From NCBI RefSeq assembly GCF_022179465.1, contig NZ_BPQV01000010.1, forward strand, positions 168,228-232,227: a stretch of DNA of 64,000 nt. The letters are read 5' to 3'. The position numbers were made by a program, and so were the translations under genes. Below are positions 1-64,000 of the stretch, one piece after another. How positions within the stretch are numbered: the stretch's first letter is position 1; every line of letters begins with the position of its first letter. The stretch comes from Methylobacterium organophilum (lineage in GTDB: Bacteria > Pseudomonadota > Alphaproteobacteria > Rhizobiales > Beijerinckiaceae). The notes under the pieces were generated by a model. That model did no database searches. It had not been told where the DNA came from and worked only from the letters and a program-made list of their open reading frames with translations.

Positions 1-140
1 CCCGGCGCCTCCGCCGCGCCGAATTCCTGCACATGCCAGGTCAGGCCCGCGGTCTCCACGCGGCGGCTCGCCGCCCGGTTCGGCCAGTCGGCGCCGTCCG
101 TCGCCCAGTCCAGGCGGTCGAAGTTCTTCTGTAGCGCCAT
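1..140 (-). CDS. bchO: BchO, magnesium-chelatase-associated alpha/beta hydrolase (N-terminal fragment)
   Basis: Only the first 46 codons lie in the window; the gene runs off the left edge. The N-terminus begins with ATG at 140 and contains DWPNRAASR followed by VETAGLTWHVQ, the opening characteristic of BchO, an alpha/beta-hydrolase-fold protein encoded with bchI and bchD in purple bacteria. Its biochemical role is not settled; it is thought to assist the Mg-chelatase step of bacteriochlorophyll synthesis. It is the last visible gene of the bchI-bchD-bchO run on this strand, 49 nt after the bchD stop. The catalytic triad would lie outside the window, so only family membership can be claimed. 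Confidence 0.85.
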   Translation of the reverse strand, partial: MALQKNFDRLDWATDGADWPNRAASRRVETAGLTWHVQEFGAAEAP

Positions 141-189
141 GGCATCTCGCTGGCCCGGCGCCTTCCCGGGGGAAGGCTCGCGGAGCCGG

Positions 190-1956
190 TCAGGAAGCGG
201 CCGCGCGCACGGCCGCGGTGAGGGCGCCGGAATCGGCGTTGGGCATGGGACAGTAGCGGGCGGCGGCGGTTTCCGCGAGGCGGCGGGCGCCGTCCGGCCG
301 CGCCCCCGTGTCGATGACGAGGAGCGGCAGGGCCTGCGCCCGCAGCCCGCGGGCCGCCGCGAGGGCGTCCTCCGAGGCCCGCGCCCGGCCGCCCTCCCCC
401 GAGCGTGCGACATTGGCGCGCCCGTCCGTGAGCAGGACGATCACCGGATGGCCGCCGGCCCGGCGCACCGCCAGCGCCAGGCTCGTGGCCGCATCGAGCC
501 CCGCGGCGAGCGGGGTGCCCCCGCCCCCCGGCAGGCCGGAGAGGCTGCGCTTCGCCCGCACCAGGGAGCGCGTCGGCGGCAGGACCACCTCCGCGCCGCG
601 GCCGCGGAAGGCGACCAGGGCGACGCGGTCGCGGCGGATATAGGCTTCGGCCAGCATCAGCTCGACCGCACCCTTGGCCTCCCCCAGCCGCTCCAGGGCC
701 GCGGAGCCGGAGGCGTCGACGCAGAAGATCGTCGTGGTCTCGCTCTTCTGGCGCAGGACGCGGATGCGCAGGTCGTCGGGCAGGACGACGATGCGCCGCG
801 TCTCCTCCGGTCCTTTCCGCAGGCGCTGCCAGGGCGCGGCGGCCCGCAGGGTGGCGATCAGGTCGAGGAGGGCGCGCCGTGGATCCCCCTTCCGGCTGCC
901 GACCGGCCGGCCGGAGCGGGGGGCGCTCGCCGCAGCGCCCATGCGGCCCGCCTTGGCGGAACGCAGGCGCGGCCCCTCCGCCAGGAGCTGCGCCAGGAGG
1001 TTCTTGGGGATCGCCGCCCGGGCCGCGTCGAGCACCGTCTCGGCGGCCTCGCCGACGGACTCGTCCGGGCCCGTGCCGGGATCGGCGGGGGGCGGAGGGG
1101 GCGCTTCCTCACCCGCATCGGCTTCGGAGCCTTCCGCCTCCGGCTCCGAAGCCGGCTCCGAAGCCAGACGCGTTGCCCTCGGAGCGAGGACGAGCCGCGC
1201 CGCCTCGGCGAGATCCGCCTCCACCGGCGCATCCCCCCCGACGAGCCGGACCACATGCAGGGCGAGCAGGGGCGCGCGCAGAGACGCGATGCCGAGGGCC
1301 AAAGCCGTCTCGCATAGGATCGCGGCCGCGTCGGCAGGCTTTTCCGCGACCGCGGGAGCAGGGGGGGAGGAGAGTGCGGACGGCCCCGCCCCGACTGATT
1401 CGGCGTGATCCCCGTCGCCTGTCGCCCCGGAGGGGCCGCCTGCCAGATCCGCGAGCCGGAGGCCGTCGAGATCGATGCGGAAGGCGAGCCGGTCGGCCAG
1501 GGCTTCGGCCACGCTCTCCTCCGCGCCGCCCTCGTCGAGGAGGATCAGGCCGATCCGGGCCGGGAGCCGGGCGCTCGAGCCCTCCCGTTCGAGGGCGACC
1601 GCACCGGTGTCGAGGGCGGCGGCCAGCCGGGCGACGGTGCCGGCGGCGAGGCGCTCGGCCATCGGCACCACGATGAGCCCGCCATCGGCCTCCGCGAGCA
1701 GCCCCGCCTGCGCCACCGGGTGGCCGGCGCGCAACGTCGCGGGGAGGTCGAGGCCGCCGATCAGGCGGTCGTCGGCGATTCCCGCCGGCATCCGCCGCCA
1801 TGGCGTTTCCGGCGGAAGCCGAGCCCGGAGGGCCGCGAGCCAGCGTTCCCGCACCGGGCCGGCTCCGGCCCGCACCACCACCCCGCCGAGCCCATGCGGA
1901 TCCGCCGCGACGAGGGCGGCCACGCGCAGGGCGTCGCTCCAGGCGGGGTCAGGCAT
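190..1956 (-). CDS. bchD: Magnesium chelatase subunit D (BchD)
   Basis: 588-aa AAA+/VWA subunit of Mg-chelatase, which with BchI and BchH inserts Mg2+ into protoporphyrin IX. The N-terminal half resembles the AAA+ module of BchI but has no intact Walker A motif, as usual for BchD. A proline-rich, acidic linker (a run of five prolines near residue 285) joins it to a C-terminal von Willebrand A integrin-like domain whose MIDAS motif DASGS is visible at about residues 411-415, followed by the LLTDGRAN segment. Length and order match the family. It sits 39 nt after bchI and 49 nt before bchO on the same strand, the standard bchIDO order. Confidence 0.96.
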   Translation of the reverse strand: MPDPAWSDALRVAALVAADPHGLGGVVVRAGAGPVRERWLAALRARLPPETPWRRMPAGIADDRLIGGLDLPATLRAGHPVAQAGLLAEADGGLIVVPMAERLAAGTVARLAAALDTGAVALEREGSSARLPARIGLILLDEGGAEESVAEALADRLAFRIDLDGLRLADLAGGPSGATGDGDHAESVGAGPSALSSPPAPAVAEKPADAAAILCETALALGIASLRAPLLALHVVRLVGGDAPVEADLAEAARLVLAPRATRLASEPASEPEAEGSEADAGEEAPPPPPADPGTGPDESVGEAAETVLDAARAAIPKNLLAQLLAEGPRLRSAKAGRMGAAASAPRSGRPVGSRKGDPRRALLDLIATLRAAAPWQRLRKGPEETRRIVVLPDDLRIRVLRQKSETTTIFCVDASGSAALERLGEAKGAVELMLAEAYIRRDRVALVAFRGRGAEVVLPPTRSLVRAKRSLSGLPGGGGTPLAAGLDAATSLALAVRRAGGHPVIVLLTDGRANVARSGEGGRARASEDALAAARGLRAQALPLLVIDTGARPDGARRLAETAAARYCPMPNADSGALTAAVRAAAS

Positions 1957-1995
1957 CCGCTCCCCCGGGCACGAAGGGGGGTTGAGCGGCCTTCC

Positions 1996-3027
1996 TCACG
2001 GCCCGAACACCTCGTCCACCGCCCGCGCCACCCGGGCGGTGGAGCCCGACTCGTCCAGCGGGTTGCGGCGCAGGCGGTGGCGCAGGGCGCTGGGGGCGAT
2101 GCGCTTCAGATGGGCGTCGGTGACCGTGTCGTCGCCGTCGAGGGCGGCGAGCGCCCGGGCCGTGCGCAGCAGGGTGAGTTCGCCGCGCAGGCCGTCCGTG
2201 CCGAGCGCCAGGCAGAGCCGGGCCGCCTGTTCCAGCACCGCATCGGGCACGCTCACCGCATCGAGGCGGGTGCGGGCGGCGACGAGGCGCTTGCGCAGGG
2301 CTTTCTCCGCCTTCGCATGGGCGGCGCAAAATCCCTCCGGATCGCGCTCGTAGGCGTCGCGGCGGCGCACCACCTCGATCCGGGTCGGGATGTCGGTGGG
2401 AGTCGTGACCTCGCAGGCGAGGCCGAAGCGGTCGAGGAGCTGCGGGCGCAACTCCCCCTCCTCCGGGTTGCCGGAGCCGACCAGCACGAAGCGGGCGGGA
2501 TGGCGCAGGGAGAGCCCCTCGCGCTCCACCGTGTTGACCCCGGAGGCGGCGACGTCGAGCAGCAGGTCGACGAGATGGTCCTCCAGCAGGTTGACCTCGT
2601 CGATATAGAGGAAGCCGCGATTGGCCCGGGCCAGCAGCCCCGGCTCGAAGGCTTTCTCGCCGAGGCTCAGGGCCCGCTCCAGGTCGAGGGCGCCGACGAC
2701 CCGGTCTTCGGTCGCGCCGAGCGGCAGGTCGACCACCGGCACCGGCACCTCCACCGCCTTCTTCGGGCGCGGATGCGTGGCGCAATGGGGGCAGGCCTGC
2801 GCCGGGCTCGCCGGATCGCAGGCATAGGGGCAGCCCAGCACCGCCTGCATCGGCGGCAGCAGGGCCGCCAGGGCCCGGATCGCCGTGGACTTGCCGGTGC
2901 CCCGGTCCCCGAACACCAGCACCCCGCCCACCGACGGATCCACCGCCGCGATCAGAAGGGCTTGGCGCATCTCGTCCTGGGCGACGATGGCGGTGAAGGG
3001 GAAGGTGGGCACGGGGATAGTGCTCAA
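1996..3027 (-). CDS. bchI: Magnesium chelatase ATPase subunit I (BchI)
   Basis: 343-aa AAA+ ATPase that powers Mg insertion into protoporphyrin IX with BchD and BchH. The Walker A motif GDRGTGKST is at residues 40-48 and the Walker B-like segment FLYIDEVNLL follows near residue 140; the sensor segment VGSGNPEEGELRPQLLDRFG is clear. No ATG lies at the expected N-terminus. The frame is open far upstream, but family homology begins at about FPFTAIVAQDEM. The best start is TTG at 3027 (giving MSTIPVPTFPF), with GTG at 3012 as alternative; GGTCGGAAAC upstream of the TTG is only a weak ribosome-binding site. A 185-nt gap with a palindromic repeat separates it from hemA, so it may have its own transcript. 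Confidence 0.95.
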   Translation of the reverse strand: MSTIPVPTFPFTAIVAQDEMRQALLIAAVDPSVGGVLVFGDRGTGKSTAIRALAALLPPMQAVLGCPYACDPASPAQACPHCATHPRPKKAVEVPVPVVDLPLGATEDRVVGALDLERALSLGEKAFEPGLLARANRGFLYIDEVNLLEDHLVDLLLDVAASGVNTVEREGLSLRHPARFVLVGSGNPEEGELRPQLLDRFGLACEVTTPTDIPTRIEVVRRRDAYERDPEGFCAAHAKAEKALRKRLVAARTRLDAVSVPDAVLEQAARLCLALGTDGLRGELTLLRTARALAALDGDDTVTDAHLKRIAPSALRHRLRRNPLDESGSTARVARAVDEVFGP

Positions 3028-3072
3028 AGCGACGTTTCCGACCGTCCTGACATGTCGGGAATGAACCGCAAA

Positions 3073-3205
3073 CCCCTCGCCCCTCCGCGGGAGAGGGTGG
3101 CCCCGTAGGGGGTTGCGTGAGGGGAGCGCCGCGTCCGGAGGGGGCTGAGCCGGCCCCTCTCCCGCCTGCTCCGCAGGCACCCTCCCCCGCGGAGGGGGGG
3201 AGGGT
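3073..3205. repeat. Imperfect palindromic intergenic repeat between hemA and bchI
   Basis: Two 17-nt arms, 3083-3099 (CTCCGCGGGAGAGGGTG) and 3178-3194 (CACCCTCCCCCGCGGAG), are inverted repeats matching at 16 of 17 positions and enclosing about 78 nt. The flanks continue as C/G-rich tracts. It lies just downstream of the hemA stop, so the long stem could act as a processing or attenuation structure between hemA and bchI, or be a REP/RIME-type dispersed element. Only one copy is visible in this window. Confidence 0.6.
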
Positions 3206-3212
3206 TCGGGGG

Positions 3213-4430
3213 CTATTCCGCCGCTTCCTGCCTGAGGCCGATCCGCCGCCAGATCGTGCTCAGCGCGTCCACCAGGTGGTCGATGTCCTCGTCGGAATGC
3301 AGCGGCGAGGGCGTGATGCGCAGGCGCTCGGTGCCGCGGGCGACCGTTGGGTAGTTGATCGGCTGGACGTAGATGCCGAACTCGTCGAGCAGGGTGTCGG
3401 AGATCGCCTTGCAGAGCACCGGGTCGCAGACCATCACCGGCACGATGTGGCTGCGGTTCGGCAGGGTCGGGATGCCGGCGGCGTCGAGGGCGGCGCGCAC
3501 GCGGGACACCCGGTCGCGGTGGCGGGCGCGCTCCGCCTCGCTCTCCTTGAGGTGGCGGATGCTGGCCGCCGCGCCGGCCGCCACCGCCGGGGGCAGCGAG
3601 GTGGTGAAGATGAAGCCGGAGGCGAAGCTGCGCACGAAGTCGCAGAGCTGGGCCGAACCGGTGATGTAGCCGCCCTGCACGCCGAAGGCCTTGCCGAGCG
3701 TGCCCTCGATCACGTCGAGGCGGTGGGCGAGGCCCATCCGCTCGGAGACGCCGCCGCCCCGGGCGCCGTAGAGGCCGACCGCGTGGACCTCGTCGAGATA
3801 GGTGAGCGCGCCGTGCTTCTCGGCCACGTCGCAGATCTCGTCGATCGGGGCGATGTCCCCGTCCATCGAGTAGACCGACTCGAAGGCGACCAGCTTGGCC
3901 CGGCCGGGCTCGATCAGGGCGAGCTTGCGGTCGAGGTCCTCGGGGTCGTTGTGGCGGAAGACGTGGCGCTCGGCGCGGCTGTACCGGATGCCCTCGATCA
4001 TCGAGGCATGGTTCTCCGCATCGGAGAACACGGCGCAATGCGGCAGGCGGGCGGCGAGCGTACCGAGCCCCGCCCAGTTCGAGACGTAGCCCGAGGTGAA
4101 GAGCAGCGCGGATTCCTTGCCGTGCAGGTCGGCGAGCTCCCGCTCCAGCAGCACGTGGTAGTGGTTGGTGCCGGAGATGTTGCGGGTGCCGCCGGCGCCG
4201 GCGCCGCAGCGCTCCAGGGCCTCGTGCATGGCGGCGAGCACCTTCGGATGCTGGCCCATGCCGAGATAGTCGTTGGAGCACCAGACCGTGACCTCGCGCA
4301 GGCCGCCGGGGCTGTGATGGGTCGCCTTGGGGAAGCCGCCGCGGTGGCGCTCGAGATCGGTGAAGACCCGGTAGCGCCCCTCGCGGTGGAGGCCGGCGAT
4401 CGCGTTACCGAAGAAGCCTTCATAGTCCAT
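3213..4430 (-). CDS. hemA: 5-aminolevulinate synthase (HemA)
   Basis: 405-aa PLP enzyme condensing glycine and succinyl-CoA to 5-aminolevulinate (Shemin pathway), the committed step for haem and bacteriochlorophyll. It begins MDYEGFF, as in alphaproteobacterial HemA. The glycine-rich SNDYLGM segment, the [12 protein letters not shown] segment with the PLP-binding Asp/His, and the PLP lysine in GTLGKAFG (Lys247) are present. The ribosome-binding site decides the start: GGGAGG lies 6 nt before ATG 4430, whereas the in-frame ATG at 4436 directly abuts it. Being the last gene of the puh-acsF-puhE run couples tetrapyrrole precursor supply to photosystem expression. This could be one of two ALAS genes in the genome. 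Confidence 0.97.
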
Positions 4431-4468
4431 GGCCATCCTCCCTTGGTCGTTTGTCCCGCTGGGTGCGC

Positions 4469-5278
4469 TCACTCGCGTGGGCGCCCCGCGGCGTCGTTGA
4501 TGTCGATCAAGCCCCTTGTCGGCTTGCCCGGCAGGCTCCAGCGCCAGAGCGCCACCGAAGGCAGGGGCAGCATCAGGAACCAGTGTTCCAGCACCGCGAG
4601 GGCGGTCAGGCTCGCGAGCAGGGTGAAGCCCACCTGCTCGTGGGGCAGCCTTCCCTCGCCGAGGGAAGCCCGCAGCATCAGCGCGGCGGCGATGGTGCCG
4701 AGGCTCACCGAGACCGGGAAGAGCAGATTCATTGGCTTCCGGGTGAGGAAGCAGGCGAGATAGGACAGGTGCGGCGGCAGCAGCTCGGTGTTGAGGTTGC
4801 GCACCCCCAGGAACAGGTTCAGCCGGGCCGAGGCGTTCATCAGCACCAGGGTCGCGTAGGTGCACAGGGCGAAGTGGTTCGGCTGGCCCCAGGTGAGGCA
4901 GAGGATCGCGAGCCCGCCGATCAGGATCGCGAATTCGTGCCAGAGGCTGGTGGCGAGCGCCGCGAGGAAGCGGTCGAGCCCCCGCAGGGACGGCGCGCAG
5001 GCGACGGGCTTCGGGCCGGAGAGGAAGCCCATATAGTAGCTCATCTCCTGCCAGCCCCAGACGAGGATCGCCGCGGTGAAGGCGGTGTAGACCCCCGTCT
5101 CGGAGGGGTCGCCGGCGCTCGCGCCGATCGCCCAGAGGGCGCCCGCGAGCACCAGCGTCGCCCCCGCCATGCTGTAGGCATGGGTGTGCCGGGGCCGGTG
5201 ATCCAGGAGCAGGATCACCCCGGTGGAGAACCACCAGAGCAACACCGCGTAGAGCGCCGGGGTGGCGTAGGCGCCCAT
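4469..5278 (-). CDS. puhE: PuhE, photosynthetic complex assembly membrane protein
   Basis: 269-aa polytopic membrane protein with about seven hydrophobic segments, for example [17 protein letters not shown] at the start. Conserved family features include [16 protein letters not shown] and [12 protein letters not shown]. PuhE is required for efficient assembly of the reaction centre/LH1 core and bacteriochlorophyll balance in purple bacteria; no enzymatic activity is established. It lies between acsF (1-nt gap upstream) and hemA (38-nt gap downstream), the conserved position of puhE in alphaproteobacterial clusters. Confidence 0.93.
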
Positions 5279-5279
5279 G

Positions 5280-6353
5280 CTACCAGACCGGTTGCAGGCG
5301 GATATCGGCGGGCATGGCGTTCTCCTTCACCGGCAGGGCGTAGAGCCGGGCGAAGGTGAAAGCCGCGCGCGTACCCTGCAGGGCAAGCTTCAGCGTGCCG
5401 GCCAGGCCGCCCTCCGCCCGCGCCGCCTCGATCCGGCGGGAGCAGTCGAGCAGCGTGTCGAGGCCCCGGCGGAATTTCGGGCTCTCGATGTCGAGGGTGA
5501 TCGGGAAGGTCTGCTTCGAGATCTCCGAGGTGATGCGGAAGACCTTGAAGTCGTAATCGGTCGGATCGACGCCCAGCGCCTTGTGGAAGGCCGGGCGGCA
5601 ATGGTCGCGCACATACATCGTCGCGAAGACCGCGAGCAGGAAGAACCGGATCCAGTAGCGGTTCACGCCCGCGGTGAGCTTGGGATTGGCCCGCATCAGC
5701 AGGGCGAAGGCCTCGCCGTGGCGGAACTCGTCGTTGCACCACTTCTCGAACCATTTGAAGATCGGGTGGATGCGCCGCTCGGGATGGCGCTCCAGCTCGC
5801 GGAAGATGGTGATGTAGCGAGCATAGCCGATCTTCTCGGAGAGATAGGTCGCGTAGAAGATGAATTTCGGCCGGAAGAAGGTGTATTTCTTGGTCTTGGT
5901 CAGGAAGCCGAGATCGACGCCGATGCCGAAATCCTTCAACGTGTCGTTGATGAACCCGGCATGCCGGGCCTCGTCCCGGCTCATGAAGCCGAACAGCTCC
6001 TTGATGTCCTTGTTCTTGGCGCGCTTGCGCATCTCCGCGTAGAGCACGCAGCCCGAGAACTCGGCGGTGATCGAGGAGACGAGGAAGTCGAGGAATTCCT
6101 TGCGCAGCTCCGGCTCGAGATTCGAGAGGTCGCAGTCGAATTCCTCGTTGCGGACGAAGTGGCGCTTGTTCGGGTCGGAGCGCAATTCCTCGATCAGGAT
6201 GTCCCATTCCCGGCGCACGGGCTCGACATCGGTGCGGTCGAGCTCGTCGAAATCGGTGGTGTAGAAGCGCGGCGAGAGGAAGGTCGTCTCCTGCGCAGCC
6301 TTGGTCGAGGCGTTGACGGGCGATTTCGGAATCGGATGGACATGCGCGTTCAC
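5280..6353 (-). CDS. acsF: AcsF, aerobic Mg-protoporphyrin IX monomethyl ester oxidative cyclase
   Basis: 357-aa non-haem diiron oxygenase subunit that forms the isocyclic ring E using O2. Ferritin-like diiron motifs are visible: EARHAG (ExxH) in the middle and [11 protein letters not shown] (ExxH) further on, with EFSGC and Glu-rich helices before them. Presence of acsF, and no bchE (radical-SAM anaerobic cyclase) in the window, fits an aerobic phototroph. The start is GTG at 6353, with GAGGAG 6 nt upstream; it overlaps the previous stop as GTGA. Some aerobic cyclases need an extra subunit (BciE), which is not recognised here. Confidence 0.96.
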
Positions 6354-6646
6354 AGCGTCCTCCTCTCGGAAAAGCTCACCTCGTAGAGCTCGGTCAGCTC
6401 CAGGTGGGCGATCAGCTTGGTCCAGGCGCGCTCCAGCGCCCCGGCGCGGGTCACGGTGGCGCGGCCGTGCAGGATCACGCGCTCGCCATAGGGGATGATC
6501 GCCGGGGCCTCGTGGACCTGCACGGCGTCGCCGGGCTCGATCTCGAAGCCGGCATCCAGGGTGACGTGGGCGTGCAGGCTCTCGGGGGTCTGCTCGATCT
6601 CGATGGTGCAGGGCACCTCGACCACGCGCTTTCGCAGGAAGTCCAT
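6350..6646 (-). CDS. Conserved small protein of unknown function in the puhC-acsF gap
   Basis: 98-aa soluble protein beginning [17 protein letters not shown] and ending VSFSERRTL. It has no signal peptide, membrane segment or Cys pair. Phrases such as [26 protein letters not shown] suggest a small beta-rich fold. It is translationally coupled on both sides: its ATG overlaps the puhC stop by 1 nt and its stop overlaps the acsF GTG by 4 nt, so it is certainly a real gene of the operon. I do not recognise a named family. Its position directly ahead of acsF makes a helper role for the cyclase or for core-complex assembly the simplest inference, unproven. Confidence 0.85.
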
Positions 6647-7104
6647 CAGCGGGTCTCCGTGGAATCGGGGAGCAGGCGGGCGAAGGCGCGGGCATTGTCC
6701 GGCCCGAAGGCTTCGAGGGCGATGCTGCGCCCGGTGGCGGCGTCGGCCAGCGACAGGCGGCCGTCGTCGTAGCGGGTGAGGCGGAAGGGGGTGGCGCGGC
6801 CGAGCCCCTCGCGCTGGCGCGCCTGGGCGAGGCTGCGCAGGGTGCCGCGCACGAAGCCGTCTTCGCCGGGGCGGATCGTGGCCAGGAGCCGGGCGGTGGC
6901 CGCGTCCTTGAGCGCGATGGAACCGTCCGCCGCGTCCTCGGCCCGGAAATCCAGGCGGGCGAGCGGAGTCGCCTCGGGCAGCACCGTGCGGCCGATATCC
7001 TCGCGCCGGCCGAACCCGGCGGCGACCATGGTGAAGCCGAGGAGCCCGAGGATCCCCAAAGCCGCGAGCTTCGGAATCGGTCCCGTGTGCGTGCGATCGG
7101 GCAT
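6646..7104 (-). CDS. puhC: PuhC, photosynthetic complex assembly protein
   Basis: 152-aa protein with one N-terminal membrane anchor ([19 protein letters not shown], about residues 13-31) and a periplasmic or exposed C-terminal domain containing [19 protein letters not shown]-type sequence and [12 protein letters not shown]. This is the PuhC pattern. PuhC acts in reorganising the RC-LH1 core; it is not catalytic as far as known. It follows puhB by 12 nt and overlaps the next gene by 1 nt. Length is slightly short for the family but complete. Confidence 0.9.
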
Positions 7105-7116
7105 GGCCGCCCTCCC

Positions 7117-7773
7117 CTATTCCGCCGGGACCAGCCGGCCGGGCAGGGCCGGCTCGGAAGGCTGCGCGACGATGACCGGGACGACACTCTCCGAAGCCCC
7201 GTGATGGGCCGCCAGCGCCTCGGCCAGGAGGCGGGCCACCCGCGCCGCCTCGGGCACCGAGCGCAGCATCGGCTCGGGCCGGGCCACGCGCCAGGGCCGG
7301 GCATGGGGCCAGAGATGCAGGTAGGCGATGCGCTGGCCGTCCTTCAGGCGCAGGGGCAGGTCGCCGCTGCCGTCGCGGAAGGCGTGCAGGCCCGCCGCCT
7401 CGATCTGCGCGAAGGGCAGGTTGAGGGTGATCGGCAAGGCGATGCCGACATGCAGCACCATGCGGCGGTTCGTGAGGGTGTAGACCGTCGTGCGGTGGAC
7501 GAGCCAGGCGAACAGGCCGAGCAGCGCCAGAGCCAGGAGGCCGGCGAGCAGCACCGGCGCCGCCGCGGCGAGGGCTTCGAGCCGGCTCGGCGCGGCGAGC
7601 GCGAAGGCGAGGGCCGCGGCCCCGAACCACAGGGCGACCAGGCGGGCGTGGAACACCCGCAGGAACACGCCGCGGGTGCCGGGCGCGCCCTGCCAGACGC
7701 GCCGCTCGCCCTCCGGCAGCGGACCGGGCAGCCCGCGCAGGGTGCCCTCGGGGAGGAAATCGGATTCGGTCAC
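7117..7773 (-). CDS. puhB: PuhB, reaction-centre assembly protein
   Basis: 218-aa PH-like-domain membrane protein needed for reaction-centre assembly. It begins with a soluble segment ([13 protein letters not shown]), followed by two hydrophobic helices (about residues 45-90) and the bPH2-like block [19 protein letters not shown] typical of PuhB. Its ATG overlaps the puhA stop (ATGA), showing translational coupling. The charged C-terminal tail is less conserved. Confidence 0.93.
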
Positions 7774-8543
7774 AGGATCGGCTCCGCGCGGGCGGGCGTG
7801 GCGTAGAGCGTGCCGGCGCCGAAATAGGCCATGATCTTCTCCTCCTCGAGGAGCGTCACGGAATCCGGGTCCCTGGTGCCGGGGATGTCCGCGAATTGGC
7901 GTGCGAGCAGCGCCTTGGTCTTCACCGTGTCGTCCAGCGGGCCGGTCCGGCAGAAATTGACCGGCATCAGCACCCGGCGGCCGCCGGCGCCGAGCTCGAC
8001 CTCGTAGTAGCGCACGAAGGATTCGCCCCGGTCGACCCAGAGATCGACGACGGTGCCGGCGGGCTGGCGGTCGGCGCCGAACACCACCGAGCCGATCGGG
8101 TTCGGCCCGGCCTCGTGCACCACGAAATGCGTGGCGACCCGCAGGGGCACGATGCGGTTCTGCCCGTCCCAGGTCTGGTCGTGCTCGTCGTGGCGCGGCG
8201 CCCAGGAGCCCGGGCCGACCGGGGCCTGGAACGAGCGCTCCGTGCGCTCGTAGGGCGCCCCGGGCCAGGGCTCGACCTTCGCGCTCGGCACGCCGGTGGC
8301 GTAGTCGAAATTGGTGTTGGGCGCGTAGGTGGTGTGCCCGCTCGACAGCCGGAACGCCTTGGGTGTCGGGATCAGGATCGGGTTCGGGCTCTTCAGCCGG
8401 CCGGCGGCCTCGTTCTCGAGGGGATAGCCCTCCCGGCGGTCCTCCCGGCGGAGCCAGAAGACGAGGCCCGCGAAGAAGATCCAGAACGCGTAGAGCACGA
8501 CCTGCGCGACGTCGATGTAACCGGTGATCTCGCCTCTGGGCAT
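7770..8543 (-). CDS. puhA: Photosynthetic reaction centre H subunit (PuhA)
   Basis: 257-aa H subunit that caps the L/M reaction-centre core on the cytoplasmic side and shapes the proton path to QB. It has a short periplasmic N-terminus (MPRGEITGYIDVAQ), one transmembrane helix at about residues 12-32, then REDRREGYPLE and a PRC-barrel cytoplasmic domain with PVNFCRTG and the C-terminal EEEKIMAYFGAGTLYA signature. Start ATG 8543 is 14 nt after lhaA. L and M subunits (pufLM) are not in the window. Confidence 0.97.
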   Translation of the reverse strand: MPRGEITGYIDVAQVVLYAFWIFFAGLVFWLRREDRREGYPLENEAAGRLKSPNPILIPTPKAFRLSSGHTTYAPNTNFDYATGVPSAKVEPWPGAPYERTERSFQAPVGPGSWAPRHDEHDQTWDGQNRIVPLRVATHFVVHEAGPNPIGSVVFGADRQPAGTVVDLWVDRGESFVRYYEVELGAGGRRVLMPVNFCRTGPLDDTVKTKALLARQFADIPGTRDPDSVTLLEEEKIMAYFGAGTLYATPARAEPIL

Positions 8544-8557
8544 GGCGCGCCTCCCGA

Positions 8558-9979
8558 TCAGGTGGGCTGGTTGACGAGGGTGTCTGGACGCGGCGCCCGC
8601 GCGCTCCGGCGGCGCACGAGCGGGCCGAGGGCGGCGAGGGTCGCGAAGAGCAATGCGATCTCGAGGTGGTAGACGATGAGATAGCCGGTGGAGGGCAGGT
8701 TCATGCCCTCGCCCAGCGCCCCGGAGGTGGCGAGCGCCGAGCCGAGGTCGCGCAGGAGCCCGCTCGACCCGATGGCGAGGCCCGCGGCGCTGGCCTGGGC
8801 CGCGCCCCAGGCGCCGAGGGCGAGGCCCGTATCCTCCGGGCCGGCCTTCTCCATGGAGGCGGTGAGCGTGCCGTGGGCGAAGAGGCCGCCGCCGACGCCG
8901 ATCAGCGTCACGCCCACCGCGAAGAGCCGGGTCGAGGCGAGCGGGGCGGCGAAGACGACCGCCGAGAAGGCGACGATGCCGATGCCGGCCCCGGCCGCGG
9001 CGACGCGGTAGGGGTCGCCCCCGCGGCCGAGCCAGCGGGCCGCCGTGACGAGGCCGAGGCCGCCGCCGGCGGCGAGCATGGCGGTCAGCGCCGTGGTCTG
9101 CGAGACGGTGAGCCCGAGGATGTGGCCGCCATAGGGTTCGAGCAGGATGTCCTGCATCGAGAAGCCGGCGGTGCCGAGCGCGATCGCGGCGAGGTGCCGG
9201 CGCGCCCGGCCGTCCCGGGCATAGGCGCGCCAGGATGGCGCGAAGGCCGGGCGCGGGGCGGCCCGGTCGGTCCGGGCGGCCCCGCGCGGCTCCTGCTTCC
9301 ACAGGGCGATGCCGTTCAGGACCATGGTGGCCAGCGCGGCGCCCTGGATCACCTGGATCAGGCGGACCTGCGAGAAATTCGCCAGCAGCAGGCCGAAGAT
9401 CACGGCGCTGCCCATCATGCCGGCGAGCAGCATGGCGCAGAGCAGGGCGACCACCTTCGGGCGGGACTGGGCCGGGGCGAGATCGGTGGCCAGCGCCAGG
9501 CCCACCGTCTGCGTGGTGTGCAGCCCGGCGCCGACGAGGAGGAAGGCGAGCGCGGCCGCCGCATCCCCGACCCAGAGCGGCCCGGTGGTGTCGCCGGAGA
9601 GCAGCAGCAGGGCGAAGGGCATGATGGCGAGGCCGCCGAATTGCAGCAGCGTGCCGAACCAGATGTAGGGGACCCGCCGCCAGCCGAGCACGGAGCGGTG
9701 CGTGTCCGATCGGAAGCCGACCAGGGCCCGGAACGGCGCGACCAGCAGCGGCAGGGAGAGCATCAGCGCCACGATCCAGGCGGGCACGGCGAGCTCGACG
9801 ATCATCACCCGGTTGAGCGTGCCGATCAGCAGCACCGCGGCCATGCCGACGGTGACCTGGAACAGCGACAGCCGCATCAGCCGCCCGAGCGGCAATTCCT
9901 TCGTCGCCGCATCGGCGAAGGGAAGGATGGCCGGGCCGAGGCGCAGCAGGGCGCGGGTGATGGCGAGGCCGGACTTCAT
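8558..9979 (-). CDS. lhaA: LhaA, LH1 assembly factor (PucC/BCH2 family MFS protein)
   Basis: 473-aa membrane protein with about twelve helices, required for light-harvesting 1 complex assembly and probably delivering bacteriochlorophyll. Family marks include LPLGRLMRLSLFQVTVGMA, LNRVMIVEL, the FRALVGFRSD loop and GWRRVPYIWFGTL. It overlaps bchM (4 nt, ATGA) and precedes puhA, the conserved bchM-lhaA-puhA order. A second PucC-family gene in the window (22257-23600) is shorter and lies with bchG/bchP, so the two should not be confused. Confidence 0.95.
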   Translation of the reverse strand: MKSGLAITRALLRLGPAILPFADAATKELPLGRLMRLSLFQVTVGMAAVLLIGTLNRVMIVELAVPAWIVALMLSLPLLVAPFRALVGFRSDTHRSVLGWRRVPYIWFGTLLQFGGLAIMPFALLLLSGDTTGPLWVGDAAAALAFLLVGAGLHTTQTVGLALATDLAPAQSRPKVVALLCAMLLAGMMGSAVIFGLLLANFSQVRLIQVIQGAALATMVLNGIALWKQEPRGAARTDRAAPRPAFAPSWRAYARDGRARRHLAAIALGTAGFSMQDILLEPYGGHILGLTVSQTTALTAMLAAGGGLGLVTAARWLGRGGDPYRVAAAGAGIGIVAFSAVVFAAPLASTRLFAVGVTLIGVGGGLFAHGTLTASMEKAGPEDTGLALGAWGAAQASAAGLAIGSSGLLRDLGSALATSGALGEGMNLPSTGYLIVYHLEIALLFATLAALGPLVRRRSARAPRPDTLVNQPT

Positions 9980-10718
9980 GCGCCGCCCCCGAGATCCCCT
10001 CTCTCCGCCGGGAGTGAAGGGTCGTCGCGGGTCAGCGCGATGGCATTGGAAAGATAGAACCCGCTATTCACCCGCTGCGTCCGCGCCAGGGCGAAGCCGG
10101 TCAGGGCCGGCTCGCGGGCGATCCGCCGGCGCAGGGCGCCCTCGGTCACGGGCACGATGGCGGGCGCCCGGTCGGATTTCGGAAACAGCGTGCCGGCCGC
10201 ATGCATCAGGGTGAGCAGGGCCGTGCGCGGCGCCACCGTGATCAGCAAGCGGCCGCCGGTGCGCGGCGCCAGCACGGCCAGCGCCCGGACGATGTCGGCG
10301 GCGCTGTAATGGATCAGCGAATCCATCGCCACGACATGGTCGAAGCGCCCCAGGGCCGGGTCGAGCATGTCGCCGACGCGGAACGCGATCCGGCCGGCGC
10401 CCGGGATCGCCGGCAGGCGCTCGCGGGCGAGCCCGACCAGGGTCGGCGAGACGTCGACCGCCACCACCTCGGCCCCCCGCCGGGCGGCCTCGACGGCGAG
10501 CGCCCCGGTGCCGCAGCCGGCGTCGAGCAGGCGCTGCCCGGAGAGATCCGCGGGCAGCCAGTCGAGCAGCGTCGCCCGCATGCGGTCGCGGCCGGCCCGC
10601 ACCGTGGCGCGGATCTTCGAGACCGGGGCGTCCGAGGTCAGCCGCGACCAGGCCTCGACCGCGGTGCGGTCGAAATAGGTCTCCAGCTGGGAGCGGCGGG
10701 TGGCGTAGCTGGTGCTCA

Positions 10719-10719
<1 letters not shown>
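9976..10719 (-). CDS. bchM: Mg-protoporphyrin IX O-methyltransferase (BchM)
   Basis: 247-aa SAM-dependent methyltransferase making Mg-protoporphyrin IX 13-monomethyl ester, the AcsF substrate. SAM motif I LLDAGCGTGALAVEAA is clear, as are FDHVVAMDSLIHY and the C-terminal RTQRVNSGFYLSNAIAL typical of BchM. ATG 10719 overlaps the bchL stop by 1 nt. Order bchH-bchL-bchM matches other purple bacterial clusters. Confidence 0.96.
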
Positions 10720-15299
<4,580 letters not shown>

Positions 15300-15325
<26 letters not shown>

Positions 15326-16901
15326 CGTAAAGGGTCTCGAGAGTGATGCGCGCGAGGTTGCGCTCGCGGGCGAAGCGCTCGGTGTTGGCGCGGGCTTTTC
15401 CGCGCACGAAGAACGGGATTTTCTTGAGTTCCTTCTCGGCCTCGGGCGCCCAGGGCGCGGTCCCATCGAGGACGATGGGCGCGGCCTGGGAGGCGGCCGT
15501 GTCCGGTGCAGGCGCCGGCTTGTGCGAGGAGCCGGCCGGCGCCTGTCCCACGGCGTCTCCGGCCGCTCTCGGCGCCGCGCCGAGATGCGACGGCCCGACG
15601 CCATCATGGAATTCGTGGTCCTCCCGGAACATGCCGAGGAGGTGTTCCTCCAGCCCCATCATCAGGGGATGGACCAGGGTGTCGAACAGGACGTTGGCGC
15701 CCTCGAAGCCCATCTGCGGGGCGTGGCGGGCCGGGAAATCCTGCACATGGACCGGCGCCGAGATCACCGCGCAGGGCAGCCCCATGCGCTTGGCGACGTG
15801 GCGCTCCATCTGCGTGCCGAGCACCAGCTCGGGTTGGGCCGCCTGGATCGCCGCCTCGACGTCGAGATAATCGTCGGTGATCGTGGCCTCGAGGCCGTGG
15901 GCGGCGGCCTCGGCCCGGACCTCGCGGGCGAATTCCCGGGTATAGGTGCCGAGCCCGACCAAGGCGAAGCCGAGCTCCTTCGTCGCGACCCGGGCGATGG
16001 CGAGCGCGTGACTCGCATCCCCGAACACGAAGACGCGCTTGCCGGTGAGATAGTTGGAATCGACCGAGCGCGCGTACCAGGGCAGCCGCGAGGGCGCGCC
16101 GGCGAGCACCGGCGCGGGATCTACCCCGGCGAGCGCCGCCACCGCCTCGACGAAGCGGGTCGTGGCGCCGACCCCGATCGGCACGATCTCGGTGAAGGGC
16201 TGGCGGAAGGTCTTTTCGAGGTATTGCGCGGCGCTGCGCGCGATCTCGGGATAGAGCACGACGTTGAAATCGGCCGCGCCGAGGCGCCCGAGATCGGCGG
16301 GCGTGGCGCCGAGGGGGGCGACCACGTTCACGTCGATGCCGAGGGCGTCGAGGATCTTGCGGATCTCGATCAGGTCGTCGCGGTGGCGGAAGCCCAGAGC
16401 CGTGGGGCCGAGGAGGTTGCAGGAGGCGCGCCGCCCCTCCCGCGGGGCGCGTTCCACCGCCGGACCGGCCAAAGCGCGCACCAGGCGGTAGAAGGTCTCC
16501 GAGGCGCCCCAGTTCTCCTTCTTCTGGTAGGCGGGCAGTTCCAGCGGGATCACCGGGATCGGCAGGGCGAGGGCCTTGGCGAGGCCGCCGGGATCATCCT
16601 GGATCAGCTCCGCCGTGCAGGAGGCGCCCACGATCATCGCCTGGGGGGCGAAGCGGGCGTAGGCCTCCGCGACCGCGTCCTTGAACAGGGCGGCGGTGTC
16701 GCGGCCGAGATCCTGGGCCTGGAAGGTGGTGTAGGTGACGGGCGGGCGGGCCTCCCGCCGCTCGATCATCGTGAAGAGCAGGTCGGCATAGGTGTCGCCC
16801 TGGGGGGCGTGCAGCACGTAATGCAGGCCCCGCATCGCGGTGGCGATCCGCATCGCGCCGATATGGGGCGGCCCCTCATAGGTCCAGACGGTGAGCTGCA
16901 T
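15300..16901 (-). CDS. bchB: Light-independent protochlorophyllide reductase subunit B (BchB)
   Basis: 533-aa NifK-like subunit; with BchN it holds a [4Fe-4S] cluster and reduces ring D of protochlorophyllide. The unusual aspartate ligand of BchB is visible as Asp36 (APQGDTYAD), and [13 protein letters not shown] provides the conserved cysteine. A proline/alanine-rich linker (about residues 440-480) leads to the C-terminal small domain [20 protein letters not shown], which is typical of BchB/ChlB. ATG 16901 follows the bchN stop by 2 nt. Confidence 0.97.
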
Positions 16902-16903
16902 CG

Positions 16904-18758
<1,855 letters not shown>

Positions 18759-18767
18759 TAAAACCAG

Positions 18768-18796
18768 TGTGACAGTGGTGTCGGGTATTATACAAT
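18768..18796 (+). promoter_or_regulatory. Possible sigma70-type promoter for aerR-ppsR
   Basis: TGTGAC (18768-18773) and TACAAT (18791-18796, five of six matches to TATAAT) are spaced by 17 nt in the intergenic region facing aerR. The leader would be about 110 nt. Further AT-rich hexamers (TATAAC, TATAAG near 18844-18857) lie closer to the gene, so the true start is uncertain. Confidence 0.35.
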
Positions 18797-18911
18797 TTCG
18801 ACGATTGCCAAGCCGTCAGATGAGCGTATCGTGGGCCCAACCGGATATAACAAACTATAAGAAACGGGGCTGCGCGTACGGGTCGTCCAAAAACAACCCT
18901 GGGAGGCGCCA

Positions 18912-19823
18912 ATGGGAGACTGGAGGCATTCCGGCGAACGAATGGAGCTCGCTGCGGCGCTTCAGGAGTTCGGCCGGCCCGAATCCCCTTGCGCCCTGCC
19001 TTGCACGCCCGAGATCCTGCTGGCGCTCGATCCGCTCCGCGCTTTCGCGGAGGTGCCGGGGCCCTTCCCCGACGACCTCGCCCGTCTCGTCGAATCGGAG
19101 ATCCTGCCGCGGCTGATGCTCGCCCATCGCGAGTCCGCCCCGATCGAGCGGCTGCGCGGCCGGCAGCGGCCGAGCCCGGATCAGATCGCCCGGTTCTGCA
19201 CCCTGCTCCTCGCGCCCTCGGGCCAGGACGTGGCGCCCCATGTGCTCGGGCTGCTCGACGAGGGCGTCTCGGTCGAGGGCCTTCTCCTCGACCTCCTCAC
19301 TCCGGCCGCCCGGCATCTCGGGACGCTGTGGGAGGAGGACGAGTGCGATTTCGTGCAGGTGACTCTGGGGCTCAACCGGCTCCAGACCGTCGCCCGCGAT
19401 CTCTGCAGCCTGATGGAGCGCGACGGCCTGCCCGAGCATGGCCGGCGGGTACTCCTCGCCGGCTGTCCCCAGGAAACGCATCTCTTCGGCCTTGCCCTGG
19501 TCGCCAGCTTCTTCCGGGATGCGGGCTGGGCCGTGAGCCGGGCGGAGTCGCCCCAGGCGGTCGAGATCGCGCGGGACGAGTGGTTCGACGTGATCGGGCT
19601 CACCCTGTCCTGCGAGGTCTTCCTCCCGACCATGGCGGAGACGATCGCCGTGCTGCGCAAGGTTTCGCGCAATCCCGGCGTTCGGATCCTTGTCGGCGGC
19701 TCATTGTTCCTCCGTCAACCGGAGCAGGTCGCACGCGTCGGCGCCGATGCGACGGCCGCCGACGGTCGACTTGCCCCGAAAGTTGCAGAGAGCTTGCTTG
19801 AAATGCGGACGCGGGCCTGCTGA
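18912..19823 (+). CDS. aerR: AerR/PpaA-type B12-binding antirepressor of photosynthesis genes
   Basis: 303-aa regulator of the AerR/PpaA family: an N-terminal helical segment, then a B12-binding-type (SCHIC) domain. In the binding region GCPQETHLFGLALVASFF carries ETHLFG with His190, a variant of the DxHxxG corrinoid motif, followed by GLTLSC and ILVGGSLFL at the positions of the later B12-loop motifs. AerR proteins bind cobalamin and antagonise or modify PpsR/CrtJ in a light-dependent way. GGGAGG lies 5 nt before ATG 18912. It is directly followed by ppsR on the same strand, the conserved pairing, and is divergent from bchF. Confidence 0.88.
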   Translation: MGDWRHSGERMELAAALQEFGRPESPCALPCTPEILLALDPLRAFAEVPGPFPDDLARLVESEILPRLMLAHRESAPIERLRGRQRPSPDQIARFCTLLLAPSGQDVAPHVLGLLDEGVSVEGLLLDLLTPAARHLGTLWEEDECDFVQVTLGLNRLQTVARDLCSLMERDGLPEHGRRVLLAGCPQETHLFGLALVASFFRDAGWAVSRAESPQAVEIARDEWFDVIGLTLSCEVFLPTMAETIAVLRKVSRNPGVRILVGGSLFLRQPEQVARVGADATAADGRLAPKVAESLLEMRTRAC

Positions 19824-19851
19824 AAGGTCCCGTTCGACACTTCACGACGTG

Positions 19852-21300
19852 GTGAACGTGACCCCCTTGGCCCGATCCGCCCCGCATCAGCCCTCCGTGG
19901 CATTGCAGCTCGCTTCCGGCGTCCTCGATGGAGAGGCGGCTGGCCTCCTGATCGCGGCCACGACGGACCTGTCCCTCGTCGTCGATGCGGAGGGGGTGAT
20001 TCGGGAGACGGTGATCGGCTCCTCCGAGCTCGGCGACGAGCGAATCGAATCCTGGCTCGGCCAGCGCTTCGTCGACACGGTGACGGTGGAGAGCCGGCCG
20101 AAGATCGACGCCCTGCTGCGGGATGCCGGGTCCGGGGCGGTGACCCGGTGGCGCCAGGTCAACCATCCCTCCCCCACCGGCATCGACCTGCCCGTGCGCT
20201 ACGCGACGATGCGGCCGAAGAAGGACGGCCCCATCGTGGTGATCGGCCGGGAGCTGCGCGGGGTCGCCGCCCTGCAGCGGCGCTTGGCCGACGCGCAGCA
20301 GGCGCTGGAGCGCGACTACGACCGCCTGCGCGCGGCCGAGACCCGCTACAAGCTGCTCTTCCAGCTTTCCGGCGAGCCGGTGCTGGTGGTCGATGCGGGC
20401 ACGCGGCGCGTGACCGAGGCCAACCCCGCCGCCCTGCGCCTTCTCGGCAAGGCGGCCAAGCGCGTGGTCGGGCAGGACGTGGTCGAGCTGTTCGAGGCCG
20501 GCAGCACCCGCGAGGTGCAGGCCCTGTTCACCGGCCTGCGGGTGACGGGGCAGGATAGCGATCTCCTGGCCCGCCTCGGCCAGGGCCGGGGCGAGACCCG
20601 TATCTCCGCCTCCCTGTTCCGCGGGGAGAAGGCGACGAGCGTGCTGGTGCGGCTCTCCGCACCGCAGGGGGCGGCGGAGACGGAGAACATCGGGGGCCAG
20701 GCCTTCGAGGTGATCCGCCGCATGCCCGAGGGCTTCGTCGTCACCGATCCGGCGCGGCGGATCCTCTCGGCCAACCCCGCCTTCGTGGAGCTGGTGCAGC
20801 TCGCCACCGAGGAGCAGGTGCGTGGGCAGCCCCTGGAGCGCTGGCTCGGCCGCGAGGGCATGGAGAGCCAGGCCCTGTTCGAGACCCTGCGCGAGCACGG
20901 CTCCGTGCGCCGCTTCTCCACGGTGACCCGGGGCACCTTCGGCTCGGTGGAGGATGTGGAGATCGCCGCGGTCTCCGTGCCGGGGGGCGAGCGGGCCTGC
21001 CTCGGCTTCGCGATCCGGCCGATCCCGCGCCGGACCGTGCCCGCCGTCCATGCCGGTGCCCGCGAGGTGCCGCATTCCGTCGAGCAGATGACCGAGCTCG
21101 TCGGCCGCGTCTCGATGAAGACCCTGGTCCGCGAGACCACGGATCTCATCGAGAAGTTGTGCATCGAGGCGGCCCTTCGCATCACCCGCGACAACCGCGC
21201 CTCCGCGGCCGAGATGCTGGGGCTCAGCCGCCAGGGCCTCTACGCCAAGATGCGCCGCTACGGCATCGGCGATCTCGACGGCAGCGAGATCGAGGCCTGA
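19852..21300 (+). CDS. ppsR: PpsR/CrtJ, PAS-domain transcriptional repressor of photosynthesis genes
   Basis: About 482-aa repressor. An N-terminal PAS-like domain (SLVVDAEGVIRETV) is followed by a coiled-coil Q-linker (LQRRLADAQQALERDYDRL), a second PAS (EPVLVVDAGTRRVTEANPAA), a third PAS (GFVVTDPARRILSANPAF), and a Fis-type helix-turn-helix (SAAEMLGLSRQGLYAKMRRY). The start is uncertain: tandem GTG codons at 19849/19852 or GTG 19858 fit the family length, whereas the ATG-like extension to 19690 overlaps aerR out of register with homology. Only two cysteines are seen, one in GERACLGF and one in EKLCIEAAL just before the HTH, the latter at the place of the redox cysteine of Rhodobacter PpsR. 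Confidence 0.92.
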   Translation: MNVTPLARSAPHQPSVALQLASGVLDGEAAGLLIAATTDLSLVVDAEGVIRETVIGSSELGDERIESWLGQRFVDTVTVESRPKIDALLRDAGSGAVTRWRQVNHPSPTGIDLPVRYATMRPKKDGPIVVIGRELRGVAALQRRLADAQQALERDYDRLRAAETRYKLLFQLSGEPVLVVDAGTRRVTEANPAALRLLGKAAKRVVGQDVVELFEAGSTREVQALFTGLRVTGQDSDLLARLGQGRGETRISASLFRGEKATSVLVRLSAPQGAAETENIGGQAFEVIRRMPEGFVVTDPARRILSANPAFVELVQLATEEQVRGQPLERWLGREGMESQALFETLREHGSVRRFSTVTRGTFGSVEDVEIAAVSVPGGERACLGFAIRPIPRRTVPAVHAGAREVPHSVEQMTELVGRVSMKTLVRETTDLIEKLCIEAALRITRDNRASAAEMLGLSRQGLYAKMRRYGIGDLDGSEIEA

Positions 21301-21323
21301 CCGTCGGTTTTGACACCGAAGTC

Positions 21324-21341
21324 TGTAAATCAAACTTGACA
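21324..21341. promoter_or_regulatory. PpsR/CrtJ operator TGT-N12-ACA upstream of bchG
   Basis: TGTAAATCAAACTTGACA matches the PpsR/CrtJ consensus exactly. It lies 30 nt before the bchG ATG and includes the TTGACA hexamer (21336-21341), which is the best -35 candidate for bchG, so a bound repressor would block polymerase. Confidence 0.75.
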
Positions 21342-21355
21342 CACTGGGGTGTCAA
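21336..21355. repeat. Inverted repeat overlapping the bchG promoter
   Basis: TTGACAC (21336-21342) and GTGTCAA (21349-21355) form a perfect 7-bp inverted repeat with a 6-nt centre, overlapping the adjacent TGT-N12-ACA site. A further TTGACAC lies at 21310-21316. The cluster of TGAC/GTCA half-sites suggests several operator registers at this promoter. Confidence 0.7.
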
Positions 21356-21370
21356 AAATAGCTTCGGGGC

Positions 21371-22255
21371 ATGCAAACGCCCGCTCCGAGCGCCGTGGTC
21401 GAGCTTCTGAAGCCGATCACGTGGTTTGCGCCGATGTGGGCCTTCGCCTGCGGCGTGGTCTCGTCGGGCCATCCCGCGAGCGGGCAATGGCCGGTGATCC
21501 TGGCGGGCGTGTTGCTGGCGGGCCCCCTCGTCTGCGCCACGAGCCAGGCGGCCAATGACTGGTTCGACCGGGAGGTCGACGCCATCAACGAGCCGCAGCG
21601 GCCGATCCCCTCCGGCCGCATTCCCGGGCGCTGGGGCCTCTATCTCGCCGCCGGCTGGACCCTGCTCTCGCTCCTCGTCGCCGCCGCCCTCGGCCCCTGG
21701 ATCCTCGGGGCGGCGATCTTCGGCCTGGCGCTGGCCTGGATCTATTCGGCGCCCCCCTTCCGGCTGAAGCGCAACGGCTGGTGGGGCAATTCGGCGGTGG
21801 CGATCTGCTACGAGGGCCTGCCCTGGTTCACCGGCGCGGCGGTGATGGCGGCCTCGCTGCCCGATCCGCGGGTGCTTGTCGTCGCCCTGCTCTACTCGAT
21901 CGGCGCCCACGGCATCATGACGCTCAACGACTTCAAGTCGCTCGAGGGCGACCGGGCCATGGGCCTGCGCTCGCTGCCCGTCCAGCTCGGCGCGGCCCGG
22001 GCGGCGCGCTTCGCCTGCCTCGTCATGGCCCTGCCGCAGATCGCGGTGATCGCCTGCCTCGCCGCCTGGGAGCGGCCCTGGCATGCGGGCCTCGTCGCCC
22101 TGCTGCTCGGCGGCCAGCTCGCCCTGATGGCGCGCTTCCTGAAAGATCCCCGCGCGCGGGCCGCCTGGTATAACGGAACCGGCACGACGCTCTACGTTCT
22201 CGGCATGCTGGCTGCGGCGTTCGCCCTGCGGCCGCTCGTGCAGGGAGCGCTCTAG
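21371..22255 (+). CDS. bchG: Bacteriochlorophyll synthase (BchG)
   Basis: 294-aa UbiA-family prenyltransferase that esterifies bacteriochlorophyllide a with geranylgeranyl/phytyl diphosphate in the membrane. The first Asp-rich motif is NDWFDREVDAINEPQRPIPS and the second is NDFKSLEGDRAMGLRSLPVQLG. About seven to eight transmembrane helices. The start ATG 21371 gives the usual N-terminus ELLKPITWFAPMWAFACG but lacks a clear Shine-Dalgarno sequence, and the operator and -35 are very close, so the leader must be very short. First gene of bchG-pucC-like-bchP-tspO. Confidence 0.96.
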   Translation: MQTPAPSAVVELLKPITWFAPMWAFACGVVSSGHPASGQWPVILAGVLLAGPLVCATSQAANDWFDREVDAINEPQRPIPSGRIPGRWGLYLAAGWTLLSLLVAAALGPWILGAAIFGLALAWIYSAPPFRLKRNGWWGNSAVAICYEGLPWFTGAAVMAASLPDPRVLVVALLYSIGAHGIMTLNDFKSLEGDRAMGLRSLPVQLGAARAARFACLVMALPQIAVIACLAAWERPWHAGLVALLLGGQLALMARFLKDPRARAAWYNGTGTTLYVLGMLAAAFALRPLVQGAL

Positions 22256-22256
22256 A

Positions 22257-23600
22257 ATGCCGTCCTTCTCCTGGTGGCAGATCGTCCGGCTCGGCCTGGT
22301 TCAGACGGCGCTCGGCGCCGTGGTCGTGCTGATGACCTCCACCATCAACCGCGTCATGGTGGTGGAACTCGCCCTGCCGGCGATCGTGCCGGGAGCGCTG
22401 ATCGCCCTGCATTACGCGGTGCAGGTGCTGCGCCCGCGCTGGGGCTACGGCTCCGATATCGGCGGCCGGCGCACGCCCTGGATCCTCGGCGGCATGGCCG
22501 CGCTCTGCCTCGGCGGTTTCGGCGCGGCGGTCGCGACGGCGCTCGCCGCCACCAACACGGTCGCCGGGCTCGCGCTCGCCGCCCTCTCCTTCCTCACCGT
22601 CGGCATGGGGGTCGGCGCGGCCGGCACCTCGCTCCTCGTCCTGCTCGCGGGCGGCGTCGCGGCCGAGCGGCGGGGGGCGGCGGCGACCATCGTCTGGGTG
22701 ATGATGATCGCGGGCTTCGCCGTGACGGCGCCGCTCGCCGGTCACTTCCTCGATCCGTTCTCGCTGACCCGCCTCGTCGCGGTCTCCGGGACCGTCTCGG
22801 CGCTGGCCTTCGGGCTGGCCGCGCTCGCGGTGACGGGCATCGAGCCCCGGAACCAGGCGGCCGCCGCCGCGAAGGCCGAGCCGAAGCGCCCCTTCTTCAC
22901 GGTGCTGCGGCAGGTGCTCGCCGAGCCCGCCGCCCGGCGCTTCACGCTCTTCATCTTCGTGTCGATGCTCGCCTATTCGGCGCAGGAGCTGATCCTCGAA
23001 CCCTATGCCGGCCTCGTCTTCGCGATGACGCCGGGGGCGACCACCAAGCTCGCCGGCCTCCAGCATGGCGGGGTGCTCGCCGGCATGCTGCTGGTCGCGG
23101 GCATCACCGTCTTCATCGGCGGCCCGGTGCTCGGCTCCTTGAAGCTCTGGACGGCGCTCGGCTGCGCCGGCTCGGCGCTCGCCCTCTTCGCCATTGCCGC
23201 GGGCGGTCCGGTGGGGCCGGATTTCCCCCTGCGGTCTTGCGTCTTCGCCCTCGGCCTCGCCAACGGCGTCTATGCCGTCGCGGCCATCGGCTCGATGATG
23301 GGGCTGGCCAGGCGCGGGGGCGAGCGGGAGCGCGGCACCCGCATGGGCGTCTGGGGAGCGGCGCAGGGCGTCGCTTTCGGGGCGGGCGGCTTCCTCGGCA
23401 CGCTCTGCGTCGACCTGATGCGCCTCGTCGTCGAGGCACCGGTCCAGGCCTATGCGACGGTGTTCGCGGCCGAGGGCGGCCTGTTCCTGGTCGCGACCCT
23501 GATCGCCCTGCGCGTCGAACATGCGCCGCCGCGGCTGCGGGCCAATCCGCTCGCCCGCACGGCCGCTTTCCAGCTCGATCCCGGTTTCGAAGCGAGGTAG
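22257..23600 (+). CDS. PucC/BCH2-family MFS protein between bchG and bchP
   Basis: 447-aa protein with about twelve transmembrane helices, homologous to LhaA/PucC, as seen from LVQTALGAVVVLMTSTINRVMVVEL and YGSDIGGRRTPWILGG. In purple bacteria an orf of this type (orf428 of Rhodobacter capsulatus) sits between bchG and bchP. A role in handling bacteriochlorophyll or its precursors near BchG/BchP is inferred, not shown. ATG follows the bchG stop by 1 nt; TAG precedes bchP by 4 nt. Confidence 0.9.
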   Translation: MPSFSWWQIVRLGLVQTALGAVVVLMTSTINRVMVVELALPAIVPGALIALHYAVQVLRPRWGYGSDIGGRRTPWILGGMAALCLGGFGAAVATALAATNTVAGLALAALSFLTVGMGVGAAGTSLLVLLAGGVAAERRGAAATIVWVMMIAGFAVTAPLAGHFLDPFSLTRLVAVSGTVSALAFGLAALAVTGIEPRNQAAAAAKAEPKRPFFTVLRQVLAEPAARRFTLFIFVSMLAYSAQELILEPYAGLVFAMTPGATTKLAGLQHGGVLAGMLLVAGITVFIGGPVLGSLKLWTALGCAGSALALFAIAAGGPVGPDFPLRSCVFALGLANGVYAVAAIGSMMGLARRGGERERGTRMGVWGAAQGVAFGAGGFLGTLCVDLMRLVVEAPVQAYATVFAAEGGLFLVATLIALRVEHAPPRLRANPLARTAAFQLDPGFEAR

Positions 23601-23604
23601 CGCC

Positions 23605-24813
23605 ATGGCCCACCCGCCCTCTTCCGATCGCCTTGAACGCTTCGACGTGGTGGTGGTCGGCGGCGGGCCGGCGGGCGCGACGGCGGCGACCGACCTCGCC
23701 GGAGCCGGCTTCTCCGTCCTGCTCCTCGACAAGCCGGGCCGGATCAAACCCTGCGGCGGCGCGATCCCGCCGCGGCTGATCCGCGACTTCGCTATCCCCG
23801 ACTCGCTCCTCGTCGCCCGCATCCGCTCGGCCCGCATGGTCTCGCCGAAGGACAAGCGGGTGGACATGCCGATCGGCGACGGCTTCGTCGGCATGGTCGA
23901 CCGGGAGACCTTCGACCCCTGGCTGCGCGCGCGGGCGCGGCAGGCGGGGGCGGATCTGCGGGAGGCGGTGTTCGAGGAGGTCTCCCGCGAGGGCGGCGAG
24001 ACCCTCGTGCGCTTCCGCTGCGGCCGGGGGGAGACGGAGCGCGAGAGCCTGGTCCGGACCCGGCTCGTCATCGGCGCGGACGGCGCGACCTCGCCCGTCG
24101 GCCGCGCGGAGATTCCGGGCCACGCCGCCATGCGGCAGGTCTTCGCCTATCACGAGATCGTCCGCCGGCCGGAGACGGGCGCCGATGTCGAGGGCACGCG
24201 CTGCGACGTCTATTACCAGGGCGCGCTCTCGCCGGATTTCTACGCCTGGATCTTTCCGCATGGGGACACGATCAGCGTCGGCACGGGCAGCGCCCGCAAG
24301 GGCTTCTCGCTGCGCTCCTCGATCCGTTCGCTCCGCCGGTCGAGCGGCCTCGAAGCGGCGCAGACCCTGCGCCGGGAAGGCGCGCCGATCCCCCTGAAGC
24401 CGCTGAAGCGCTGGGACAATGGCCGCGACGTGCTGCTGGCCGGCGACGCCGCGGGGGTGGTCGCGCCCGCCTCCGGCGAGGGCATCTACTACGCCATGCT
24501 CGGCGGCCGGCTCTCGGCCGAGGCCGCCGGCGCCTTCCTGCGCACGGGCGATGCCCGCGCCCTCGGCGAGGCCCGGCGCCGCTTCATGAAGCTGCACGGG
24601 CGCGTGTTCTGGATCCTCGGGATGATGCAGTGGGTCTGGTACCGCAACGACGCCCTGCGGGAGCGCTTCGTCGCGATCTGCCGCGACCGCGACGTGCAGC
24701 AGCTCACCTGGGACGCCTACATGAACAAGGAGCTGGTGCGCGCGAAGCCCGCCGCCCATGCGCGTATCTTCTTCAAGGACCTCGCCCACCTGTTCCGATG
24801 GGCCTCGACGTGA
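23605..24813 (+). CDS. bchP: Geranylgeranyl diphosphate / geranylgeranyl-bacteriochlorophyll reductase (BchP)
   Basis: 402-aa flavoprotein reducing the geranylgeranyl tail to phytyl. The FAD dinucleotide motif FDVVVVGGGPAGATAATDLA lies at about residues 13-32, followed by KPCGGAIPPRLI and the second FAD block LLAGDAAGVVAPASGEGIYYA, all typical of BchP. ATG 23605 is preceded by GAGG about 9 nt upstream; the longer open frame upstream belongs to the previous gene read out of frame. Its 3' end overlaps tspO by 16 nt. Confidence 0.96.
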   Translation: MAHPPSSDRLERFDVVVVGGGPAGATAATDLAGAGFSVLLLDKPGRIKPCGGAIPPRLIRDFAIPDSLLVARIRSARMVSPKDKRVDMPIGDGFVGMVDRETFDPWLRARARQAGADLREAVFEEVSREGGETLVRFRCGRGETERESLVRTRLVIGADGATSPVGRAEIPGHAAMRQVFAYHEIVRRPETGADVEGTRCDVYYQGALSPDFYAWIFPHGDTISVGTGSARKGFSLRSSIRSLRRSSGLEAAQTLRREGAPIPLKPLKRWDNGRDVLLAGDAAGVVAPASGEGIYYAMLGGRLSAEAAGAFLRTGDARALGEARRRFMKLHGRVFWILGMMQWVWYRNDALRERFVAICRDRDVQQLTWDAYMNKELVRAKPAAHARIFFKDLAHLFRWAST

Positions 24814-25307
24814 CGGGGCTCACGCAGGGCGGCCTCGGCCCGCCGGTGGTGGCGGCCCTCGCCGCTCTCGTCGTGGCCGTCGCGGGCGGCCTCGCGACGG
24901 TGACCGACGCCTGGTACCGGAGCCTGCGCGTGCCCGACTGGAAGCCGCCGGACTGGGCCTTCGGGCCGATCTGGACCGTGATCCTCGCGCTGACCGCCGG
25001 CGCCGCGGTGATCGCCTGGAACGCCGATGACAGCTTCGCCGCCCGGGTCGTGCTGGTCTGGGCCTATGCCATCAACGGTGTGCTCAATATCGCCTGGAGC
25101 GTGCTGTTCTTCCGCCTGCGCCGGCCGGACTGGGCGCTGACCGAGGTCGCTTTCCTCTGGCTCTCCATCGCCGTGCTGGTGCTCGTGACCGGCCGCGCCG
25201 CGCCTGCGGCAGGAGCGATGAACCTGCCCTATCTCCTCTGGGTCGGCATCGCCGCCTGCCTGAACCTCCGGATCGTCCGGCTCAACCCGTCCCTCCGGGG
25301 AGCCTGA
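24798..25307 (+). CDS. tspO: TspO/MBR family tryptophan-rich sensory protein
   Basis: 169-aa outer-membrane/mitochondrial-benzodiazepine-receptor-type protein with five hydrophobic helices. Family marks are WYRSLRVPDWKPPDWAFGPIWTVI and the tryptophan-rich AYAINGVLNIAWSVLFFRLRRPDWAL. TspO binds porphyrins and in Rhodobacter links oxygen and light to repression of pigment genes. Its ATG (24798) is inside the end of bchP, a 16-nt overlap that indicates coupling. Confidence 0.93.
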   Translation: MGLDVTGLTQGGLGPPVVAALAALVVAVAGGLATVTDAWYRSLRVPDWKPPDWAFGPIWTVILALTAGAAVIAWNADDSFAARVVLVWAYAINGVLNIAWSVLFFRLRRPDWALTEVAFLWLSIAVLVLVTGRAAPAAGAMNLPYLLWVGIAACLNLRIVRLNPSLRGA

Positions 25308-25310
25308 GCC

Positions 25311-25658
25311 ATGGAGGGCCTGTTCGCCTCCGGCCGCATCGTCGACCTGATTCTCGTTCTCGTGGTCGCCGAGACGCTCGGCCTCGTCTGGCTGCGCCGG
25401 GTCCTCGGCCGGGGGCCCTCCCTGCCCGCCCTGCTGCCGAGCCTGCTCGCCGGGGTAGGGCTGATGCTCGCCCTGCGCGCCGCCCTGCTCGGATCGGCCT
25501 GGACGAGCATCGCGCCCTGGCTCGCCCTCTCGCTGCTGGCCCATCTCGCCGACCTGGCCCTGCGCTTCGCGCGGGAGACGGTTCGCCGCAGGCAGCAATA
25601 CTGCTCACCTGGAACATCGGTTGAAAACACCGCGTTCCCGCCCGGGCGCTCAATTTAG
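25311..25658 (+). CDS. Small integral membrane protein, function unknown
   Basis: 115-aa protein with about three hydrophobic stretches (IVDLILVLVVAETLGLVWL, a Leu/Ala-rich segment, and WLALSLLAHLADLALRF). It starts 3 nt after tspO, so it belongs to the bchG-bchP transcript. No motif identifies a family. The C-terminal 25 residues are hydrophilic and their codons run into the spacer before the cytochrome gene. A role in the photosynthesis operon is inferred from position only. Confidence 0.75.
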   Translation: MEGLFASGRIVDLILVLVVAETLGLVWLRRVLGRGPSLPALLPSLLAGVGLMLALRAALLGSAWTSIAPWLALSLLAHLADLALRFARETVRRRQQYCSPGTSVENTAFPPGRSI

Positions 25659-25701
25659 AATTACTGTTCTTCTCGATCCGATCCGAACCCGGAGAAGGCC
25701 C

Positions 25702-27297
25702 ATGGACCGCAGAAAAGCCCTCGGCCTCGCGTCGGGATTGGCGAGTCTTCTTGCCGTCGCGCAATCCGCCTCGGCGCAGGACGCGGACAAGGATCTGATC
25801 GAACGCGGCAAGTACCTCGCGACGGTGGGCGACTGCACCGCCTGCCACACCAAGCCCGGCGGCCAACCCTTTGCCGGCAATTACGGGCTCAACACCCCGA
25901 TCGGCCTGATCAAGACGCCGAACCTCACGCCGGACGACGAGACCGGCCTCGGCAAGTGGACCTACGAGACCTTCGAGAAGGCCTTCCGCCACGGCATCGG
26001 CGACGAGGGCGAGTATCTCTACCCCGCCTTCCCCTTCGGCTGGTACACGAAGGTCTCGGACGAGGACACGCGGGCGATCTTCGCCTACCTGAAGTCGCTG
26101 CCCCCGGTGAAGGAGAAGCGGGAGGCGAGCGACATCCCGTTCCCGTTCAACGTGCGCACGGCCCTGATCACCTGGCGCACCGCCTTCTTCTCCGCGGAGC
26201 GCTTCAAGCCCGACCCGAACGCCAGCGCCGAGGTGAACCGCGGCGGCTATCTCGTGGAGGGTCTCGGCCATTGCGGCATGTGCCACAACGAGCGCAAGCT
26301 CGTCGGCAACACGAGCATCGCCGGCCGGCTCGGCGGCGGCGTGATCGACGGCTGGTACGCCCCCAACATCACGCCGGACGGGCACCAGGGCATCGGCGCC
26401 TGGAGCGACGCGGAGGTGGTGGCCTACCTCAAGACCGGTACCGCGCCGGGCAACCGCCCCGGCGTCGCCGCCGGACCGATGCGCCAGACCATCGAGGAAT
26501 CCCTGTCGAAGCTGAGCGATGCCGACCTGAAGGCGATGGTCGCCTATCTGCGCACGGTGCCCGCCAAGCAGACCTACAAGGAGAAGGACCTGCAGGCCTT
26601 CAACGGCCCCGGCGCCCCGGGCGCGGAGACCTATCTGACCTATTGCTCCTCCTGCCACCGCCCGGACGGCAAGGGCGTCGAGGGTGCGATCCCCGCGCTG
26701 GCCGGCAACACCTCGGTGCAGTCGGCCGGACCGGAGACGGTGCTGCGGGTCGTCCTCGGCGGCCTGTCGGCGCAGAGCGGCTACGCGCCGATGCCGGCGA
26801 TCGGCCAGGAGATGAGCGACCAGCAGATCAAGGACGTGACCGACTACATCCGCAATTCCTGGGGCAACAAGGCGCCCCCGGTCTCGGAGACCGGCATCGT
26901 CGCGGATCTGCGCGGGCGCACGCAGACCATGATGGCGGGCAACGCCGCCTGCTCGACGGTGGAGAACGAGAAGCTCAAGGCGGCGCTCGGCGAGGCCGGA
27001 CTGCCCGACGCCCTCAAGGATCTGAAGCCGAACGACTTCGTGCCGACCCTGTCCGCCCTCGTGCCGAAGCTGAAATCCGCCGGCACCGGCGCGGCCGACG
27101 ACGCCCTGGTCAACGGCCTGACGAGCGCCTTCTGCACGGCCAATCGCGATGCGGGCGACACCGCCCCGCTCGGCTGGTCGGCGACGATCGGCTCCTTCGC
27201 CAACATCGCCTACAGCCAGGTCAAGCACCCCGAGAAGCAGGCGAGCGCCGAGCCCGGCAAGCCCCCGGCCTCCGGCGACAGCCCGTCCAAGCCCTGA
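25702..27297 (+). CDS. Secreted tri-haem cytochrome c (alcohol-dehydrogenase cytochrome-subunit type)
   Basis: 531-aa periplasmic cytochrome with a signal peptide (MDRRKALGLASG to ASAQD, cleavage near residue 25). Three c-type haem sites are present: CTACH at 45-49, CGMCH at 191-195 and CSSCH at 315-319. The layout ERGKYLATVGDCTACHT, NRGGYLVEGLGHCGMCHN and YCSSCHRPDGKG is that of the cytochrome subunit of membrane alcohol/gluconate/sorbitol dehydrogenases. About 200 residues follow the third haem, longer than typical AdhB. No dehydrogenase partner gene lies beside it. GGAGAAGG precedes ATG 25702, and TAGAAT at 25656-25661 is a -10-like element. It probably passes electrons to a periplasmic or membrane acceptor; the donor is unknown. 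Confidence 0.88.
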   Translation: MDRRKALGLASGLASLLAVAQSASAQDADKDLIERGKYLATVGDCTACHTKPGGQPFAGNYGLNTPIGLIKTPNLTPDDETGLGKWTYETFEKAFRHGIGDEGEYLYPAFPFGWYTKVSDEDTRAIFAYLKSLPPVKEKREASDIPFPFNVRTALITWRTAFFSAERFKPDPNASAEVNRGGYLVEGLGHCGMCHNERKLVGNTSIAGRLGGGVIDGWYAPNITPDGHQGIGAWSDAEVVAYLKTGTAPGNRPGVAAGPMRQTIEESLSKLSDADLKAMVAYLRTVPAKQTYKEKDLQAFNGPGAPGAETYLTYCSSCHRPDGKGVEGAIPALAGNTSVQSAGPETVLRVVLGGLSAQSGYAPMPAIGQEMSDQQIKDVTDYIRNSWGNKAPPVSETGIVADLRGRTQTMMAGNAACSTVENEKLKAALGEAGLPDALKDLKPNDFVPTLSALVPKLKSAGTGAADDALVNGLTSAFCTANRDAGDTAPLGWSATIGSFANIAYSQVKHPEKQASAEPGKPPASGDSPSKP

Positions 27298-27314
27298 ACG
27301 CCGGGGCGCAAACG

Positions 27315-27342
27315 AAAAGGCCGCCCCGAGAGGCGGCCTTTT
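27315..27342. terminator. Bidirectional intrinsic terminator
   Basis: Stem AAAAGGCCGCC (27315-27325) and GGCGGCCTTTT (27332-27342) with loop CCGAGA; the stem carries A- and T-runs on either side, so it can serve both the cytochrome gene on the plus strand and the convergent dedA gene on the minus strand. Confidence 0.85.
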
Positions 27343-27372
27343 CCGGTTCCGATCGAGATCTTTCAGCCGAGC

Positions 27373-28014
27373 TCAGCTCAGCGGGCCGGGGATGGCCGCC
27401 TCGGCCTTGAGGAGCAGGCGCTCCTCGTGGCGGCGCATGAACAGCCAGAGGGCGAGGCCGCCGAAGACCACGAAGGCGAGCAGGGCGAGACCGACCGGGC
27501 CGACGATGTGCTCGATGGAGCGCCCGCAGAAATAGGCGCCGAAGCCCATGATGGAGGCCCAGGCCACGCCGCCGAGGCCGTTGAACAGCATGAAGCGGCG
27601 GGCATCGAGCTTGTTCACCCCGGCGAGCACCGCCGCATAGGCGCGCAGCATCGCGGTGAAGCGGCCGAAAAACACGATCTTCCCGCCATGCTCCCGGAAC
27701 AGGTACTGCCCGAGCTTCAGACGGCCATGGTCGAGGGCGATGAGGTGGCCGTGGCGCAGGAGCAGCGGCATTCCCCAGCGCCGCCCGACCCAGTAGCCGA
27801 GATTGTCGCCGAGGATGGCCGCGGCAGCGGCCGCGCTCACCACGAGCACAATGTTCAGATTGCCCGTGCTGCCGGCATAGACGGCGGAGGTGAGCAGGAT
27901 CGTCTCCCCCGGCAGCGGCACGCCAGCGCTCTCCAGGGCGATGATCCCGAAGATGGCGAAATAGCCGTAATGCGCGATCAGGTCCGCGACCGGCAGGTCG
28001 TGCAGGAACGACAT
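27373..28014 (-). CDS. DedA-family membrane protein
   Basis: 213-aa DedA/SNARE-associated family protein with the usual GYFAIFGIIALESAGVPLPGET segment, GDNLGYWVGRRWG, and FFGRFTAMLRAYAAVLAG, and about five hydrophobic segments. DedA proteins act in membrane homeostasis, probably as lipid (undecaprenyl phosphate or phospholipid) scramblases/flippases. Single gene, convergent with the cytochrome gene. Confidence 0.92.
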   Translation of the reverse strand: MSFLHDLPVADLIAHYGYFAIFGIIALESAGVPLPGETILLTSAVYAGSTGNLNIVLVVSAAAAAAILGDNLGYWVGRRWGMPLLLRHGHLIALDHGRLKLGQYLFREHGGKIVFFGRFTAMLRAYAAVLAGVNKLDARRFMLFNGLGGVAWASIMGFGAYFCGRSIEHIVGPVGLALLAFVVFGGLALWLFMRRHEERLLLKAEAAIPGPLS

Positions 28015-28760
28015 CGTGGAGGATCCCCCGCTCGTTTCGACGGCGGGAACCTGCCGTCAGGAACGTGGCCAGAACGGGGCGCGAAGGCGGTCAGCCCGTG
28101 GCGCCCTTCGCCACCCTTCCGGAAGGCCCCGCATCCGGGGCCGCGCGTTCGCCCGCCCCGTCCCGCGGCGCTCCGTGTCGGTGCGGCCGGTCGAGGGCGT
28201 CGACCGGGAAGAGCTTGGCCAGACCGTCCGCGATCCCGAACAGGACGGGATTGGAGCGGGGACCGGCCATGGGCGGGAGAAGGGAATGCGCGTGCAGCAT
28301 CGTCGTTCGCCGGCTCGTTCCGGCGCGTTTCAGGAATGAGCGGGGACAAGTCCGTCGACGCCGATCGGTTGCATGCATTTTTCGAAAGCCTTCTCTCCCA
28401 ATGCGGCAATCCCTGAACCATCTCCGCCGCACATCCTTGAGGCCGAGCCGTGACGAGAAGGCCGTCTTGCTGGGCTCGCCCTGCGCCACTGGCGCAACTC
28501 GAAGTTGAGTTCTCGGAAGCGATTTATTTCTGCGCGAGTTGGCGCGGGAAGAAGCCATCGGATGCTTCACAGTCGCGCTCTTTAACCTCTTTCAATGCTT
28601 CCGCGCGACGGACGGCCCGTGAAAAGCTCTTTCACGCCTCCGTGATTGTTCTGCGACGAGCGAATTGTCAAATTCTGCCTGTATCCGAATGCTTTAAGCT
28701 TTGATCAACATTTGAGAATCAAAAATCGAAGCCTGTTCGGAGGCGATCTGTAGATCCACC
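28015..28760. other. Intergenic region without a supported gene
   Basis: Short open frames occur on both strands but none has a start with a ribosome-binding site, a family motif or consistent codon use. A 7-bp hairpin (GGCCCCG 28125-28131 / CGGGGCC 28136-28142) lacks a U-run. The last 100 nt before the PilZ gene are AT-rich and probably hold its promoter, without a confident -35/-10 pair. Confidence 0.5.
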
Positions 28761-29003
28761 ATGAGTGATCGGAGAAAGGAGCCGCGCATCTGGGCGGACA
28801 ATCACGCCCTGATCGTCGCGCCCACCTGCCTGGGAATCCCCTGCCGCGTCAACGACCGTTCGGAAGGCGGCGCGATGCTGCTCGTCGGCAACCAGTTCGG
28901 CATCCCGGACCGCTTCCGCCTGCAGATCGAGTCGACCGGCGAGAGCCTGCCGGCGCGGGTGGCCTGGCGGGGCGCGCGGGCGCTCGGGGTCGCCTTCGAG
29001 TGA
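28761..29003 (+). CDS. Single-domain PilZ protein (predicted c-di-GMP binding)
   Basis: 80-aa protein made only of a PilZ domain. The N-terminal RxxxR-type element is RRKEPR and the second motif is NDRSEGGAML, matching (D/N)xSxxG. VAWRGARALGVAF closes the barrel. Such proteins bind cyclic di-GMP and act as adaptors for motility or polysaccharide machines. A second PilZ protein lies 270 nt downstream, and a surface-polysaccharide region begins about 2 kb away; a link is inferred. Confidence 0.87.
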   Translation: MSDRRKEPRIWADNHALIVAPTCLGIPCRVNDRSEGGAMLLVGNQFGIPDRFRLQIESTGESLPARVAWRGARALGVAFE

Positions 29004-29270
29004 GGCCGGCGCCATCCGGGAATGGTGGACGTCGCCTCATCGAGCCCTCGCCGAAATCCCGATCCGGTCGCCGGGCCGATCGCGCGACGTCGGGACGCTG
29101 CGCTTCCCGCCGGACGGACGCGGCGGCACTTTGCAAGGAAGGCGCGAAGCGTTCCAGGCCGCTCAATCGGAAAGGGTGTCCGATCGCTACAATTCGAACG
29201 ACCCGACCGTCGAAGCCTTAAGACGCCCATGCTCACACTGGACGGCGAACGAGAAGGCGAGACACCCGGT

Positions 29271-29522
29271 ATGGATGAGCGGCGCGCGGCCCCCCGTCAT
29301 CGTGTGACGGAGAACGGTCTGATCGCGATCGACGAGCATACGTCGATACCCTGTATGCTCTACGACATCTCCGAGGGTGGCGTGCGTCTGACCCTGCCGG
29401 ATACCGGGCCCGTGCCCGACACCTTCGTCCTGGTCTCGCCCTGCCTCGGCGAGGTGCGCGTCTGCGCCGTCGCCTGGCGGACGGACGAGACGATCGGCGC
29501 GCAGTTCAAGACCGCCGCCTGA
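29271..29522 (+). CDS. Second single-domain PilZ protein
   Basis: 83-aa PilZ domain with MDERRAAPRHRV (RxxxR region) and LYDISEGGVRLTLP (DxSxxG). The start is uncertain: ATG 29271 gives the minimal domain, with GAGAAGG about 13 nt upstream; ATG 29229 would add 14 residues (MLTLDGEREGETPG). It differs enough from the neighbouring PilZ protein to be an old paralogue rather than a recent copy. Predicted cytoplasmic c-di-GMP receptor. Confidence 0.85.
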   Translation: MDERRAAPRHRVTENGLIAIDEHTSIPCMLYDISEGGVRLTLPDTGPVPDTFVLVSPCLGEVRVCAVAWRTDETIGAQFKTAA

Positions 29523-29545
29523 GGCGGTCCCTGCGGGCGCGCGTC

Positions 29546-29875
29546 TCAGCGCTCGAGAAGGCGCGGGTCGCCCGCGCCGGACAATCCGCCGGGCAGGCCC
29601 TGGGACATCGCCCTCGCGAGGCCGGAGGCCTGCGCCGCCGCCGCGCCCGACGCGAGGCTGCCGCCCAGCCCTCCGCCAAGGCCGCTGCTGATCGGGCTGG
29701 CGGCCACGCTGTCCGATCCGATCTTCTCGGGACAGATCTGCATGCAGATCGGCTCGACATCCGTCGGCAACGAGCAGGCGGCCCGTGACTTCCCGGCCGC
29801 GCAGACGCATTGGCAGGCCGCCGACGCGGCGCCGGGTACGAGCAGCAGCGCGCCGACCAGCAGAACCGTCCTCAT
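29546..29875 (-). CDS. Small exported Cys-rich protein, function unknown
   Basis: 109-aa protein with a clear signal peptide (MRTVLLVGALLLVPGAASA) and a mature part starting ACQCVC. Six cysteines lie within the first 35 mature residues (CQCVC, a fourth about ten residues on, then CMQIC), followed by a Gly/Ala/Ser-rich tail containing GLGGGLGGSL. GGGAGG lies 5 nt before ATG 29875. The upstream in-frame extension is discarded because it removes the signal peptide from the N-terminus. No family recognised; disulfide-stabilised secreted peptide is a reasonable guess. Convergent with the PilZ gene. Confidence 0.72.
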   Translation of the reverse strand: MRTVLLVGALLLVPGAASAACQCVCAAGKSRAACSLPTDVEPICMQICPEKIGSDSVAASPISSGLGGGLGGSLASGAAAAQASGLARAMSQGLPGGLSGAGDPRLLER

Positions 29876-31064
29876 GGTGCCTCCCGAGGCGTGCATCTCT
29901 GCCGGCAGCCTAGCACGTCCCATCGGACGCGGCACCGGCACACGCGGCACATGGCGGGAGAAACCGCTGGGCTGACCGGCCCGGCGGCGCCGAGCGACGG
30001 CGAAGTCCGAACACGGGCGCACAGCGGGTGATGTGGAACTGCGGCGGCTCGAGCGCGGACGGCACAGGGCAAGAGTCTCGCACGAGCGTGAGAAGGCGGT
30101 GATCCCCGAGCGGAGCGATAACTGCCGGCGTAGGCAGTCCGATGGCTTGCAGACGGACCGGTCGCGTCGGATGAAGCGTAAGGAATGTGAGAAGGCCCGA
30201 CTGCTCACGGGAGAGTAGGTGTTATGGGAGCTCAACTGAAGATTGCGCATCGCAAGCCTGAAACAGAAAATCCTCTCTCCCTGTTCAAGAGGGGCGGAGC
30301 CATGGCCGCCCCGAATAGTATACTAAAGGTTGTATGCGTCCACGCGCATCGCTGGGCCGCCGACGGCCCGTGTCGATCATCTTCCTTGACATGAGCCCTG
30401 GCTGCCTATGGTTTCTGCCATGAAGTAGCCCCCCACAGAGCCCGGTTTGGAATACCTGCCAGGTCATCGGTCGCGGCCGAAATCCGGGATGCTGGACCGG
30501 AAACGTCTGCCAAAAAGCTTGACCGGTTCCCGCAACCCGCTCACACAGCCCCTGTCGCGACGGTCGTCTGGATCCACCTTACGAGTCGGGTTCGGTTGCC
30601 GGTTGAGCGCTGTTTCGTGTGCAGACCTAACAACGTCGGGGGAGAACGGTGGGGATGATCTCGTCATCGCTCCAGTCCCGCAGGCTAGGGAGCTTCCACG
30701 AAAACCGGCATCCCTCACGCCATCGCCTCGATCGGGATCACGGCCGTGCCGATGCCCGGAGGCCAAGCCGGGCCAGAACGGCCGGCGTGGCCCGGAGCGA
30801 CGCGAGAGCCTTCGCCGCGAAAATGGATGCCGGTTCGGCGCAAGAGAGCGCGTCAAAACAACGACCGAGAGCCGTGCCCGAAGCATGGACAAGGCGGCTG
30901 GATCGACCCGCCCGTCTCGGCAGGCGCCGTGTTGCCGAGCCCCATTTGCCGGCATCGGTCGGGCAACGATCCAAATTCCTCGAAGAGACGCAACGCCTTC
31001 CGAAGTTGAGGATCCTTTCGGGAACGCGTTCCGAATCACGTCTTCGAAATTAGGCGCATAAATC
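29876..31064. other. Long intergenic region at the left edge of the polysaccharide region
   Basis: No supported gene in 1.2 kb. Several short frames rich in Arg/Ser are typical of non-coding GC-rich DNA. A GGGGCGG/CCGCCCC hairpin is at 30291-30312. A degenerate dispersed repeat is annotated separately at 30703-30870. The low density of genes and change in base composition mark a junction between the conserved backbone and the region to the right. Confidence 0.5.
30703..30870. repeat. Degenerate dispersed intergenic repeat with inverted arms
   Basis: AACCGGCATCC (30703-30713) and GGATGCCGGTT (30825-30835) are perfect 11-bp inverted repeats. The right arm continues into TTCGGCG and an AAGAGAGCGCG tract resembling the element at 55650-55733 (CCTTCGGCGGAAAGCGC). 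This style of sequence is common between genes in Rhizobiales. Identification as one family rests on short matches. Confidence 0.4.
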
Positions 31065-31445
31065 ATGAAAACGATTGTGATGGACTTGGATGGGACGCTG
31101 ACCATCGACGAGCCGGGTGCGCCATACGACCAACGCAAGCCACGACTCGACGTGGTCGAGAAGCTGCGTGAAATGAAGGATCTGGGGTTTAAGATTGTTA
31201 TTAGCACAGCACGAAATATGAATACGTTCCAGGGTAATATTGGCGTGATTAATGTCAAGACGCTGCCCGTAATACTGGGATGGCTCGACAAGCATGCGAT
31301 TCCCTATGACGAGGTCCTGGTCGGCAAGCCGTGGTGCGGCACCGAGGGCTTCTACGTCGATGACAAGGCGATCAGGCCGGAAGAGTTCACCTCCCTAGAT
31401 CTCGCCGGCATCCAGGCCCTGGTCGGCATCAAATCTCAGAATTAG
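31065..31445 (+). CDS. HAD-superfamily phosphatase of a capsule/polysaccharide locus
   Basis: 126-aa HAD phosphatase. The catalytic DxDGT motif is MDLDGTLTI near the N-terminus (Asp7 and Asp9), motif II is IVISTARNM, and the lysine/acid motifs are VGKPWCGTEG and YVDDKAI. Small HAD proteins of this type occur in capsule gene clusters, where they hydrolyse sugar or sugar-acid phosphates. The next gene starts 10 nt after its stop and encodes a nucleotidyltransferase-kinase-like protein, so the two probably act on one activated substituent. Lower GC than the photosynthesis genes. Confidence 0.85.
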   Translation: MKTIVMDLDGTLTIDEPGAPYDQRKPRLDVVEKLREMKDLGFKIVISTARNMNTFQGNIGVINVKTLPVILGWLDKHAIPYDEVLVGKPWCGTEGFYVDDKAIRPEEFTSLDLAGIQALVGIKSQN

Positions 31446-31455
31446 GCGAATCTTG

Positions 31456-33039
31456 ATGCGCCCCATCACCCTCATCACCTCCGCAGCCTATGTGAATGCG
31501 GAGATCGCGGCAGAATATGGCCTCCTGCCACCCAGCTTCCTCCCGATCGGGCATGATCGGCTCATCGCCCTGCAGATCGAGAAGGCCGCCGCCTTACCGG
31601 GGCGCATCGTCGTCACGCTCCCCCAGTCCTTCGAGCCGACGGTTTGGGACCTGGGACAATTGCGAGGCCGGGGCGCCGAGGTCCTGTTCGTTCCCGACGG
31701 CCTGACCCTCGGGGAAAGCGTCGCTTACGCACTTGCCGTCGTATGCGCCTCGGGACCCGTGAGGATCCTTCACGGCGACACCGTCTTCCTCAACGAACTT
31801 CCCACCGAACTCGATCTCGTCTCGGTCGAGTCTTCCCCCCTCTCGTATTCGTGGGGTGTCGTCGACGGGACAGGCCGCTTCTCCCAAACCGGTGCAACCG
31901 GTGTGCCGAGCGGGCCCGTGCTGACCGGCTATTTTTCATTCGCAAGCGGGCATGACTTCCGGCGTGCCCTCGCCGTTTCACGTGGCAACTTCCTGGAAGC
32001 TCTCAATATCTACTCCAGTACGGCGGCGCCGCTCCGTCTGCGTCAGCTGGGCGAGTGGTTGGATTGCGGCCATCTGCAGACGTATTATCGTTCGCGCGCC
32101 AAGATCACGACGGCTCGTGCGTTCAACAGCTTGAAAATCAAGCATCGTATCGTCGAGAAATCCAGCAGCAACGAGAAGAAGGCCCGCAACGAGGCGAGCT
32201 GGTTCGAGGCCCTCCCGCCCATCATGCGGCTTTATGCGCCGTTATATCTCGGCTCTGAAACCAACGATGAGGGTGTTTTTTCCTACCGAACGGCCTACGA
32301 GCACAGTCCGACACTGCACGAGCTTTTTGTTTTCGGCCATCTCGGTCAGCAGGTTTGGCAGCAGATATTCCACTCGGCGTTCGAGTTTCTCGACCGCTGC
32401 GCACACGTGCCTGCCCCAGTGGAGGCTAATTCCGCAATCGACAAACTGGTAACGCAGAAGACGCCCGAGCGTCTTCTGGACTATGCCAGGACCTCCGGCA
32501 TCGACCTTGATGACGAGTGGACCTATGCGGGACATCCCCTCCCGAGCCTCACCCGCATCGCTGAAATTTCAGCGAAGCTCATCTCGGAGAGCACGCCGGA
32601 CGTCATTGGCCTGATGCACGGTGATTTCTGTTTTCCCAATATTTTTTATGATTTTCGCGAGCAGTCCGTAAAGGTCATCGATCCACGAGGGTCGTTTTCA
32701 AACAACGAACCGAGTATGTACGGAGATCTGCGTTACGATCTCGCCAAGCTCAACCATTCGATCGAGGGATACGACTTTATCCTTGCCAACCGGTTTGTGC
32801 TCGACACCACGGGCGAGCGGTCGATGACGATCTCGTTCCCGGAAGAGGGGCCGATCCGATGGCTCGGTCAGGTGGGATCGGAGCGGTCCCTCGCCGGCCA
32901 TCGGATCGGTGACCCGGAGAATCTCGCTCTCACAATCCACTTGTTCCTCTCCATGATCCCCCTGCACGCTGATAAGCCCAGCCGACAAAAAGCATTTTTG
33001 GCAAACGCACTTCGGCTCTTCGTCGCGCTCGATACATGA
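31456..33039 (+). CDS. Two-domain protein: nucleotidyltransferase-like domain fused to a sugar/choline-kinase-like phosphotransferase
   Basis: 527-aa protein. Residues about 1-220 resemble a GT-A-type nucleotidyltransferase: IGHDRLIALQIEKAA, LTLGESVAYALA, ILHGDTVF, then the GYFSF segment. The remainder resembles an aminoglycoside/choline-kinase (APH) fold, with the catalytic-loop motif HGDFCFPNIFYD at about 388-399 and the DFG-like metal motif VIDPRG at about 407-412. The combination suggests that a small molecule is phosphorylated and activated by a nucleotide before transfer to a glycan, as with phosphocholine (LicA/LicC) systems, but the substrate cannot be read from sequence. ATG 31456 is preferred to TTG 31453; AGGCGA lies upstream. 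Coupled to the HAD gene. Confidence 0.65.
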   Translation: MRPITLITSAAYVNAEIAAEYGLLPPSFLPIGHDRLIALQIEKAAALPGRIVVTLPQSFEPTVWDLGQLRGRGAEVLFVPDGLTLGESVAYALAVVCASGPVRILHGDTVFLNELPTELDLVSVESSPLSYSWGVVDGTGRFSQTGATGVPSGPVLTGYFSFASGHDFRRALAVSRGNFLEALNIYSSTAAPLRLRQLGEWLDCGHLQTYYRSRAKITTARAFNSLKIKHRIVEKSSSNEKKARNEASWFEALPPIMRLYAPLYLGSETNDEGVFSYRTAYEHSPTLHELFVFGHLGQQVWQQIFHSAFEFLDRCAHVPAPVEANSAIDKLVTQKTPERLLDYARTSGIDLDDEWTYAGHPLPSLTRIAEISAKLISESTPDVIGLMHGDFCFPNIFYDFREQSVKVIDPRGSFSNNEPSMYGDLRYDLAKLNHSIEGYDFILANRFVLDTTGERSMTISFPEEGPIRWLGQVGSERSLAGHRIGDPENLALTIHLFLSMIPLHADKPSRQKAFLANALRLFVALDT

Positions 33040-33668
33040 TGGATTTGTATTGATCCTGTCAGTTTATGGGTCGCAACGTTACGTATGTGTCTTCGATGAG
33101 GAAGCTCAACCCTCATTTGACCAATGTCGGCTGACAAACTGAAAGACGGTCTAGAAATCGTCGAACGGTCTTCGAGCACGCCTTGTCGTATTTTGCATGT
33201 TGTTGCGCGTCGCATGGATTCGTTGTCGTTCATCGTGAACGGCAGACGGTTCGTGAGAGCGCGCTCGTCCCGTACGCGAGCACGCATCTTCTCCAGGGTT
33301 CTGTCGTCCCTCTCCGCGATCAAAGCGTGCAGGAACGCTCCCGGTGTTTCGAGCTTAGGGCGGCGTGTGAGCCTTGTGGACGGGCAGTGATCGTTCCGTT
33401 TGTCGGGAGCGGAGCCATCCGAGATCGCCTCCGCAAAAGACTGTCCAAAGCATGCTGTCCCTGCTCGGCGCTAGATCGCTTCAATTGTCTCTAGAAATTT
33501 TTCAAATGGTGCATTTATGATCGTTTAGGGCGGCCCTTAAATGGCGTCGACACTGTCGTAGTCAATCTACGAGGCCGCATCGGCCTATATCAGAATTGTT
33601 TTAAAGTCGCGCTTTCGTGAGTGTACGGCTCGAACGTTATCGCTCGGACCGTACACTGATATACCGCA
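33040..33668. other. Intergenic region between convergent genes, lower GC
   Basis: No convincing gene. Short plus-strand frames at 33124-33494 lack ribosome-binding sites and motifs. The sequence is visibly richer in A/T than flanking DNA. The region separates the HAD/kinase pair from the convergent glycosyltransferase operon and ends in the hairpin at 33620-33657. Confidence 0.5.
33620..33657 (-). terminator. Hairpin downstream of the glycosyltransferase operon
   Basis: AGTGTACGG (33620-33628) and CCGTACACT (33649-33657) form a perfect 9-bp stem, and the inner loop can extend it with mismatches. It begins 11 nt after the stop of the GT4 gene. There is no strong U-run, so a Rho-independent function is likely but not certain. 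Confidence 0.5.
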
Positions 33669-35648
33669 TCAGCAGATCGTGATGCCTGGGCGCGCCGAAG
33701 TATTCGTGCCGTACAAATCCGCCAGAAGAGCGAGTCCGTACGCTTCCGCATTCTCGAAAGACGGCTCCTGGGTCGAGTCGGCGCTGCTGAAACTCAGATG
33801 CTTGCTCAGCGCGATCTCGTGGATCAGCCGCCCCAGCGGTGTGTCGGTTTCACAGAGCCACAGGATCTCAACGGGGGCGCTGTCCGCCAGCGTGAGCAAA
33901 GCCGCCACGAGCGTGCGCATTGCCAGCCGATCCGTGACGGAGATGGCGATTCCGGACGCTCCCCAGACCCGCATCAGAGCGCTGGCGAGCATGGGTTCTT
34001 CCGTCACGCAGATGCGGCGCACGGTTCCGTGCAGAAGCGGGTTTTTCTGAATGGATTCTGCCAGGGGCATCAGCCCAGGCATCCAGCTCACGTCAGTATG
34101 TAGATGCGGCAGATAGGCCAGAGACCCGTCTGCTTTCCCCATTTCCGCACATTCGGCTCCGAGCAGCCAATCCCAGCGCGGATCTCGCCTATGTCTGGGA
34201 ATGTCACTGACGCGGAAGGGCCCCAGCGCAATGGCCTCCAGCCGTGCCGCCAGGAAATCGGGCAACTCTTCCTCGGTGACGATCCGGAACCAGCGGTTTC
34301 TCAGACGGTCCACCACACGTTTCGAACCATTGTCCACGAGAACGAATACCGAAGCGCTCGCCGATACCAACCGCGTCCAGCTGATGTAAGACAGCATGAT
34401 CGGAAAGTGCTCGGCGGCTGTGAGCCGTCGTAGGTCGAAGACGAACGCACCCCGCGCCACGCTGATCGCCTCGACAAGATCTTGTTCGGAGCGATCACGC
34501 TTGGCGATCAAGGCCTGTGTCGCCTGCGTGACCAGCGCGTTGAACCGTGACAGGGCAGGCCGCTCCAACGCGATCCGGCACATCGCGCCCGCCAGCGCCT
34601 TCGGCGTTGCGAAGAGCAGGCTTCTCGGCAGGAATGTACCAATCCCGGAATGCTCGCTGGCCAGGATGGGCATGCCAGCCATCATCGCGTCGGCAACCTT
34701 GACCTTAAATCCTGTTCCTTCGAATTGCGGCGCCAGGACGAAATCGACCTGATCGAAGAAATCATCCTCCGATCGGATCCAGCCGAGTTTACGCACCGGG
34801 AGGGCCGTCTCCACGTGATCGGAGATCTTGCCAGCGACCACGATGTCAACTGGCGCGTAGCTGTCGGCGACGGAGCTTTCGAGTTCGATCAGGAGGCGTT
34901 TGAGACCTTCTGCCGCGTAGATCTGCGCGCTGCTGAGAACGCCGAACACGACGCGATCCTCATGCAGGTAGGTCCGCCGCCGGGGGGCGCTACGGGCTCG
35001 AGCTGGTACGATGGGGATGCTCATGGTCGGAGGGACCGAGCTATCACCGAAGTAGGACATCTCCTCGTCGGTCACGGTGAGGACGAGGTCGGCCCTGCTC
35101 CAGCCTAGGATTTCCTCTTCCTTACGTGTCCAGAAAAATTCCGGCGCGATACCGGCTCGCTGCGCGATACTGAGTCGCGCGCTGAAAATATCGTGCGTAT
35201 CTAAGATTTTGAATGTCAATCCATCGTAAATTTGAAATGCCTTGGAGAGCCAGACATTTGAAACCATAACGACATCGTAGGTCTTGATGTCTGCGAGACG
35301 TTCAAGGAACTGCTGAAAACCCGGATCCCACCACTCGTCGAGACCGTGCGCATAACCGTCCCGGGGTGGCAGGCCGACCTGCTTCGAGGCGGGATAGACA
35401 TGGACTTCATCCCAGGCCTCGACCATCTCGCGATAGGCAGGCTCGTCGAAATACCAGTACCAAGGCATTTCGAGCGCGAAGAGAACGAAAGTGATGCGGT
35501 AGCCGGACCGCTTGAGATGCGAGGCCATCTGATGGACGCGCCGGCGCTGGCCAGCATCGGCCGGATGCGATGCGAAGGGGGTAATGAATAGGACGTTTTG
35601 CCCGAAGCGGTTCGACAGGCCCTTCGGGGTGCTCTCGGCAGGCGTCAT
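33669..35648 (-). CDS. GT4-type glycosyltransferase with long C-terminal extension
   Basis: 659-aa protein. The first 400 residues are a GT-B glycosyltransferase of the GT4 type: LFITPFASHPADAGQRRRVHQMASHL at the N-terminus (acceptor side), ILDTHDIFSAR, and the donor-binding block EGTGFKVKVADAMMAGMPIL. The last 250 residues (from about SEQDLVEAISVARG) are a separate alpha/beta region without recognised motif; it may be a second, degenerate transferase. The 4-nt overlap with the upstream GT2 gene shows an operon. Predicted to add sugars to a surface polysaccharide. Confidence 0.82.
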   Translation of the reverse strand: MTPAESTPKGLSNRFGQNVLFITPFASHPADAGQRRRVHQMASHLKRSGYRITFVLFALEMPWYWYFDEPAYREMVEAWDEVHVYPASKQVGLPPRDGYAHGLDEWWDPGFQQFLERLADIKTYDVVMVSNVWLSKAFQIYDGLTFKILDTHDIFSARLSIAQRAGIAPEFFWTRKEEEILGWSRADLVLTVTDEEMSYFGDSSVPPTMSIPIVPARARSAPRRRTYLHEDRVVFGVLSSAQIYAAEGLKRLLIELESSVADSYAPVDIVVAGKISDHVETALPVRKLGWIRSEDDFFDQVDFVLAPQFEGTGFKVKVADAMMAGMPILASEHSGIGTFLPRSLLFATPKALAGAMCRIALERPALSRFNALVTQATQALIAKRDRSEQDLVEAISVARGAFVFDLRRLTAAEHFPIMLSYISWTRLVSASASVFVLVDNGSKRVVDRLRNRWFRIVTEEELPDFLAARLEAIALGPFRVSDIPRHRRDPRWDWLLGAECAEMGKADGSLAYLPHLHTDVSWMPGLMPLAESIQKNPLLHGTVRRICVTEEPMLASALMRVWGASGIAISVTDRLAMRTLVAALLTLADSAPVEILWLCETDTPLGRLIHEIALSKHLSFSSADSTQEPSFENAEAYGLALLADLYGTNTSARPGITIC

Positions 35649-36577
35649 ACATCGCCTCCCTGTCGAAAGCCGGCACCCGCGAGCATCGTCATCGCGTAGA
35701 CCGCATCAAGCTGGATGAGGAACTCAGCGGAGGTGCGCGGGTCATAGGACAGGGCTTTTATGTTGCGATATTGTGCCGGCGAGCGCACCATCCGATCGCG
35801 ATAGCGTTCGAGCGCTTGCTCGTTCGTCATCCAGCAAGAGCCCGACACCATGTCCGAGATGGCCTGCCAGAAGACTCGGCGGCGGAAATATTCCGTTGTC
35901 AGGCGATCGGCTGCGATGATGTGCGAGACGCAGGCTTCCGGGCAGTAGAAAGTCCGCTGGCGGCCGACTTTCTCCATCAGCGCAATTTCTTCGTTGCTCA
36001 GAAGCGAGCCGACGCCGCGCCGGCCGAGCGCGGGATCGAAGCGACCATGGGTCTCGAATACGGTCCGACGCAATGACAGGTTGGCGCCCACCAACCATTC
36101 GCCTTCCTTCAAGAACCGGCCGACCGGCGACCAGTCGATGCAGGACAGATGCGAGGCCAAGCTTGGATCGAACCATTCCGGCAGTTCGTCCGGATCGTCG
36201 TATAACGGCACGACGCGCCCGCCGACGATCAATGCCTCGGGATTGGCATCGAACGCCTTGAGGATTTCCCGCGTCCAACCCGGCGAGACGAGGGCGTCGT
36301 CGTCGAGGAAGGTAATGATCTCGCCGGCCGCTTGGTCGATCGCGCTGTTCCGGGCGTGGGAGAGTCCGACATCCTCGCAGATGGTCGCGCGCCACCCTGG
36401 ACTGTCGGGCAGGCCGATCGGACGCCGCCGATCAGGCGGCGTATTGTCGACGACGACGACTTCTGTGGTGAGACCGTCGATGCGATCATGCTCCAGCAGC
36501 GCGGCCAGTGTTCTGTCGAGAAGGTCGTAGCGATCGTAGGTGCAGATCGCGACGGTCAGGCGAACGGAAGAGGCCAC
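35645..36577 (-). CDS. GT2-type glycosyltransferase
   Basis: 310-aa GT-A inverting glycosyltransferase. N-terminal VAICTYDRYDLLDRTLAAL with VVVDNTPPD, GLSHARNSAIDQAAGEII and the metal-binding FLDDDAL (DDD) are clear; later GLVGANLS and the ED-like acid region near SNEEIALMEKVG complete the domain. The start is GTG at 36577, 3 nt after the stop of the 189-aa gene. Its stop overlaps the GT4 start as ATGA. Operon role in surface polysaccharide synthesis. Confidence 0.9.
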   Translation of the reverse strand: MASSVRLTVAICTYDRYDLLDRTLAALLEHDRIDGLTTEVVVVDNTPPDRRRPIGLPDSPGWRATICEDVGLSHARNSAIDQAAGEIITFLDDDALVSPGWTREILKAFDANPEALIVGGRVVPLYDDPDELPEWFDPSLASHLSCIDWSPVGRFLKEGEWLVGANLSLRRTVFETHGRFDPALGRRGVGSLLSNEEIALMEKVGRQRTFYCPEACVSHIIAADRLTTEYFRRRVFWQAISDMVSGSCWMTNEQALERYRDRMVRSPAQYRNIKALSYDPRTSAEFLIQLDAVYAMTMLAGAGFRQGGDV

Positions 36578-36580
36578 GTG

Positions 36581-37150
36581 TCACCGAGCCTTGAGATCGA
36601 TGAGGGAGATCGCGAAGGGCGCGTCCGACTCGCCGGGATCCGCGACAGCGAGGATAAGGCTCAAAGCCTCCTCCGGACCATGCGAGACAATCGTCGTGCG
36701 GGTAGCGCCTTCCCAAGTCAGCCATGGCAGATCCTGGCCGTTCGCGCGCACGTAAAGGCTTTGATAAGCGACTTCCGAAGCAAACTTCGGTACGACGACC
36801 GTCAGGTCGTATTGCCGGTCAGGTAGGAGACGCACGGTGATCGGCAGGAGGGATGCGCTCACCAGCCACCGGACCCAGCGGCCCGTTTCGTCACGCTCCG
36901 GCAAAGACAGCCGATCACTGACCGTGTTCGGCATCCGGGCGTCGAAGCGCCATGCGCTGCCGGCCGAACCGACACCGGCTGCCCGCCCGGCAGCAAATCC
37001 GGCCTTGACCGCTGCGTCGAGGGCGCGCTGTTGATCCGCGAGCGTGGCCTCTAGAGCCCGCTGCCGTGCCGCGAGTTGCTTTATCTGTGCCGTCAAACCT
37101 CGGTCGGACGCGTTGTCGAGTACAGGCGTGAAGTCGGTTAAGCTGCTCAT
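36581..37150 (-). CDS. Small coiled-coil plus beta-sandwich-like protein of the polysaccharide operon
   Basis: 189-aa protein without signal peptide. Residues about 15-50 form a coiled coil (LTAQIKQLAARQRALEATLA), then a hinge and a C-terminal beta-rich domain (ITVRLLPDRQYDLTVVVPKF, SLYVRANGQDLPWL). The C-terminal part resembles the next upstream gene product (154 aa), so the two look like paralogues sharing one domain. ATG 37150 is chosen because the upstream extension overlaps that gene. Function unknown; likely an accessory to the neighbouring glycosyltransferases, with which it is co-transcribed. Confidence 0.75.
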   Translation of the reverse strand: MSSLTDFTPVLDNASDRGLTAQIKQLAARQRALEATLADQQRALDAAVKAGFAAGRAAGVGSAGSAWRFDARMPNTVSDRLSLPERDETGRWVRWLVSASLLPITVRLLPDRQYDLTVVVPKFASEVAYQSLYVRANGQDLPWLTWEGATRTTIVSHGPEEALSLILAVADPGESDAPFAISLIDLKAR

Positions 37151-37151
37151 G

Positions 37152-37616
37152 TCAAAAATTTCCCGACGCGACGCGGATATGGTGGACAGCAAGTCCGAGG
37201 GTCCGCGCTCCGGGAAAAGTGCCTTCCTGTTGCGTGGTCGAAATGATTTCCAGAAGCAGCGCACCGCGTGGCGAAGGCGGCACGGCAGCTGATACGAGGA
37301 TGCCGTACGCCTGGATGGTCTCGGTGATTGCGACCTCTTGACTGTCGACCAGCATACGGATGCGGGCAGGCTCGCACATCGCCCGCATCATATGGATGGA
37401 GATGACGTTGCCGGCGCTTCGATCGATTCGGATCGGCAGACGAATCCGCTCGGCCGCACCGGACCAGCGATAACATCCCTGCCCTGGCTGTGACCACTCA
37501 CGAAAATGGAGTCCGTTCGAACTGTCGAGCGGCGTATCCGCCGATATTTCAACAACCGATGGTAGAGTGTCGACAATCTCGTAGGAGCTATTTTTTTTCA
37601 GCTCGGTCGACATCAT
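37152..37616 (-). CDS. Small beta-sandwich-like protein, paralogue of its downstream neighbour
   Basis: 154-aa protein, MMSTELKKNSS at the start. The block WSGAAERIRLPIRIDRSAGN through IRMLVDSQEVAI aligns with ITVRLLPDRQYDL to VRANGQDL of the next gene by pattern (alternating hydrophobic strands and a surface V-x-x-x-Q). It is the promoter-proximal gene of the minus-strand operon 37616-33669. No catalytic motif. Carbohydrate binding or complex assembly is a guess. Confidence 0.72.
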   Translation of the reverse strand: MMSTELKKNSSYEIVDTLPSVVEISADTPLDSSNGLHFREWSQPGQGCYRWSGAAERIRLPIRIDRSAGNVISIHMMRAMCEPARIRMLVDSQEVAITETIQAYGILVSAAVPPSPRGALLLEIISTTQQEGTFPGARTLGLAVHHIRVASGNF

Positions 37617-38494
37617 CTTCTATTCTACTTAGTCGGCGACCGGCAAGCTCGCGCGGACGGTCAGACAGAATTTTAGGATCGAATGCTTCATGCCATACTG
37701 CAACGCAATGTCAATCCTGATCCACCTCCCCTTGAAGTGGTCCGTCCGGATGTATGGCTTTCGAGCCAGACGAGGGGGGACGGGATGCGAACGACCCGGC
37801 AAAAGCCGAGGGGTTGACTGCCAAGCTGCGGCAGGCGGAGGTAGCGATCTCGCGGGGTCGGAGCGTGGCCGGAGCGGTCTTGGTCCTCGGCATGACGGAC
37901 GATCGGCTGGCGCAAGAAACTCGGGAGTCTGACGAGGGAGCAGGTTTGCCGGGTGAGGGATTTGGAGATTGGGAAACCGCGGCGGCGATCGGCGGCCTGA
38001 TACGGGACAAGCTGATTTGCAGGAAGGTAGCTCATGCAGCCTGCTTCTCTCCGGGGTCATGGGGACTCGCCCTTCTTGCGCATCCTGATTCCGCGCGTGC
38101 AGGAGCTTGCAGAACTCTTGTTTCTCTCCGCAGTCGGCTTGTGCCGAATCATGATGAAGGCGGCGAGAGTGAGGAGATCCGTTGAAGCCGCAGATTCGGC
38201 AGAGTCGGTGCTCGAGTTTTCTTGATGTCACCCGCCCATGTCGTCTCGGTAGGGCCCTCCACCAACTCGGAGGAGCCTCCGGTGGTCCTTTGATACTGCT
38301 GTGCATCCCTCGGTTGCTGTGCTGGTTGTGGCCAATCCTGCAACGAAGTCGAACCGGAAACACCGTAGGGAGTAGGATCGAGGGCGCCCCTGATGAGGGA
38401 AACTGCGGTCCGGTAGATCCATGACACGCCGGGTCTGGTCCAGCCCAACCTGCAGGTTTACGACGCTGAAGCGGGCCTTCGCCGCTCTCGAACT
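37617..38494. other. Intergenic region holding insertion-sequence debris
   Basis: Between divergent polysaccharide genes. Apart from the OrfA remnant at 37790-38045 no gene is supported. The overlapping frames on both strands are Arg/Ser-rich and have no motif. It probably contains promoters for both the 37616 (minus) and 38495 (plus) genes. Confidence 0.45.
37790..38045 (+). pseudogene. Frameshifted IS3-family OrfA remnant
   Basis: The plus strand encodes AKLRQAEVAISRGRSVA, which matches the helix-turn-helix N-terminus of IS3-group OrfA proteins (typically KLRQAEV...G.SVAE). After a frame change RVRDLEIGKPRRRSAA corresponds to the leucine-zipper segment, and after another LIRDKLICRKVA to the usual LTLDKLILKE ending. 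The pieces are in different frames, no OrfB follows and no terminal inverted repeats were found, so this is a decayed fragment. Confidence 0.5.
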
Positions 38495-40534
38495 ATGCCG
38501 CATAGCGGCCGCGATAAGGATCTTTCACCCGTGACGTTCCACGCCCATGTCGTTCAGGATATGCGCTCCCTCGATCTCTTTCTGGCGGACGTGCAGGACG
38601 GTTTCGTCGAGCTGACGCAATACGGACCGCTGAGCGACACCTTCGACGGTCGGTTTCCCCGGCTCTATCGATTCCACGGTGGCATGATCACCACCTATGG
38701 CGTGATCCAGGGCGAAGCTTTTTGTCCGGATACAACCTTTTACGATCTATATCCGATGAAAGAAGAATTTGACTATGTGAATAAGGAGATTGCTGCAAAT
38801 TTGAAGCATGATCACTTATTGCGGGAGGACCAGGCTGGCGCAATTTTCTGCACGCATATCTGGGACAAGAATTACCAGCATTTTCTTGTAGAGATATTTC
38901 CTCGAATCTGGGCGGTGTGTCAGATCGAAGCCTTGCGGCACCTGCCGATCGTCACCTCGGATCATGGTCATGTCCGGGAAATTCTTGAAACTTGCTTCCC
39001 GGATCGCACCTTCATCTACCTCAAGCACGGTGAAGCTGTTCGGGTTGCCGGCCCGGTCTATTATCCCGGTGCGATGGCGCGCAACATGTCGACGCCGCCT
39101 GCCGTTCTCGGTCAAGCCCTGCGGTTCTTCCGCATGCAGGTTCTTTTCAAGGCAGGGATCGATCCTGAAGAGCGGCCAAGCAGAGGTAGGACGATCTTCT
39201 TCGGTCGTAAGCCGAACATGAACTACCAGGGCAATCAGCGTGTCCTGCTCAACTTTGCCGAGCTTGAGGAAGCTTTTGATGAAATCGGCATCCCAATCCG
39301 GGATTTCGACAGCAAGAGTCTGACGGAAAAGGCGACGGAGGCGCAGGGCGTGTCGATGGCCGTCAGTCTGACCGGCGCCAATATGATGAACTTGATTTTC
39401 TTGCCGCTGTCGGCGAGCATGTTTATCATCGAACATCCGGTTTTTAAGGGATCCTATTTCTTTCCGTTGCTCTATCGCGCCATCGGCTTTGACCTTACGT
39501 ATTTCTTCGCCTTCCACCAGACAAAGCTCGCCGAACCCGAGAGCCGCATCGAAAATGCGGAGTACATCATCGACGCTCCGGCCTTTACGGAAAACCTGCG
39601 GGAATCCCTATTCGTGACCGGTGACCGGCGCCTGGGCAAGAACATCATGCTGAATGGTGGTTTCGACAGCCTTCTGGAGACGGGGTTTGCCCAGGGGCTG
39701 GCCGAAAGCACATCCGGTCGCCTGGAGAATATCTCTTTCGAGACCGCGAATTTCGGCCTCGCCGGCTGGATCTCCCGCACATTCCGTGCACGCCAGACCG
39801 AACAGGATCTTGTTATCCTGGATTATTATACCAGCGATTGTAATGGCAATGTCGAGCAGATCTTGCGCGATATGCCGCTGGTGCTGGACAGCTTGCCGCG
39901 TGCTGTACGGCCGGTGGTGCTACTGTGGCCTGATAAGGCGGCCATGACGCAGCCTGATCCGGCAACGTTGCATGCCTACCGCACGATCTGCCAGGCTTCG
40001 GAAGCCTGCCTGATCGATTGCAGGCCGCTGATCATCCGAGTCATGCATTCCTGCGGCAAGTCGAGCATCGATGAGATGTTCATGGATGACACGCATCTTC
40101 ATCCCTATTTCGCGAAAATGGCCGGCGCACTGATCGCGGCCCATATCGACCTGTTCTTGACATCGGGGCGCCGCCGATCTGCCTTGAGAGTGCGCAAGCC
40201 GATCAAGGTCGCCGTTGCACAGCCCGATCAGCCCTGGCCGCAGCCGTCGTCAGTCCCACTCGCACTTTACGAGGCTTCGGAACATGGCATTCTCTTGGGG
40301 ATGATGATGGAAACCGGCCTGGCCGATCTCGAGATCGTGGTTTCGGGCGAGGTCCGGCAGCGCGTCCTCTCGACTCCCCGGAAAAACAGTGCGGCGTCGG
40401 CCTCGCACTATGTCCCCGTAACCGGAGTGACCTTCCGTAAAGGAGAGAGGATCGCGTTTCGACCGGTTACGGACAGCCCGGGAGCCGGCGAGGTTCAGTC
40501 GCTGTTAGTTCAGGCGATCGGCGAAGAGGCCTGA
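38495..40534 (+). CDS. Multidomain protein: GT61-type glycosyltransferase plus SGNH-hydrolase-like domain
   Basis: 679-aa protein. Residues about 90-370 resemble GT61 (DUF563) glycosyltransferases: HIWDKNYQHFLVEIFPRIWA, a middle GRTIFFGRKP block, and VSLTGANMMNLIFLP. From about residue 380 an SGNH-hydrolase-like module begins with NIMLNGGFDS; the DxxH block MFMDDTHLHPYFAKMAG (Asp531, His534) would supply the catalytic Asp and His, but the usual N-terminal GDS serine block is not obvious (NGGFDS is the nearest). The last 100 residues form a beta-rich tail. A transferase coupled to glycan esterase or acetyl handling is inferred. Start ATG 38495 has a weak ribosome-binding site; an internal ATG near 38561 is possible. 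Confidence 0.6.
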   Translation: MPHSGRDKDLSPVTFHAHVVQDMRSLDLFLADVQDGFVELTQYGPLSDTFDGRFPRLYRFHGGMITTYGVIQGEAFCPDTTFYDLYPMKEEFDYVNKEIAANLKHDHLLREDQAGAIFCTHIWDKNYQHFLVEIFPRIWAVCQIEALRHLPIVTSDHGHVREILETCFPDRTFIYLKHGEAVRVAGPVYYPGAMARNMSTPPAVLGQALRFFRMQVLFKAGIDPEERPSRGRTIFFGRKPNMNYQGNQRVLLNFAELEEAFDEIGIPIRDFDSKSLTEKATEAQGVSMAVSLTGANMMNLIFLPLSASMFIIEHPVFKGSYFFPLLYRAIGFDLTYFFAFHQTKLAEPESRIENAEYIIDAPAFTENLRESLFVTGDRRLGKNIMLNGGFDSLLETGFAQGLAESTSGRLENISFETANFGLAGWISRTFRARQTEQDLVILDYYTSDCNGNVEQILRDMPLVLDSLPRAVRPVVLLWPDKAAMTQPDPATLHAYRTICQASEACLIDCRPLIIRVMHSCGKSSIDEMFMDDTHLHPYFAKMAGALIAAHIDLFLTSGRRRSALRVRKPIKVAVAQPDQPWPQPSSVPLALYEASEHGILLGMMMETGLADLEIVVSGEVRQRVLSTPRKNSAASASHYVPVTGVTFRKGERIAFRPVTDSPGAGEVQSLLVQAIGEEA

Positions 40535-40630
40535 CGGTTCGGCACCGGCGTTCCGGCCGAGAACGGCACGCCGGTGATCCGATCCATTGAAGCCATACGC
40601 AAAGGGTAAGATCGAGCCAACAGGTTGGGC

Positions 40631-42001
40631 TCACGTTTGACCGAATATAACTGATGTCAATACGCCCCGTAAAGTCTCAACATTTACCCTAAATGGCTTA
40701 TTGAAGGTGTCATCGGACTGATGATTATCTTCCACGGAGCAATCTTCGAATAGGATGACCCGTGCATTTGGGTGGATCGTTTGCATTAGATATTTCCAGT
40801 AGTATTTAATAATCCACCACCCAGGCGAGGCAATCAGAATGATTGCCTTCGGGCTTTCCGATAGGCAAATATTACAGACATTGGCGCCGATTTCGGTGAT
40901 GATTAGGTCGGCATGGCTCAACTGGGCATATTTCTGCGGAATATGGGGGCAATCCTCGGCATAGACAGGCTTGACGCCAAAATCTCGGATCAAGTCGAGT
41001 ACCTGATCGGCATTGGTCATGAACCGGTTGTTACCAGTATTTCCCATCATCTGACGCCGGCCGAGGAAAAGATTCCCCGTCTTGGCTTCGACCGGCTTTG
41101 CAGCTTCGCGCAGAGTCTGGCGCAACTTTTTATAAGTATCTACAAGTTGTTTGCCAATATAGCTAAGATTAGAAAAGCGCAGCGGAATTATAACTCTTCG
41201 GAATACAACTGCTGTTTCATTGTCGTCTTTGATAATATGCTCTGATGGAACGCCCATAAGTTCCATTAATTCTCTCTGCCATTCAATATTTGCAATGTAG
41301 TACTTCAAATTATTAACATAATTTTCTCCAAAAAAGCTTGCTGGGCAATATTCATGTAGAAATACATTATAATTGCTACTCCATGGATTGCATAGATACA
41401 TGACTGTATCTTCAATAATTCGGATTTTGGTTCGGCCTAGATTGTTGAACGGATCGTCGCCGGGCCCAGAGGGCGTGCAGCTCGGAAGAATCGGCGCATT
41501 ATTCTTCTGCAAAGGTCGAGATGGATCGTAGAGTATGGCGTTCTCAAAGGTGAAGAACAGGCCGTGGTTCGTGCGGATGACATAGTCTCCGTCTCCGTGC
41601 AGTCCGGTTTCCACGCGTAACGCAGTCGTGTCGTAGATGCGCTCCTTTTCCAAGGATTCGAATAGCACAGGATAATCGGTCGCAATCTCCTGACCAATCA
41701 AAAGGCTGCCGTCATAATCATTGGTCAAAATGAAATGATGGGGGATATCGTCTTCGATGGGACCGTTCAGGAAAAGGCGCTGCCCGTTCTCATGAACTAG
41801 GATCGGATTGATCTCCATCACCGCTGCACGTGTGAAGGAGCGGCCATCGGCGAAAAACACTTTGTCGCCCTCAATGCTGCTGACGACGTAGACGCATTTG
41901 AAATGTGCAGCAAAGAAATAGAGCGGGGTCTCTAGAAGATCGTCGACAAGAACTGACGGCGTTCTAGGGCCGAAAAGATTTCCGTTCTTTGCATAAATCA
42001 T
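40631..42001 (-). CDS. GT61 (DUF563)-type glycosyltransferase
   Basis: 456-aa protein. It shares NYNVFLHEYCPASFF with the NYQHFLVEIFP block of the previous gene, and GNLFLGRRQMMGNTGNNR and LIITEIGANVCNICLSES correspond to the later conserved segments of the family. A strongly AT-rich stretch of codons sets it apart from the flanking backbone. The start ATG 42001 (AGGA about 9 nt upstream) is preferred over the longer upstream open frame. It is convergent with the GT61-SGNH gene. Probably adds a sugar to the surface glycan. Confidence 0.7.
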   Translation of the reverse strand: MIYAKNGNLFGPRTPSVLVDDLLETPLYFFAAHFKCVYVVSSIEGDKVFFADGRSFTRAAVMEINPILVHENGQRLFLNGPIEDDIPHHFILTNDYDGSLLIGQEIATDYPVLFESLEKERIYDTTALRVETGLHGDGDYVIRTNHGLFFTFENAILYDPSRPLQKNNAPILPSCTPSGPGDDPFNNLGRTKIRIIEDTVMYLCNPWSSNYNVFLHEYCPASFFGENYVNNLKYYIANIEWQRELMELMGVPSEHIIKDDNETAVVFRRVIIPLRFSNLSYIGKQLVDTYKKLRQTLREAAKPVEAKTGNLFLGRRQMMGNTGNNRFMTNADQVLDLIRDFGVKPVYAEDCPHIPQKYAQLSHADLIITEIGANVCNICLSESPKAIILIASPGWWIIKYYWKYLMQTIHPNARVILFEDCSVEDNHQSDDTFNKPFRVNVETLRGVLTSVIFGQT

Positions 42002-42166
42002 GTCACATATTCCTGCTTTGGGATGGACTCGCGCATCTATGAGCCGTGCCCGTCTCTCATTGGATCGGCAACTTAGCCTTTCCCTGGGCAGATGGCGGCG
42101 CGATGCAACCACAGGCGTAGCAGCTCAGCCGTCCGGACACGCCGACGCACATCATCTCCGTCGTGC

Positions 42167-42943
42167 TCAACCGACCGGCGGTGCGTTCTCGGGGTAGCCG
42201 TTATCCGCCAGAAACCGGTGGTATTCGGCAGGCGTGCCGCTGAATTGGATGCTGTCGGAGCGGATCACGCGGTAATAGACGGTTTGTCCTTTTTGGATCA
42301 TGGCATTGTAGAGCGGCGCGATGTAGCGCTCATTGCCCTGCAGCTCGTGTACGGAGCGGCTGCGGATCGCATCGAATTCTTTCATGAAGCTTCCTGCGCG
42401 GGCAAAGTGATAGAGTCCCGAGCTGCACAGGTTCGAGATGCGGATTTTTTCCGTGACCTCGATCGCCTCGCCCAGCCGCTCTCCCTCGATTTTCGGCCGG
42501 ACGAAGGACCAGTGGGTCCCCTCCCCCACGAACACGTCCAGGTATCCGTCGACTGGGCCGCGACCGGAGAAGTCGGGTTGCGCGAAGTCCGAATAGATCG
42601 TGTCGATGTTGAAGATCGTCAGGGGCTCGTCCACCGAGACGCCCGCCACGGCGAGCCCCTCCGCCACCGTGGTCGCCTGTCCGTCTGTCGGTTGGTCCAG
42701 GCGCGCGAGACGGACATTCTCCGGGCGAAGGCCGATCGCCGCCGCGCTGTCGAGGATGAAGGCATCCGAACAGGTGGCCCCGAGATAGATGAACAGGAAG
42801 GACTCGGTCTCGAAGGCCTCGCGGAAACCATGGATCGAATGTTGGAACAGGTTCATCGGTCCTGCCGGCAGCATGAACTTCGGAACCGTGTAGCCGGCTT
42901 CCGTAAAGCGCCGACTCAGCCCGGCCATGGGGAAGACGTACAT
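42167..42943 (-). CDS. Nucleotidyltransferase-like protein of the polysaccharide region
   Basis: 258-aa protein of the GT-A nucleotidyltransferase type: N-terminal MAGLSRRFTEAGYTVPKFML carries a variant of the GxGxRxxxxxxxxPKxL nucleotide-binding loop; IFNIDTIY and a central Asp provide the metal site. Sugar-1-phosphate or small-molecule phosphate activation is the family role; the substrate is unknown. AAAAGG lies about 5 nt before ATG 42943. It may activate a substituent used with the 31456-33039 protein. 165 nt upstream of the GT61 gene on the same strand. Confidence 0.72.
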   Translation of the reverse strand: MYVFPMAGLSRRFTEAGYTVPKFMLPAGPMNLFQHSIHGFREAFETESFLFIYLGATCSDAFILDSAAAIGLRPENVRLARLDQPTDGQATTVAEGLAVAGVSVDEPLTIFNIDTIYSDFAQPDFSGRGPVDGYLDVFVGEGTHWSFVRPKIEGERLGEAIEVTEKIRISNLCSSGLYHFARAGSFMKEFDAIRSRSVHELQGNERYIAPLYNAMIQKGQTVYYRVIRSDSIQFSGTPAEYHRFLADNGYPENAPPVG

Positions 42944-43301
42944 CAGACCTTTTCCACCTGTTGAGAGACACGCGTGGCATTGGCGACCGAGCAGAGCGGC
43001 CGCTCGGGCTGGGGCGCATGGAGGGGAAGCATCAAGACGAAGAGATGAACGAGGGTAGCCGTGCCCACCCGCTCGTCCTTGGGCGCTTCAGGAGATGCGC
43101 CTCGCGGAGGGCCGCGATCGGCCCCGGTCCGTTGCCGGCCTCGAATCCCGACGGGTCGGGATCCCCGGATCGGCCGGCGAGCCCGTCTGTCACAGAGCCG
43201 GAGGTGATCGGGTCACTGCGCGAATCGCCGGAAATCGACTTGGTTCCGTCAGGCAGCATGCCGGGCTGGTCGATGGCCTTCACTGTCTGGCTCCGGAAGT
43301 C
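42944..43301. other. Intergenic region, nothing recognised
   Basis: No gene or RNA supported. Probably holds the promoter of the nucleotidyltransferase gene. GC content rises again towards the tRNA. Confidence 0.4.
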
Positions 43302-43520
43302 TCAGAAGATGTTCGAGAAGCAGACGTCGCCTTGCAAGAGGCTCGGCTCCGGCGCGGCATGCACGACGATCAGGGCACCCACCCGACGCGACATCTCCAG
43401 CGGTGAGGGCATCGCCGTGCTGACATAGGTGAAGCCGATCGTGACGTCGAACACGTTCTGGCGGCCGAAATCCACCGGACGCCGCTCCGCCTTCCCGCCA
43501 TAAGGGCGTTGCGCGGCCAT
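43302..43520 (-). CDS. Possible small hypothetical protein
   Basis: 72-codon frame ending TGA at 43302. The protein MAAQRPYGGKAERRPVDFG... with GALIVVHAAPEPSLLQGDV is less Arg-biased than the neighbouring shadow frames and looks protein-like. No clear ribosome-binding site precedes ATG 43520 and no family is recognised. It lies downstream of the tRNA terminator and could be spurious. Confidence 0.3.
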   Translation of the reverse strand: MAAQRPYGGKAERRPVDFGRQNVFDVTIGFTYVSTAMPSPLEMSRRVGALIVVHAAPEPSLLQGDVCFSNIF

Positions 43521-43622
43521 ATCGAGGGAGGCCTGTGCCAGACTTGCCGGTTCGGTCGGCCGAACCGGCGAGACCGGTCAGGGGCGTCGGATCGGTGCCG
43601 GTAGCGCGGTCTGTCCCGGAAA

Positions 43623-43652
43623 CAAAAAAGGCTCCCGTGATGGGAGCCATTT
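43623..43652 (-). terminator. Intrinsic terminator of the tRNA-Val transcript
   Basis: Minus strand: GGCTCCC (43648-43642), loop ATCAC, GGGAGCC (43636-43630), followed by six T residues (43629-43624). It starts 27 nt after the tRNA 3' end. Confidence 0.88.
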
Positions 43653-43678
43653 TCCGCAATCATCGCAAGGGCTTGCGA

Positions 43679-43753
43679 TGGTGGGCGCGACAGGGATCGA
43701 ACCTGTGACCCCTACCATGTCAAGGTAGTGCTCTCCCGCTGAGCTACGCGCCC
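43679..43753 (-). tRNA. tRNA-Val (anticodon GAC)
   Basis: 75-nt tRNA with encoded CCA. The 5' arm GGGCGCG pairs with CGCGCCC; D-arm GCTCAGCGGGAGAGC, anticodon stem CTACC/GGTAG with loop TTGACAT (anticodon GAC), and T-arm with GGTTCGATCCC are standard. It lies at the right boundary of the lower-GC polysaccharide region with its 3' end facing that region. No repeat of its 3' end was noticed near 30 kb. Confidence 0.97.
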
Positions 43754-43786
43754 GGCTGAGGCCTGTCGGCCCCGGCGGTGAGGGGG

Positions 43787-43814
43787 CTATAACCAGAGCC
43801 GACAGACGATGCAA
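43787..43814 (-). promoter_or_regulatory. Promoter of tRNA-Val
   Basis: TTGCAT (43814-43809) and TTATAG (43792-43787) on the minus strand are separated by 16 nt; transcription would start about 26 nt before the tRNA, a normal distance for a stable-RNA promoter. Confidence 0.5.
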
Positions 43815-43928
43815 GCGAGCTCATGCGCAACGCGCGGAAAACTCTGCGCGCCTGCAATGCGGGAGAAATTGCGCTATGGCCTCCGGACGCGGCCGAAGGC
43901 GGCCGGAGCGGGACACCCTTAGCGAGGC

Positions 43929-44975
43929 ATGCGCTTCTTCCTCCAATCGGATTCCGGCGACCGGATCGTGGGATGGGTGGTGCCCGACAACCCGGCGGCG
44001 GTGAGCCGGGTCCACGTCTCGGTCCATGGCCGCCGCGTCGCCGAGATCGCCGCGACGGGCTTCGATGCCAACATCGTCGCCCTGGGCTGGCACTCCACGG
44101 GCCAATGCGTGTTCCAGGTCACCGAGGAGCACGTGCCCGGGCTCGGCGCCCTCGACCGGCTCGAGATCCGCGACGCCGACACCAACATGCTGGTCTATCG
44201 CCGGGCGCCCCCGGAAGGCCTGTCCCGGAACCGCGTGGTTCTCGTGAACACGAGCGTGAACCCGGAATTGCCGATCGAGGCGGCCCTCTTCCCGCATTTC
44301 CGGCAATGCTATTTCGGCATCGGGAAATTCTCCGACGAGATCCTGCGGGTGATCTTCGACACGGCGGAGATGACCTCCTGCCTGATGTCGGGGGCGATCA
44401 ACTTTCCCCGTTACGAGCCGCATTTCGTCCAGTCCGAGACGCTGTCGGCCATGCTCGTCCATGACCCCTATGTGGAGATGGCCCAGCGTCTGACCTGGCT
44501 GCGCGACCGCTCCGGGCTCGCCGCCGATCCGGCGCAGAACTGGCGCCTGGGCAATTTCGTGGACGGCGCGCGCTACGCGGCGGAGTTCGACTTCACCGAC
44601 GCCAAGAGCCTGAAGCGCCTGTTCCGGTTCATGCCGGAGGAGGTCTACCACTTCCTCTACAACCCGCTGACCCGCCAGCTCGGCACCCGCGGCTTCGACG
44701 AGCGGGTGACGCCCGGCTCCTCGATCATCGCCGTCGAGGTGCTCGCCCGGGTCGGCGTCGTCGGCCATTTCAACTATCACAGGGCCTTCCTCTCGACCCT
44801 GTTCGACCAGAACGGGATCACGGCCGATCCGCCCGACCCGCCCCGCCTGCGCCCGGCGATCCTGGCGCTTGCGGACCTTCTGAAGACGATCAAGGTCGCC
44901 ACCGACATGGTGGATTTCGACAGCGTGCTCAGCGACCTCGTCCTGCGCTCCGTCGCCAAGGGCTGGGGCGCGTGA
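43929..44975 (+). CDS. Hypothetical protein with an N-terminal beta-rich domain, next to ugd
   Basis: 348-aa protein. Residues 1-95 (FFLQSDSGDRIVGWVVPD, RVHVSVHGRRVAEI, HSTGQCVFQVTE) look like a beta-sandwich of the type seen in Methylobacterium polysaccharide proteins. The rest (VLVNTSVNPELPIEAALFP, AEMTSCLMSGAINFPRYEPHF) is alpha/beta and begins with a strand-loop that recalls sulfotransferase-like folds, but no P-loop PAPS motif is present. No signal peptide or membrane segment. Normal high-GC codon use; GCGAGG precedes ATG 43929. Function unknown; it precedes ugd by about 100 nt on the same strand. Confidence 0.72.
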   Translation: MRFFLQSDSGDRIVGWVVPDNPAAVSRVHVSVHGRRVAEIAATGFDANIVALGWHSTGQCVFQVTEEHVPGLGALDRLEIRDADTNMLVYRRAPPEGLSRNRVVLVNTSVNPELPIEAALFPHFRQCYFGIGKFSDEILRVIFDTAEMTSCLMSGAINFPRYEPHFVQSETLSAMLVHDPYVEMAQRLTWLRDRSGLAADPAQNWRLGNFVDGARYAAEFDFTDAKSLKRLFRFMPEEVYHFLYNPLTRQLGTRGFDERVTPGSSIIAVEVLARVGVVGHFNYHRAFLSTLFDQNGITADPPDPPRLRPAILALADLLKTIKVATDMVDFDSVLSDLVLRSVAKGWGA

Positions 44976-45076
44976 GAGGGCGGGCGTCCGGTTTGCCGCA
45001 GGCGGCAAAGGTGTCTAAGACCGTGCGCCGCAACATGGTCGAACCGTAGGTTGTTGCGGCATGGGAAAGGCGTGAC

Positions 45077-46402
45077 ATGCGCATAGCGATGGTCGGGTCG
45101 GGATATGTGGGCCTGGTGTCCGGAGCCTGCTTCGCGGATTTCGGCCACGACGTCGTCTGCATCGACAAGGATCCGGCCAAGATCGAGGGCCTGAAGGCGG
45201 GCCGGATGCCGATCTACGAGCCGGGCCTCGAGGCCCTGGTCGCGGAGAACGTGAGGCAGAACCGGCTGTCCTTCGGGACGCAGCTGGCCGAAGCGGTGGC
45301 GGGGGCGGATGCCGTCTTCATCGCCGTGGGCACGCCCTCCCGGCGCGGGGACGGCTTCGCGGATCTCTCCTACGTCTATGCCGCCGCCAAGGAGATCGCG
45401 GCCTCCCTGAACGGGTTCACCGTGGTGGTGACGAAATCGACGGTTCCGGTGGGCACCGGCGACGAGGTCGAGCGCATCATCCGCGAGGCGCGGCCGGAGG
45501 CCGCGTTCGCCGTGGTCTCCAATCCGGAATTCCTGCGCGAGGGCGCCGCGATCGGCGACTTCAAGCGGCCGGACCGGATCGTCATCGGGACGGAGGACGA
45601 GCGCGCCAAGGCGGTGATGAACGAGATCTACCGCCCGCTCTACCTCAACCACTCGCCGATCCTGTTCACCGGGCGGCGCACGGCGGAGCTGACCAAGTAC
45701 GCGGCCAACGCCTTCCTGGCCACCAAGATCACCTTCATCAACGAGATCGCGGATCTCTGCGAGCAGGTCGGCGCGAACGTCCAGGAGGTGGCCCGCGGCA
45801 TCGGCCTCGACAACCGGATCGGCCGCACCTTCCTCCATGCCGGGCCGGGCTATGGCGGCTCCTGCTTCCCCAAGGACACCCTGGCGCTGGTGAAGACCGC
45901 GCAGGATTACGGGGCGCCGATCCGTCTGGTGGAGACGGTGGTGGCGGTCAACGACCAGCGCAAGCGCGCCATGGCCCGCAAGGTGATCGCCGCCTGCGGC
46001 GGCTCGGTCCGCGGCAAGACGGTCGCGATCCTCGGCCTGACCTTCAAGCCCAACACCGACGACATGCGCGACGCGCCCTCCCTGTCGATCATCGCGGGGC
46101 TGCGCGATGCGGGCGCGGCGGTGGTCGCCTACGATCCCGAGGGCATCGAGCAGGCGCGGCCGATGCTCGAAGGCGTGACCTATGCCGAGGACGCCTATAC
46201 CTGCGCCGAGGGGGCGGATGCCCTGGTGATCGTCACGGAGTGGGACGCCTTCCGCGCCCTCGATCTCGGCCGCCTGCGCGCCTCGATGAAGGCGCCGGTG
46301 CTCGTCGATCTGCGCAACGTCTACGCCTCCGCCGATGCCGAGCGGCACGGCTTCCACTATACCGGCGTCGGCGTCGGAAGCGGGACGGCCGGACAGGGCT
46401 GA
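45077..46402 (+). CDS. ugd: UDP-glucose 6-dehydrogenase
   Basis: 441-aa enzyme oxidising UDP-glucose to UDP-glucuronate, a precursor for acidic exopolysaccharides. The Rossmann motif GSGYVG is at residues 7-12, the catalytic cysteine is Cys263 in GPGYGGSCFPKDTLAL, and the central dimerisation segment ELTKYAANAFLATKITFINE and the C-terminal GLTFKPNTDDMRDAPS are present. GGAAAGG lies about 6 nt before ATG 45077. It presumably feeds the neighbouring glycosyltransferase region or a wider EPS pathway. Confidence 0.96.
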   Translation: MRIAMVGSGYVGLVSGACFADFGHDVVCIDKDPAKIEGLKAGRMPIYEPGLEALVAENVRQNRLSFGTQLAEAVAGADAVFIAVGTPSRRGDGFADLSYVYAAAKEIAASLNGFTVVVTKSTVPVGTGDEVERIIREARPEAAFAVVSNPEFLREGAAIGDFKRPDRIVIGTEDERAKAVMNEIYRPLYLNHSPILFTGRRTAELTKYAANAFLATKITFINEIADLCEQVGANVQEVARGIGLDNRIGRTFLHAGPGYGGSCFPKDTLALVKTAQDYGAPIRLVETVVAVNDQRKRAMARKVIAACGGSVRGKTVAILGLTFKPNTDDMRDAPSLSIIAGLRDAGAAVVAYDPEGIEQARPMLEGVTYAEDAYTCAEGADALVIVTEWDAFRALDLGRLRASMKAPVLVDLRNVYASADAERHGFHYTGVGVGSGTAGQG

Positions 46403-46790
46403 GGCCCGCCCGGTCTCCCCGGCGGTCCCGGGGCCAGCTGTGGCCCTCTGTCCGCACCCATCCGGATTCGGTCCCGGCGCCGGATCCGCGGCGGCCTGCG
46501 TCATCCTTTGGTCACGTTCGCAGGCGTTCTCCCGCCGCACGGATGCTTGAGGTCAGGCAGTTTGTTTCCGGATACGGTTCCCGATAGCCGCGATGGACTG
46601 CTTTTGAGCGCGTTTTTCGACTGTCGCTGGCAAGCGTCTGCTGATTTTATCAACTCATGGTGGTGCAAGCCCATCCGTTTCGATTGATGGGCGCGTGCCA
46701 CACTATCACCCAATCTTTAGGATCAAGTCTGTTTCTGCGCTGCAGCGTTGGACAGCCTTCGCGGGTGCGGCCTAAGGTCGAAACGGGTGC
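46403..46790 (+). promoter_or_regulatory. Upstream region of the PKS operon
   Basis: No gene in 388 nt. The distal half is AT-richer (46551-46745), as expected for a promoter, but no convincing -35/-10 pair was singled out. The ribosome-binding site for the PKS ATG at 46791 is weak (ACGGG). Confidence 0.4.
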
Positions 46791-49700
46791 ATGCCGGACG
46801 GCGAGAGCCGCCCGTTCTTCCACGAGCGTATGCGGATCGACGTGACTCAGCGCCAGGATATCGCCATCATCGGCCGGGCTTGCCGGCTCCCCGGTGCCCC
46901 CAGCGTCGAGGCCCTCTGGCAATTGCTCACCGAGGGGCGTTGCGCGGTCTCCGAGATCCCCGCCGACCGCTGGACGCGGGAGCGCTTCCTGCATCCGCGG
47001 GCGCAGGAGCGCGGCAAGAGCTACACCTTCGCCGCCGGCGTCCTCGACGACATCTGGGCCTTCGATCCCGGCGTGTTCGGCATCTCGCCCCGCGAGGCCG
47101 AGCAGATGGATCCGCAGCAGCGCCTGCTGCTGGAGCTGACCTGGGAGGCCCTGGAGGATGCGGGCCTGCGTCCCTCGGCGGTGGCGGGAAGCCATATCGG
47201 CGTGTTCGTCGGCGCCTCGGCCCTGGATTACGGCAACCTGCGCATCCTCGATCCGTCGAGCGCGGATGCCTACGGCGCCACGGGCAACACGCTCTCCATC
47301 GTCTCAAACCGCCTCTCCTACATCTACGACCTCAAGGGGCCGAGCTTCACCCTCGACACCGCCTGCTCCTCCTCGCTCGTCGCGCTCAACGCCGCGATCA
47401 CCGCGATCGAGAACGGTCAGGTCGACACCGCCATCGTCGCGGGCGTGAACCTGCTGGCGAGCCCGTTCAGCTTCATCTCCTTCTCCAACGCGCAGATGCT
47501 CTCGCGCACGGGCCTGTGCCAGGCCTTCTCGGCGAATGCGGACGGCTATGTCCGCGCCGAGGGCGGTGTGGTGCTGGTGCTGCAATCGGCCAAGGCGGCG
47601 GCGCGGGCCGGCAGCCTGGTGCGCGGCGTCATCGCGACGAGCGGCGTGAATTCGGACGGGCGCACCACCGGCATCTCCCTGCCCTCGGGCGAGGCGCAGG
47701 CGGCCCTGCTGGAGCAGGTCTACCGCGACGCCGGCATCGCGCCGGACGCGATCGCCTTCGTGGAGGCCCACGGCACCGGCACCGCGGTCGGCGACCCGAT
47801 CGAGGCCAACGCCATCGGCAGCAAGCTCGGCAAGGGCCGCAAGGCCCCGCTGCCGATCGGCTCGATCAAGACCAATATCGGCCATACCGAGCCGGTCTCG
47901 GGGCTGGCCGGCCTGCTCAAGGCGCATCTCGCCCTGGAGAACGACCTGCTGCCGGCCTCGCTGCACGCGGCCGAGCTCAATCCCGAGATCCCGTTCGACA
48001 CCCTGAACCTCGCGGTGAACCGCGCCCCCCTGCCGCTGAAGCGGGGCAAGGAGCGCTTCGCCGGCGTGAATTCCTTCGGCTTCGGCGGCACCAACGCCCA
48101 CGTCGTGCTGACCGACCCGGCCCCCGTGGCCGCGACGGGCGCCGATTTCCGCGCGCCGGAGATGCTGCTCCTCTCGGCCCAGAGCCGGGCTGCCCTCTCC
48201 GAGCTGGCGCAGGACTATGCCGACCGCCTCGCGCACGCCGATGCCGCCGAGACCGCCCGCATCGCCGCCGCCGCCGCCCATCGCCGGGAGCGCCAGGCCG
48301 TGCGCCTCGCCGTCCCGCTGGACGGGCCCCTGGTCGAGACCCTGCGCGCCGTGGGCGAGGGCGAGGAGACCGAGAAGGCCGTCATCGGCACCGCCGTGGA
48401 CCGCGCCGCCGAGGTCGCCTTCGTCTTCTCCGGCAATGGGAGCCAGTGGGCCGGCATGGGCCGCGAGGCCTATGCGGAGAACCCGACCTTCCGCGAGACC
48501 TTCGACCGGATCGACACGCTCTTCGCCGGCCATTCCGGCTGGTCGCTCAAGGATGCGCTGTTCGCCGAGGATCTCGACGCGCAGCTCTCCCTCACCCGCG
48601 TCTCGCAGCCGCTGATCTTCGCGATCTCCGCCGCCTCCAACGCGGCCCTGCGCGCCCGCGGCCTCAAGCCGGCGGCGGTGCTCGGCCACAGCGTCGGCGA
48701 GATCGCCGCGGCGGAAGCCGCCGGCATCCTCAGCCTGGAACAGGCGGTGCGGGTCATCTTCTACCGCAGCAAGCACCAGGAGACGACGCGCGGCCACGGC
48801 AGCATGGCCGTGCTGCTCGGCCCGGTCGAGGAGATGGAAGCCTTCCTCGCCGATTATCCGGACCTGGACATCGCCGCCTATAACAGCCCCAAGGCGATCA
48901 CCGTCGCCGGCCCGGTGGACTCGATCGAGGCCGCGATGAAGGCGCTGGCGCGCAAGCGCCGCCGCGGCAAGAAGCTCGACCTGGAATATCCCTTCCACGG
49001 CCGGCTGATGGACCCGACCGAGAAGCCGCTGCTGCGCGATCTCGACGGGCTGAAGCCCTCCGCCGGCCACACGGCGATGGTCTCCACCGTCACCGGCGAC
49101 GTGCTCGCCGGCACGAAGTTCGGCGCCGGCTACTGGTGGCGCAATATCCGTGAGCCGGTCCGCTTCTGCGAGGCCCTGCAGGAGGCGACCCGCCGGGGCG
49201 TGCGCGTCTTCGTCGAGGTCGGCCCGCGGGCGACGCTGCTGCCCCATATCGGCGACGCGGTCGAGCCGCTCGGCATCGAGGTCGCCTCCGTCGGCGTGCT
49301 CCACCGCAAGCCGGCCGAGGGCGATCCCATCGCCCGCGCCGTCGCCGCCGCGATCGTGGCGGGCGCCGCGGTCGACGAGGCCGCCGTGTTCGGCACCAAC
49401 CCCGCCGGGATCGTGCCCCTGCCGCTCTATCCCTGGCAGCGCCGCAGCTTCCGCCTCGCGGAGACGGCGGAGGGCGCGGGCTGGGTCAACACCCGCAGCC
49501 ACCACCCGCTCGCGGGCGTCCGCGCCGTGGCGGACGGGCTCGAATGGCATGGCCATCTCGATGCCGCGACCGTGCCCGAGCTCGGCGACCACGTCATCGA
49601 TGGGCAGGTGCTCGTACCGGGCGCCGGCTTCGTGGAGATGGCCCTGCACGTCGCCCGCGAGGCGCTGCGCTCCGAGACGGTGACCCTCGCCGATTTCGAG

Positions 49701-52700
49701 ATCCACTCGCCGATGATCCTCGCCGAGGATTCCCTGCGCGAGGTCGCCGTGCGGCTCTCGGGCGGCGGCAACCAGATCCAGATCCTGAGCCGGCCCCGCC
49801 TGACCCAGGCCGCCTGGCAGCTCCATGCCCAGGCCAAGATCGTCGAGGGCCAGTTCCGCGCCCCCGCGCCCCGCGTGATCGACCTGCCGGACGAGCAGGC
49901 GGTGGCGGGGGCCGATCTCTATCGCCGGGCGCTGGCCTCCGGCCTCGGCTTCGGCCCGTCCTTCCGGCAGGTGGCGGCCTCCGCCCGCCTCGACGAGGCG
50001 ACCATCGTCTCCGAGCTGGTGCCGGCGGAGGCCGATGCGCGCTACGGCCTCGTGCCGGGCCGCCTGGACGCCTGCTTCCACGGCCTGATCCTGCTCTTCT
50101 CCGAGCTTCTCGGCGAGAACGCGGTGAAGGCCTATGTGCCCGTGCGCTTCGGCGAGATCCGCCTGATCCGGCCGGGCGCCGTGATCCATCGCGCGCTGAT
50201 CGAGACGCGCCGCTGCAACGAGCGCAGCATCCTGGCCGACTTCACCCTGGTCGATGCCGAGGGCGCGGTGGTCGCCACGATCCGCGAGGGCCGCTTCCAG
50301 GCCCTGCGCGCCCGCGGCGGCGACGAGCTCGCGGCCTATGCCGTGGCGCAGCGCACCGAGCTCGCCTCCGAGCCGACCGCGCTCCCGATCCTGCTCGGCC
50401 CGGCCATCGCCGAGATCGTCCGGCCGGCGGCCGAGGCCGCCAAGGGCGACGACGAGGCCAATCTCGGCCCCGGCCATCTCCTGCTCGAAGGCTGGGCCAC
50501 GGCCCTGGCCTACCGCGTCGCTTCCGGCCTCGTCGGGGCGGAGGGCGCCGTCTCGCTCGAGGACGCGCGGCTGCCCGCCGCCCTGCGCCCCTGGCTCGTC
50601 AACGCCCTGCATGCCCTGGAGAGCAGCGGGCTGGCCGATCTCGACGGCGCGCACTGGCGCCTGCGCAGCGACGTCACCCTGCCCGATCCGGAAGAGATCA
50701 TGCGCTGGGTCGCCGCCGACCATCCCGAGCTCTCCGCCGAGCTGGTGCTGATGGCCGACGTCACGGCCCTCGCCGGCCGCCTCGTCGCCGAGGGCCTGGA
50801 GGAGGCGGTCAGCCTCAATCAGGCGGCGATCGATGCCTTCCATCTGCGCGGCGCCACCGCCCGCGCCTCGGCCGAGACCGTCGCCCGCATCGTCGAAGGC
50901 GTCCGGGCGAAGCTGCCCCAGGACCGGGCGCTGCGTGTCCTCCAGGTCGGCTTCGGGCCCCTCGCCGCCCAGGCGACCCGCTTCGCGGAGGAGGTCCAGG
51001 GCCGCCTGAGCCTGTTCGAGACCGACCGCCGCCGGGCGGAGCGGGCGCGCCTCGCCTTGCCCCACGGCGTCACCGTGATCGAGGCCGCCGCCGACCTGCC
51101 GCCGGCCGGCTTCGACCTGATCCTGGCCAGCGACACCCTCCATCGCGGCGCGCGCGACCTGCCGGCCGCCCTCTCCGCGTGCCTCGCCACCGGCGGCCTG
51201 CTGGTGGCGGTGGAGCCGGGCGTCTCCCTGTTCCGCGACCTCGTCTTCGGCCTCGACGCCGACTGGTTCGATTCGGCCCTGCCCGACATGCCGGTCAGCC
51301 GGCTCGACGATACGATCGGGTGGCAGCGCCGCCTCAGCGCCTCCGGCCTGGTGCGCGTCACCGCCGACCGCGCCGTCTCCGTCAACGGCGACGACCTGCT
51401 GCTGCTGGCCGAGGCCCCGGCCCGCCCGGCCGCCGCCCATGGCCAGAGCTTCGCCTTCGTGATCGGCTCGGACGACGAGGTCGGCGCGGAGACCGCCTCC
51501 TCGCTCGCCACCCTGCTCATCGCGAGCGGCGTGCATGTCTCGATCATCCTCGATTCCGAGCAATCCCTGAAGGAGCTGGAGCGGGAGACGCCGGACACGG
51601 TGGTCTTCCTGGCCGGCGCCTTCACCCCGGGCGGCGAGGCCGCCGCCCGCCTGCGCGACCGCTGCCTCAGCCTGAAGCGCTGCGCCGAGCATCTCGGCAG
51701 CCGCCCGACCCGCCTCTGGGTGATCGCGCCCGGCGCGACCCGCGACCGGGGCGGCCAGGTCGGCTCCGTCGAGACCGGCCTCTGGGCCTTCAGCCGGGCG
51801 CTCGCCAACGAGACCGCGAGCCTCGACCTGCGCCGGGTCGACCTGTCGCCCGCCATGGATCCGAAGGCCGCCGCCGAGCGCCTGCGCGACCTCGTCCTCT
51901 CCGGCACCCCGGAGACCGAGATCGTGCTGGACGAGGACGCGACCCGCGTCGTCCGCTTCGCCGCCGGCCGTCCGGCCCGGCGTCGGGAAGGCACCTTCGA
52001 GCCGGCCGTCGCCGCCCGCCTCGAGCGCGGCACCACCGGCGGCCTCAACGAGATGGTCTGGGGCCCGGCCGAGCGCGCCGCCCCCAAGGCCGGCGAGGTC
52101 GAGATCGCGGTGGAGGCCACCGGCCTCAACTTCCGCGACGTGCTGTGGGCGCTGAACATGCTGCCCGAGGAGATCCTGGAGGACGGCTTCGCCGGCCCCC
52201 GCCTCGGCCTGGAAGTGGCCGGCCGCGTCGTCTCCGTCGGGGCGGACGTGACCGAGTTCGCCGTCGGCGATCCCGTGGTCGCCTTCGCCCAGTCGGGCTT
52301 CGCCACGCATATCGTGGTGCCGGAGGCCGTGGTGGCGCCGATGCCGGCGGGCCTCGCCCCCGCTGCGGCGGCGACCGTGCCGGTGGCCTTCCTCACCGCC
52401 TATTACGGCCTCGTCACCTGCGCCCGGCTGCGCCGCGGTGAGTGGGTGCTGGTGCATGGCGGTGCCGGCGGCGTCGGCCTCGCCGCGCTGCAGATCGCCA
52501 AGCTCAAGGGCGCCCGCGTCATCGCCACGGCGGGCTCCCGCGAGAAGCGCGCCCTGGTCCAGGCGCTCGGGGCCGAGCACGTGCTCGATTCCCGCTCCCT
52601 GGCCTTCGTCGACGATGTCCGCCGCATCACCGGCAAGGGCGTCGACGTGGTGCTCAACTCGCTCTTCGGCGAGATGATGGAGCGCACCCTCAACGTGATG

Positions 52701-54257
52701 GCGCCCTTCGGCCGCTTCGTGGAGCTGGGCAAGCGCGACTATGTCGCCAACACCCATATCGGCCTGCGTCCCTTCCGCCGGAACCTCTCCTATTTCGGCG
52801 TGGACCTCGATCAGGTGCTCCAGCACCAGGGCGAGGACGGTGCGCGGATGTTCCGCGAGGTGATGGCGCTCTTCGCCGAGGGTGGCCTGAAGCCCCTGCC
52901 CTACCAGCCCTTCACGGCGGACGAGACCTCCGACGCCTTCCGGCTGATGCAGCAATCGGGGCATGTCGGGAAGATCGTGATCGCGCCGCCGAAGGCCGGC
53001 AGCGTGGCCAAGCTCGCCCGCCAGCCCTTCGCGGTGTCCGACCGCAACGTCCACCTCGTCACCGGCGGCCTCGGCGGCTTCGGCATCGAGGCGGCGCGCT
53101 GGCTCGCCGACCGGGGGGCGAAGCACCTGCTGCTCGTCGGCCGCACCGGCAAACCCAACGCGGAGGGCGCGGCGGTCATCGCCGAGCTGAAGGCCCGCGG
53201 CGTCACCGTCGAGACCAAGGCCTGCGACATCACCAGCCGGCAGGCGGTGGACGATCTCGTCGACGCGATCGAGCGGCGGGGCAAGCGCCTCGCCGGCGTG
53301 ATCCACGGCGCCATGGTGCTCAACGATGGCCTGATTGCCAATCTGGAGGCCGAGGCGCTGGAGGCGGTGATCCGGCCGAAGGTGATCGGCGCCCAGCATC
53401 TCGACGCGGTCACCCGCGGCCGGCAGATCGACTACTTCGTGCTGTTCTCCTCGGCCACGACCTTCATCGGCAATCCGGGCCAGGGCGCCTATGTCGCCGC
53501 CAACGGCTTCATGGAGGGCCTCGCCCGCCAGCGCCGCCGCCTCGGCCTGCCGGCCTTGGCGGTCGCCTGGGGCGCGATCGGCGATGTCGGCGTGCTCGCC
53601 CGCAACCGCGCGGTGATGGAGAGCCTGGCGGGCCGTGTCGGCGTGACGCCGATGGATGCGCGCCACTGCCTCGACCTGATGGCCCAGGCCCTGGAGACGC
53701 AGGGCGCGGAGAGCGACGATGCGGTGATCGCGATCGCCGCCATGCATTGGGGCAAGGCGCGCGAGCGCCTCGCCACCATGCGCTCGCCGAGCTATGCGGG
53801 CCTCGGCTCCGAGAACCAGGCGGAGGCCGGCGGCGTCGCGGCGATCAATATCGGCGCGCTGCTCAAGAGCCAGGACATCGACGCGGTGCGCAAGGTGGTG
53901 GCCGATGCCATCGTCGAGGACATCGCCCGCATCCTGCGCCTGCCCAAGGACGATATCGGCCGCACCCGGCCGCTCTCGGAAATCGGCCTCGATTCCCTCA
54001 TGGGCGTCGAGCTCGGGGCGAGCCTGCAGGAGCGCTTCGCCCTGGAGGCGCCGCCCGCCGGCATCTCCTCCGGCCTCACCGTCAACGAGCTGTCCGAGAC
54101 CCTGATCCAGTCCGTCTCGGCGCCGGTTGACGAGGCCGCGGGCGCCGTGCTCACCCTCGCCCAGAAGCATGTCGGCGCCGATGTCGATGCCGCGACGCTG
54201 GCGCCCTTCCAGAACCTCGTCGAGCAGAACAGCCAGGACATCAAAGAAATCCTATGA
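46791..54257 (+). CDS. Highly reducing type I polyketide synthase (KS-AT-DH-MT*-ER-KR-ACP)
   Basis: 2488-aa single-module PKS. KS: DTACSSS with Cys192, EAHGTGT His327, NIGHTE His365. AT: GHSVGEIAAA with Ser634; the substrate-loop motif is YPFHG where malonyl-specific ATs have HAFHS. DH: HVIDGQVLVP with His934 and Asp1093 (RLDACFH). Next comes a methyltransferase-like stretch (about residues 1370-1500) whose SAM loop reads VLQVGFGPLA and appears degenerate. ER: VHGGAGGVGL near 1889. KR: VTGGLGGFG near 2090, with Tyr2234 and Asn in GAYVAANG. ACP: EIGLDSLMG with Ser2402. A 45-residue tail follows, and there is no thioesterase or reductase domain. Such synthases usually act iteratively to make saturated chains. 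The stop overlaps the next ATG by 4 nt, implying that the downstream alpha-oxoamine synthase offloads the chain. Confidence 0.93.
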   Translation: MPDGESRPFFHERMRIDVTQRQDIAIIGRACRLPGAPSVEALWQLLTEGRCAVSEIPADRWTRERFLHPRAQERGKSYTFAAGVLDDIWAFDPGVFGISPREAEQMDPQQRLLLELTWEALEDAGLRPSAVAGSHIGVFVGASALDYGNLRILDPSSADAYGATGNTLSIVSNRLSYIYDLKGPSFTLDTACSSSLVALNAAITAIENGQVDTAIVAGVNLLASPFSFISFSNAQMLSRTGLCQAFSANADGYVRAEGGVVLVLQSAKAAARAGSLVRGVIATSGVNSDGRTTGISLPSGEAQAALLEQVYRDAGIAPDAIAFVEAHGTGTAVGDPIEANAIGSKLGKGRKAPLPIGSIKTNIGHTEPVSGLAGLLKAHLALENDLLPASLHAAELNPEIPFDTLNLAVNRAPLPLKRGKERFAGVNSFGFGGTNAHVVLTDPAPVAATGADFRAPEMLLLSAQSRAALSELAQDYADRLAHADAAETARIAAAAAHRRERQAVRLAVPLDGPLVETLRAVGEGEETEKAVIGTAVDRAAEVAFVFSGNGSQWAGMGREAYAENPTFRETFDRIDTLFAGHSGWSLKDALFAEDLDAQLSLTRVSQPLIFAISAASNAALRARGLKPAAVLGHSVGEIAAAEAAGILSLEQAVRVIFYRSKHQETTRGHGSMAVLLGPVEEMEAFLADYPDLDIAAYNSPKAITVAGPVDSIEAAMKALARKRRRGKKLDLEYPFHGRLMDPTEKPLLRDLDGLKPSAGHTAMVSTVTGDVLAGTKFGAGYWWRNIREPVRFCEALQEATRRGVRVFVEVGPRATLLPHIGDAVEPLGIEVASVGVLHRKPAEGDPIARAVAAAIVAGAAVDEAAVFGTNPAGIVPLPLYPWQRRSFRLAETAEGAGWVNTRSHHPLAGVRAVADGLEWHGHLDAATVPELGDHVIDGQVLVPGAGFVEMALHVAREALRSETVTLADFEIHSPMILAEDSLREVAVRLSGGGNQIQILSRPRLTQAAWQLHAQAKIVEGQFRAPAPRVIDLPDEQAVAGADLYRRALASGLGFGPSFRQVAASARLDEATIVSELVPAEADARYGLVPGRLDACFHGLILLFSELLGENAVKAYVPVRFGEIRLIRPGAVIHRALIETRRCNERSILADFTLVDAEGAVVATIREGRFQALRARGGDELAAYAVAQRTELASEPTALPILLGPAIAEIVRPAAEAAKGDDEANLGPGHLLLEGWATALAYRVASGLVGAEGAVSLEDARLPAALRPWLVNALHALESSGLADLDGAHWRLRSDVTLPDPEEIMRWVAADHPELSAELVLMADVTALAGRLVAEGLEEAVSLNQAAIDAFHLRGATARASAETVARIVEGVRAKLPQDRALRVLQVGFGPLAAQATRFAEEVQGRLSLFETDRRRAERARLALPHGVTVIEAAADLPPAGFDLILASDTLHRGARDLPAALSACLATGGLLVAVEPGVSLFRDLVFGLDADWFDSALPDMPVSRLDDTIGWQRRLSASGLVRVTADRAVSVNGDDLLLLAEAPARPAAAHGQSFAFVIGSDDEVGAETASSLATLLIASGVHVSIILDSEQSLKELERETPDTVVFLAGAFTPGGEAAARLRDRCLSLKRCAEHLGSRPTRLWVIAPGATRDRGGQVGSVETGLWAFSRALANETASLDLRRVDLSPAMDPKAAAERLRDLVLSGTPETEIVLDEDATRVVRFAAGRPARRREGTFEPAVAARLERGTTGGLNEMVWGPAERAAPKAGEVEIAVEATGLNFRDVLWALNMLPEEILEDGFAGPRLGLEVAGRVVSVGADVTEFAVGDPVVAFAQSGFATHIVVPEAVVAPMPAGLAPAAAATVPVAFLTAYYGLVTCARLRRGEWVLVHGGAGGVGLAALQIAKLKGARVIATAGSREKRALVQALGAEHVLDSRSLAFVDDVRRITGKGVDVVLNSLFGEMMERTLNVMAPFGRFVELGKRDYVANTHIGLRPFRRNLSYFGVDLDQVLQHQGEDGARMFREVMALFAEGGLKPLPYQPFTADETSDAFRLMQQSGHVGKIVIAPPKAGSVAKLARQPFAVSDRNVHLVTGGLGGFGIEAARWLADRGAKHLLLVGRTGKPNAEGAAVIAELKARGVTVETKACDITSRQAVDDLVDAIERRGKRLAGVIHGAMVLNDGLIANLEAEALEAVIRPKVIGAQHLDAVTRGRQIDYFVLFSSATTFIGNPGQGAYVAANGFMEGLARQRRRLGLPALAVAWGAIGDVGVLARNRAVMESLAGRVGVTPMDARHCLDLMAQALETQGAESDDAVIAIAAMHWGKARERLATMRSPSYAGLGSENQAEAGGVAAINIGALLKSQDIDAVRKVVADAIVEDIARILRLPKDDIGRTRPLSEIGLDSLMGVELGASLQERFALEAPPAGISSGLTVNELSETLIQSVSAPVDEAAGAVLTLAQKHVGADVDAATLAPFQNLVEQNSQDIKEIL

Positions 54258-55627
54258 GTCAGGCCCCGGGATCGGATGGGGGGCGCGCGGCGCTCGCCAG
54301 CTTCGTCACCAACCGGCTCGGGCGGCACGCCGCCAAGCCGTCGGCACCGCGCAACGAAGCCAAGGCCCCGGCGAAGGAGACCGCGCAGGATTTCGCCAAG
54401 CTCACGGGCTACCGCGAGCTGAAGCTCCAGCGCTCCGCCGCCGACCTGATCGGCCTCGACAACCCGTTCTTCCGGGTGCACGAGGCCAAGGCCGGCGCGA
54501 CCACGCGGATCGGTGGCAAGGCGCTCACCAACTTCTCGTCCTACGATTATCTCGGCCTCAACGGGCATCCCGAGGTGAACGCGGCGGCCAAGCGCGCCAT
54601 CGAGCAGTTCGGCACCTCGGCTTCGGCGAGCCGGGTGGTGGCCGGGGAGCGCCCCGGGCATCTCTCCCTGGAGAACGCCCTGGCGCGCCATTACGGCACC
54701 GAAGCCTGCGTGGTCATGGTCAGCGGCCACGCCACCAACGTCACCGCTATCGGTGCCATCCTGGAAGAGCCGGACGTGATCTTCCACGACGCGCTGATCC
54801 ACAACAGCGTGGTCACCGGCGCGCAGCTCTCCGGCGCCAAGCGCCGCTCCTTCGCCCATAACGACGCGGAATCGCTCGAGAAGCTGCTCGCGGCCACGCG
54901 CCACGAGCATCGCCGGGCGCTGATCGTGATCGAGGGCCTCTACAGCATGGACGGTGATACGCCGGACCTCGCGGCCTTCGTCGCGCTGAAGGAGCGCTAC
55001 GATTGCTGGCTGATGGTCGACGATGCCCACGGGCTCGGCGTGCTGGGCCGGACCGGCGCCGGCCTGCATGAGCATTGCGGCGTCGACCCCTCGGCGGTCG
55101 ACATCTGGATGGGCACGCTTTCGAAGACGCTCTCCACCTGCGGCGGCTACATCGCCGGGCCGAGCGCCCTGGTCGAGTATCTGAAATGCACCGCGGGCGG
55201 CTTCCTCTACAGCGTCGGCCTGTCCCCGCCCCTGGCCGCCGCCGCGGAGACCGCGCTGAACCTGCTCCATGCCGAGCCGGAGCGCGTGGAACGCCTGCGC
55301 CGCAACGGTGCCCTGTTCCTCGCCAGCGCGAAGAAGCTCGGCCTCGATGTCGGCACCAGCCTCGGGCTCGCGGTGATTCCGGTGATCGTCGGCGATTCGC
55401 TGAAGGCCGTGACGCTGTCCGACCGCCTGTTCGCCCGCGGCATCAACGTGCAGCCGATCATCCACCCGGCCGTGCCCGAGCGCGCCTCGCGCCTGCGCTT
55501 CTTCATCACCTCCGAGCATACGCCGGAGCAGATCAAGGACACGGTGAACGCGGTCGCGGAAGAGCTCGCCGCCCTCCAGACCGGCGCCTCGCTGATCGAG
55601 CAACTGATGGCACGCCGGGGGGCCTGA
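54254..55627 (+). CDS. Alpha-oxoamine synthase (AONS/SPT-like PLP enzyme), predicted PKS off-loading enzyme
   Basis: 457-aa PLP enzyme of the family that includes 8-amino-7-oxononanoate synthase, KBL, ALAS and serine palmitoyltransferase. FSSYDYLGLNGHPEV, the MVDDAHGLGVLG segment with the PLP-binding Asp/His, and Lys291 in GTLSKTLSTCGGY mark the active site. It is about 60 residues longer at the N-terminus than AONS (an Ala/Lys-rich leader before the catalytic core). These enzymes join an acyl thioester to an amino acid with loss of CO2, so the expected product here is a long-chain alpha-amino ketone from the ACP-bound polyketide. A true BioF is unlikely because no bio genes are nearby. Translationally coupled to the PKS. 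Confidence 0.9.
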   Translation: MSQAPGSDGGRAALASFVTNRLGRHAAKPSAPRNEAKAPAKETAQDFAKLTGYRELKLQRSAADLIGLDNPFFRVHEAKAGATTRIGGKALTNFSSYDYLGLNGHPEVNAAAKRAIEQFGTSASASRVVAGERPGHLSLENALARHYGTEACVVMVSGHATNVTAIGAILEEPDVIFHDALIHNSVVTGAQLSGAKRRSFAHNDAESLEKLLAATRHEHRRALIVIEGLYSMDGDTPDLAAFVALKERYDCWLMVDDAHGLGVLGRTGAGLHEHCGVDPSAVDIWMGTLSKTLSTCGGYIAGPSALVEYLKCTAGGFLYSVGLSPPLAAAAETALNLLHAEPERVERLRRNGALFLASAKKLGLDVGTSLGLAVIPVIVGDSLKAVTLSDRLFARGINVQPIIHPAVPERASRLRFFITSEHTPEQIKDTVNAVAEELAALQTGASLIEQLMARRGA

Positions 55628-55649
55628 GCCCCCCTCAAGCCGCCCCCGA

Positions 55650-55733
55650 TCGCGTTGAAATCGGGAGCGGCTCCAGCCCTTACTGGAACGCGCCTCTCAC
55701 GCCGAACCGGTGTCCCCTTCGGCGGAAAGCGCT
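55650..55733. repeat. Dispersed intergenic repeat (rhizobial RIME-like)
   Basis: CCGATCGCGTTGAAATCGGG followed by GAACCGGTGTCCCC, TTCGGCGGAAAGCGC and TTTAGCG resembles a repeat frequent between genes in Methylobacterium and relatives. It separates the convergent PKS/AOS and spermidine-synthase-fold genes and shares short blocks with 30825-30870. Confidence 0.45.
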
Positions 55734-56405
55734 TTAGCGCGAAGCCAGCCAGATCCGGTGCCGGGCGCCCCGGCGTCCGGCATGGGCGCGCACCGTCTCC
55801 TCCTGAACGGAGAAGCCCGCCTGCCGCAGGCGCCGCGTGAAGGCGTCGTCGGGATGGGCCGACCAGACCGCGAGCACGCCGCCCGGCCTCAGCGCCCCCC
55901 GCGCCGCGTGCAGGCCCGCCGCGTCGTAGAGCCGGTCGTTCTCCGGCCGCGTCAGCCCGTCCGGGCCGTTGTCCACGTCGAGCAGGATCGCGTCCCAGGC
56001 CGCCGGCCTCTCGCGGATCGCGGCGACCACGTCGGTCTCGCGCAGGCGCACGCGCGGATCGTCGAGGCTGGCCCCCGACAGCTCCGCCATCGGGCCCCGC
56101 GCCCAGGCGAGCACCGCCGGCACCAGTTCCGCCACGACGATCTCGGCCGTTGCCGGCAGGCAGCCCAGCGCGGCGCGCAGGGTGAAGCCCATGCCGTAGC
56201 CGCCGATCAGCATCCGTGGCGACCGGGCGCGGCCGATCCGCTCGGCGGCGAGCCGGGCCAGCGCTTCCTCGGACCCGCTGAGGCGGCTGTTCATCAGCTC
56301 GTTCTGGCCGAGCTGGATCGAGAATTCCTTGCCCCGCCGCATCAGCCGCAGCGTGTCGCCCTCGCCGGGGATCGAGGCGGTATCGAGATGTTCCCAGGGA
56401 ATCAT
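55734..56405 (-). CDS. Spermidine-synthase-fold SAM-binding protein
   Basis: 223-aa protein of the spermidine synthase/methyltransferase fold: MLIGGYGMGFTLRAALG corresponds to the nucleotide-binding loop (GGGxG variant), IVVAELVPAVLAWA to the acidic strand, and ILLDVDNGPDGLTRPEN to the Asp-rich loop of the aminopropyltransferase family. The polyamine-binding YH/DY residues are not obvious, so an enzymatic role in polyamine synthesis is doubtful; many such short homologues have unknown substrates. Convergent with the alpha-oxoamine synthase; 113 nt downstream of shc. Confidence 0.75.
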   Translation of the reverse strand: MIPWEHLDTASIPGEGDTLRLMRRGKEFSIQLGQNELMNSRLSGSEEALARLAAERIGRARSPRMLIGGYGMGFTLRAALGCLPATAEIVVAELVPAVLAWARGPMAELSGASLDDPRVRLRETDVVAAIRERPAAWDAILLDVDNGPDGLTRPENDRLYDAAGLHAARGALRPGGVLAVWSAHPDDAFTRRLRQAGFSVQEETVRAHAGRRGARHRIWLASR

Positions 56406-56463
56406 GGTCGGGGGACCTCGTGCCGGGGGGACGGTCGAACGGCAGGGTCGGGGACGAAAGCAA

Positions 56464-56490
56464 AACGGCGCGGAGAGCCCCCGCGCCGTT
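56464..56490 (-). terminator. Terminator downstream of shc
   Basis: Perfect 10-bp stem AACGGCGCGG (56464-56473) / CCGCGCCGTT (56481-56490) with loop AGAGCCC. On the minus strand the stem is followed by TTTGCTTT. It begins 28 nt after the shc stop. Confidence 0.8.
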
Positions 56491-56518
56491 CGTCAGATCG
56501 TCCGCCGCCGCGACGCGA

Positions 56519-58519
56519 TCACATCCCGTAGGCGACCTTGCCGGTGTTGCTGCGCTTCAGGTTGCGGAAGCGGGCCATGGCCCAGAGCGGGAAGAACTTC
56601 GGGTAGCCGTGGTAGCGCAGGTAGAACACCCGCGGGAAGCCGGTGGCGGTGTAGCGCTCCTCGTTCCAGAAGCCGTCCGCGCCCTGCGTGCGGGTCAGGA
56701 AGTTGACGCCGCGGGCCACGGCCGGATCCTCCACCTCGCCCGCCGCCATCAGGGCGAGAAGCGCCCAGGCCGTCTGCGAGGCGGTGGAATAGCCAGGCTC
56801 GAAGGCCGGGTTGATCTTGTAGGAAGAGGCATCCTCGCCCCAGCCGCCATCCGGGTTCTGGATCGCGATCAGCCAGGACACGGCCTTGCGGATCTCCGGC
56901 GATTGCGGATCGACGCCGGCCGCGTTCAGGGCACAGAGCACCGACCAGGTGCCGTAGATGAAGTTCATGCCCCAGCGGCCGTACCAGCTGCCGTCCTTCT
57001 CCTGGTCGTTGAGGAGATAGGTCACGCCCCGGTCGAGGGCGCGGCTCGTCGCGCGGGTCTCGCCGAGCTGGGCGAGCATCGAGACGACGCGGGCGGTCAC
57101 GTCCGCGGTCGGCGGGTCGAGCAGGGCGCCGTGATCCGAGAACGGGATGTGGTTGAGGTAATGGTGGTTGTTGTCGGCGTCGAAGGCCGCCCAGCCGCCA
57201 TCGGCGCTCTGCAGGCCCTCGACCCACTCGCGCGCCCGGGCGATGGACTGGCTGTAATCCGGCATGCCGCTCACCAGCCCGTGCTGGCGCTGGGCGCGGT
57301 CCATGGCCATCACCACCACGGCGGTGTCGTCGAGATCCGGGTAATGCGGGTTGGCGTACTGGAAGGCCCAGCCGCCGGGGCGCACGTCCGGCTTGGTCGC
57401 GGCCCAGTCGCCCTTGATGTCGGTGACCTGGAGCGGCTTCAGCCAGTCGAGGCCGGAGCGCGCCGCGCCCTCGGCAGCCTCGCCGCCCGCCTCGAGCAGG
57501 GCATGGGCGCTCAGCGCCGTGTCCCAGACGGGGGACAGGCAGGGCTGCACATAGGCCTCGTGCTCCTTCTCGGCTACGAGCTTCTCGATCGCCTCGCAGG
57601 CGATCTTCACCTGCGGGTGGTTCGAGGGATAGCCCAGCACCTCGTACATGAGCACGGAATTGACCATGGCCGGGAAGATCGCGCCGAGCCCGTCTTCGCC
57701 GTTCAGACGCTCGCTCACCCAGGCCACGGCCTTGTCGATGGCGCGCTTGCGCGGCGTCTTCGGGAAATAGGGCTCGGTGACGCGCAGCGCCCGGTCGACG
57801 GCGCCGAAGATCGGCGTCCACGGCCAGGTCGCGTGCGGGGAGCCCGGCCAGGACGTGACCGAATCGGGCGGGGTCACGAACAGCTCGCCCACGCCGATGC
57901 CGCGCGGATTCTTCGCCCGCGGCTTCTTCGCCTGCAGCACGAAGAGCGGCACCATGGTGCAGCGGGCCCAGTAGGAGACCTTGTCGAGGTGGAAGGGGAA
58001 CCACTTCGGCAGGTGCATCACCTCCACCGGCATCACTGGCACCGCCGCCCAGGGCACCTCGCCGTAGAGCGCGAGCAGGAAGCGGGTGAAGACGTTGGCG
58101 TTGCGTGCGCCGCCGCGGGTCAGGATCGCCTCGCGGGCACGGCGCATATGCGGCGCCTCGATGTCGTCGCCGATCATCTTCAGGGCGAAATACGCCTTGA
58201 CGGTGCAGCTCATGTCGAACGGCCCGTCATGCACCAGCGCCCAGCCGCTATGCACGGGCGACTGGGTGCGGCGCAGGTAATTGCCGATCTTGGCCTCGAG
58301 GCCCGGCCGCGGCTCGGTGCCCCGGAAGTGGTGGAACAGCACGTATTCGGAGGGGATGGTCGCATCCGCCTCCAGCTCGAAGCAGATATGGCCGTCGGAC
58401 TGGGCGAGATCCGTCAGGGCGCGGGTCGCGCTCTGGATCGCGCGCTCGACCTCCTCGATGGCCACGTCACGGGTCCGGGGACGCTTGAGCGTCTCGACCT
58501 TGCCTGCTGCCTCTCGCAT
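56519..58519 (-). CDS. shc: Squalene-hopene cyclase (Shc/HpnF)
   Basis: 666-aa membrane-associated terpenoid cyclase turning squalene into hopene/hopanol. The catalytic acid motif DLDDTA (Asp395, Asp397, Asp398) and several QW repeats are visible, such as QSADGGWAAFD, QEKDGSWYGRWG, QNPDGGWGED and QGADGFWNE. The C-terminal RNLKRSNTGKVAYGM is typical. ATG 58519 follows hpnE by 40 nt. Last gene of the hpn operon, closed by a terminator. Confidence 0.97.
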   Translation of the reverse strand: MREAAGKVETLKRPRTRDVAIEEVERAIQSATRALTDLAQSDGHICFELEADATIPSEYVLFHHFRGTEPRPGLEAKIGNYLRRTQSPVHSGWALVHDGPFDMSCTVKAYFALKMIGDDIEAPHMRRAREAILTRGGARNANVFTRFLLALYGEVPWAAVPVMPVEVMHLPKWFPFHLDKVSYWARCTMVPLFVLQAKKPRAKNPRGIGVGELFVTPPDSVTSWPGSPHATWPWTPIFGAVDRALRVTEPYFPKTPRKRAIDKAVAWVSERLNGEDGLGAIFPAMVNSVLMYEVLGYPSNHPQVKIACEAIEKLVAEKEHEAYVQPCLSPVWDTALSAHALLEAGGEAAEGAARSGLDWLKPLQVTDIKGDWAATKPDVRPGGWAFQYANPHYPDLDDTAVVVMAMDRAQRQHGLVSGMPDYSQSIARAREWVEGLQSADGGWAAFDADNNHHYLNHIPFSDHGALLDPPTADVTARVVSMLAQLGETRATSRALDRGVTYLLNDQEKDGSWYGRWGMNFIYGTWSVLCALNAAGVDPQSPEIRKAVSWLIAIQNPDGGWGEDASSYKINPAFEPGYSTASQTAWALLALMAAGEVEDPAVARGVNFLTRTQGADGFWNEERYTATGFPRVFYLRYHGYPKFFPLWAMARFRNLKRSNTGKVAYGM

Positions 58520-58559
58520 CGTTCTCGCCTCTGCGACCGTCTTTCGCGGCCGTTTTGTT

Positions 58560-59861
58560 TCACGCGGCGCTTGACGCCTGTGTCCGCCCGCACATCCCGG
58601 AACGGGTCAGTGCGTCCGCGGCCATGGTACCCGAGCGGATCGCGCCCTCGATCGTCGAGGGCAGACCCGTCGCGGTCCAGTCGCCTGCCAGGACCAGGTT
58701 CGTGTAGACGGTCGTCGCGCCGGCGCGCCGGGCCGCCTCGGCGGGCGTGGCCGCGAAGGTCGCCCGCTTCTCCTTGACGATCTGCCAGCTAGGCAATTCG
58801 CGTGCAAGTCCGTGAAGGTCCGCGATCTCGTCCCAGATCCGGCGGGCCAGCTCCTCGCGGGGCGTGTCGAGCAGGTGGTCGGCCCCGCTGATCGTCACGG
58901 AGAACCGGTCCGGATAGGCGAAGAGCCACTCCGTCAGGCCGCCGACCACGCCGAGCAGCAGCGGCGCGCCGGCCGGCGGAGCCCCTGCGAAATGCGCGTT
59001 AACGATGGAGCGAAATTCCTGCGGCGCCGGCAGGCCGGGCAGCAGATCGGCGGCGACCCAGGGCGGCAAGGCCAGCACGACGCCGTCCCGCGGCCCGATC
59101 TCGGTCGGGCCGTCCGCGAAGTCGAGACTGGCGATGCGGCCCCCGGAGATCCCGAGGGCGCGCAGGCGCCGCCCGTAGCGGATCTCGCCGCCCCGGGCCG
59201 CGAGATAGCTGAGCGCCGGATCGACGAAGGCGGCCGAGAGCCCCTGGACCGCGACGAGGGGCCGGCAGGCCCGGCCGCCCGCCCCCAGGGTCTCCTTCAG
59301 GATGGTCGCGGCGAGCCCGACATCGCTCTCGCGCGGGTCGGTGTTGAGGGCGGCGAGCAGCACCGGATGCCAGAGCCGCTCGTAGAGCAGGCCCTCGCAG
59401 GCCATCTTCTCGCCGATCGTGCCGGCCCGGCCCGGCGCCTTGCCGGAGGCGGCCATCATCAGGCTCAAGGGGGCGAGGTAGTCGGAGGCGCGGCTGCCCG
59501 GCACCCGGCGCGAGGCGTCGAGCACCCACCAGGGCAGGCGGCCGGCATTGGGGCGCAGCTGCCAGCGCTCGCCGGTGCGCAGATCCGCGAAGTCGAAGGC
59601 GGCCTCGTCCGGCCCGTCGAGCACCCCCTGTGGCGCGCCGATCCGCGTCAGGAAGTCGAGGGCCGCGGTATTGCCCGAGAGCAGCAGGTGGTTGCCGTTG
59701 TCGATGGTGAGGCCGAGGGAGGGGTCGTAATAGGAGCGGCAGCGCCCGCCCGCCTGCTTGGCCGCCTCGTGCAGCACGACATGGCGGCCCATTTCCGCGA
59801 GGGAGGCGGCCGCCGAGAGGCCGGCCAGCCCGGCGCCGACGACGTGGACGGTTCCCGACAT
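58560..59861 (-). CDS. hpnE: HpnE, hydroxysqualene dehydroxylase (squalene-forming FAD enzyme)
   Basis: 433-aa amine-oxidase-type flavoprotein. The FAD motif VHVVGAGLAGLSAAASLAE lies at residues 5-23, followed by GGRCRSY and the C-terminal LAGDWTATGLPSTIEGAIRSG. HpnE reduces hydroxysqualene to squalene in the HpnCDE route. ATG 59861 overlaps the hpnD stop by 1 nt. The family also contains carotenoid desaturases, but the hpnC/hpnD/shc context decides. Confidence 0.94.
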   Translation of the reverse strand: MSGTVHVVGAGLAGLSAAASLAEMGRHVVLHEAAKQAGGRCRSYYDPSLGLTIDNGNHLLLSGNTAALDFLTRIGAPQGVLDGPDEAAFDFADLRTGERWQLRPNAGRLPWWVLDASRRVPGSRASDYLAPLSLMMAASGKAPGRAGTIGEKMACEGLLYERLWHPVLLAALNTDPRESDVGLAATILKETLGAGGRACRPLVAVQGLSAAFVDPALSYLAARGGEIRYGRRLRALGISGGRIASLDFADGPTEIGPRDGVVLALPPWVAADLLPGLPAPQEFRSIVNAHFAGAPPAGAPLLLGVVGGLTEWLFAYPDRFSVTISGADHLLDTPREELARRIWDEIADLHGLARELPSWQIVKEKRATFAATPAEAARRAGATTVYTNLVLAGDWTATGLPSTIEGAIRSGTMAADALTRSGMCGRTQASSAA

Positions 59862-60715
59862 CAGAAGATCCCGTGGCGGAGCGCGACCGCGATCAGCGCG
59901 GCCTTGCTCGGCTTCACCCGCGCACGGGGCGCGGCCCAGCCGCGGCGCAGCACGGCGTCGAGATAGAGGCGGTAAGCCGCGGCCATCAGCCGGGCGGCCT
60001 TGGTGGTCGAGCGCGGGTTGCGGGCGATGATCGCCCAGGTCTGGCGGTAATGCTCCTGCGCCTCGGCCGCGACGGCGTTGCAGACCTCGGCGAGGCGCGG
60101 ATGGGCGAGCGCGCTGCGCGGCGTCGGATCCTTCAGCCCGACGGCGTGGAACTTCTCGAGGGGTAGGTAGAGCCGGCCGCGCTCGGCATCCTCGTCGATG
60201 TCGCGCAGGATGTTGGTGAGCTGGAGGGCCCGGCCCTGGTGCCAGGCGAGCGTGATCCCGTCCGCCTCCGGCATGCCGAAGATGCGCACGGACAGGCGTC
60301 CGACCGCGCTCGCCACCCGGTCGCAATAGAGGTCGAGCTTGGCCTCGGAGGGGGCGACGATGTCCTCCTCCGCATCCATCGCCATGCCGTCGATGACCGC
60401 CTGGAAATCCTCGCGCTTCAGCCCGTATTGCCGGATCGGATCGACCAGGGCGCGTACCCGGGCGGGCGGCTTGCCGGCATAGAGCGCGTCGATATCGGCG
60501 CGCCAGCGGTCGAGCTCGGCGGCGCGCACGTCCCGGGGGCCGCCCTCGTCGGCGACGTCGTCCACGGCGCGGCAGAAGGCATAGACCGCGTACATCGCCT
60601 CGCGCCGCGCCTTCGGCAGGAGGCGCATGGCGGTGTAGAAGGACGAGCCCGCGGCCGGCAGCGCCTGCCCGGTCTCCATGGGCAGGGCTTCCGCGGTCGA
60701 AAGGGTCGTGCTCAC
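59861..60715 (-). CDS. hpnD: HpnD, presqualene diphosphate synthase
   Basis: 284-aa squalene/phytoene-synthase-fold enzyme that condenses two farnesyl diphosphates to presqualene diphosphate. The first Asp-rich motif is CRAVDDVADEGG and the second is ILRDIDEDAERGRLYLP. The start is GTG 60715, overlapping the hpnC stop as GTGA with a GGGAG upstream; ATG 60678 is a less likely alternative. Operon partner of hpnC and hpnE. Confidence 0.94.
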   Translation of the reverse strand: MSTTLSTAEALPMETGQALPAAGSSFYTAMRLLPKARREAMYAVYAFCRAVDDVADEGGPRDVRAAELDRWRADIDALYAGKPPARVRALVDPIRQYGLKREDFQAVIDGMAMDAEEDIVAPSEAKLDLYCDRVASAVGRLSVRIFGMPEADGITLAWHQGRALQLTNILRDIDEDAERGRLYLPLEKFHAVGLKDPTPRSALAHPRLAEVCNAVAAEAQEHYRQTWAIIARNPRSTTKAARLMAAAYRLYLDAVLRRGWAAPRARVKPSKAALIAVALRHGIF

Positions 60716-61614
60716 CGGTTCGCTCCCGTCTTCCCCCTCCGGACGCGGCTGCGGAACGGCCGTCGCAGCAGCGTCGCGGCGATGCCGCCCAAAGCCGTCA
60801 TGGCGAAGGCAGCCTTGCTGTGATGCACCGTCTCGGAGAGCGGATCGCGGGTCAGCAGGCCCCGGGTCAGCACCACGGCCAGCCGGTGGATCGCGGCGAT
60901 CTCCAGGCTCAGGCGGAAATCGTCGATCTGTCCGGGGAGCGGCGCGCCCTCTTCGAGCAGCACCAGCGTGCGCTCGGCCAGCTCGCGGATCACGGCCTTG
61001 AGCTGCGGCGTGGCGCGGTCGAGGCCGAGCATCGACACCTCGGCGCCGTGCTTCGCCATCAGGTCGAGGGGGATGTAGACCCGGTCGAGATGGCGGAAAT
61101 CCTTGCCGCAATCCTGCATGTGGTTGAGTACCTGCAGGGCGGCGCAGATCGCGTCGGAGGTCTTCCAGACCCGGGCCGGGTCCTCGCCATGCACGTCGAG
61201 CACGAAGCGCCCGACCGGCATGGCCGAGTAGCGGCAATACTGGATCAGCTCGTCCCAATCCGCGTAGCGGCTCTTGCGGGCGTCCAGGCGGAAGGCGTCG
61301 AGCAGTTCGAGGGCGTGGGTCGGCGGCAGTTTGTGGGCGGCGAGCTCGCGCTTCAGCGGCTCCACCGAGGGGTCGGAGGCCCCCTGCCCCGTCAGCGCGT
61401 CGGCGAGCGCATCGAGCAGCGCGAGCTTGCGCTCGGGCGAGAGATCCGCGTGGTCGGCGACGTCGTCCCCCGCCCGCACGTAGTTGTAGAAGGCGAGGAT
61501 CGCGCCGCGGTTGCGCGGATGGATCAGGTGCGAGGCGACGGGAAAATTCTCGTCGTGCGCTCCCTTGCCCGTGCGGGCGTCGCTCGCGGTCTGCATGGCC
61601 GAGGCGGCGCTCAT
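60712..61614 (-). CDS. hpnC: HpnC, hydroxysqualene synthase
   Basis: 300-aa squalene-synthase-fold enzyme converting presqualene diphosphate to hydroxysqualene. Motifs: FYNYVRAGDDVADHADL (first Asp region) and LNHMQDCGKDFRHLDRVYIP (second). ATG 61614 overlaps the hpnA stop (ATGA), which fixes the start over the upstream ATG at 61641. Confidence 0.94.
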   Translation of the reverse strand: MSAASAMQTASDARTGKGAHDENFPVASHLIHPRNRGAILAFYNYVRAGDDVADHADLSPERKLALLDALADALTGQGASDPSVEPLKRELAAHKLPPTHALELLDAFRLDARKSRYADWDELIQYCRYSAMPVGRFVLDVHGEDPARVWKTSDAICAALQVLNHMQDCGKDFRHLDRVYIPLDLMAKHGAEVSMLGLDRATPQLKAVIRELAERTLVLLEEGAPLPGQIDDFRLSLEIAAIHRLAVVLTRGLLTRDPLSETVHHSKAAFAMTALGGIAATLLRRPFRSRVRRGKTGANR

Positions 61615-62636
61615 TTCATGTATCCCGCTGTCCGGAACCACTGGATCGCGTCGGACAGGCCCTCGCGATAGGGCCGCGCCGAATAGCCGAGCTCCGCCCG
61701 CGCCTTGGCGTCGGAGAAGAACATCCGGTACTTCGACATGCGCACGCCGTCGAGGGTGGCGAGCGGGGCCTTGCCCGTCACGCGGGCGATCTGCTCGGAG
61801 ACGAACGCGATCGGGTAGATCACCGCATAGGGCAGCTTCGTGGTCGGGGCTTTGCGGCCGACCATGCCGGCGATGTCGGCGAGCATCTGCGCCAGCATCA
61901 CGTCCTCGCCGCCGAGGATGTAGCGCTCGCCGATCCGCCCCTTGCGCAGGGCCAGCAGATGGCCGGCGGCCACGTCGTCGACATGGGCGAGGTTCAGCCC
62001 CGTATCGACGAAGGCGGGGATCTTGCCCTGGGCGGCGTCGAGGATGATGCGGCCGGTGGGCGTCGGCTTCACGTCCCGGGGGCCGATCGGCGTCGAGGGA
62101 TTGACGATCACCGCCGGCAGACGGTCGCGGGCGACCATTTCCTCGACCACGCGCTCGGCCACGACCTTGCTGCGCTTGTAGGCGCCGATGGCGGTCTCGG
62201 GCGTCAGCGGCCGGTTCTCGTCGGCGGGGGTGCCGTCGGCATGCGGTTTGATGGTCGCGACGCTCGACGTGTAGACGATGCGCTCGACGCCGGCTTTTAG
62301 CGCCTGCTCCATCAGGATGCGGGTGCCGTCGCGGTTGGTGCGGACGATCTCCTCCATGTCCGGCGCCCAGAGCCGGTAATCGGCGGCGGCGTGGACGAGG
62401 TAGCGCTGGCCCTTCATCGCCGCGGCGACGGCGGTGGCATCGCGCATGTCGGCCTCGACGATCTCGACATCGGGCCAGGTCAGGTTGGTGCGCGGCGAGG
62501 AGGCGCGCACGGTGATGCGCACGCGGAAGCCCGCCTTGCGGAACACGTCGACGAGGGCGGCGCCGAGGAAGCCGCTCGCGCCGGTGATGAGCACCGGACC
62601 TGCATCGAAGGGGCCGGTCGGGGTCGGCTCGGTCAT
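61611..62636 (-). CDS. hpnA: HpnA, hopanoid-associated NAD-dependent sugar epimerase/dehydratase-like protein
   Basis: 341-aa extended short-chain dehydrogenase. NAD motif VLITGASGFLGAALVDVF lies at about residues 15-32; the catalytic Tyr-x-x-x-Lys is in AYKRSKVVAERV, and NPSTPIGPRDVKPTPTG is typical of HpnA. HpnA is linked to modification of hopanoid side chains; its exact reaction is unsettled. First gene of the hpnACDE-shc unit. ATG 62636 is chosen because homology starts there; upstream sequence is spacer. Confidence 0.93.
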   Translation of the reverse strand: MTEPTPTGPFDAGPVLITGASGFLGAALVDVFRKAGFRVRITVRASSPRTNLTWPDVEIVEADMRDATAVAAAMKGQRYLVHAAADYRLWAPDMEEIVRTNRDGTRILMEQALKAGVERIVYTSSVATIKPHADGTPADENRPLTPETAIGAYKRSKVVAERVVEEMVARDRLPAVIVNPSTPIGPRDVKPTPTGRIILDAAQGKIPAFVDTGLNLAHVDDVAAGHLLALRKGRIGERYILGGEDVMLAQMLADIAGMVGRKAPTTKLPYAVIYPIAFVSEQIARVTGKAPLATLDGVRMSKYRMFFSDAKARAELGYSARPYREGLSDAIQWFRTAGYMK

Positions 62637-62728
62637 CGCACGCCAGGATTCATCGTGGGACAGGCGCTGCCGCCGAACGGACGGCGGGCGCTTTGATTCG
62701 GCTCTGGGGAGGCCGGCTCGTACGGAAC

Positions 62729-62755
62729 GGCCCGCGCCTCCGAAAGGCGCGGGCC
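62729..62755 (-). terminator. Terminator between dxs and hpnA
   Basis: Perfect 11-bp stem GGCCCGCGCCT (62729-62739) / AGGCGCGGGCC (62745-62755) with loop CCGAA, 50 nt after the dxs stop. The minus-strand U-run is weak, while TTGTCT follows on the plus strand, so readthrough from dxs into hpnA is possible. Confidence 0.7.
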
Positions 62756-62804
62756 TTGTCTCACCGAAAACCGGGAGCGGCAAGCGCTCCGCTTGCAGGC
62801 CCGA

Positions 62805-64000
62805 TCAGGCGAGGCGCAGGCGCCCCGGCCGCGCATCCGCCGCCGGCAATGCGTTGAGGACGGTATTTTGGATGCCGCGTGCGTCGAGGCCGGCCTCGGC
62901 GTACATCTTCTCGGGCTTGTCGTGGTCCTGGTAGGTGTCGGGCAGGGTCATGGTGCGCACCCGGAGCGTGCCCGCATCGAGGGCGCCCTTGGCCGCCAGC
63001 AGGTGCAGCACCATCGCCCCGAAGCCGCCGACCGAGCCCTCCTCCAGGGTCACCAGCACCTCGTGGCTGCCGGCCAGATCCAGGATCAGGTCCTCGTCCA
63101 GCGGCTTGGCGAAGCGCGCATCCGCCACCGTCACGGCGATGCCCTCCGCCGCCAGGGCGTCCGCCGCCTTCAGCGCCTCGGCCAGGCGCGTGCCCAGTGA
63201 GAGCAGCGCCACCCGCGCGCCCTCCGGACGCCGGATCACCCGGCCCCGGCCGATCGCCAGAACCTCGCCCCGCTCGGGCATCTCCACGCCCACGCCCTCG
63301 CCGCGGGGATAGCGCAGGGCGATCGGGCCCGAGTCGTGGGCATGGGCGGTGGCCACCATGTGCACCAGCTCCGCCTCGTCGGCCGCCGCCATCACCGTCA
63401 TGTTCGGCAGGCAGCACAGATAGGCCAGATCGAAGGCCCCCGCGTGGGTCGCCCCGTCCGCGCCGACCAGGCCCGCCCGGTCCAGGCAGAACCGCACGGG
63501 CAGGTTCTGCAGGGCCACGTCGTGCACGACCTGGTCGTAGGCCCGCTGCAGGAAGGTCGAGTAGATCGCCACGAACGGCTTGTAGCCCTCCGTCGCCAGA
63601 CCGCCGGCAAAGGTCACCGCATGCTGCTCGGCGATGCCGACATCGAAGGTCCGGGTCGGATGCGCCTTGCCGAACAGGTCGATGCCGGTGCCCCCGGGCA
63701 TCGCCGCGGTGATCGCCACCACCTTGTCGTCGGCATCGGCCGCCTTGATCAGGCTCTCGCCGAACACCCGGGTGTAGCTCGGCGCGTTCGCCTTGGCCTT
63801 GGCCTGCACGCCCGAGACCACGTCGAACTTCACCACCCCGTGGTAGCGGTCGGCCGAAGCCTCGGCCGGGGCGTAGCCCTTGCCCTTCTGCGTGACCACG
63901 TGCAGCAGGATCGGGCCCTGCTCGGTGTCGCGCACGTTCTTCAGCACCGGCAGCAGGTGGTCGAGATTGTGCCCGTCGACCGGGCCGACATAGTAGAAGC
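62805..64000 (-). CDS. dxs: 1-deoxy-D-xylulose-5-phosphate synthase (Dxs), 5' end outside the window
   Basis: Carboxy-terminal 397 codons of an enzyme of about 640 aa; it continues beyond 64000. Visible are [15 protein letters not shown] from the TPP-binding half, [29 protein letters not shown] with the catalytic Glu, and [17 protein letters not shown], all diagnostic of Dxs rather than other transketolases. Dxs starts the MEP pathway from pyruvate and glyceraldehyde 3-phosphate and so supplies carotenoids, the phytyl tail of bacteriochlorophyll, and hopanoids; it lies directly ahead of the hopanoid operon on the same strand. Confidence 0.97.

Follow-up and report, generated by a model that had tools for sequence, protein, structure and literature searches.

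A polyketide synthase and alpha-oxoamine synthase gene pair of Methylobacterium organophilum: probable entry module of a capsule cluster

What does a reducing polyketide synthase (PKS) without a release domain make when its gene overlaps that of an alpha-oxoamine synthase (AOS), and what is the product for? Two such genes lie in the window, the 64,000-nucleotide stretch of M. organophilum analysed here (assembly GCF_022179465.1, contig NZ_BPQV01000010.1). A preliminary description had proposed that the AOS releases the chain of an iterative reducing PKS by decarboxylative condensation to a sphingoid-type base; it took the system to be unknown and a simple free amino ketone to be the end product. 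Both frames, with their overlap of 4 nt, were confirmed from the sequence:

45077..46402, + strand: UDP-glucose dehydrogenase (RkpK-like), directly upstream of the pair; same order in many Methylobacterium loci
46791..54257, + strand: RkpA/SgaA-type iterative type I PKS, 2488 aa (open frame, Pfam, homology)
46854..48110, + strand: ketosynthase domain (KS, aa 22-440), DTACSSS active-site motif (Pfam, NCBIfam, motif)
48420..49310, + strand: acyltransferase domain (AT, aa 544-840), GHSVGE (Pfam, motif)
49503..50318, + strand: dehydratase domain (DH, aa 905-1176), HxxxG(x)4P histidine motif (Pfam, motif)
50937..50972, + strand: remnant of C-methyltransferase (MT) motif I (VLQVGFGPLAAQ), probably inactive, judging from the motif
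52089..52982, + strand: enoylreductase domain (ER, aa 1767-2064) (Pfam, NCBIfam, motif)
53049..53582, + strand: ketoreductase domain (KR, aa 2087-2264) (Pfam, motif)
53907..54101, + strand: acyl carrier domain (ACP, aa 2373-2437), GLDSL serine (Pfam, motif)
54254..55627, + strand: RkpG/SgaB-type AOS, 457 aa, predicted 3-ketosphinganine-type synthase (open frame, Pfam, homology, tree)
55124..55126, + strand: codon of the PLP lysine K291 of the AOS (residue alignment)

Domains of the synthase and class of its partner

The Pfam domain order of the PKS is KS-AT-DH-(decayed MT)-ER-KR-ACP, and signature motifs, taken in their textbook meanings, were found for all six domains other than the MT. No thioesterase or reductive release domain was detected (Pfam, E 0.001). 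The six domains and the missing release function thus stand as first described, but the MT does not: Methyltransf_12 matches this region at E 0.0036 with 18.4 bits, short of the cut-off of 30, and the glycine motif is broken, so that the MT is probably inactive and an active C-methyltransferase was rejected. A single KS-AT-DH-ER-KR-ACP module without a release domain, followed directly by an AOS gene, is the arrangement of the RkpA-RkpG and SgaA-SgaB pairs.

The AOS retains its PLP lysine K291, as had been noticed, together with H183, D256, H259 and R415, and each of these residues is invariant in 72 homologues labelled PKS-linked (a PKS was found for 71; locus L049 has none within its 8.4 kb). 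Against NCBIfam, it scores high with models of several AOS types. The best model is bioF (TIGR00858) with 356 bits, below the cut-off of 426.45; the serine palmitoyltransferase (SPT) equivalogs give 208-293 bits against cut-offs of 500-670, and 5-aminolevulinate synthase (ALAS, TIGR01821) gives 242 bits against 338.55. The same genome holds only three further AOS proteins (E 0.001), none of them an SPT by cut-off. Of the genome's other proteins, two exceed the TIGR01821 cut-off, and another scores closer to bioF (404 bits for the matched part, itself just under the cut-off). A canonical SPT identity was rejected on these cut-offs, and on its scores this AOS is not the genome's BioF.

In a tree, the PKS-linked AOS proteins, including the homologue from a Sinorhizobium meliloti rkp-1-like locus, cluster together, separate from BioF, ALAS and the remaining AOS. 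Their branch has 42 PKS-labelled rows on one side (L049 among them), with support of 89/87, and occurs in 92% of 200 bootstrap trees, although the tool's own criterion does not star it. The tree holds 52 of 83 extracted rows, most Methylobacterium rows and one duplicate having been dropped; 21 more small loci had been skipped before that as duplicates of others. In L111, a locus labelled as lacking a PKS, a KS-like match lies 8 kb away from the AOS.

Kinship with rkp-1 and SgaA-SgaB

Judged from its sequence, the pair is the Methylobacterium version of RkpA-RkpG from the rhizobial rkp-1 capsule locus (S. meliloti; also S. fredii and Rhizobium tropici), where the same PKS and AOS types are encoded by adjacent genes, and it is of the same build as SgaA-SgaB of Pseudomonas. 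The system is already known rather than novel; the rkpA-rkpG papers date from 1993-1997, as cited in a passage of PMC7902896.

The S. meliloti locus has a PKS (41% identity to the window's over the best segment), an AOS (54.5%), an SDR, an RkpI-like and a KpsS-like gene one after another, preceded by a polysaccharide exporter; its gene names were assigned from gene order and not from published rkp sequences. SDR, RkpI-like, KpsS-like and outer-membrane polysaccharide exporter (OPX) genes accompany the pair in both organisms. The UDP-glucose dehydrogenase gene recalls rkp-2, to which it belongs in rhizobia, whereas in the window it lies directly upstream of the pair, with which it presumably forms a functional unit. 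The S. meliloti record is labelled pSymB yet measures 3.72 Mb, which we take to be chromosome-sized. The rkp-1 locus is described as chromosomal in a passage of PMC3557214.

According to passages on rkp-1, the K-antigen has a "specific lipid carrier" or anchor that this locus produces and modifies; the structure of this lipid is not given in those passages (PMC4881576, PMC3557214). Rhizobial rkp-1 mutants lack the capsule (PMC4881576). For S. meliloti 1021, a "phospholipid anchor" was reported on the poly-Kdo capsule (Fraysse 2005), which is possible counter-evidence to a sphingoid anchor.

A chemical precedent comes from P. fluorescens MYb115, with the same two-gene arrangement of iterative PKS and AOS and an SDR in the cluster. 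There, as reported in 2025 (main text of PMC12134224), SgaA and SgaB make very-long-chain C24-C28 sphinganines, which both sgaA and sgaB mutants lose, and the pathway probably leads to phosphoglycerol sphingolipids, that is, phosphoglycerol-sphinganine. SgaB strongly prefers L-serine, with almost no use of alanine or glycine, and the recombinant enzyme accepts acyl-CoA. Sphinganines build up in free form, and the protection of worms depends on sgaAB. By analogy, the proposed release of the PKS chain by AOS condensation is supported for the window pair, although the product shown in Pseudomonas is here only predicted. Peters et al. class the Pseudomonas lipids as secondary metabolites; the cluster is described without mention of a capsule, and neither "capsul" nor "rkp" occurs in the main text. 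A Pseudomonas plasmid homologue, used as a stand-in for PfSgaB, is 55.5% identical to the window AOS, and its order (PKS, AOS, four genes, SDR) agrees with the published tags RS19805, RS19800 and RS19775 (PMC12134224). From the spacing of these tags and the plasmid's gene order, KpsC-, GNAT- and LtaS-like genes are predicted to lie between sgaB and sgaC in MYb115.

PKS, AOS, SDR and LtaS-like genes also stand together with capsule genes in the Wcb clusters of Burkholderiaceae (WcbR-type PKS), a layout found on plasmids of Paraburkholderia dioscoreae and Caballeronia insecticola; these differ by an LpxC-like deacetylase gene between PKS and AOS, followed in one by a GNAT gene. In the fungal fumonisin (Fum1/Fum8), sphingofungin and AAL-toxin pathways, an AOS likewise releases the chain of a reducing PKS; the likeness is one of principle only, the end products there being toxins. 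The canonical SPT of Caulobacter shares the PLP fold and reaction type of the AOS, but it is fed by a specialised ACP (AcpR) and an acyl-ACP synthetase (AasR) rather than a type I PKS, as stated in part of PMC9386255.

Capsule genes and their linkage to the pair

The preliminary description had noted no transporter or tailoring gene. This is true of the pair itself, but another contig of the same genome, C9, encodes an SDR, KpsS-, KpsC- and RkpI-like proteins and an OPX, and a KpsM-like permease is encoded elsewhere; an orphan pair without tailoring genes was therefore rejected. On C9, the KpsS-like protein is the one at 5577-7022, assigned by NCBIfam (254.8 bits, under the 600 cut-off); the KpsC-like one, at 7182-8753, was recognised from its similarity to a Pseudomonas protein of 709 aa. 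Among solved structures, the RkpI-like protein best matches the phosphoglycerol transferase GacH (E 3e-7), and its Pseudomonas counterpart an LTA primase (E 9e-14). A single stretch of another genome, G007, corresponds collinearly to the tail of the window followed by the head of C9 (SDR, KpsS, KpsC, RkpI, OPX). By this collinearity, the capsule genes of C9 probably lie just past the window's end; hopanoid genes, which set the arrangement apart from rkp-1, separate them from the pair in G007 and, by the same collinearity, in the window's genome. All rkp-1-type partners (RkpH-like SDR, RkpI-like, KpsC/KpsS-type and OPX) were thus found linked to the pair, directly in three relatives of the same genus and by collinearity only in the window's genome. 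Two of these relatives (L113, L115) have the pair contiguous with OPX, RkpI-like, KpsC-, KpsS-like and SDR genes, and the third (L114) has the same set without RkpI.

The search across genomes that had been suggested was made. PKS and AOS are directly adjacent, in the same order, in 36/36 Methylobacteriaceae loci. Of 112 genomes of the genus, 111 have the AOS, although one of these has just half of it. Chance placement of the pair is thereby excluded. Methylorubrum populi (L050) and M. rhodesianum (L007) are among the carriers of the pair. PF05159 (KpsC/KpsS) occurs in 112/112. AOS and RkpI share a contig in 27 genomes, at most 20 kb apart in 20 and at most 3.5 kb apart in 18; the remaining 59 of the 86 genomes with both have them on different contigs and are uninformative for linkage. 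Against the capsule model, the two are more than 600 kb apart in 7 of the 27, and an RkpI-like protein was not found in 26/112 genomes (E 1e-30), so that the phosphoglycerol step either is absent from part of the genus or falls to another enzyme.

Beyond the genus, linkage of PKS-AOS to KpsC/KpsS/OPX genes recurs in Alpha-, Beta- and Gammaproteobacteria. In a sample of the phylum, PF05159 was present in 14/20 genomes with an AOS of the window type versus 45/378 without; with the genus excluded the counts are 8/14 versus 45/378 (p 1e-4, kinship ignored), and by genus 8/14 versus 37/198 (p 0.0025, kinship ignored). The four best first-look candidates were scored per genome, so an AOS may be missed, and one Aquibaculum locus (L043, identical to L098 of this sample) is present in two counts. 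The absence of PF05159 from 6 of the 20 AOS genomes speaks against the capsule model, as do plasmids of Planktothrix and Streptomyces on which PKS and AOS domains are fused in one protein with no annotated capsule genes nearby. The seven annotated plasmid loci were hand-picked for genus spread from 667 matched records, of which 137 cover at least 80% of the AOS query and 30 were listed.

Proposed function and competing explanations

Gene content, homology, intact catalytic residues and conserved linkage to capsule genes, all computed here, favour a role of the pair as entry module, of the RkpA-RkpG kind (SgaA-SgaB type), for a capsule cluster, with phosphoglycerol-sphinganine as capsule acceptor or anchor; we consider this reasonably probable. 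Repeated use of the one PKS module would yield a long, largely saturated acyl chain. The AOS would release this chain from the ACP in a decarboxylative condensation with an amino acid, for which L-serine is the likeliest candidate, and so form a 3-ketosphinganine-type base. The SDR (RkpH/SgaC type) would reduce this base, and the LtaS-like, RkpI-type protein would probably add phosphoglycerol. On the resulting lipid, KpsS/KpsC-like Kdo transferases would start the polysaccharide, to be exported by a KpsMT/OPX system. KpsS/KpsC build capsules on lyso-phosphatidylglycerol, which phosphoglycerol-sphinganine resembles. That sphinganine is formed, and serine preferred, is known from the Pseudomonas homologues, and the need of rkp-1 for the capsule from Sinorhizobium; for the window's strain we infer serine use, chain length, the phosphoglycerol step and the anchor role. 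LtaS-type domains act outside the cytoplasmic membrane. KpsS and KpsC, by contrast, work at its inner face (PMC7694667), a point against the model as regards the order of steps.

The most serious competitor, which we regard as rather unlikely, is that free sphinganines or phosphoglycerol sphingolipids from the pair serve as ordinary lipids of the membrane or of host interaction, and that capsule genes are linked to the pair for historical or regulatory, not mechanistic, reasons. The free sphinganines and worm protection of P. fluorescens would fit, as would the PKS-AOS genes without capsule genes in the stretch examined (the Streptomyces and Planktothrix plasmids; L099, L108, L109) and the near-universal retention of the AOS in Methylobacterium, as for a core membrane lipid; but the capsule-less rkp-1 mutants, the KpsC/KpsS/OPX linkage recurring in three proteobacterial classes and PF05159 in every genome of the genus argue otherwise. 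Condensation with glycine or alanine, which would end in a long-chain amino ketone or a 1-deoxy-sphingoid base, is allowed by the architecture alone and by the spread of NCBIfam scores, and amino-acid choice cannot be read safely from an AOS sequence. The serine preference of SgaB and the SDR in the cluster make it improbable; given the SDR, LtaS-like and Kdo-transferase homologues that share the cluster in relatives, the amino ketone is probably an intermediate.

Very improbable, in our judgement, is release of the PKS chain by another enzyme, through hydrolysis or transfer to a capsule sugar, with the AOS using a different acyl donor. Uptake of acyl-ACP from the window PKS is a prediction, and SgaB accepts acyl-CoA; against this stand the 4-nt overlap, the unbroken adjacency, the fused proteins and the loss of sphinganines in both Pseudomonas mutants. 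Hardly credible at all is a biotin enzyme (8-amino-7-oxononanoate synthase) beside the PKS by chance: bioF is the best model, yet its cut-off is missed, a more BioF-like protein is encoded elsewhere, and the tree sets the PKS-linked group apart from it. A BioF role was accordingly rejected.

Returning to the capsule-anchor reading, no link between a sphingoid lipid and a capsule carrier or anchor was found in the literature listings searched. Tentatively, and with some doubt, we suggest that a phosphoglycerol-sphinganine made by RkpA/RkpG/RkpH/RkpI-type genes replaces lyso-phosphatidylglycerol as KpsS/KpsC acceptor, that a large class of capsules of Gram-negative bacteria, those of rhizobia, Methylobacterium, Burkholderiaceae and some Pseudomonas, has a sphingolipid anchor, and that the SgaAB "secondary metabolite" sphingolipids of Pseudomonas are capsule-anchor precursors. 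The gene order described here ties the rkp-1 capsule and SgaAB sphingolipid literatures together, and the SgaAB product of 2025 offers a concrete candidate structure for the rkp-1 lipid carrier. If this is true, a sphingolipid anchor would be predicted for many capsules, and the presence of the AOS in nearly every Methylobacterium genome searched would be explained.

The PKS and alpha-oxoamine synthase genes

The preliminary description placed a polyketide synthase gene overlapping an alpha-oxoamine synthase gene, and our analysis bears this out:

46791-54257, + strand: type I polyketide synthase (PKS), 2488 aa
54254-55627, + strand: alpha-oxoamine synthase (AOS), 457 aa

The overlap is 4 nt. 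Pfam assigns KS, AT, DH, ER, KR and ACP domains to the PKS, with no thioesterase or reductase at its end (E 0.001). Every catalytic domain carries its signature motifs, and between DH and ER lies a methyltransferase remnant with a sub-threshold score and a broken motif. An antisense open frame of 2288 aa under the PKS gene (47304-54170, − strand) is most likely a by-product of high-GC codon use.

Solved structures of AONS/KBL and serine palmitoyltransferase (SPT) align with the AOS, and five catalytic residues are invariant across 72 homologues labelled PKS-linked (a PKS was seen for 71). A 52-row AOS tree has a branch (support 89/87, 92% of 200 bootstrap trees) that sets the 42 rows labelled PKS-linked apart from the paralogues in our genome and from other AOS; for L049, a member of these 42, the available stretch contains no PKS. 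This group spans rows from Cyanobacteriota, Desulfovibrionaceae, Streptomyces, Betaproteobacteria and Gammaproteobacteria. The AOS falls short of every BioF, KBL, ALAS and SPT cut-off, which together with its tree placement argues strongly against a role in biotin, heme or canonical sphingolipid synthesis. Three other AOS are present in the genome (E 0.001): one BioF-like (404 bits, just under the cut-off) and two 5-aminolevulinate synthase homologues above the TIGR01821 cut-off (window 3213-5234, − strand, and G000:C1:312005-313054).

Likeness to the sga pathway and to rkp-1

The expected product can be compared with that of Pseudomonas fluorescens, where SgaA (an iterative PKS) and SgaB (an AOS) were shown to yield C24, C26 and C28 sphinganines (Peters et al. 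2025, PMC12134224). In that work SgaB had a near-exclusive preference for L-serine over alanine and glycine; the short-chain dehydrogenase (SDR) SgaC is the proposed ketoreductase, and compounds heavier by 154 Da are most likely phosphoglycerol sphingolipids. The amino-ketone or sphingoid-like lipid proposed in the preliminary description is probably the right chemistry, made by a pair of an already known kind. On a Pseudomonas plasmid the gene order is PKS, AOS, PhyH, KpsC, GNAT, LtaS-like, SDR, KpsS; the four genes between AOS and SDR agree with the sga locus tags RS19800 and RS19775. We infer that the sga cluster is itself a capsule cluster; the main text of PMC12134224 has no match for "capsul", "rkp", "polysaccharide" or "LTA synthase".

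In a Sinorhizobium meliloti record a polysaccharide export gene lies upstream of a homologous PKS and AOS (54.5%), and after these come an SDR, a 512-aa frame without annotation and a capsule protein. This layout is shared with rkp-1 (rkpU, rkpA, rkpG, rkpH, rkpI, rkpJ; PMC7902896), the rkp names being assigned here by gene order and not from published rkp sequences. The rkp-1 products are described as making and modifying a specific lipid that serves the K-antigen as carrier or anchor (PMC4881576, PMC3557214), and rkp-1 mutants as KPS-deficient (PMC4881576).

Association with capsule genes

The window ends where its contig, C10, ends. Another contig of the genome, C9, carries genes at 4.8-11.6 kb for an SDR, a KpsS-like and a KpsC-like protein, an LtaS-like protein and an outer-membrane exporter; the LtaS-like protein has a sulfatase fold and matches S. 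meliloti RkpI. Genes of this type, SDR through exporter, adjoin the PKS-AOS pair in two genomes of the genus (G009 and G049; loci L113 and L115), and capsule genes without RkpI adjoin it in a third (G010, L114). On a single contig of G007, the window tail (54280-63998) is followed in order by the C9 head (676-11562), with ∼1.4 kb between the matches. This collinearity therefore makes a single cluster likeliest in our genome too, in which the hopanoid genes (shc and neighbours) would follow the AOS before the assembly break. Squalene-hopene cyclase, HpnE-like and squalene/phytoene synthase genes lie after the AOS on the − strand (56519-61258 and onward), and the cyclase is directly downstream in 14 of 36 Methylobacteriaceae loci. 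Elsewhere in the window, a low-GC stretch (30000-43750; 0.51-0.64 vs ∼0.71) that ends near a tRNA-Val (43679-43753) encodes two GT61, one GT2 and one GT4-type glycosyltransferase, and resembles an acquired island for surface polysaccharide next to rkpK-rkpA-rkpG.

The closest relatives by protein are in Methylobacterium and Methylorubrum, and Methylobacteriaceae supply 36 of the 54 loci found (76-82% identity), all 36 with the PKS directly upstream of the AOS. Of 112 genomes searched in the genus, 111 have the AOS (E 1e-100), the exception being a genome 85% complete; in one of the 111 only a half-protein was found (G005:C1:2536883-2537587, AOS residues 7-242), perhaps a broken copy or an assembly fault. 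The pair counts as a core trait rather than an accessory cluster. PF05159 (KpsC/KpsS) occurs in 112/112 genomes of the genus and an RkpI-like protein in 86/112. AOS and RkpI lie on separate contigs in 59 genomes and on one contig in 27, where they are at most 20 kb apart in 20 and more than 600 kb apart in seven (G014, G015, G029, G038, G040, G063, G076), so that the cluster has broken up on more than one occasion or been relocated. Capsule Kdo-transferase/export genes are found in 11/36 Methylobacteriaceae loci within the available flank.

In a sample of 398 genomes from the phylum, 20 carry the AOS; PF05159 accompanies it in 14/20, vs 45/378 without AOS; with our genus left out, it occurs in 8/14 AOS genomes. 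All 15 AOS sites outside the genus in this sample were retrieved, and a PKS adjoins 13. Within the 12-20 kb taken, eight of these 13 loci hold capsule Kdo-transferase/export genes, two a partial LtaS-like match only, and three (L099, L108, L109) neither. In the set of 54 loci, 8/11 PKS-bearing loci outside Methylobacteriaceae have such capsule genes, the other three having <5 kb past the AOS. Five AOS loci without a PKS (L054-L058, two only ∼6 kb) show no capsule genes. The PKS-AOS fusions on Streptomyces and Planktothrix plasmids are counter-examples, with annotated capsule genes absent nearby.

These loci vary in architecture. The Planktothrix fusion (L095, 7560-15158; 2532 aa) has a full reducing module; that of Streptomyces anthocyanicus (L094, 10398-15221) is a 1607-aa KS-AT-ACP-AOS protein without reducing domains and adjoins an MMPL transporter. 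G123, a genome of the same family as ours, has two PKS-AOS pairs (L104 and L108), one adjoining KpsT/KpsE-like genes and the other without them. In two Burkholderiaceae plasmid loci (L061, 12983-13897; L096, 12958-13884) and in one genome that groups with them (L102, 8469-9380), the PKS and AOS genes are separated by a gene for an LpxC-like deacetylase, an enzyme that could act on the amino lipid.

A proposed sphingolipid anchor for the capsule

(Lyso-)phosphatidylglycerol is described as the acceptor to which KpsS and KpsC add Kdo, at the face of the cytoplasmic membrane (PMC7694667, PMC11041684). A phosphoglycerol-sphinganine would be a close analogue of this acceptor. Against solved structures, RkpI-like proteins match best, with modest scores, the phosphoglycerol transferase GacH and LTA primase, and residues typical of this family are conserved in 4/4 aligned. 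Given the acceptor analogy and the RkpI matches, one pathway would cover PKS, AOS, SDR, RkpI, KpsS and KpsC. The weak point of this anchor model is topology: LtaS-type domains face outward, whereas Kdo transfer takes place inside. A second is the phospholipid anchor that Fraysse 2005 gives, in its title, for the poly-Kdo of S. meliloti 1021.

Our literature search found no published report of a sphingolipid capsule anchor, and the main text of a 2025 review of capsule attachment (PMC12220298) has no match for "sphing" or "rhizob". What is new is not the PKS-AOS pair, whose type was known, but the joining of the rkp capsule and sphinganine literatures into one testable claim, that a sphingolipid would anchor the capsule.
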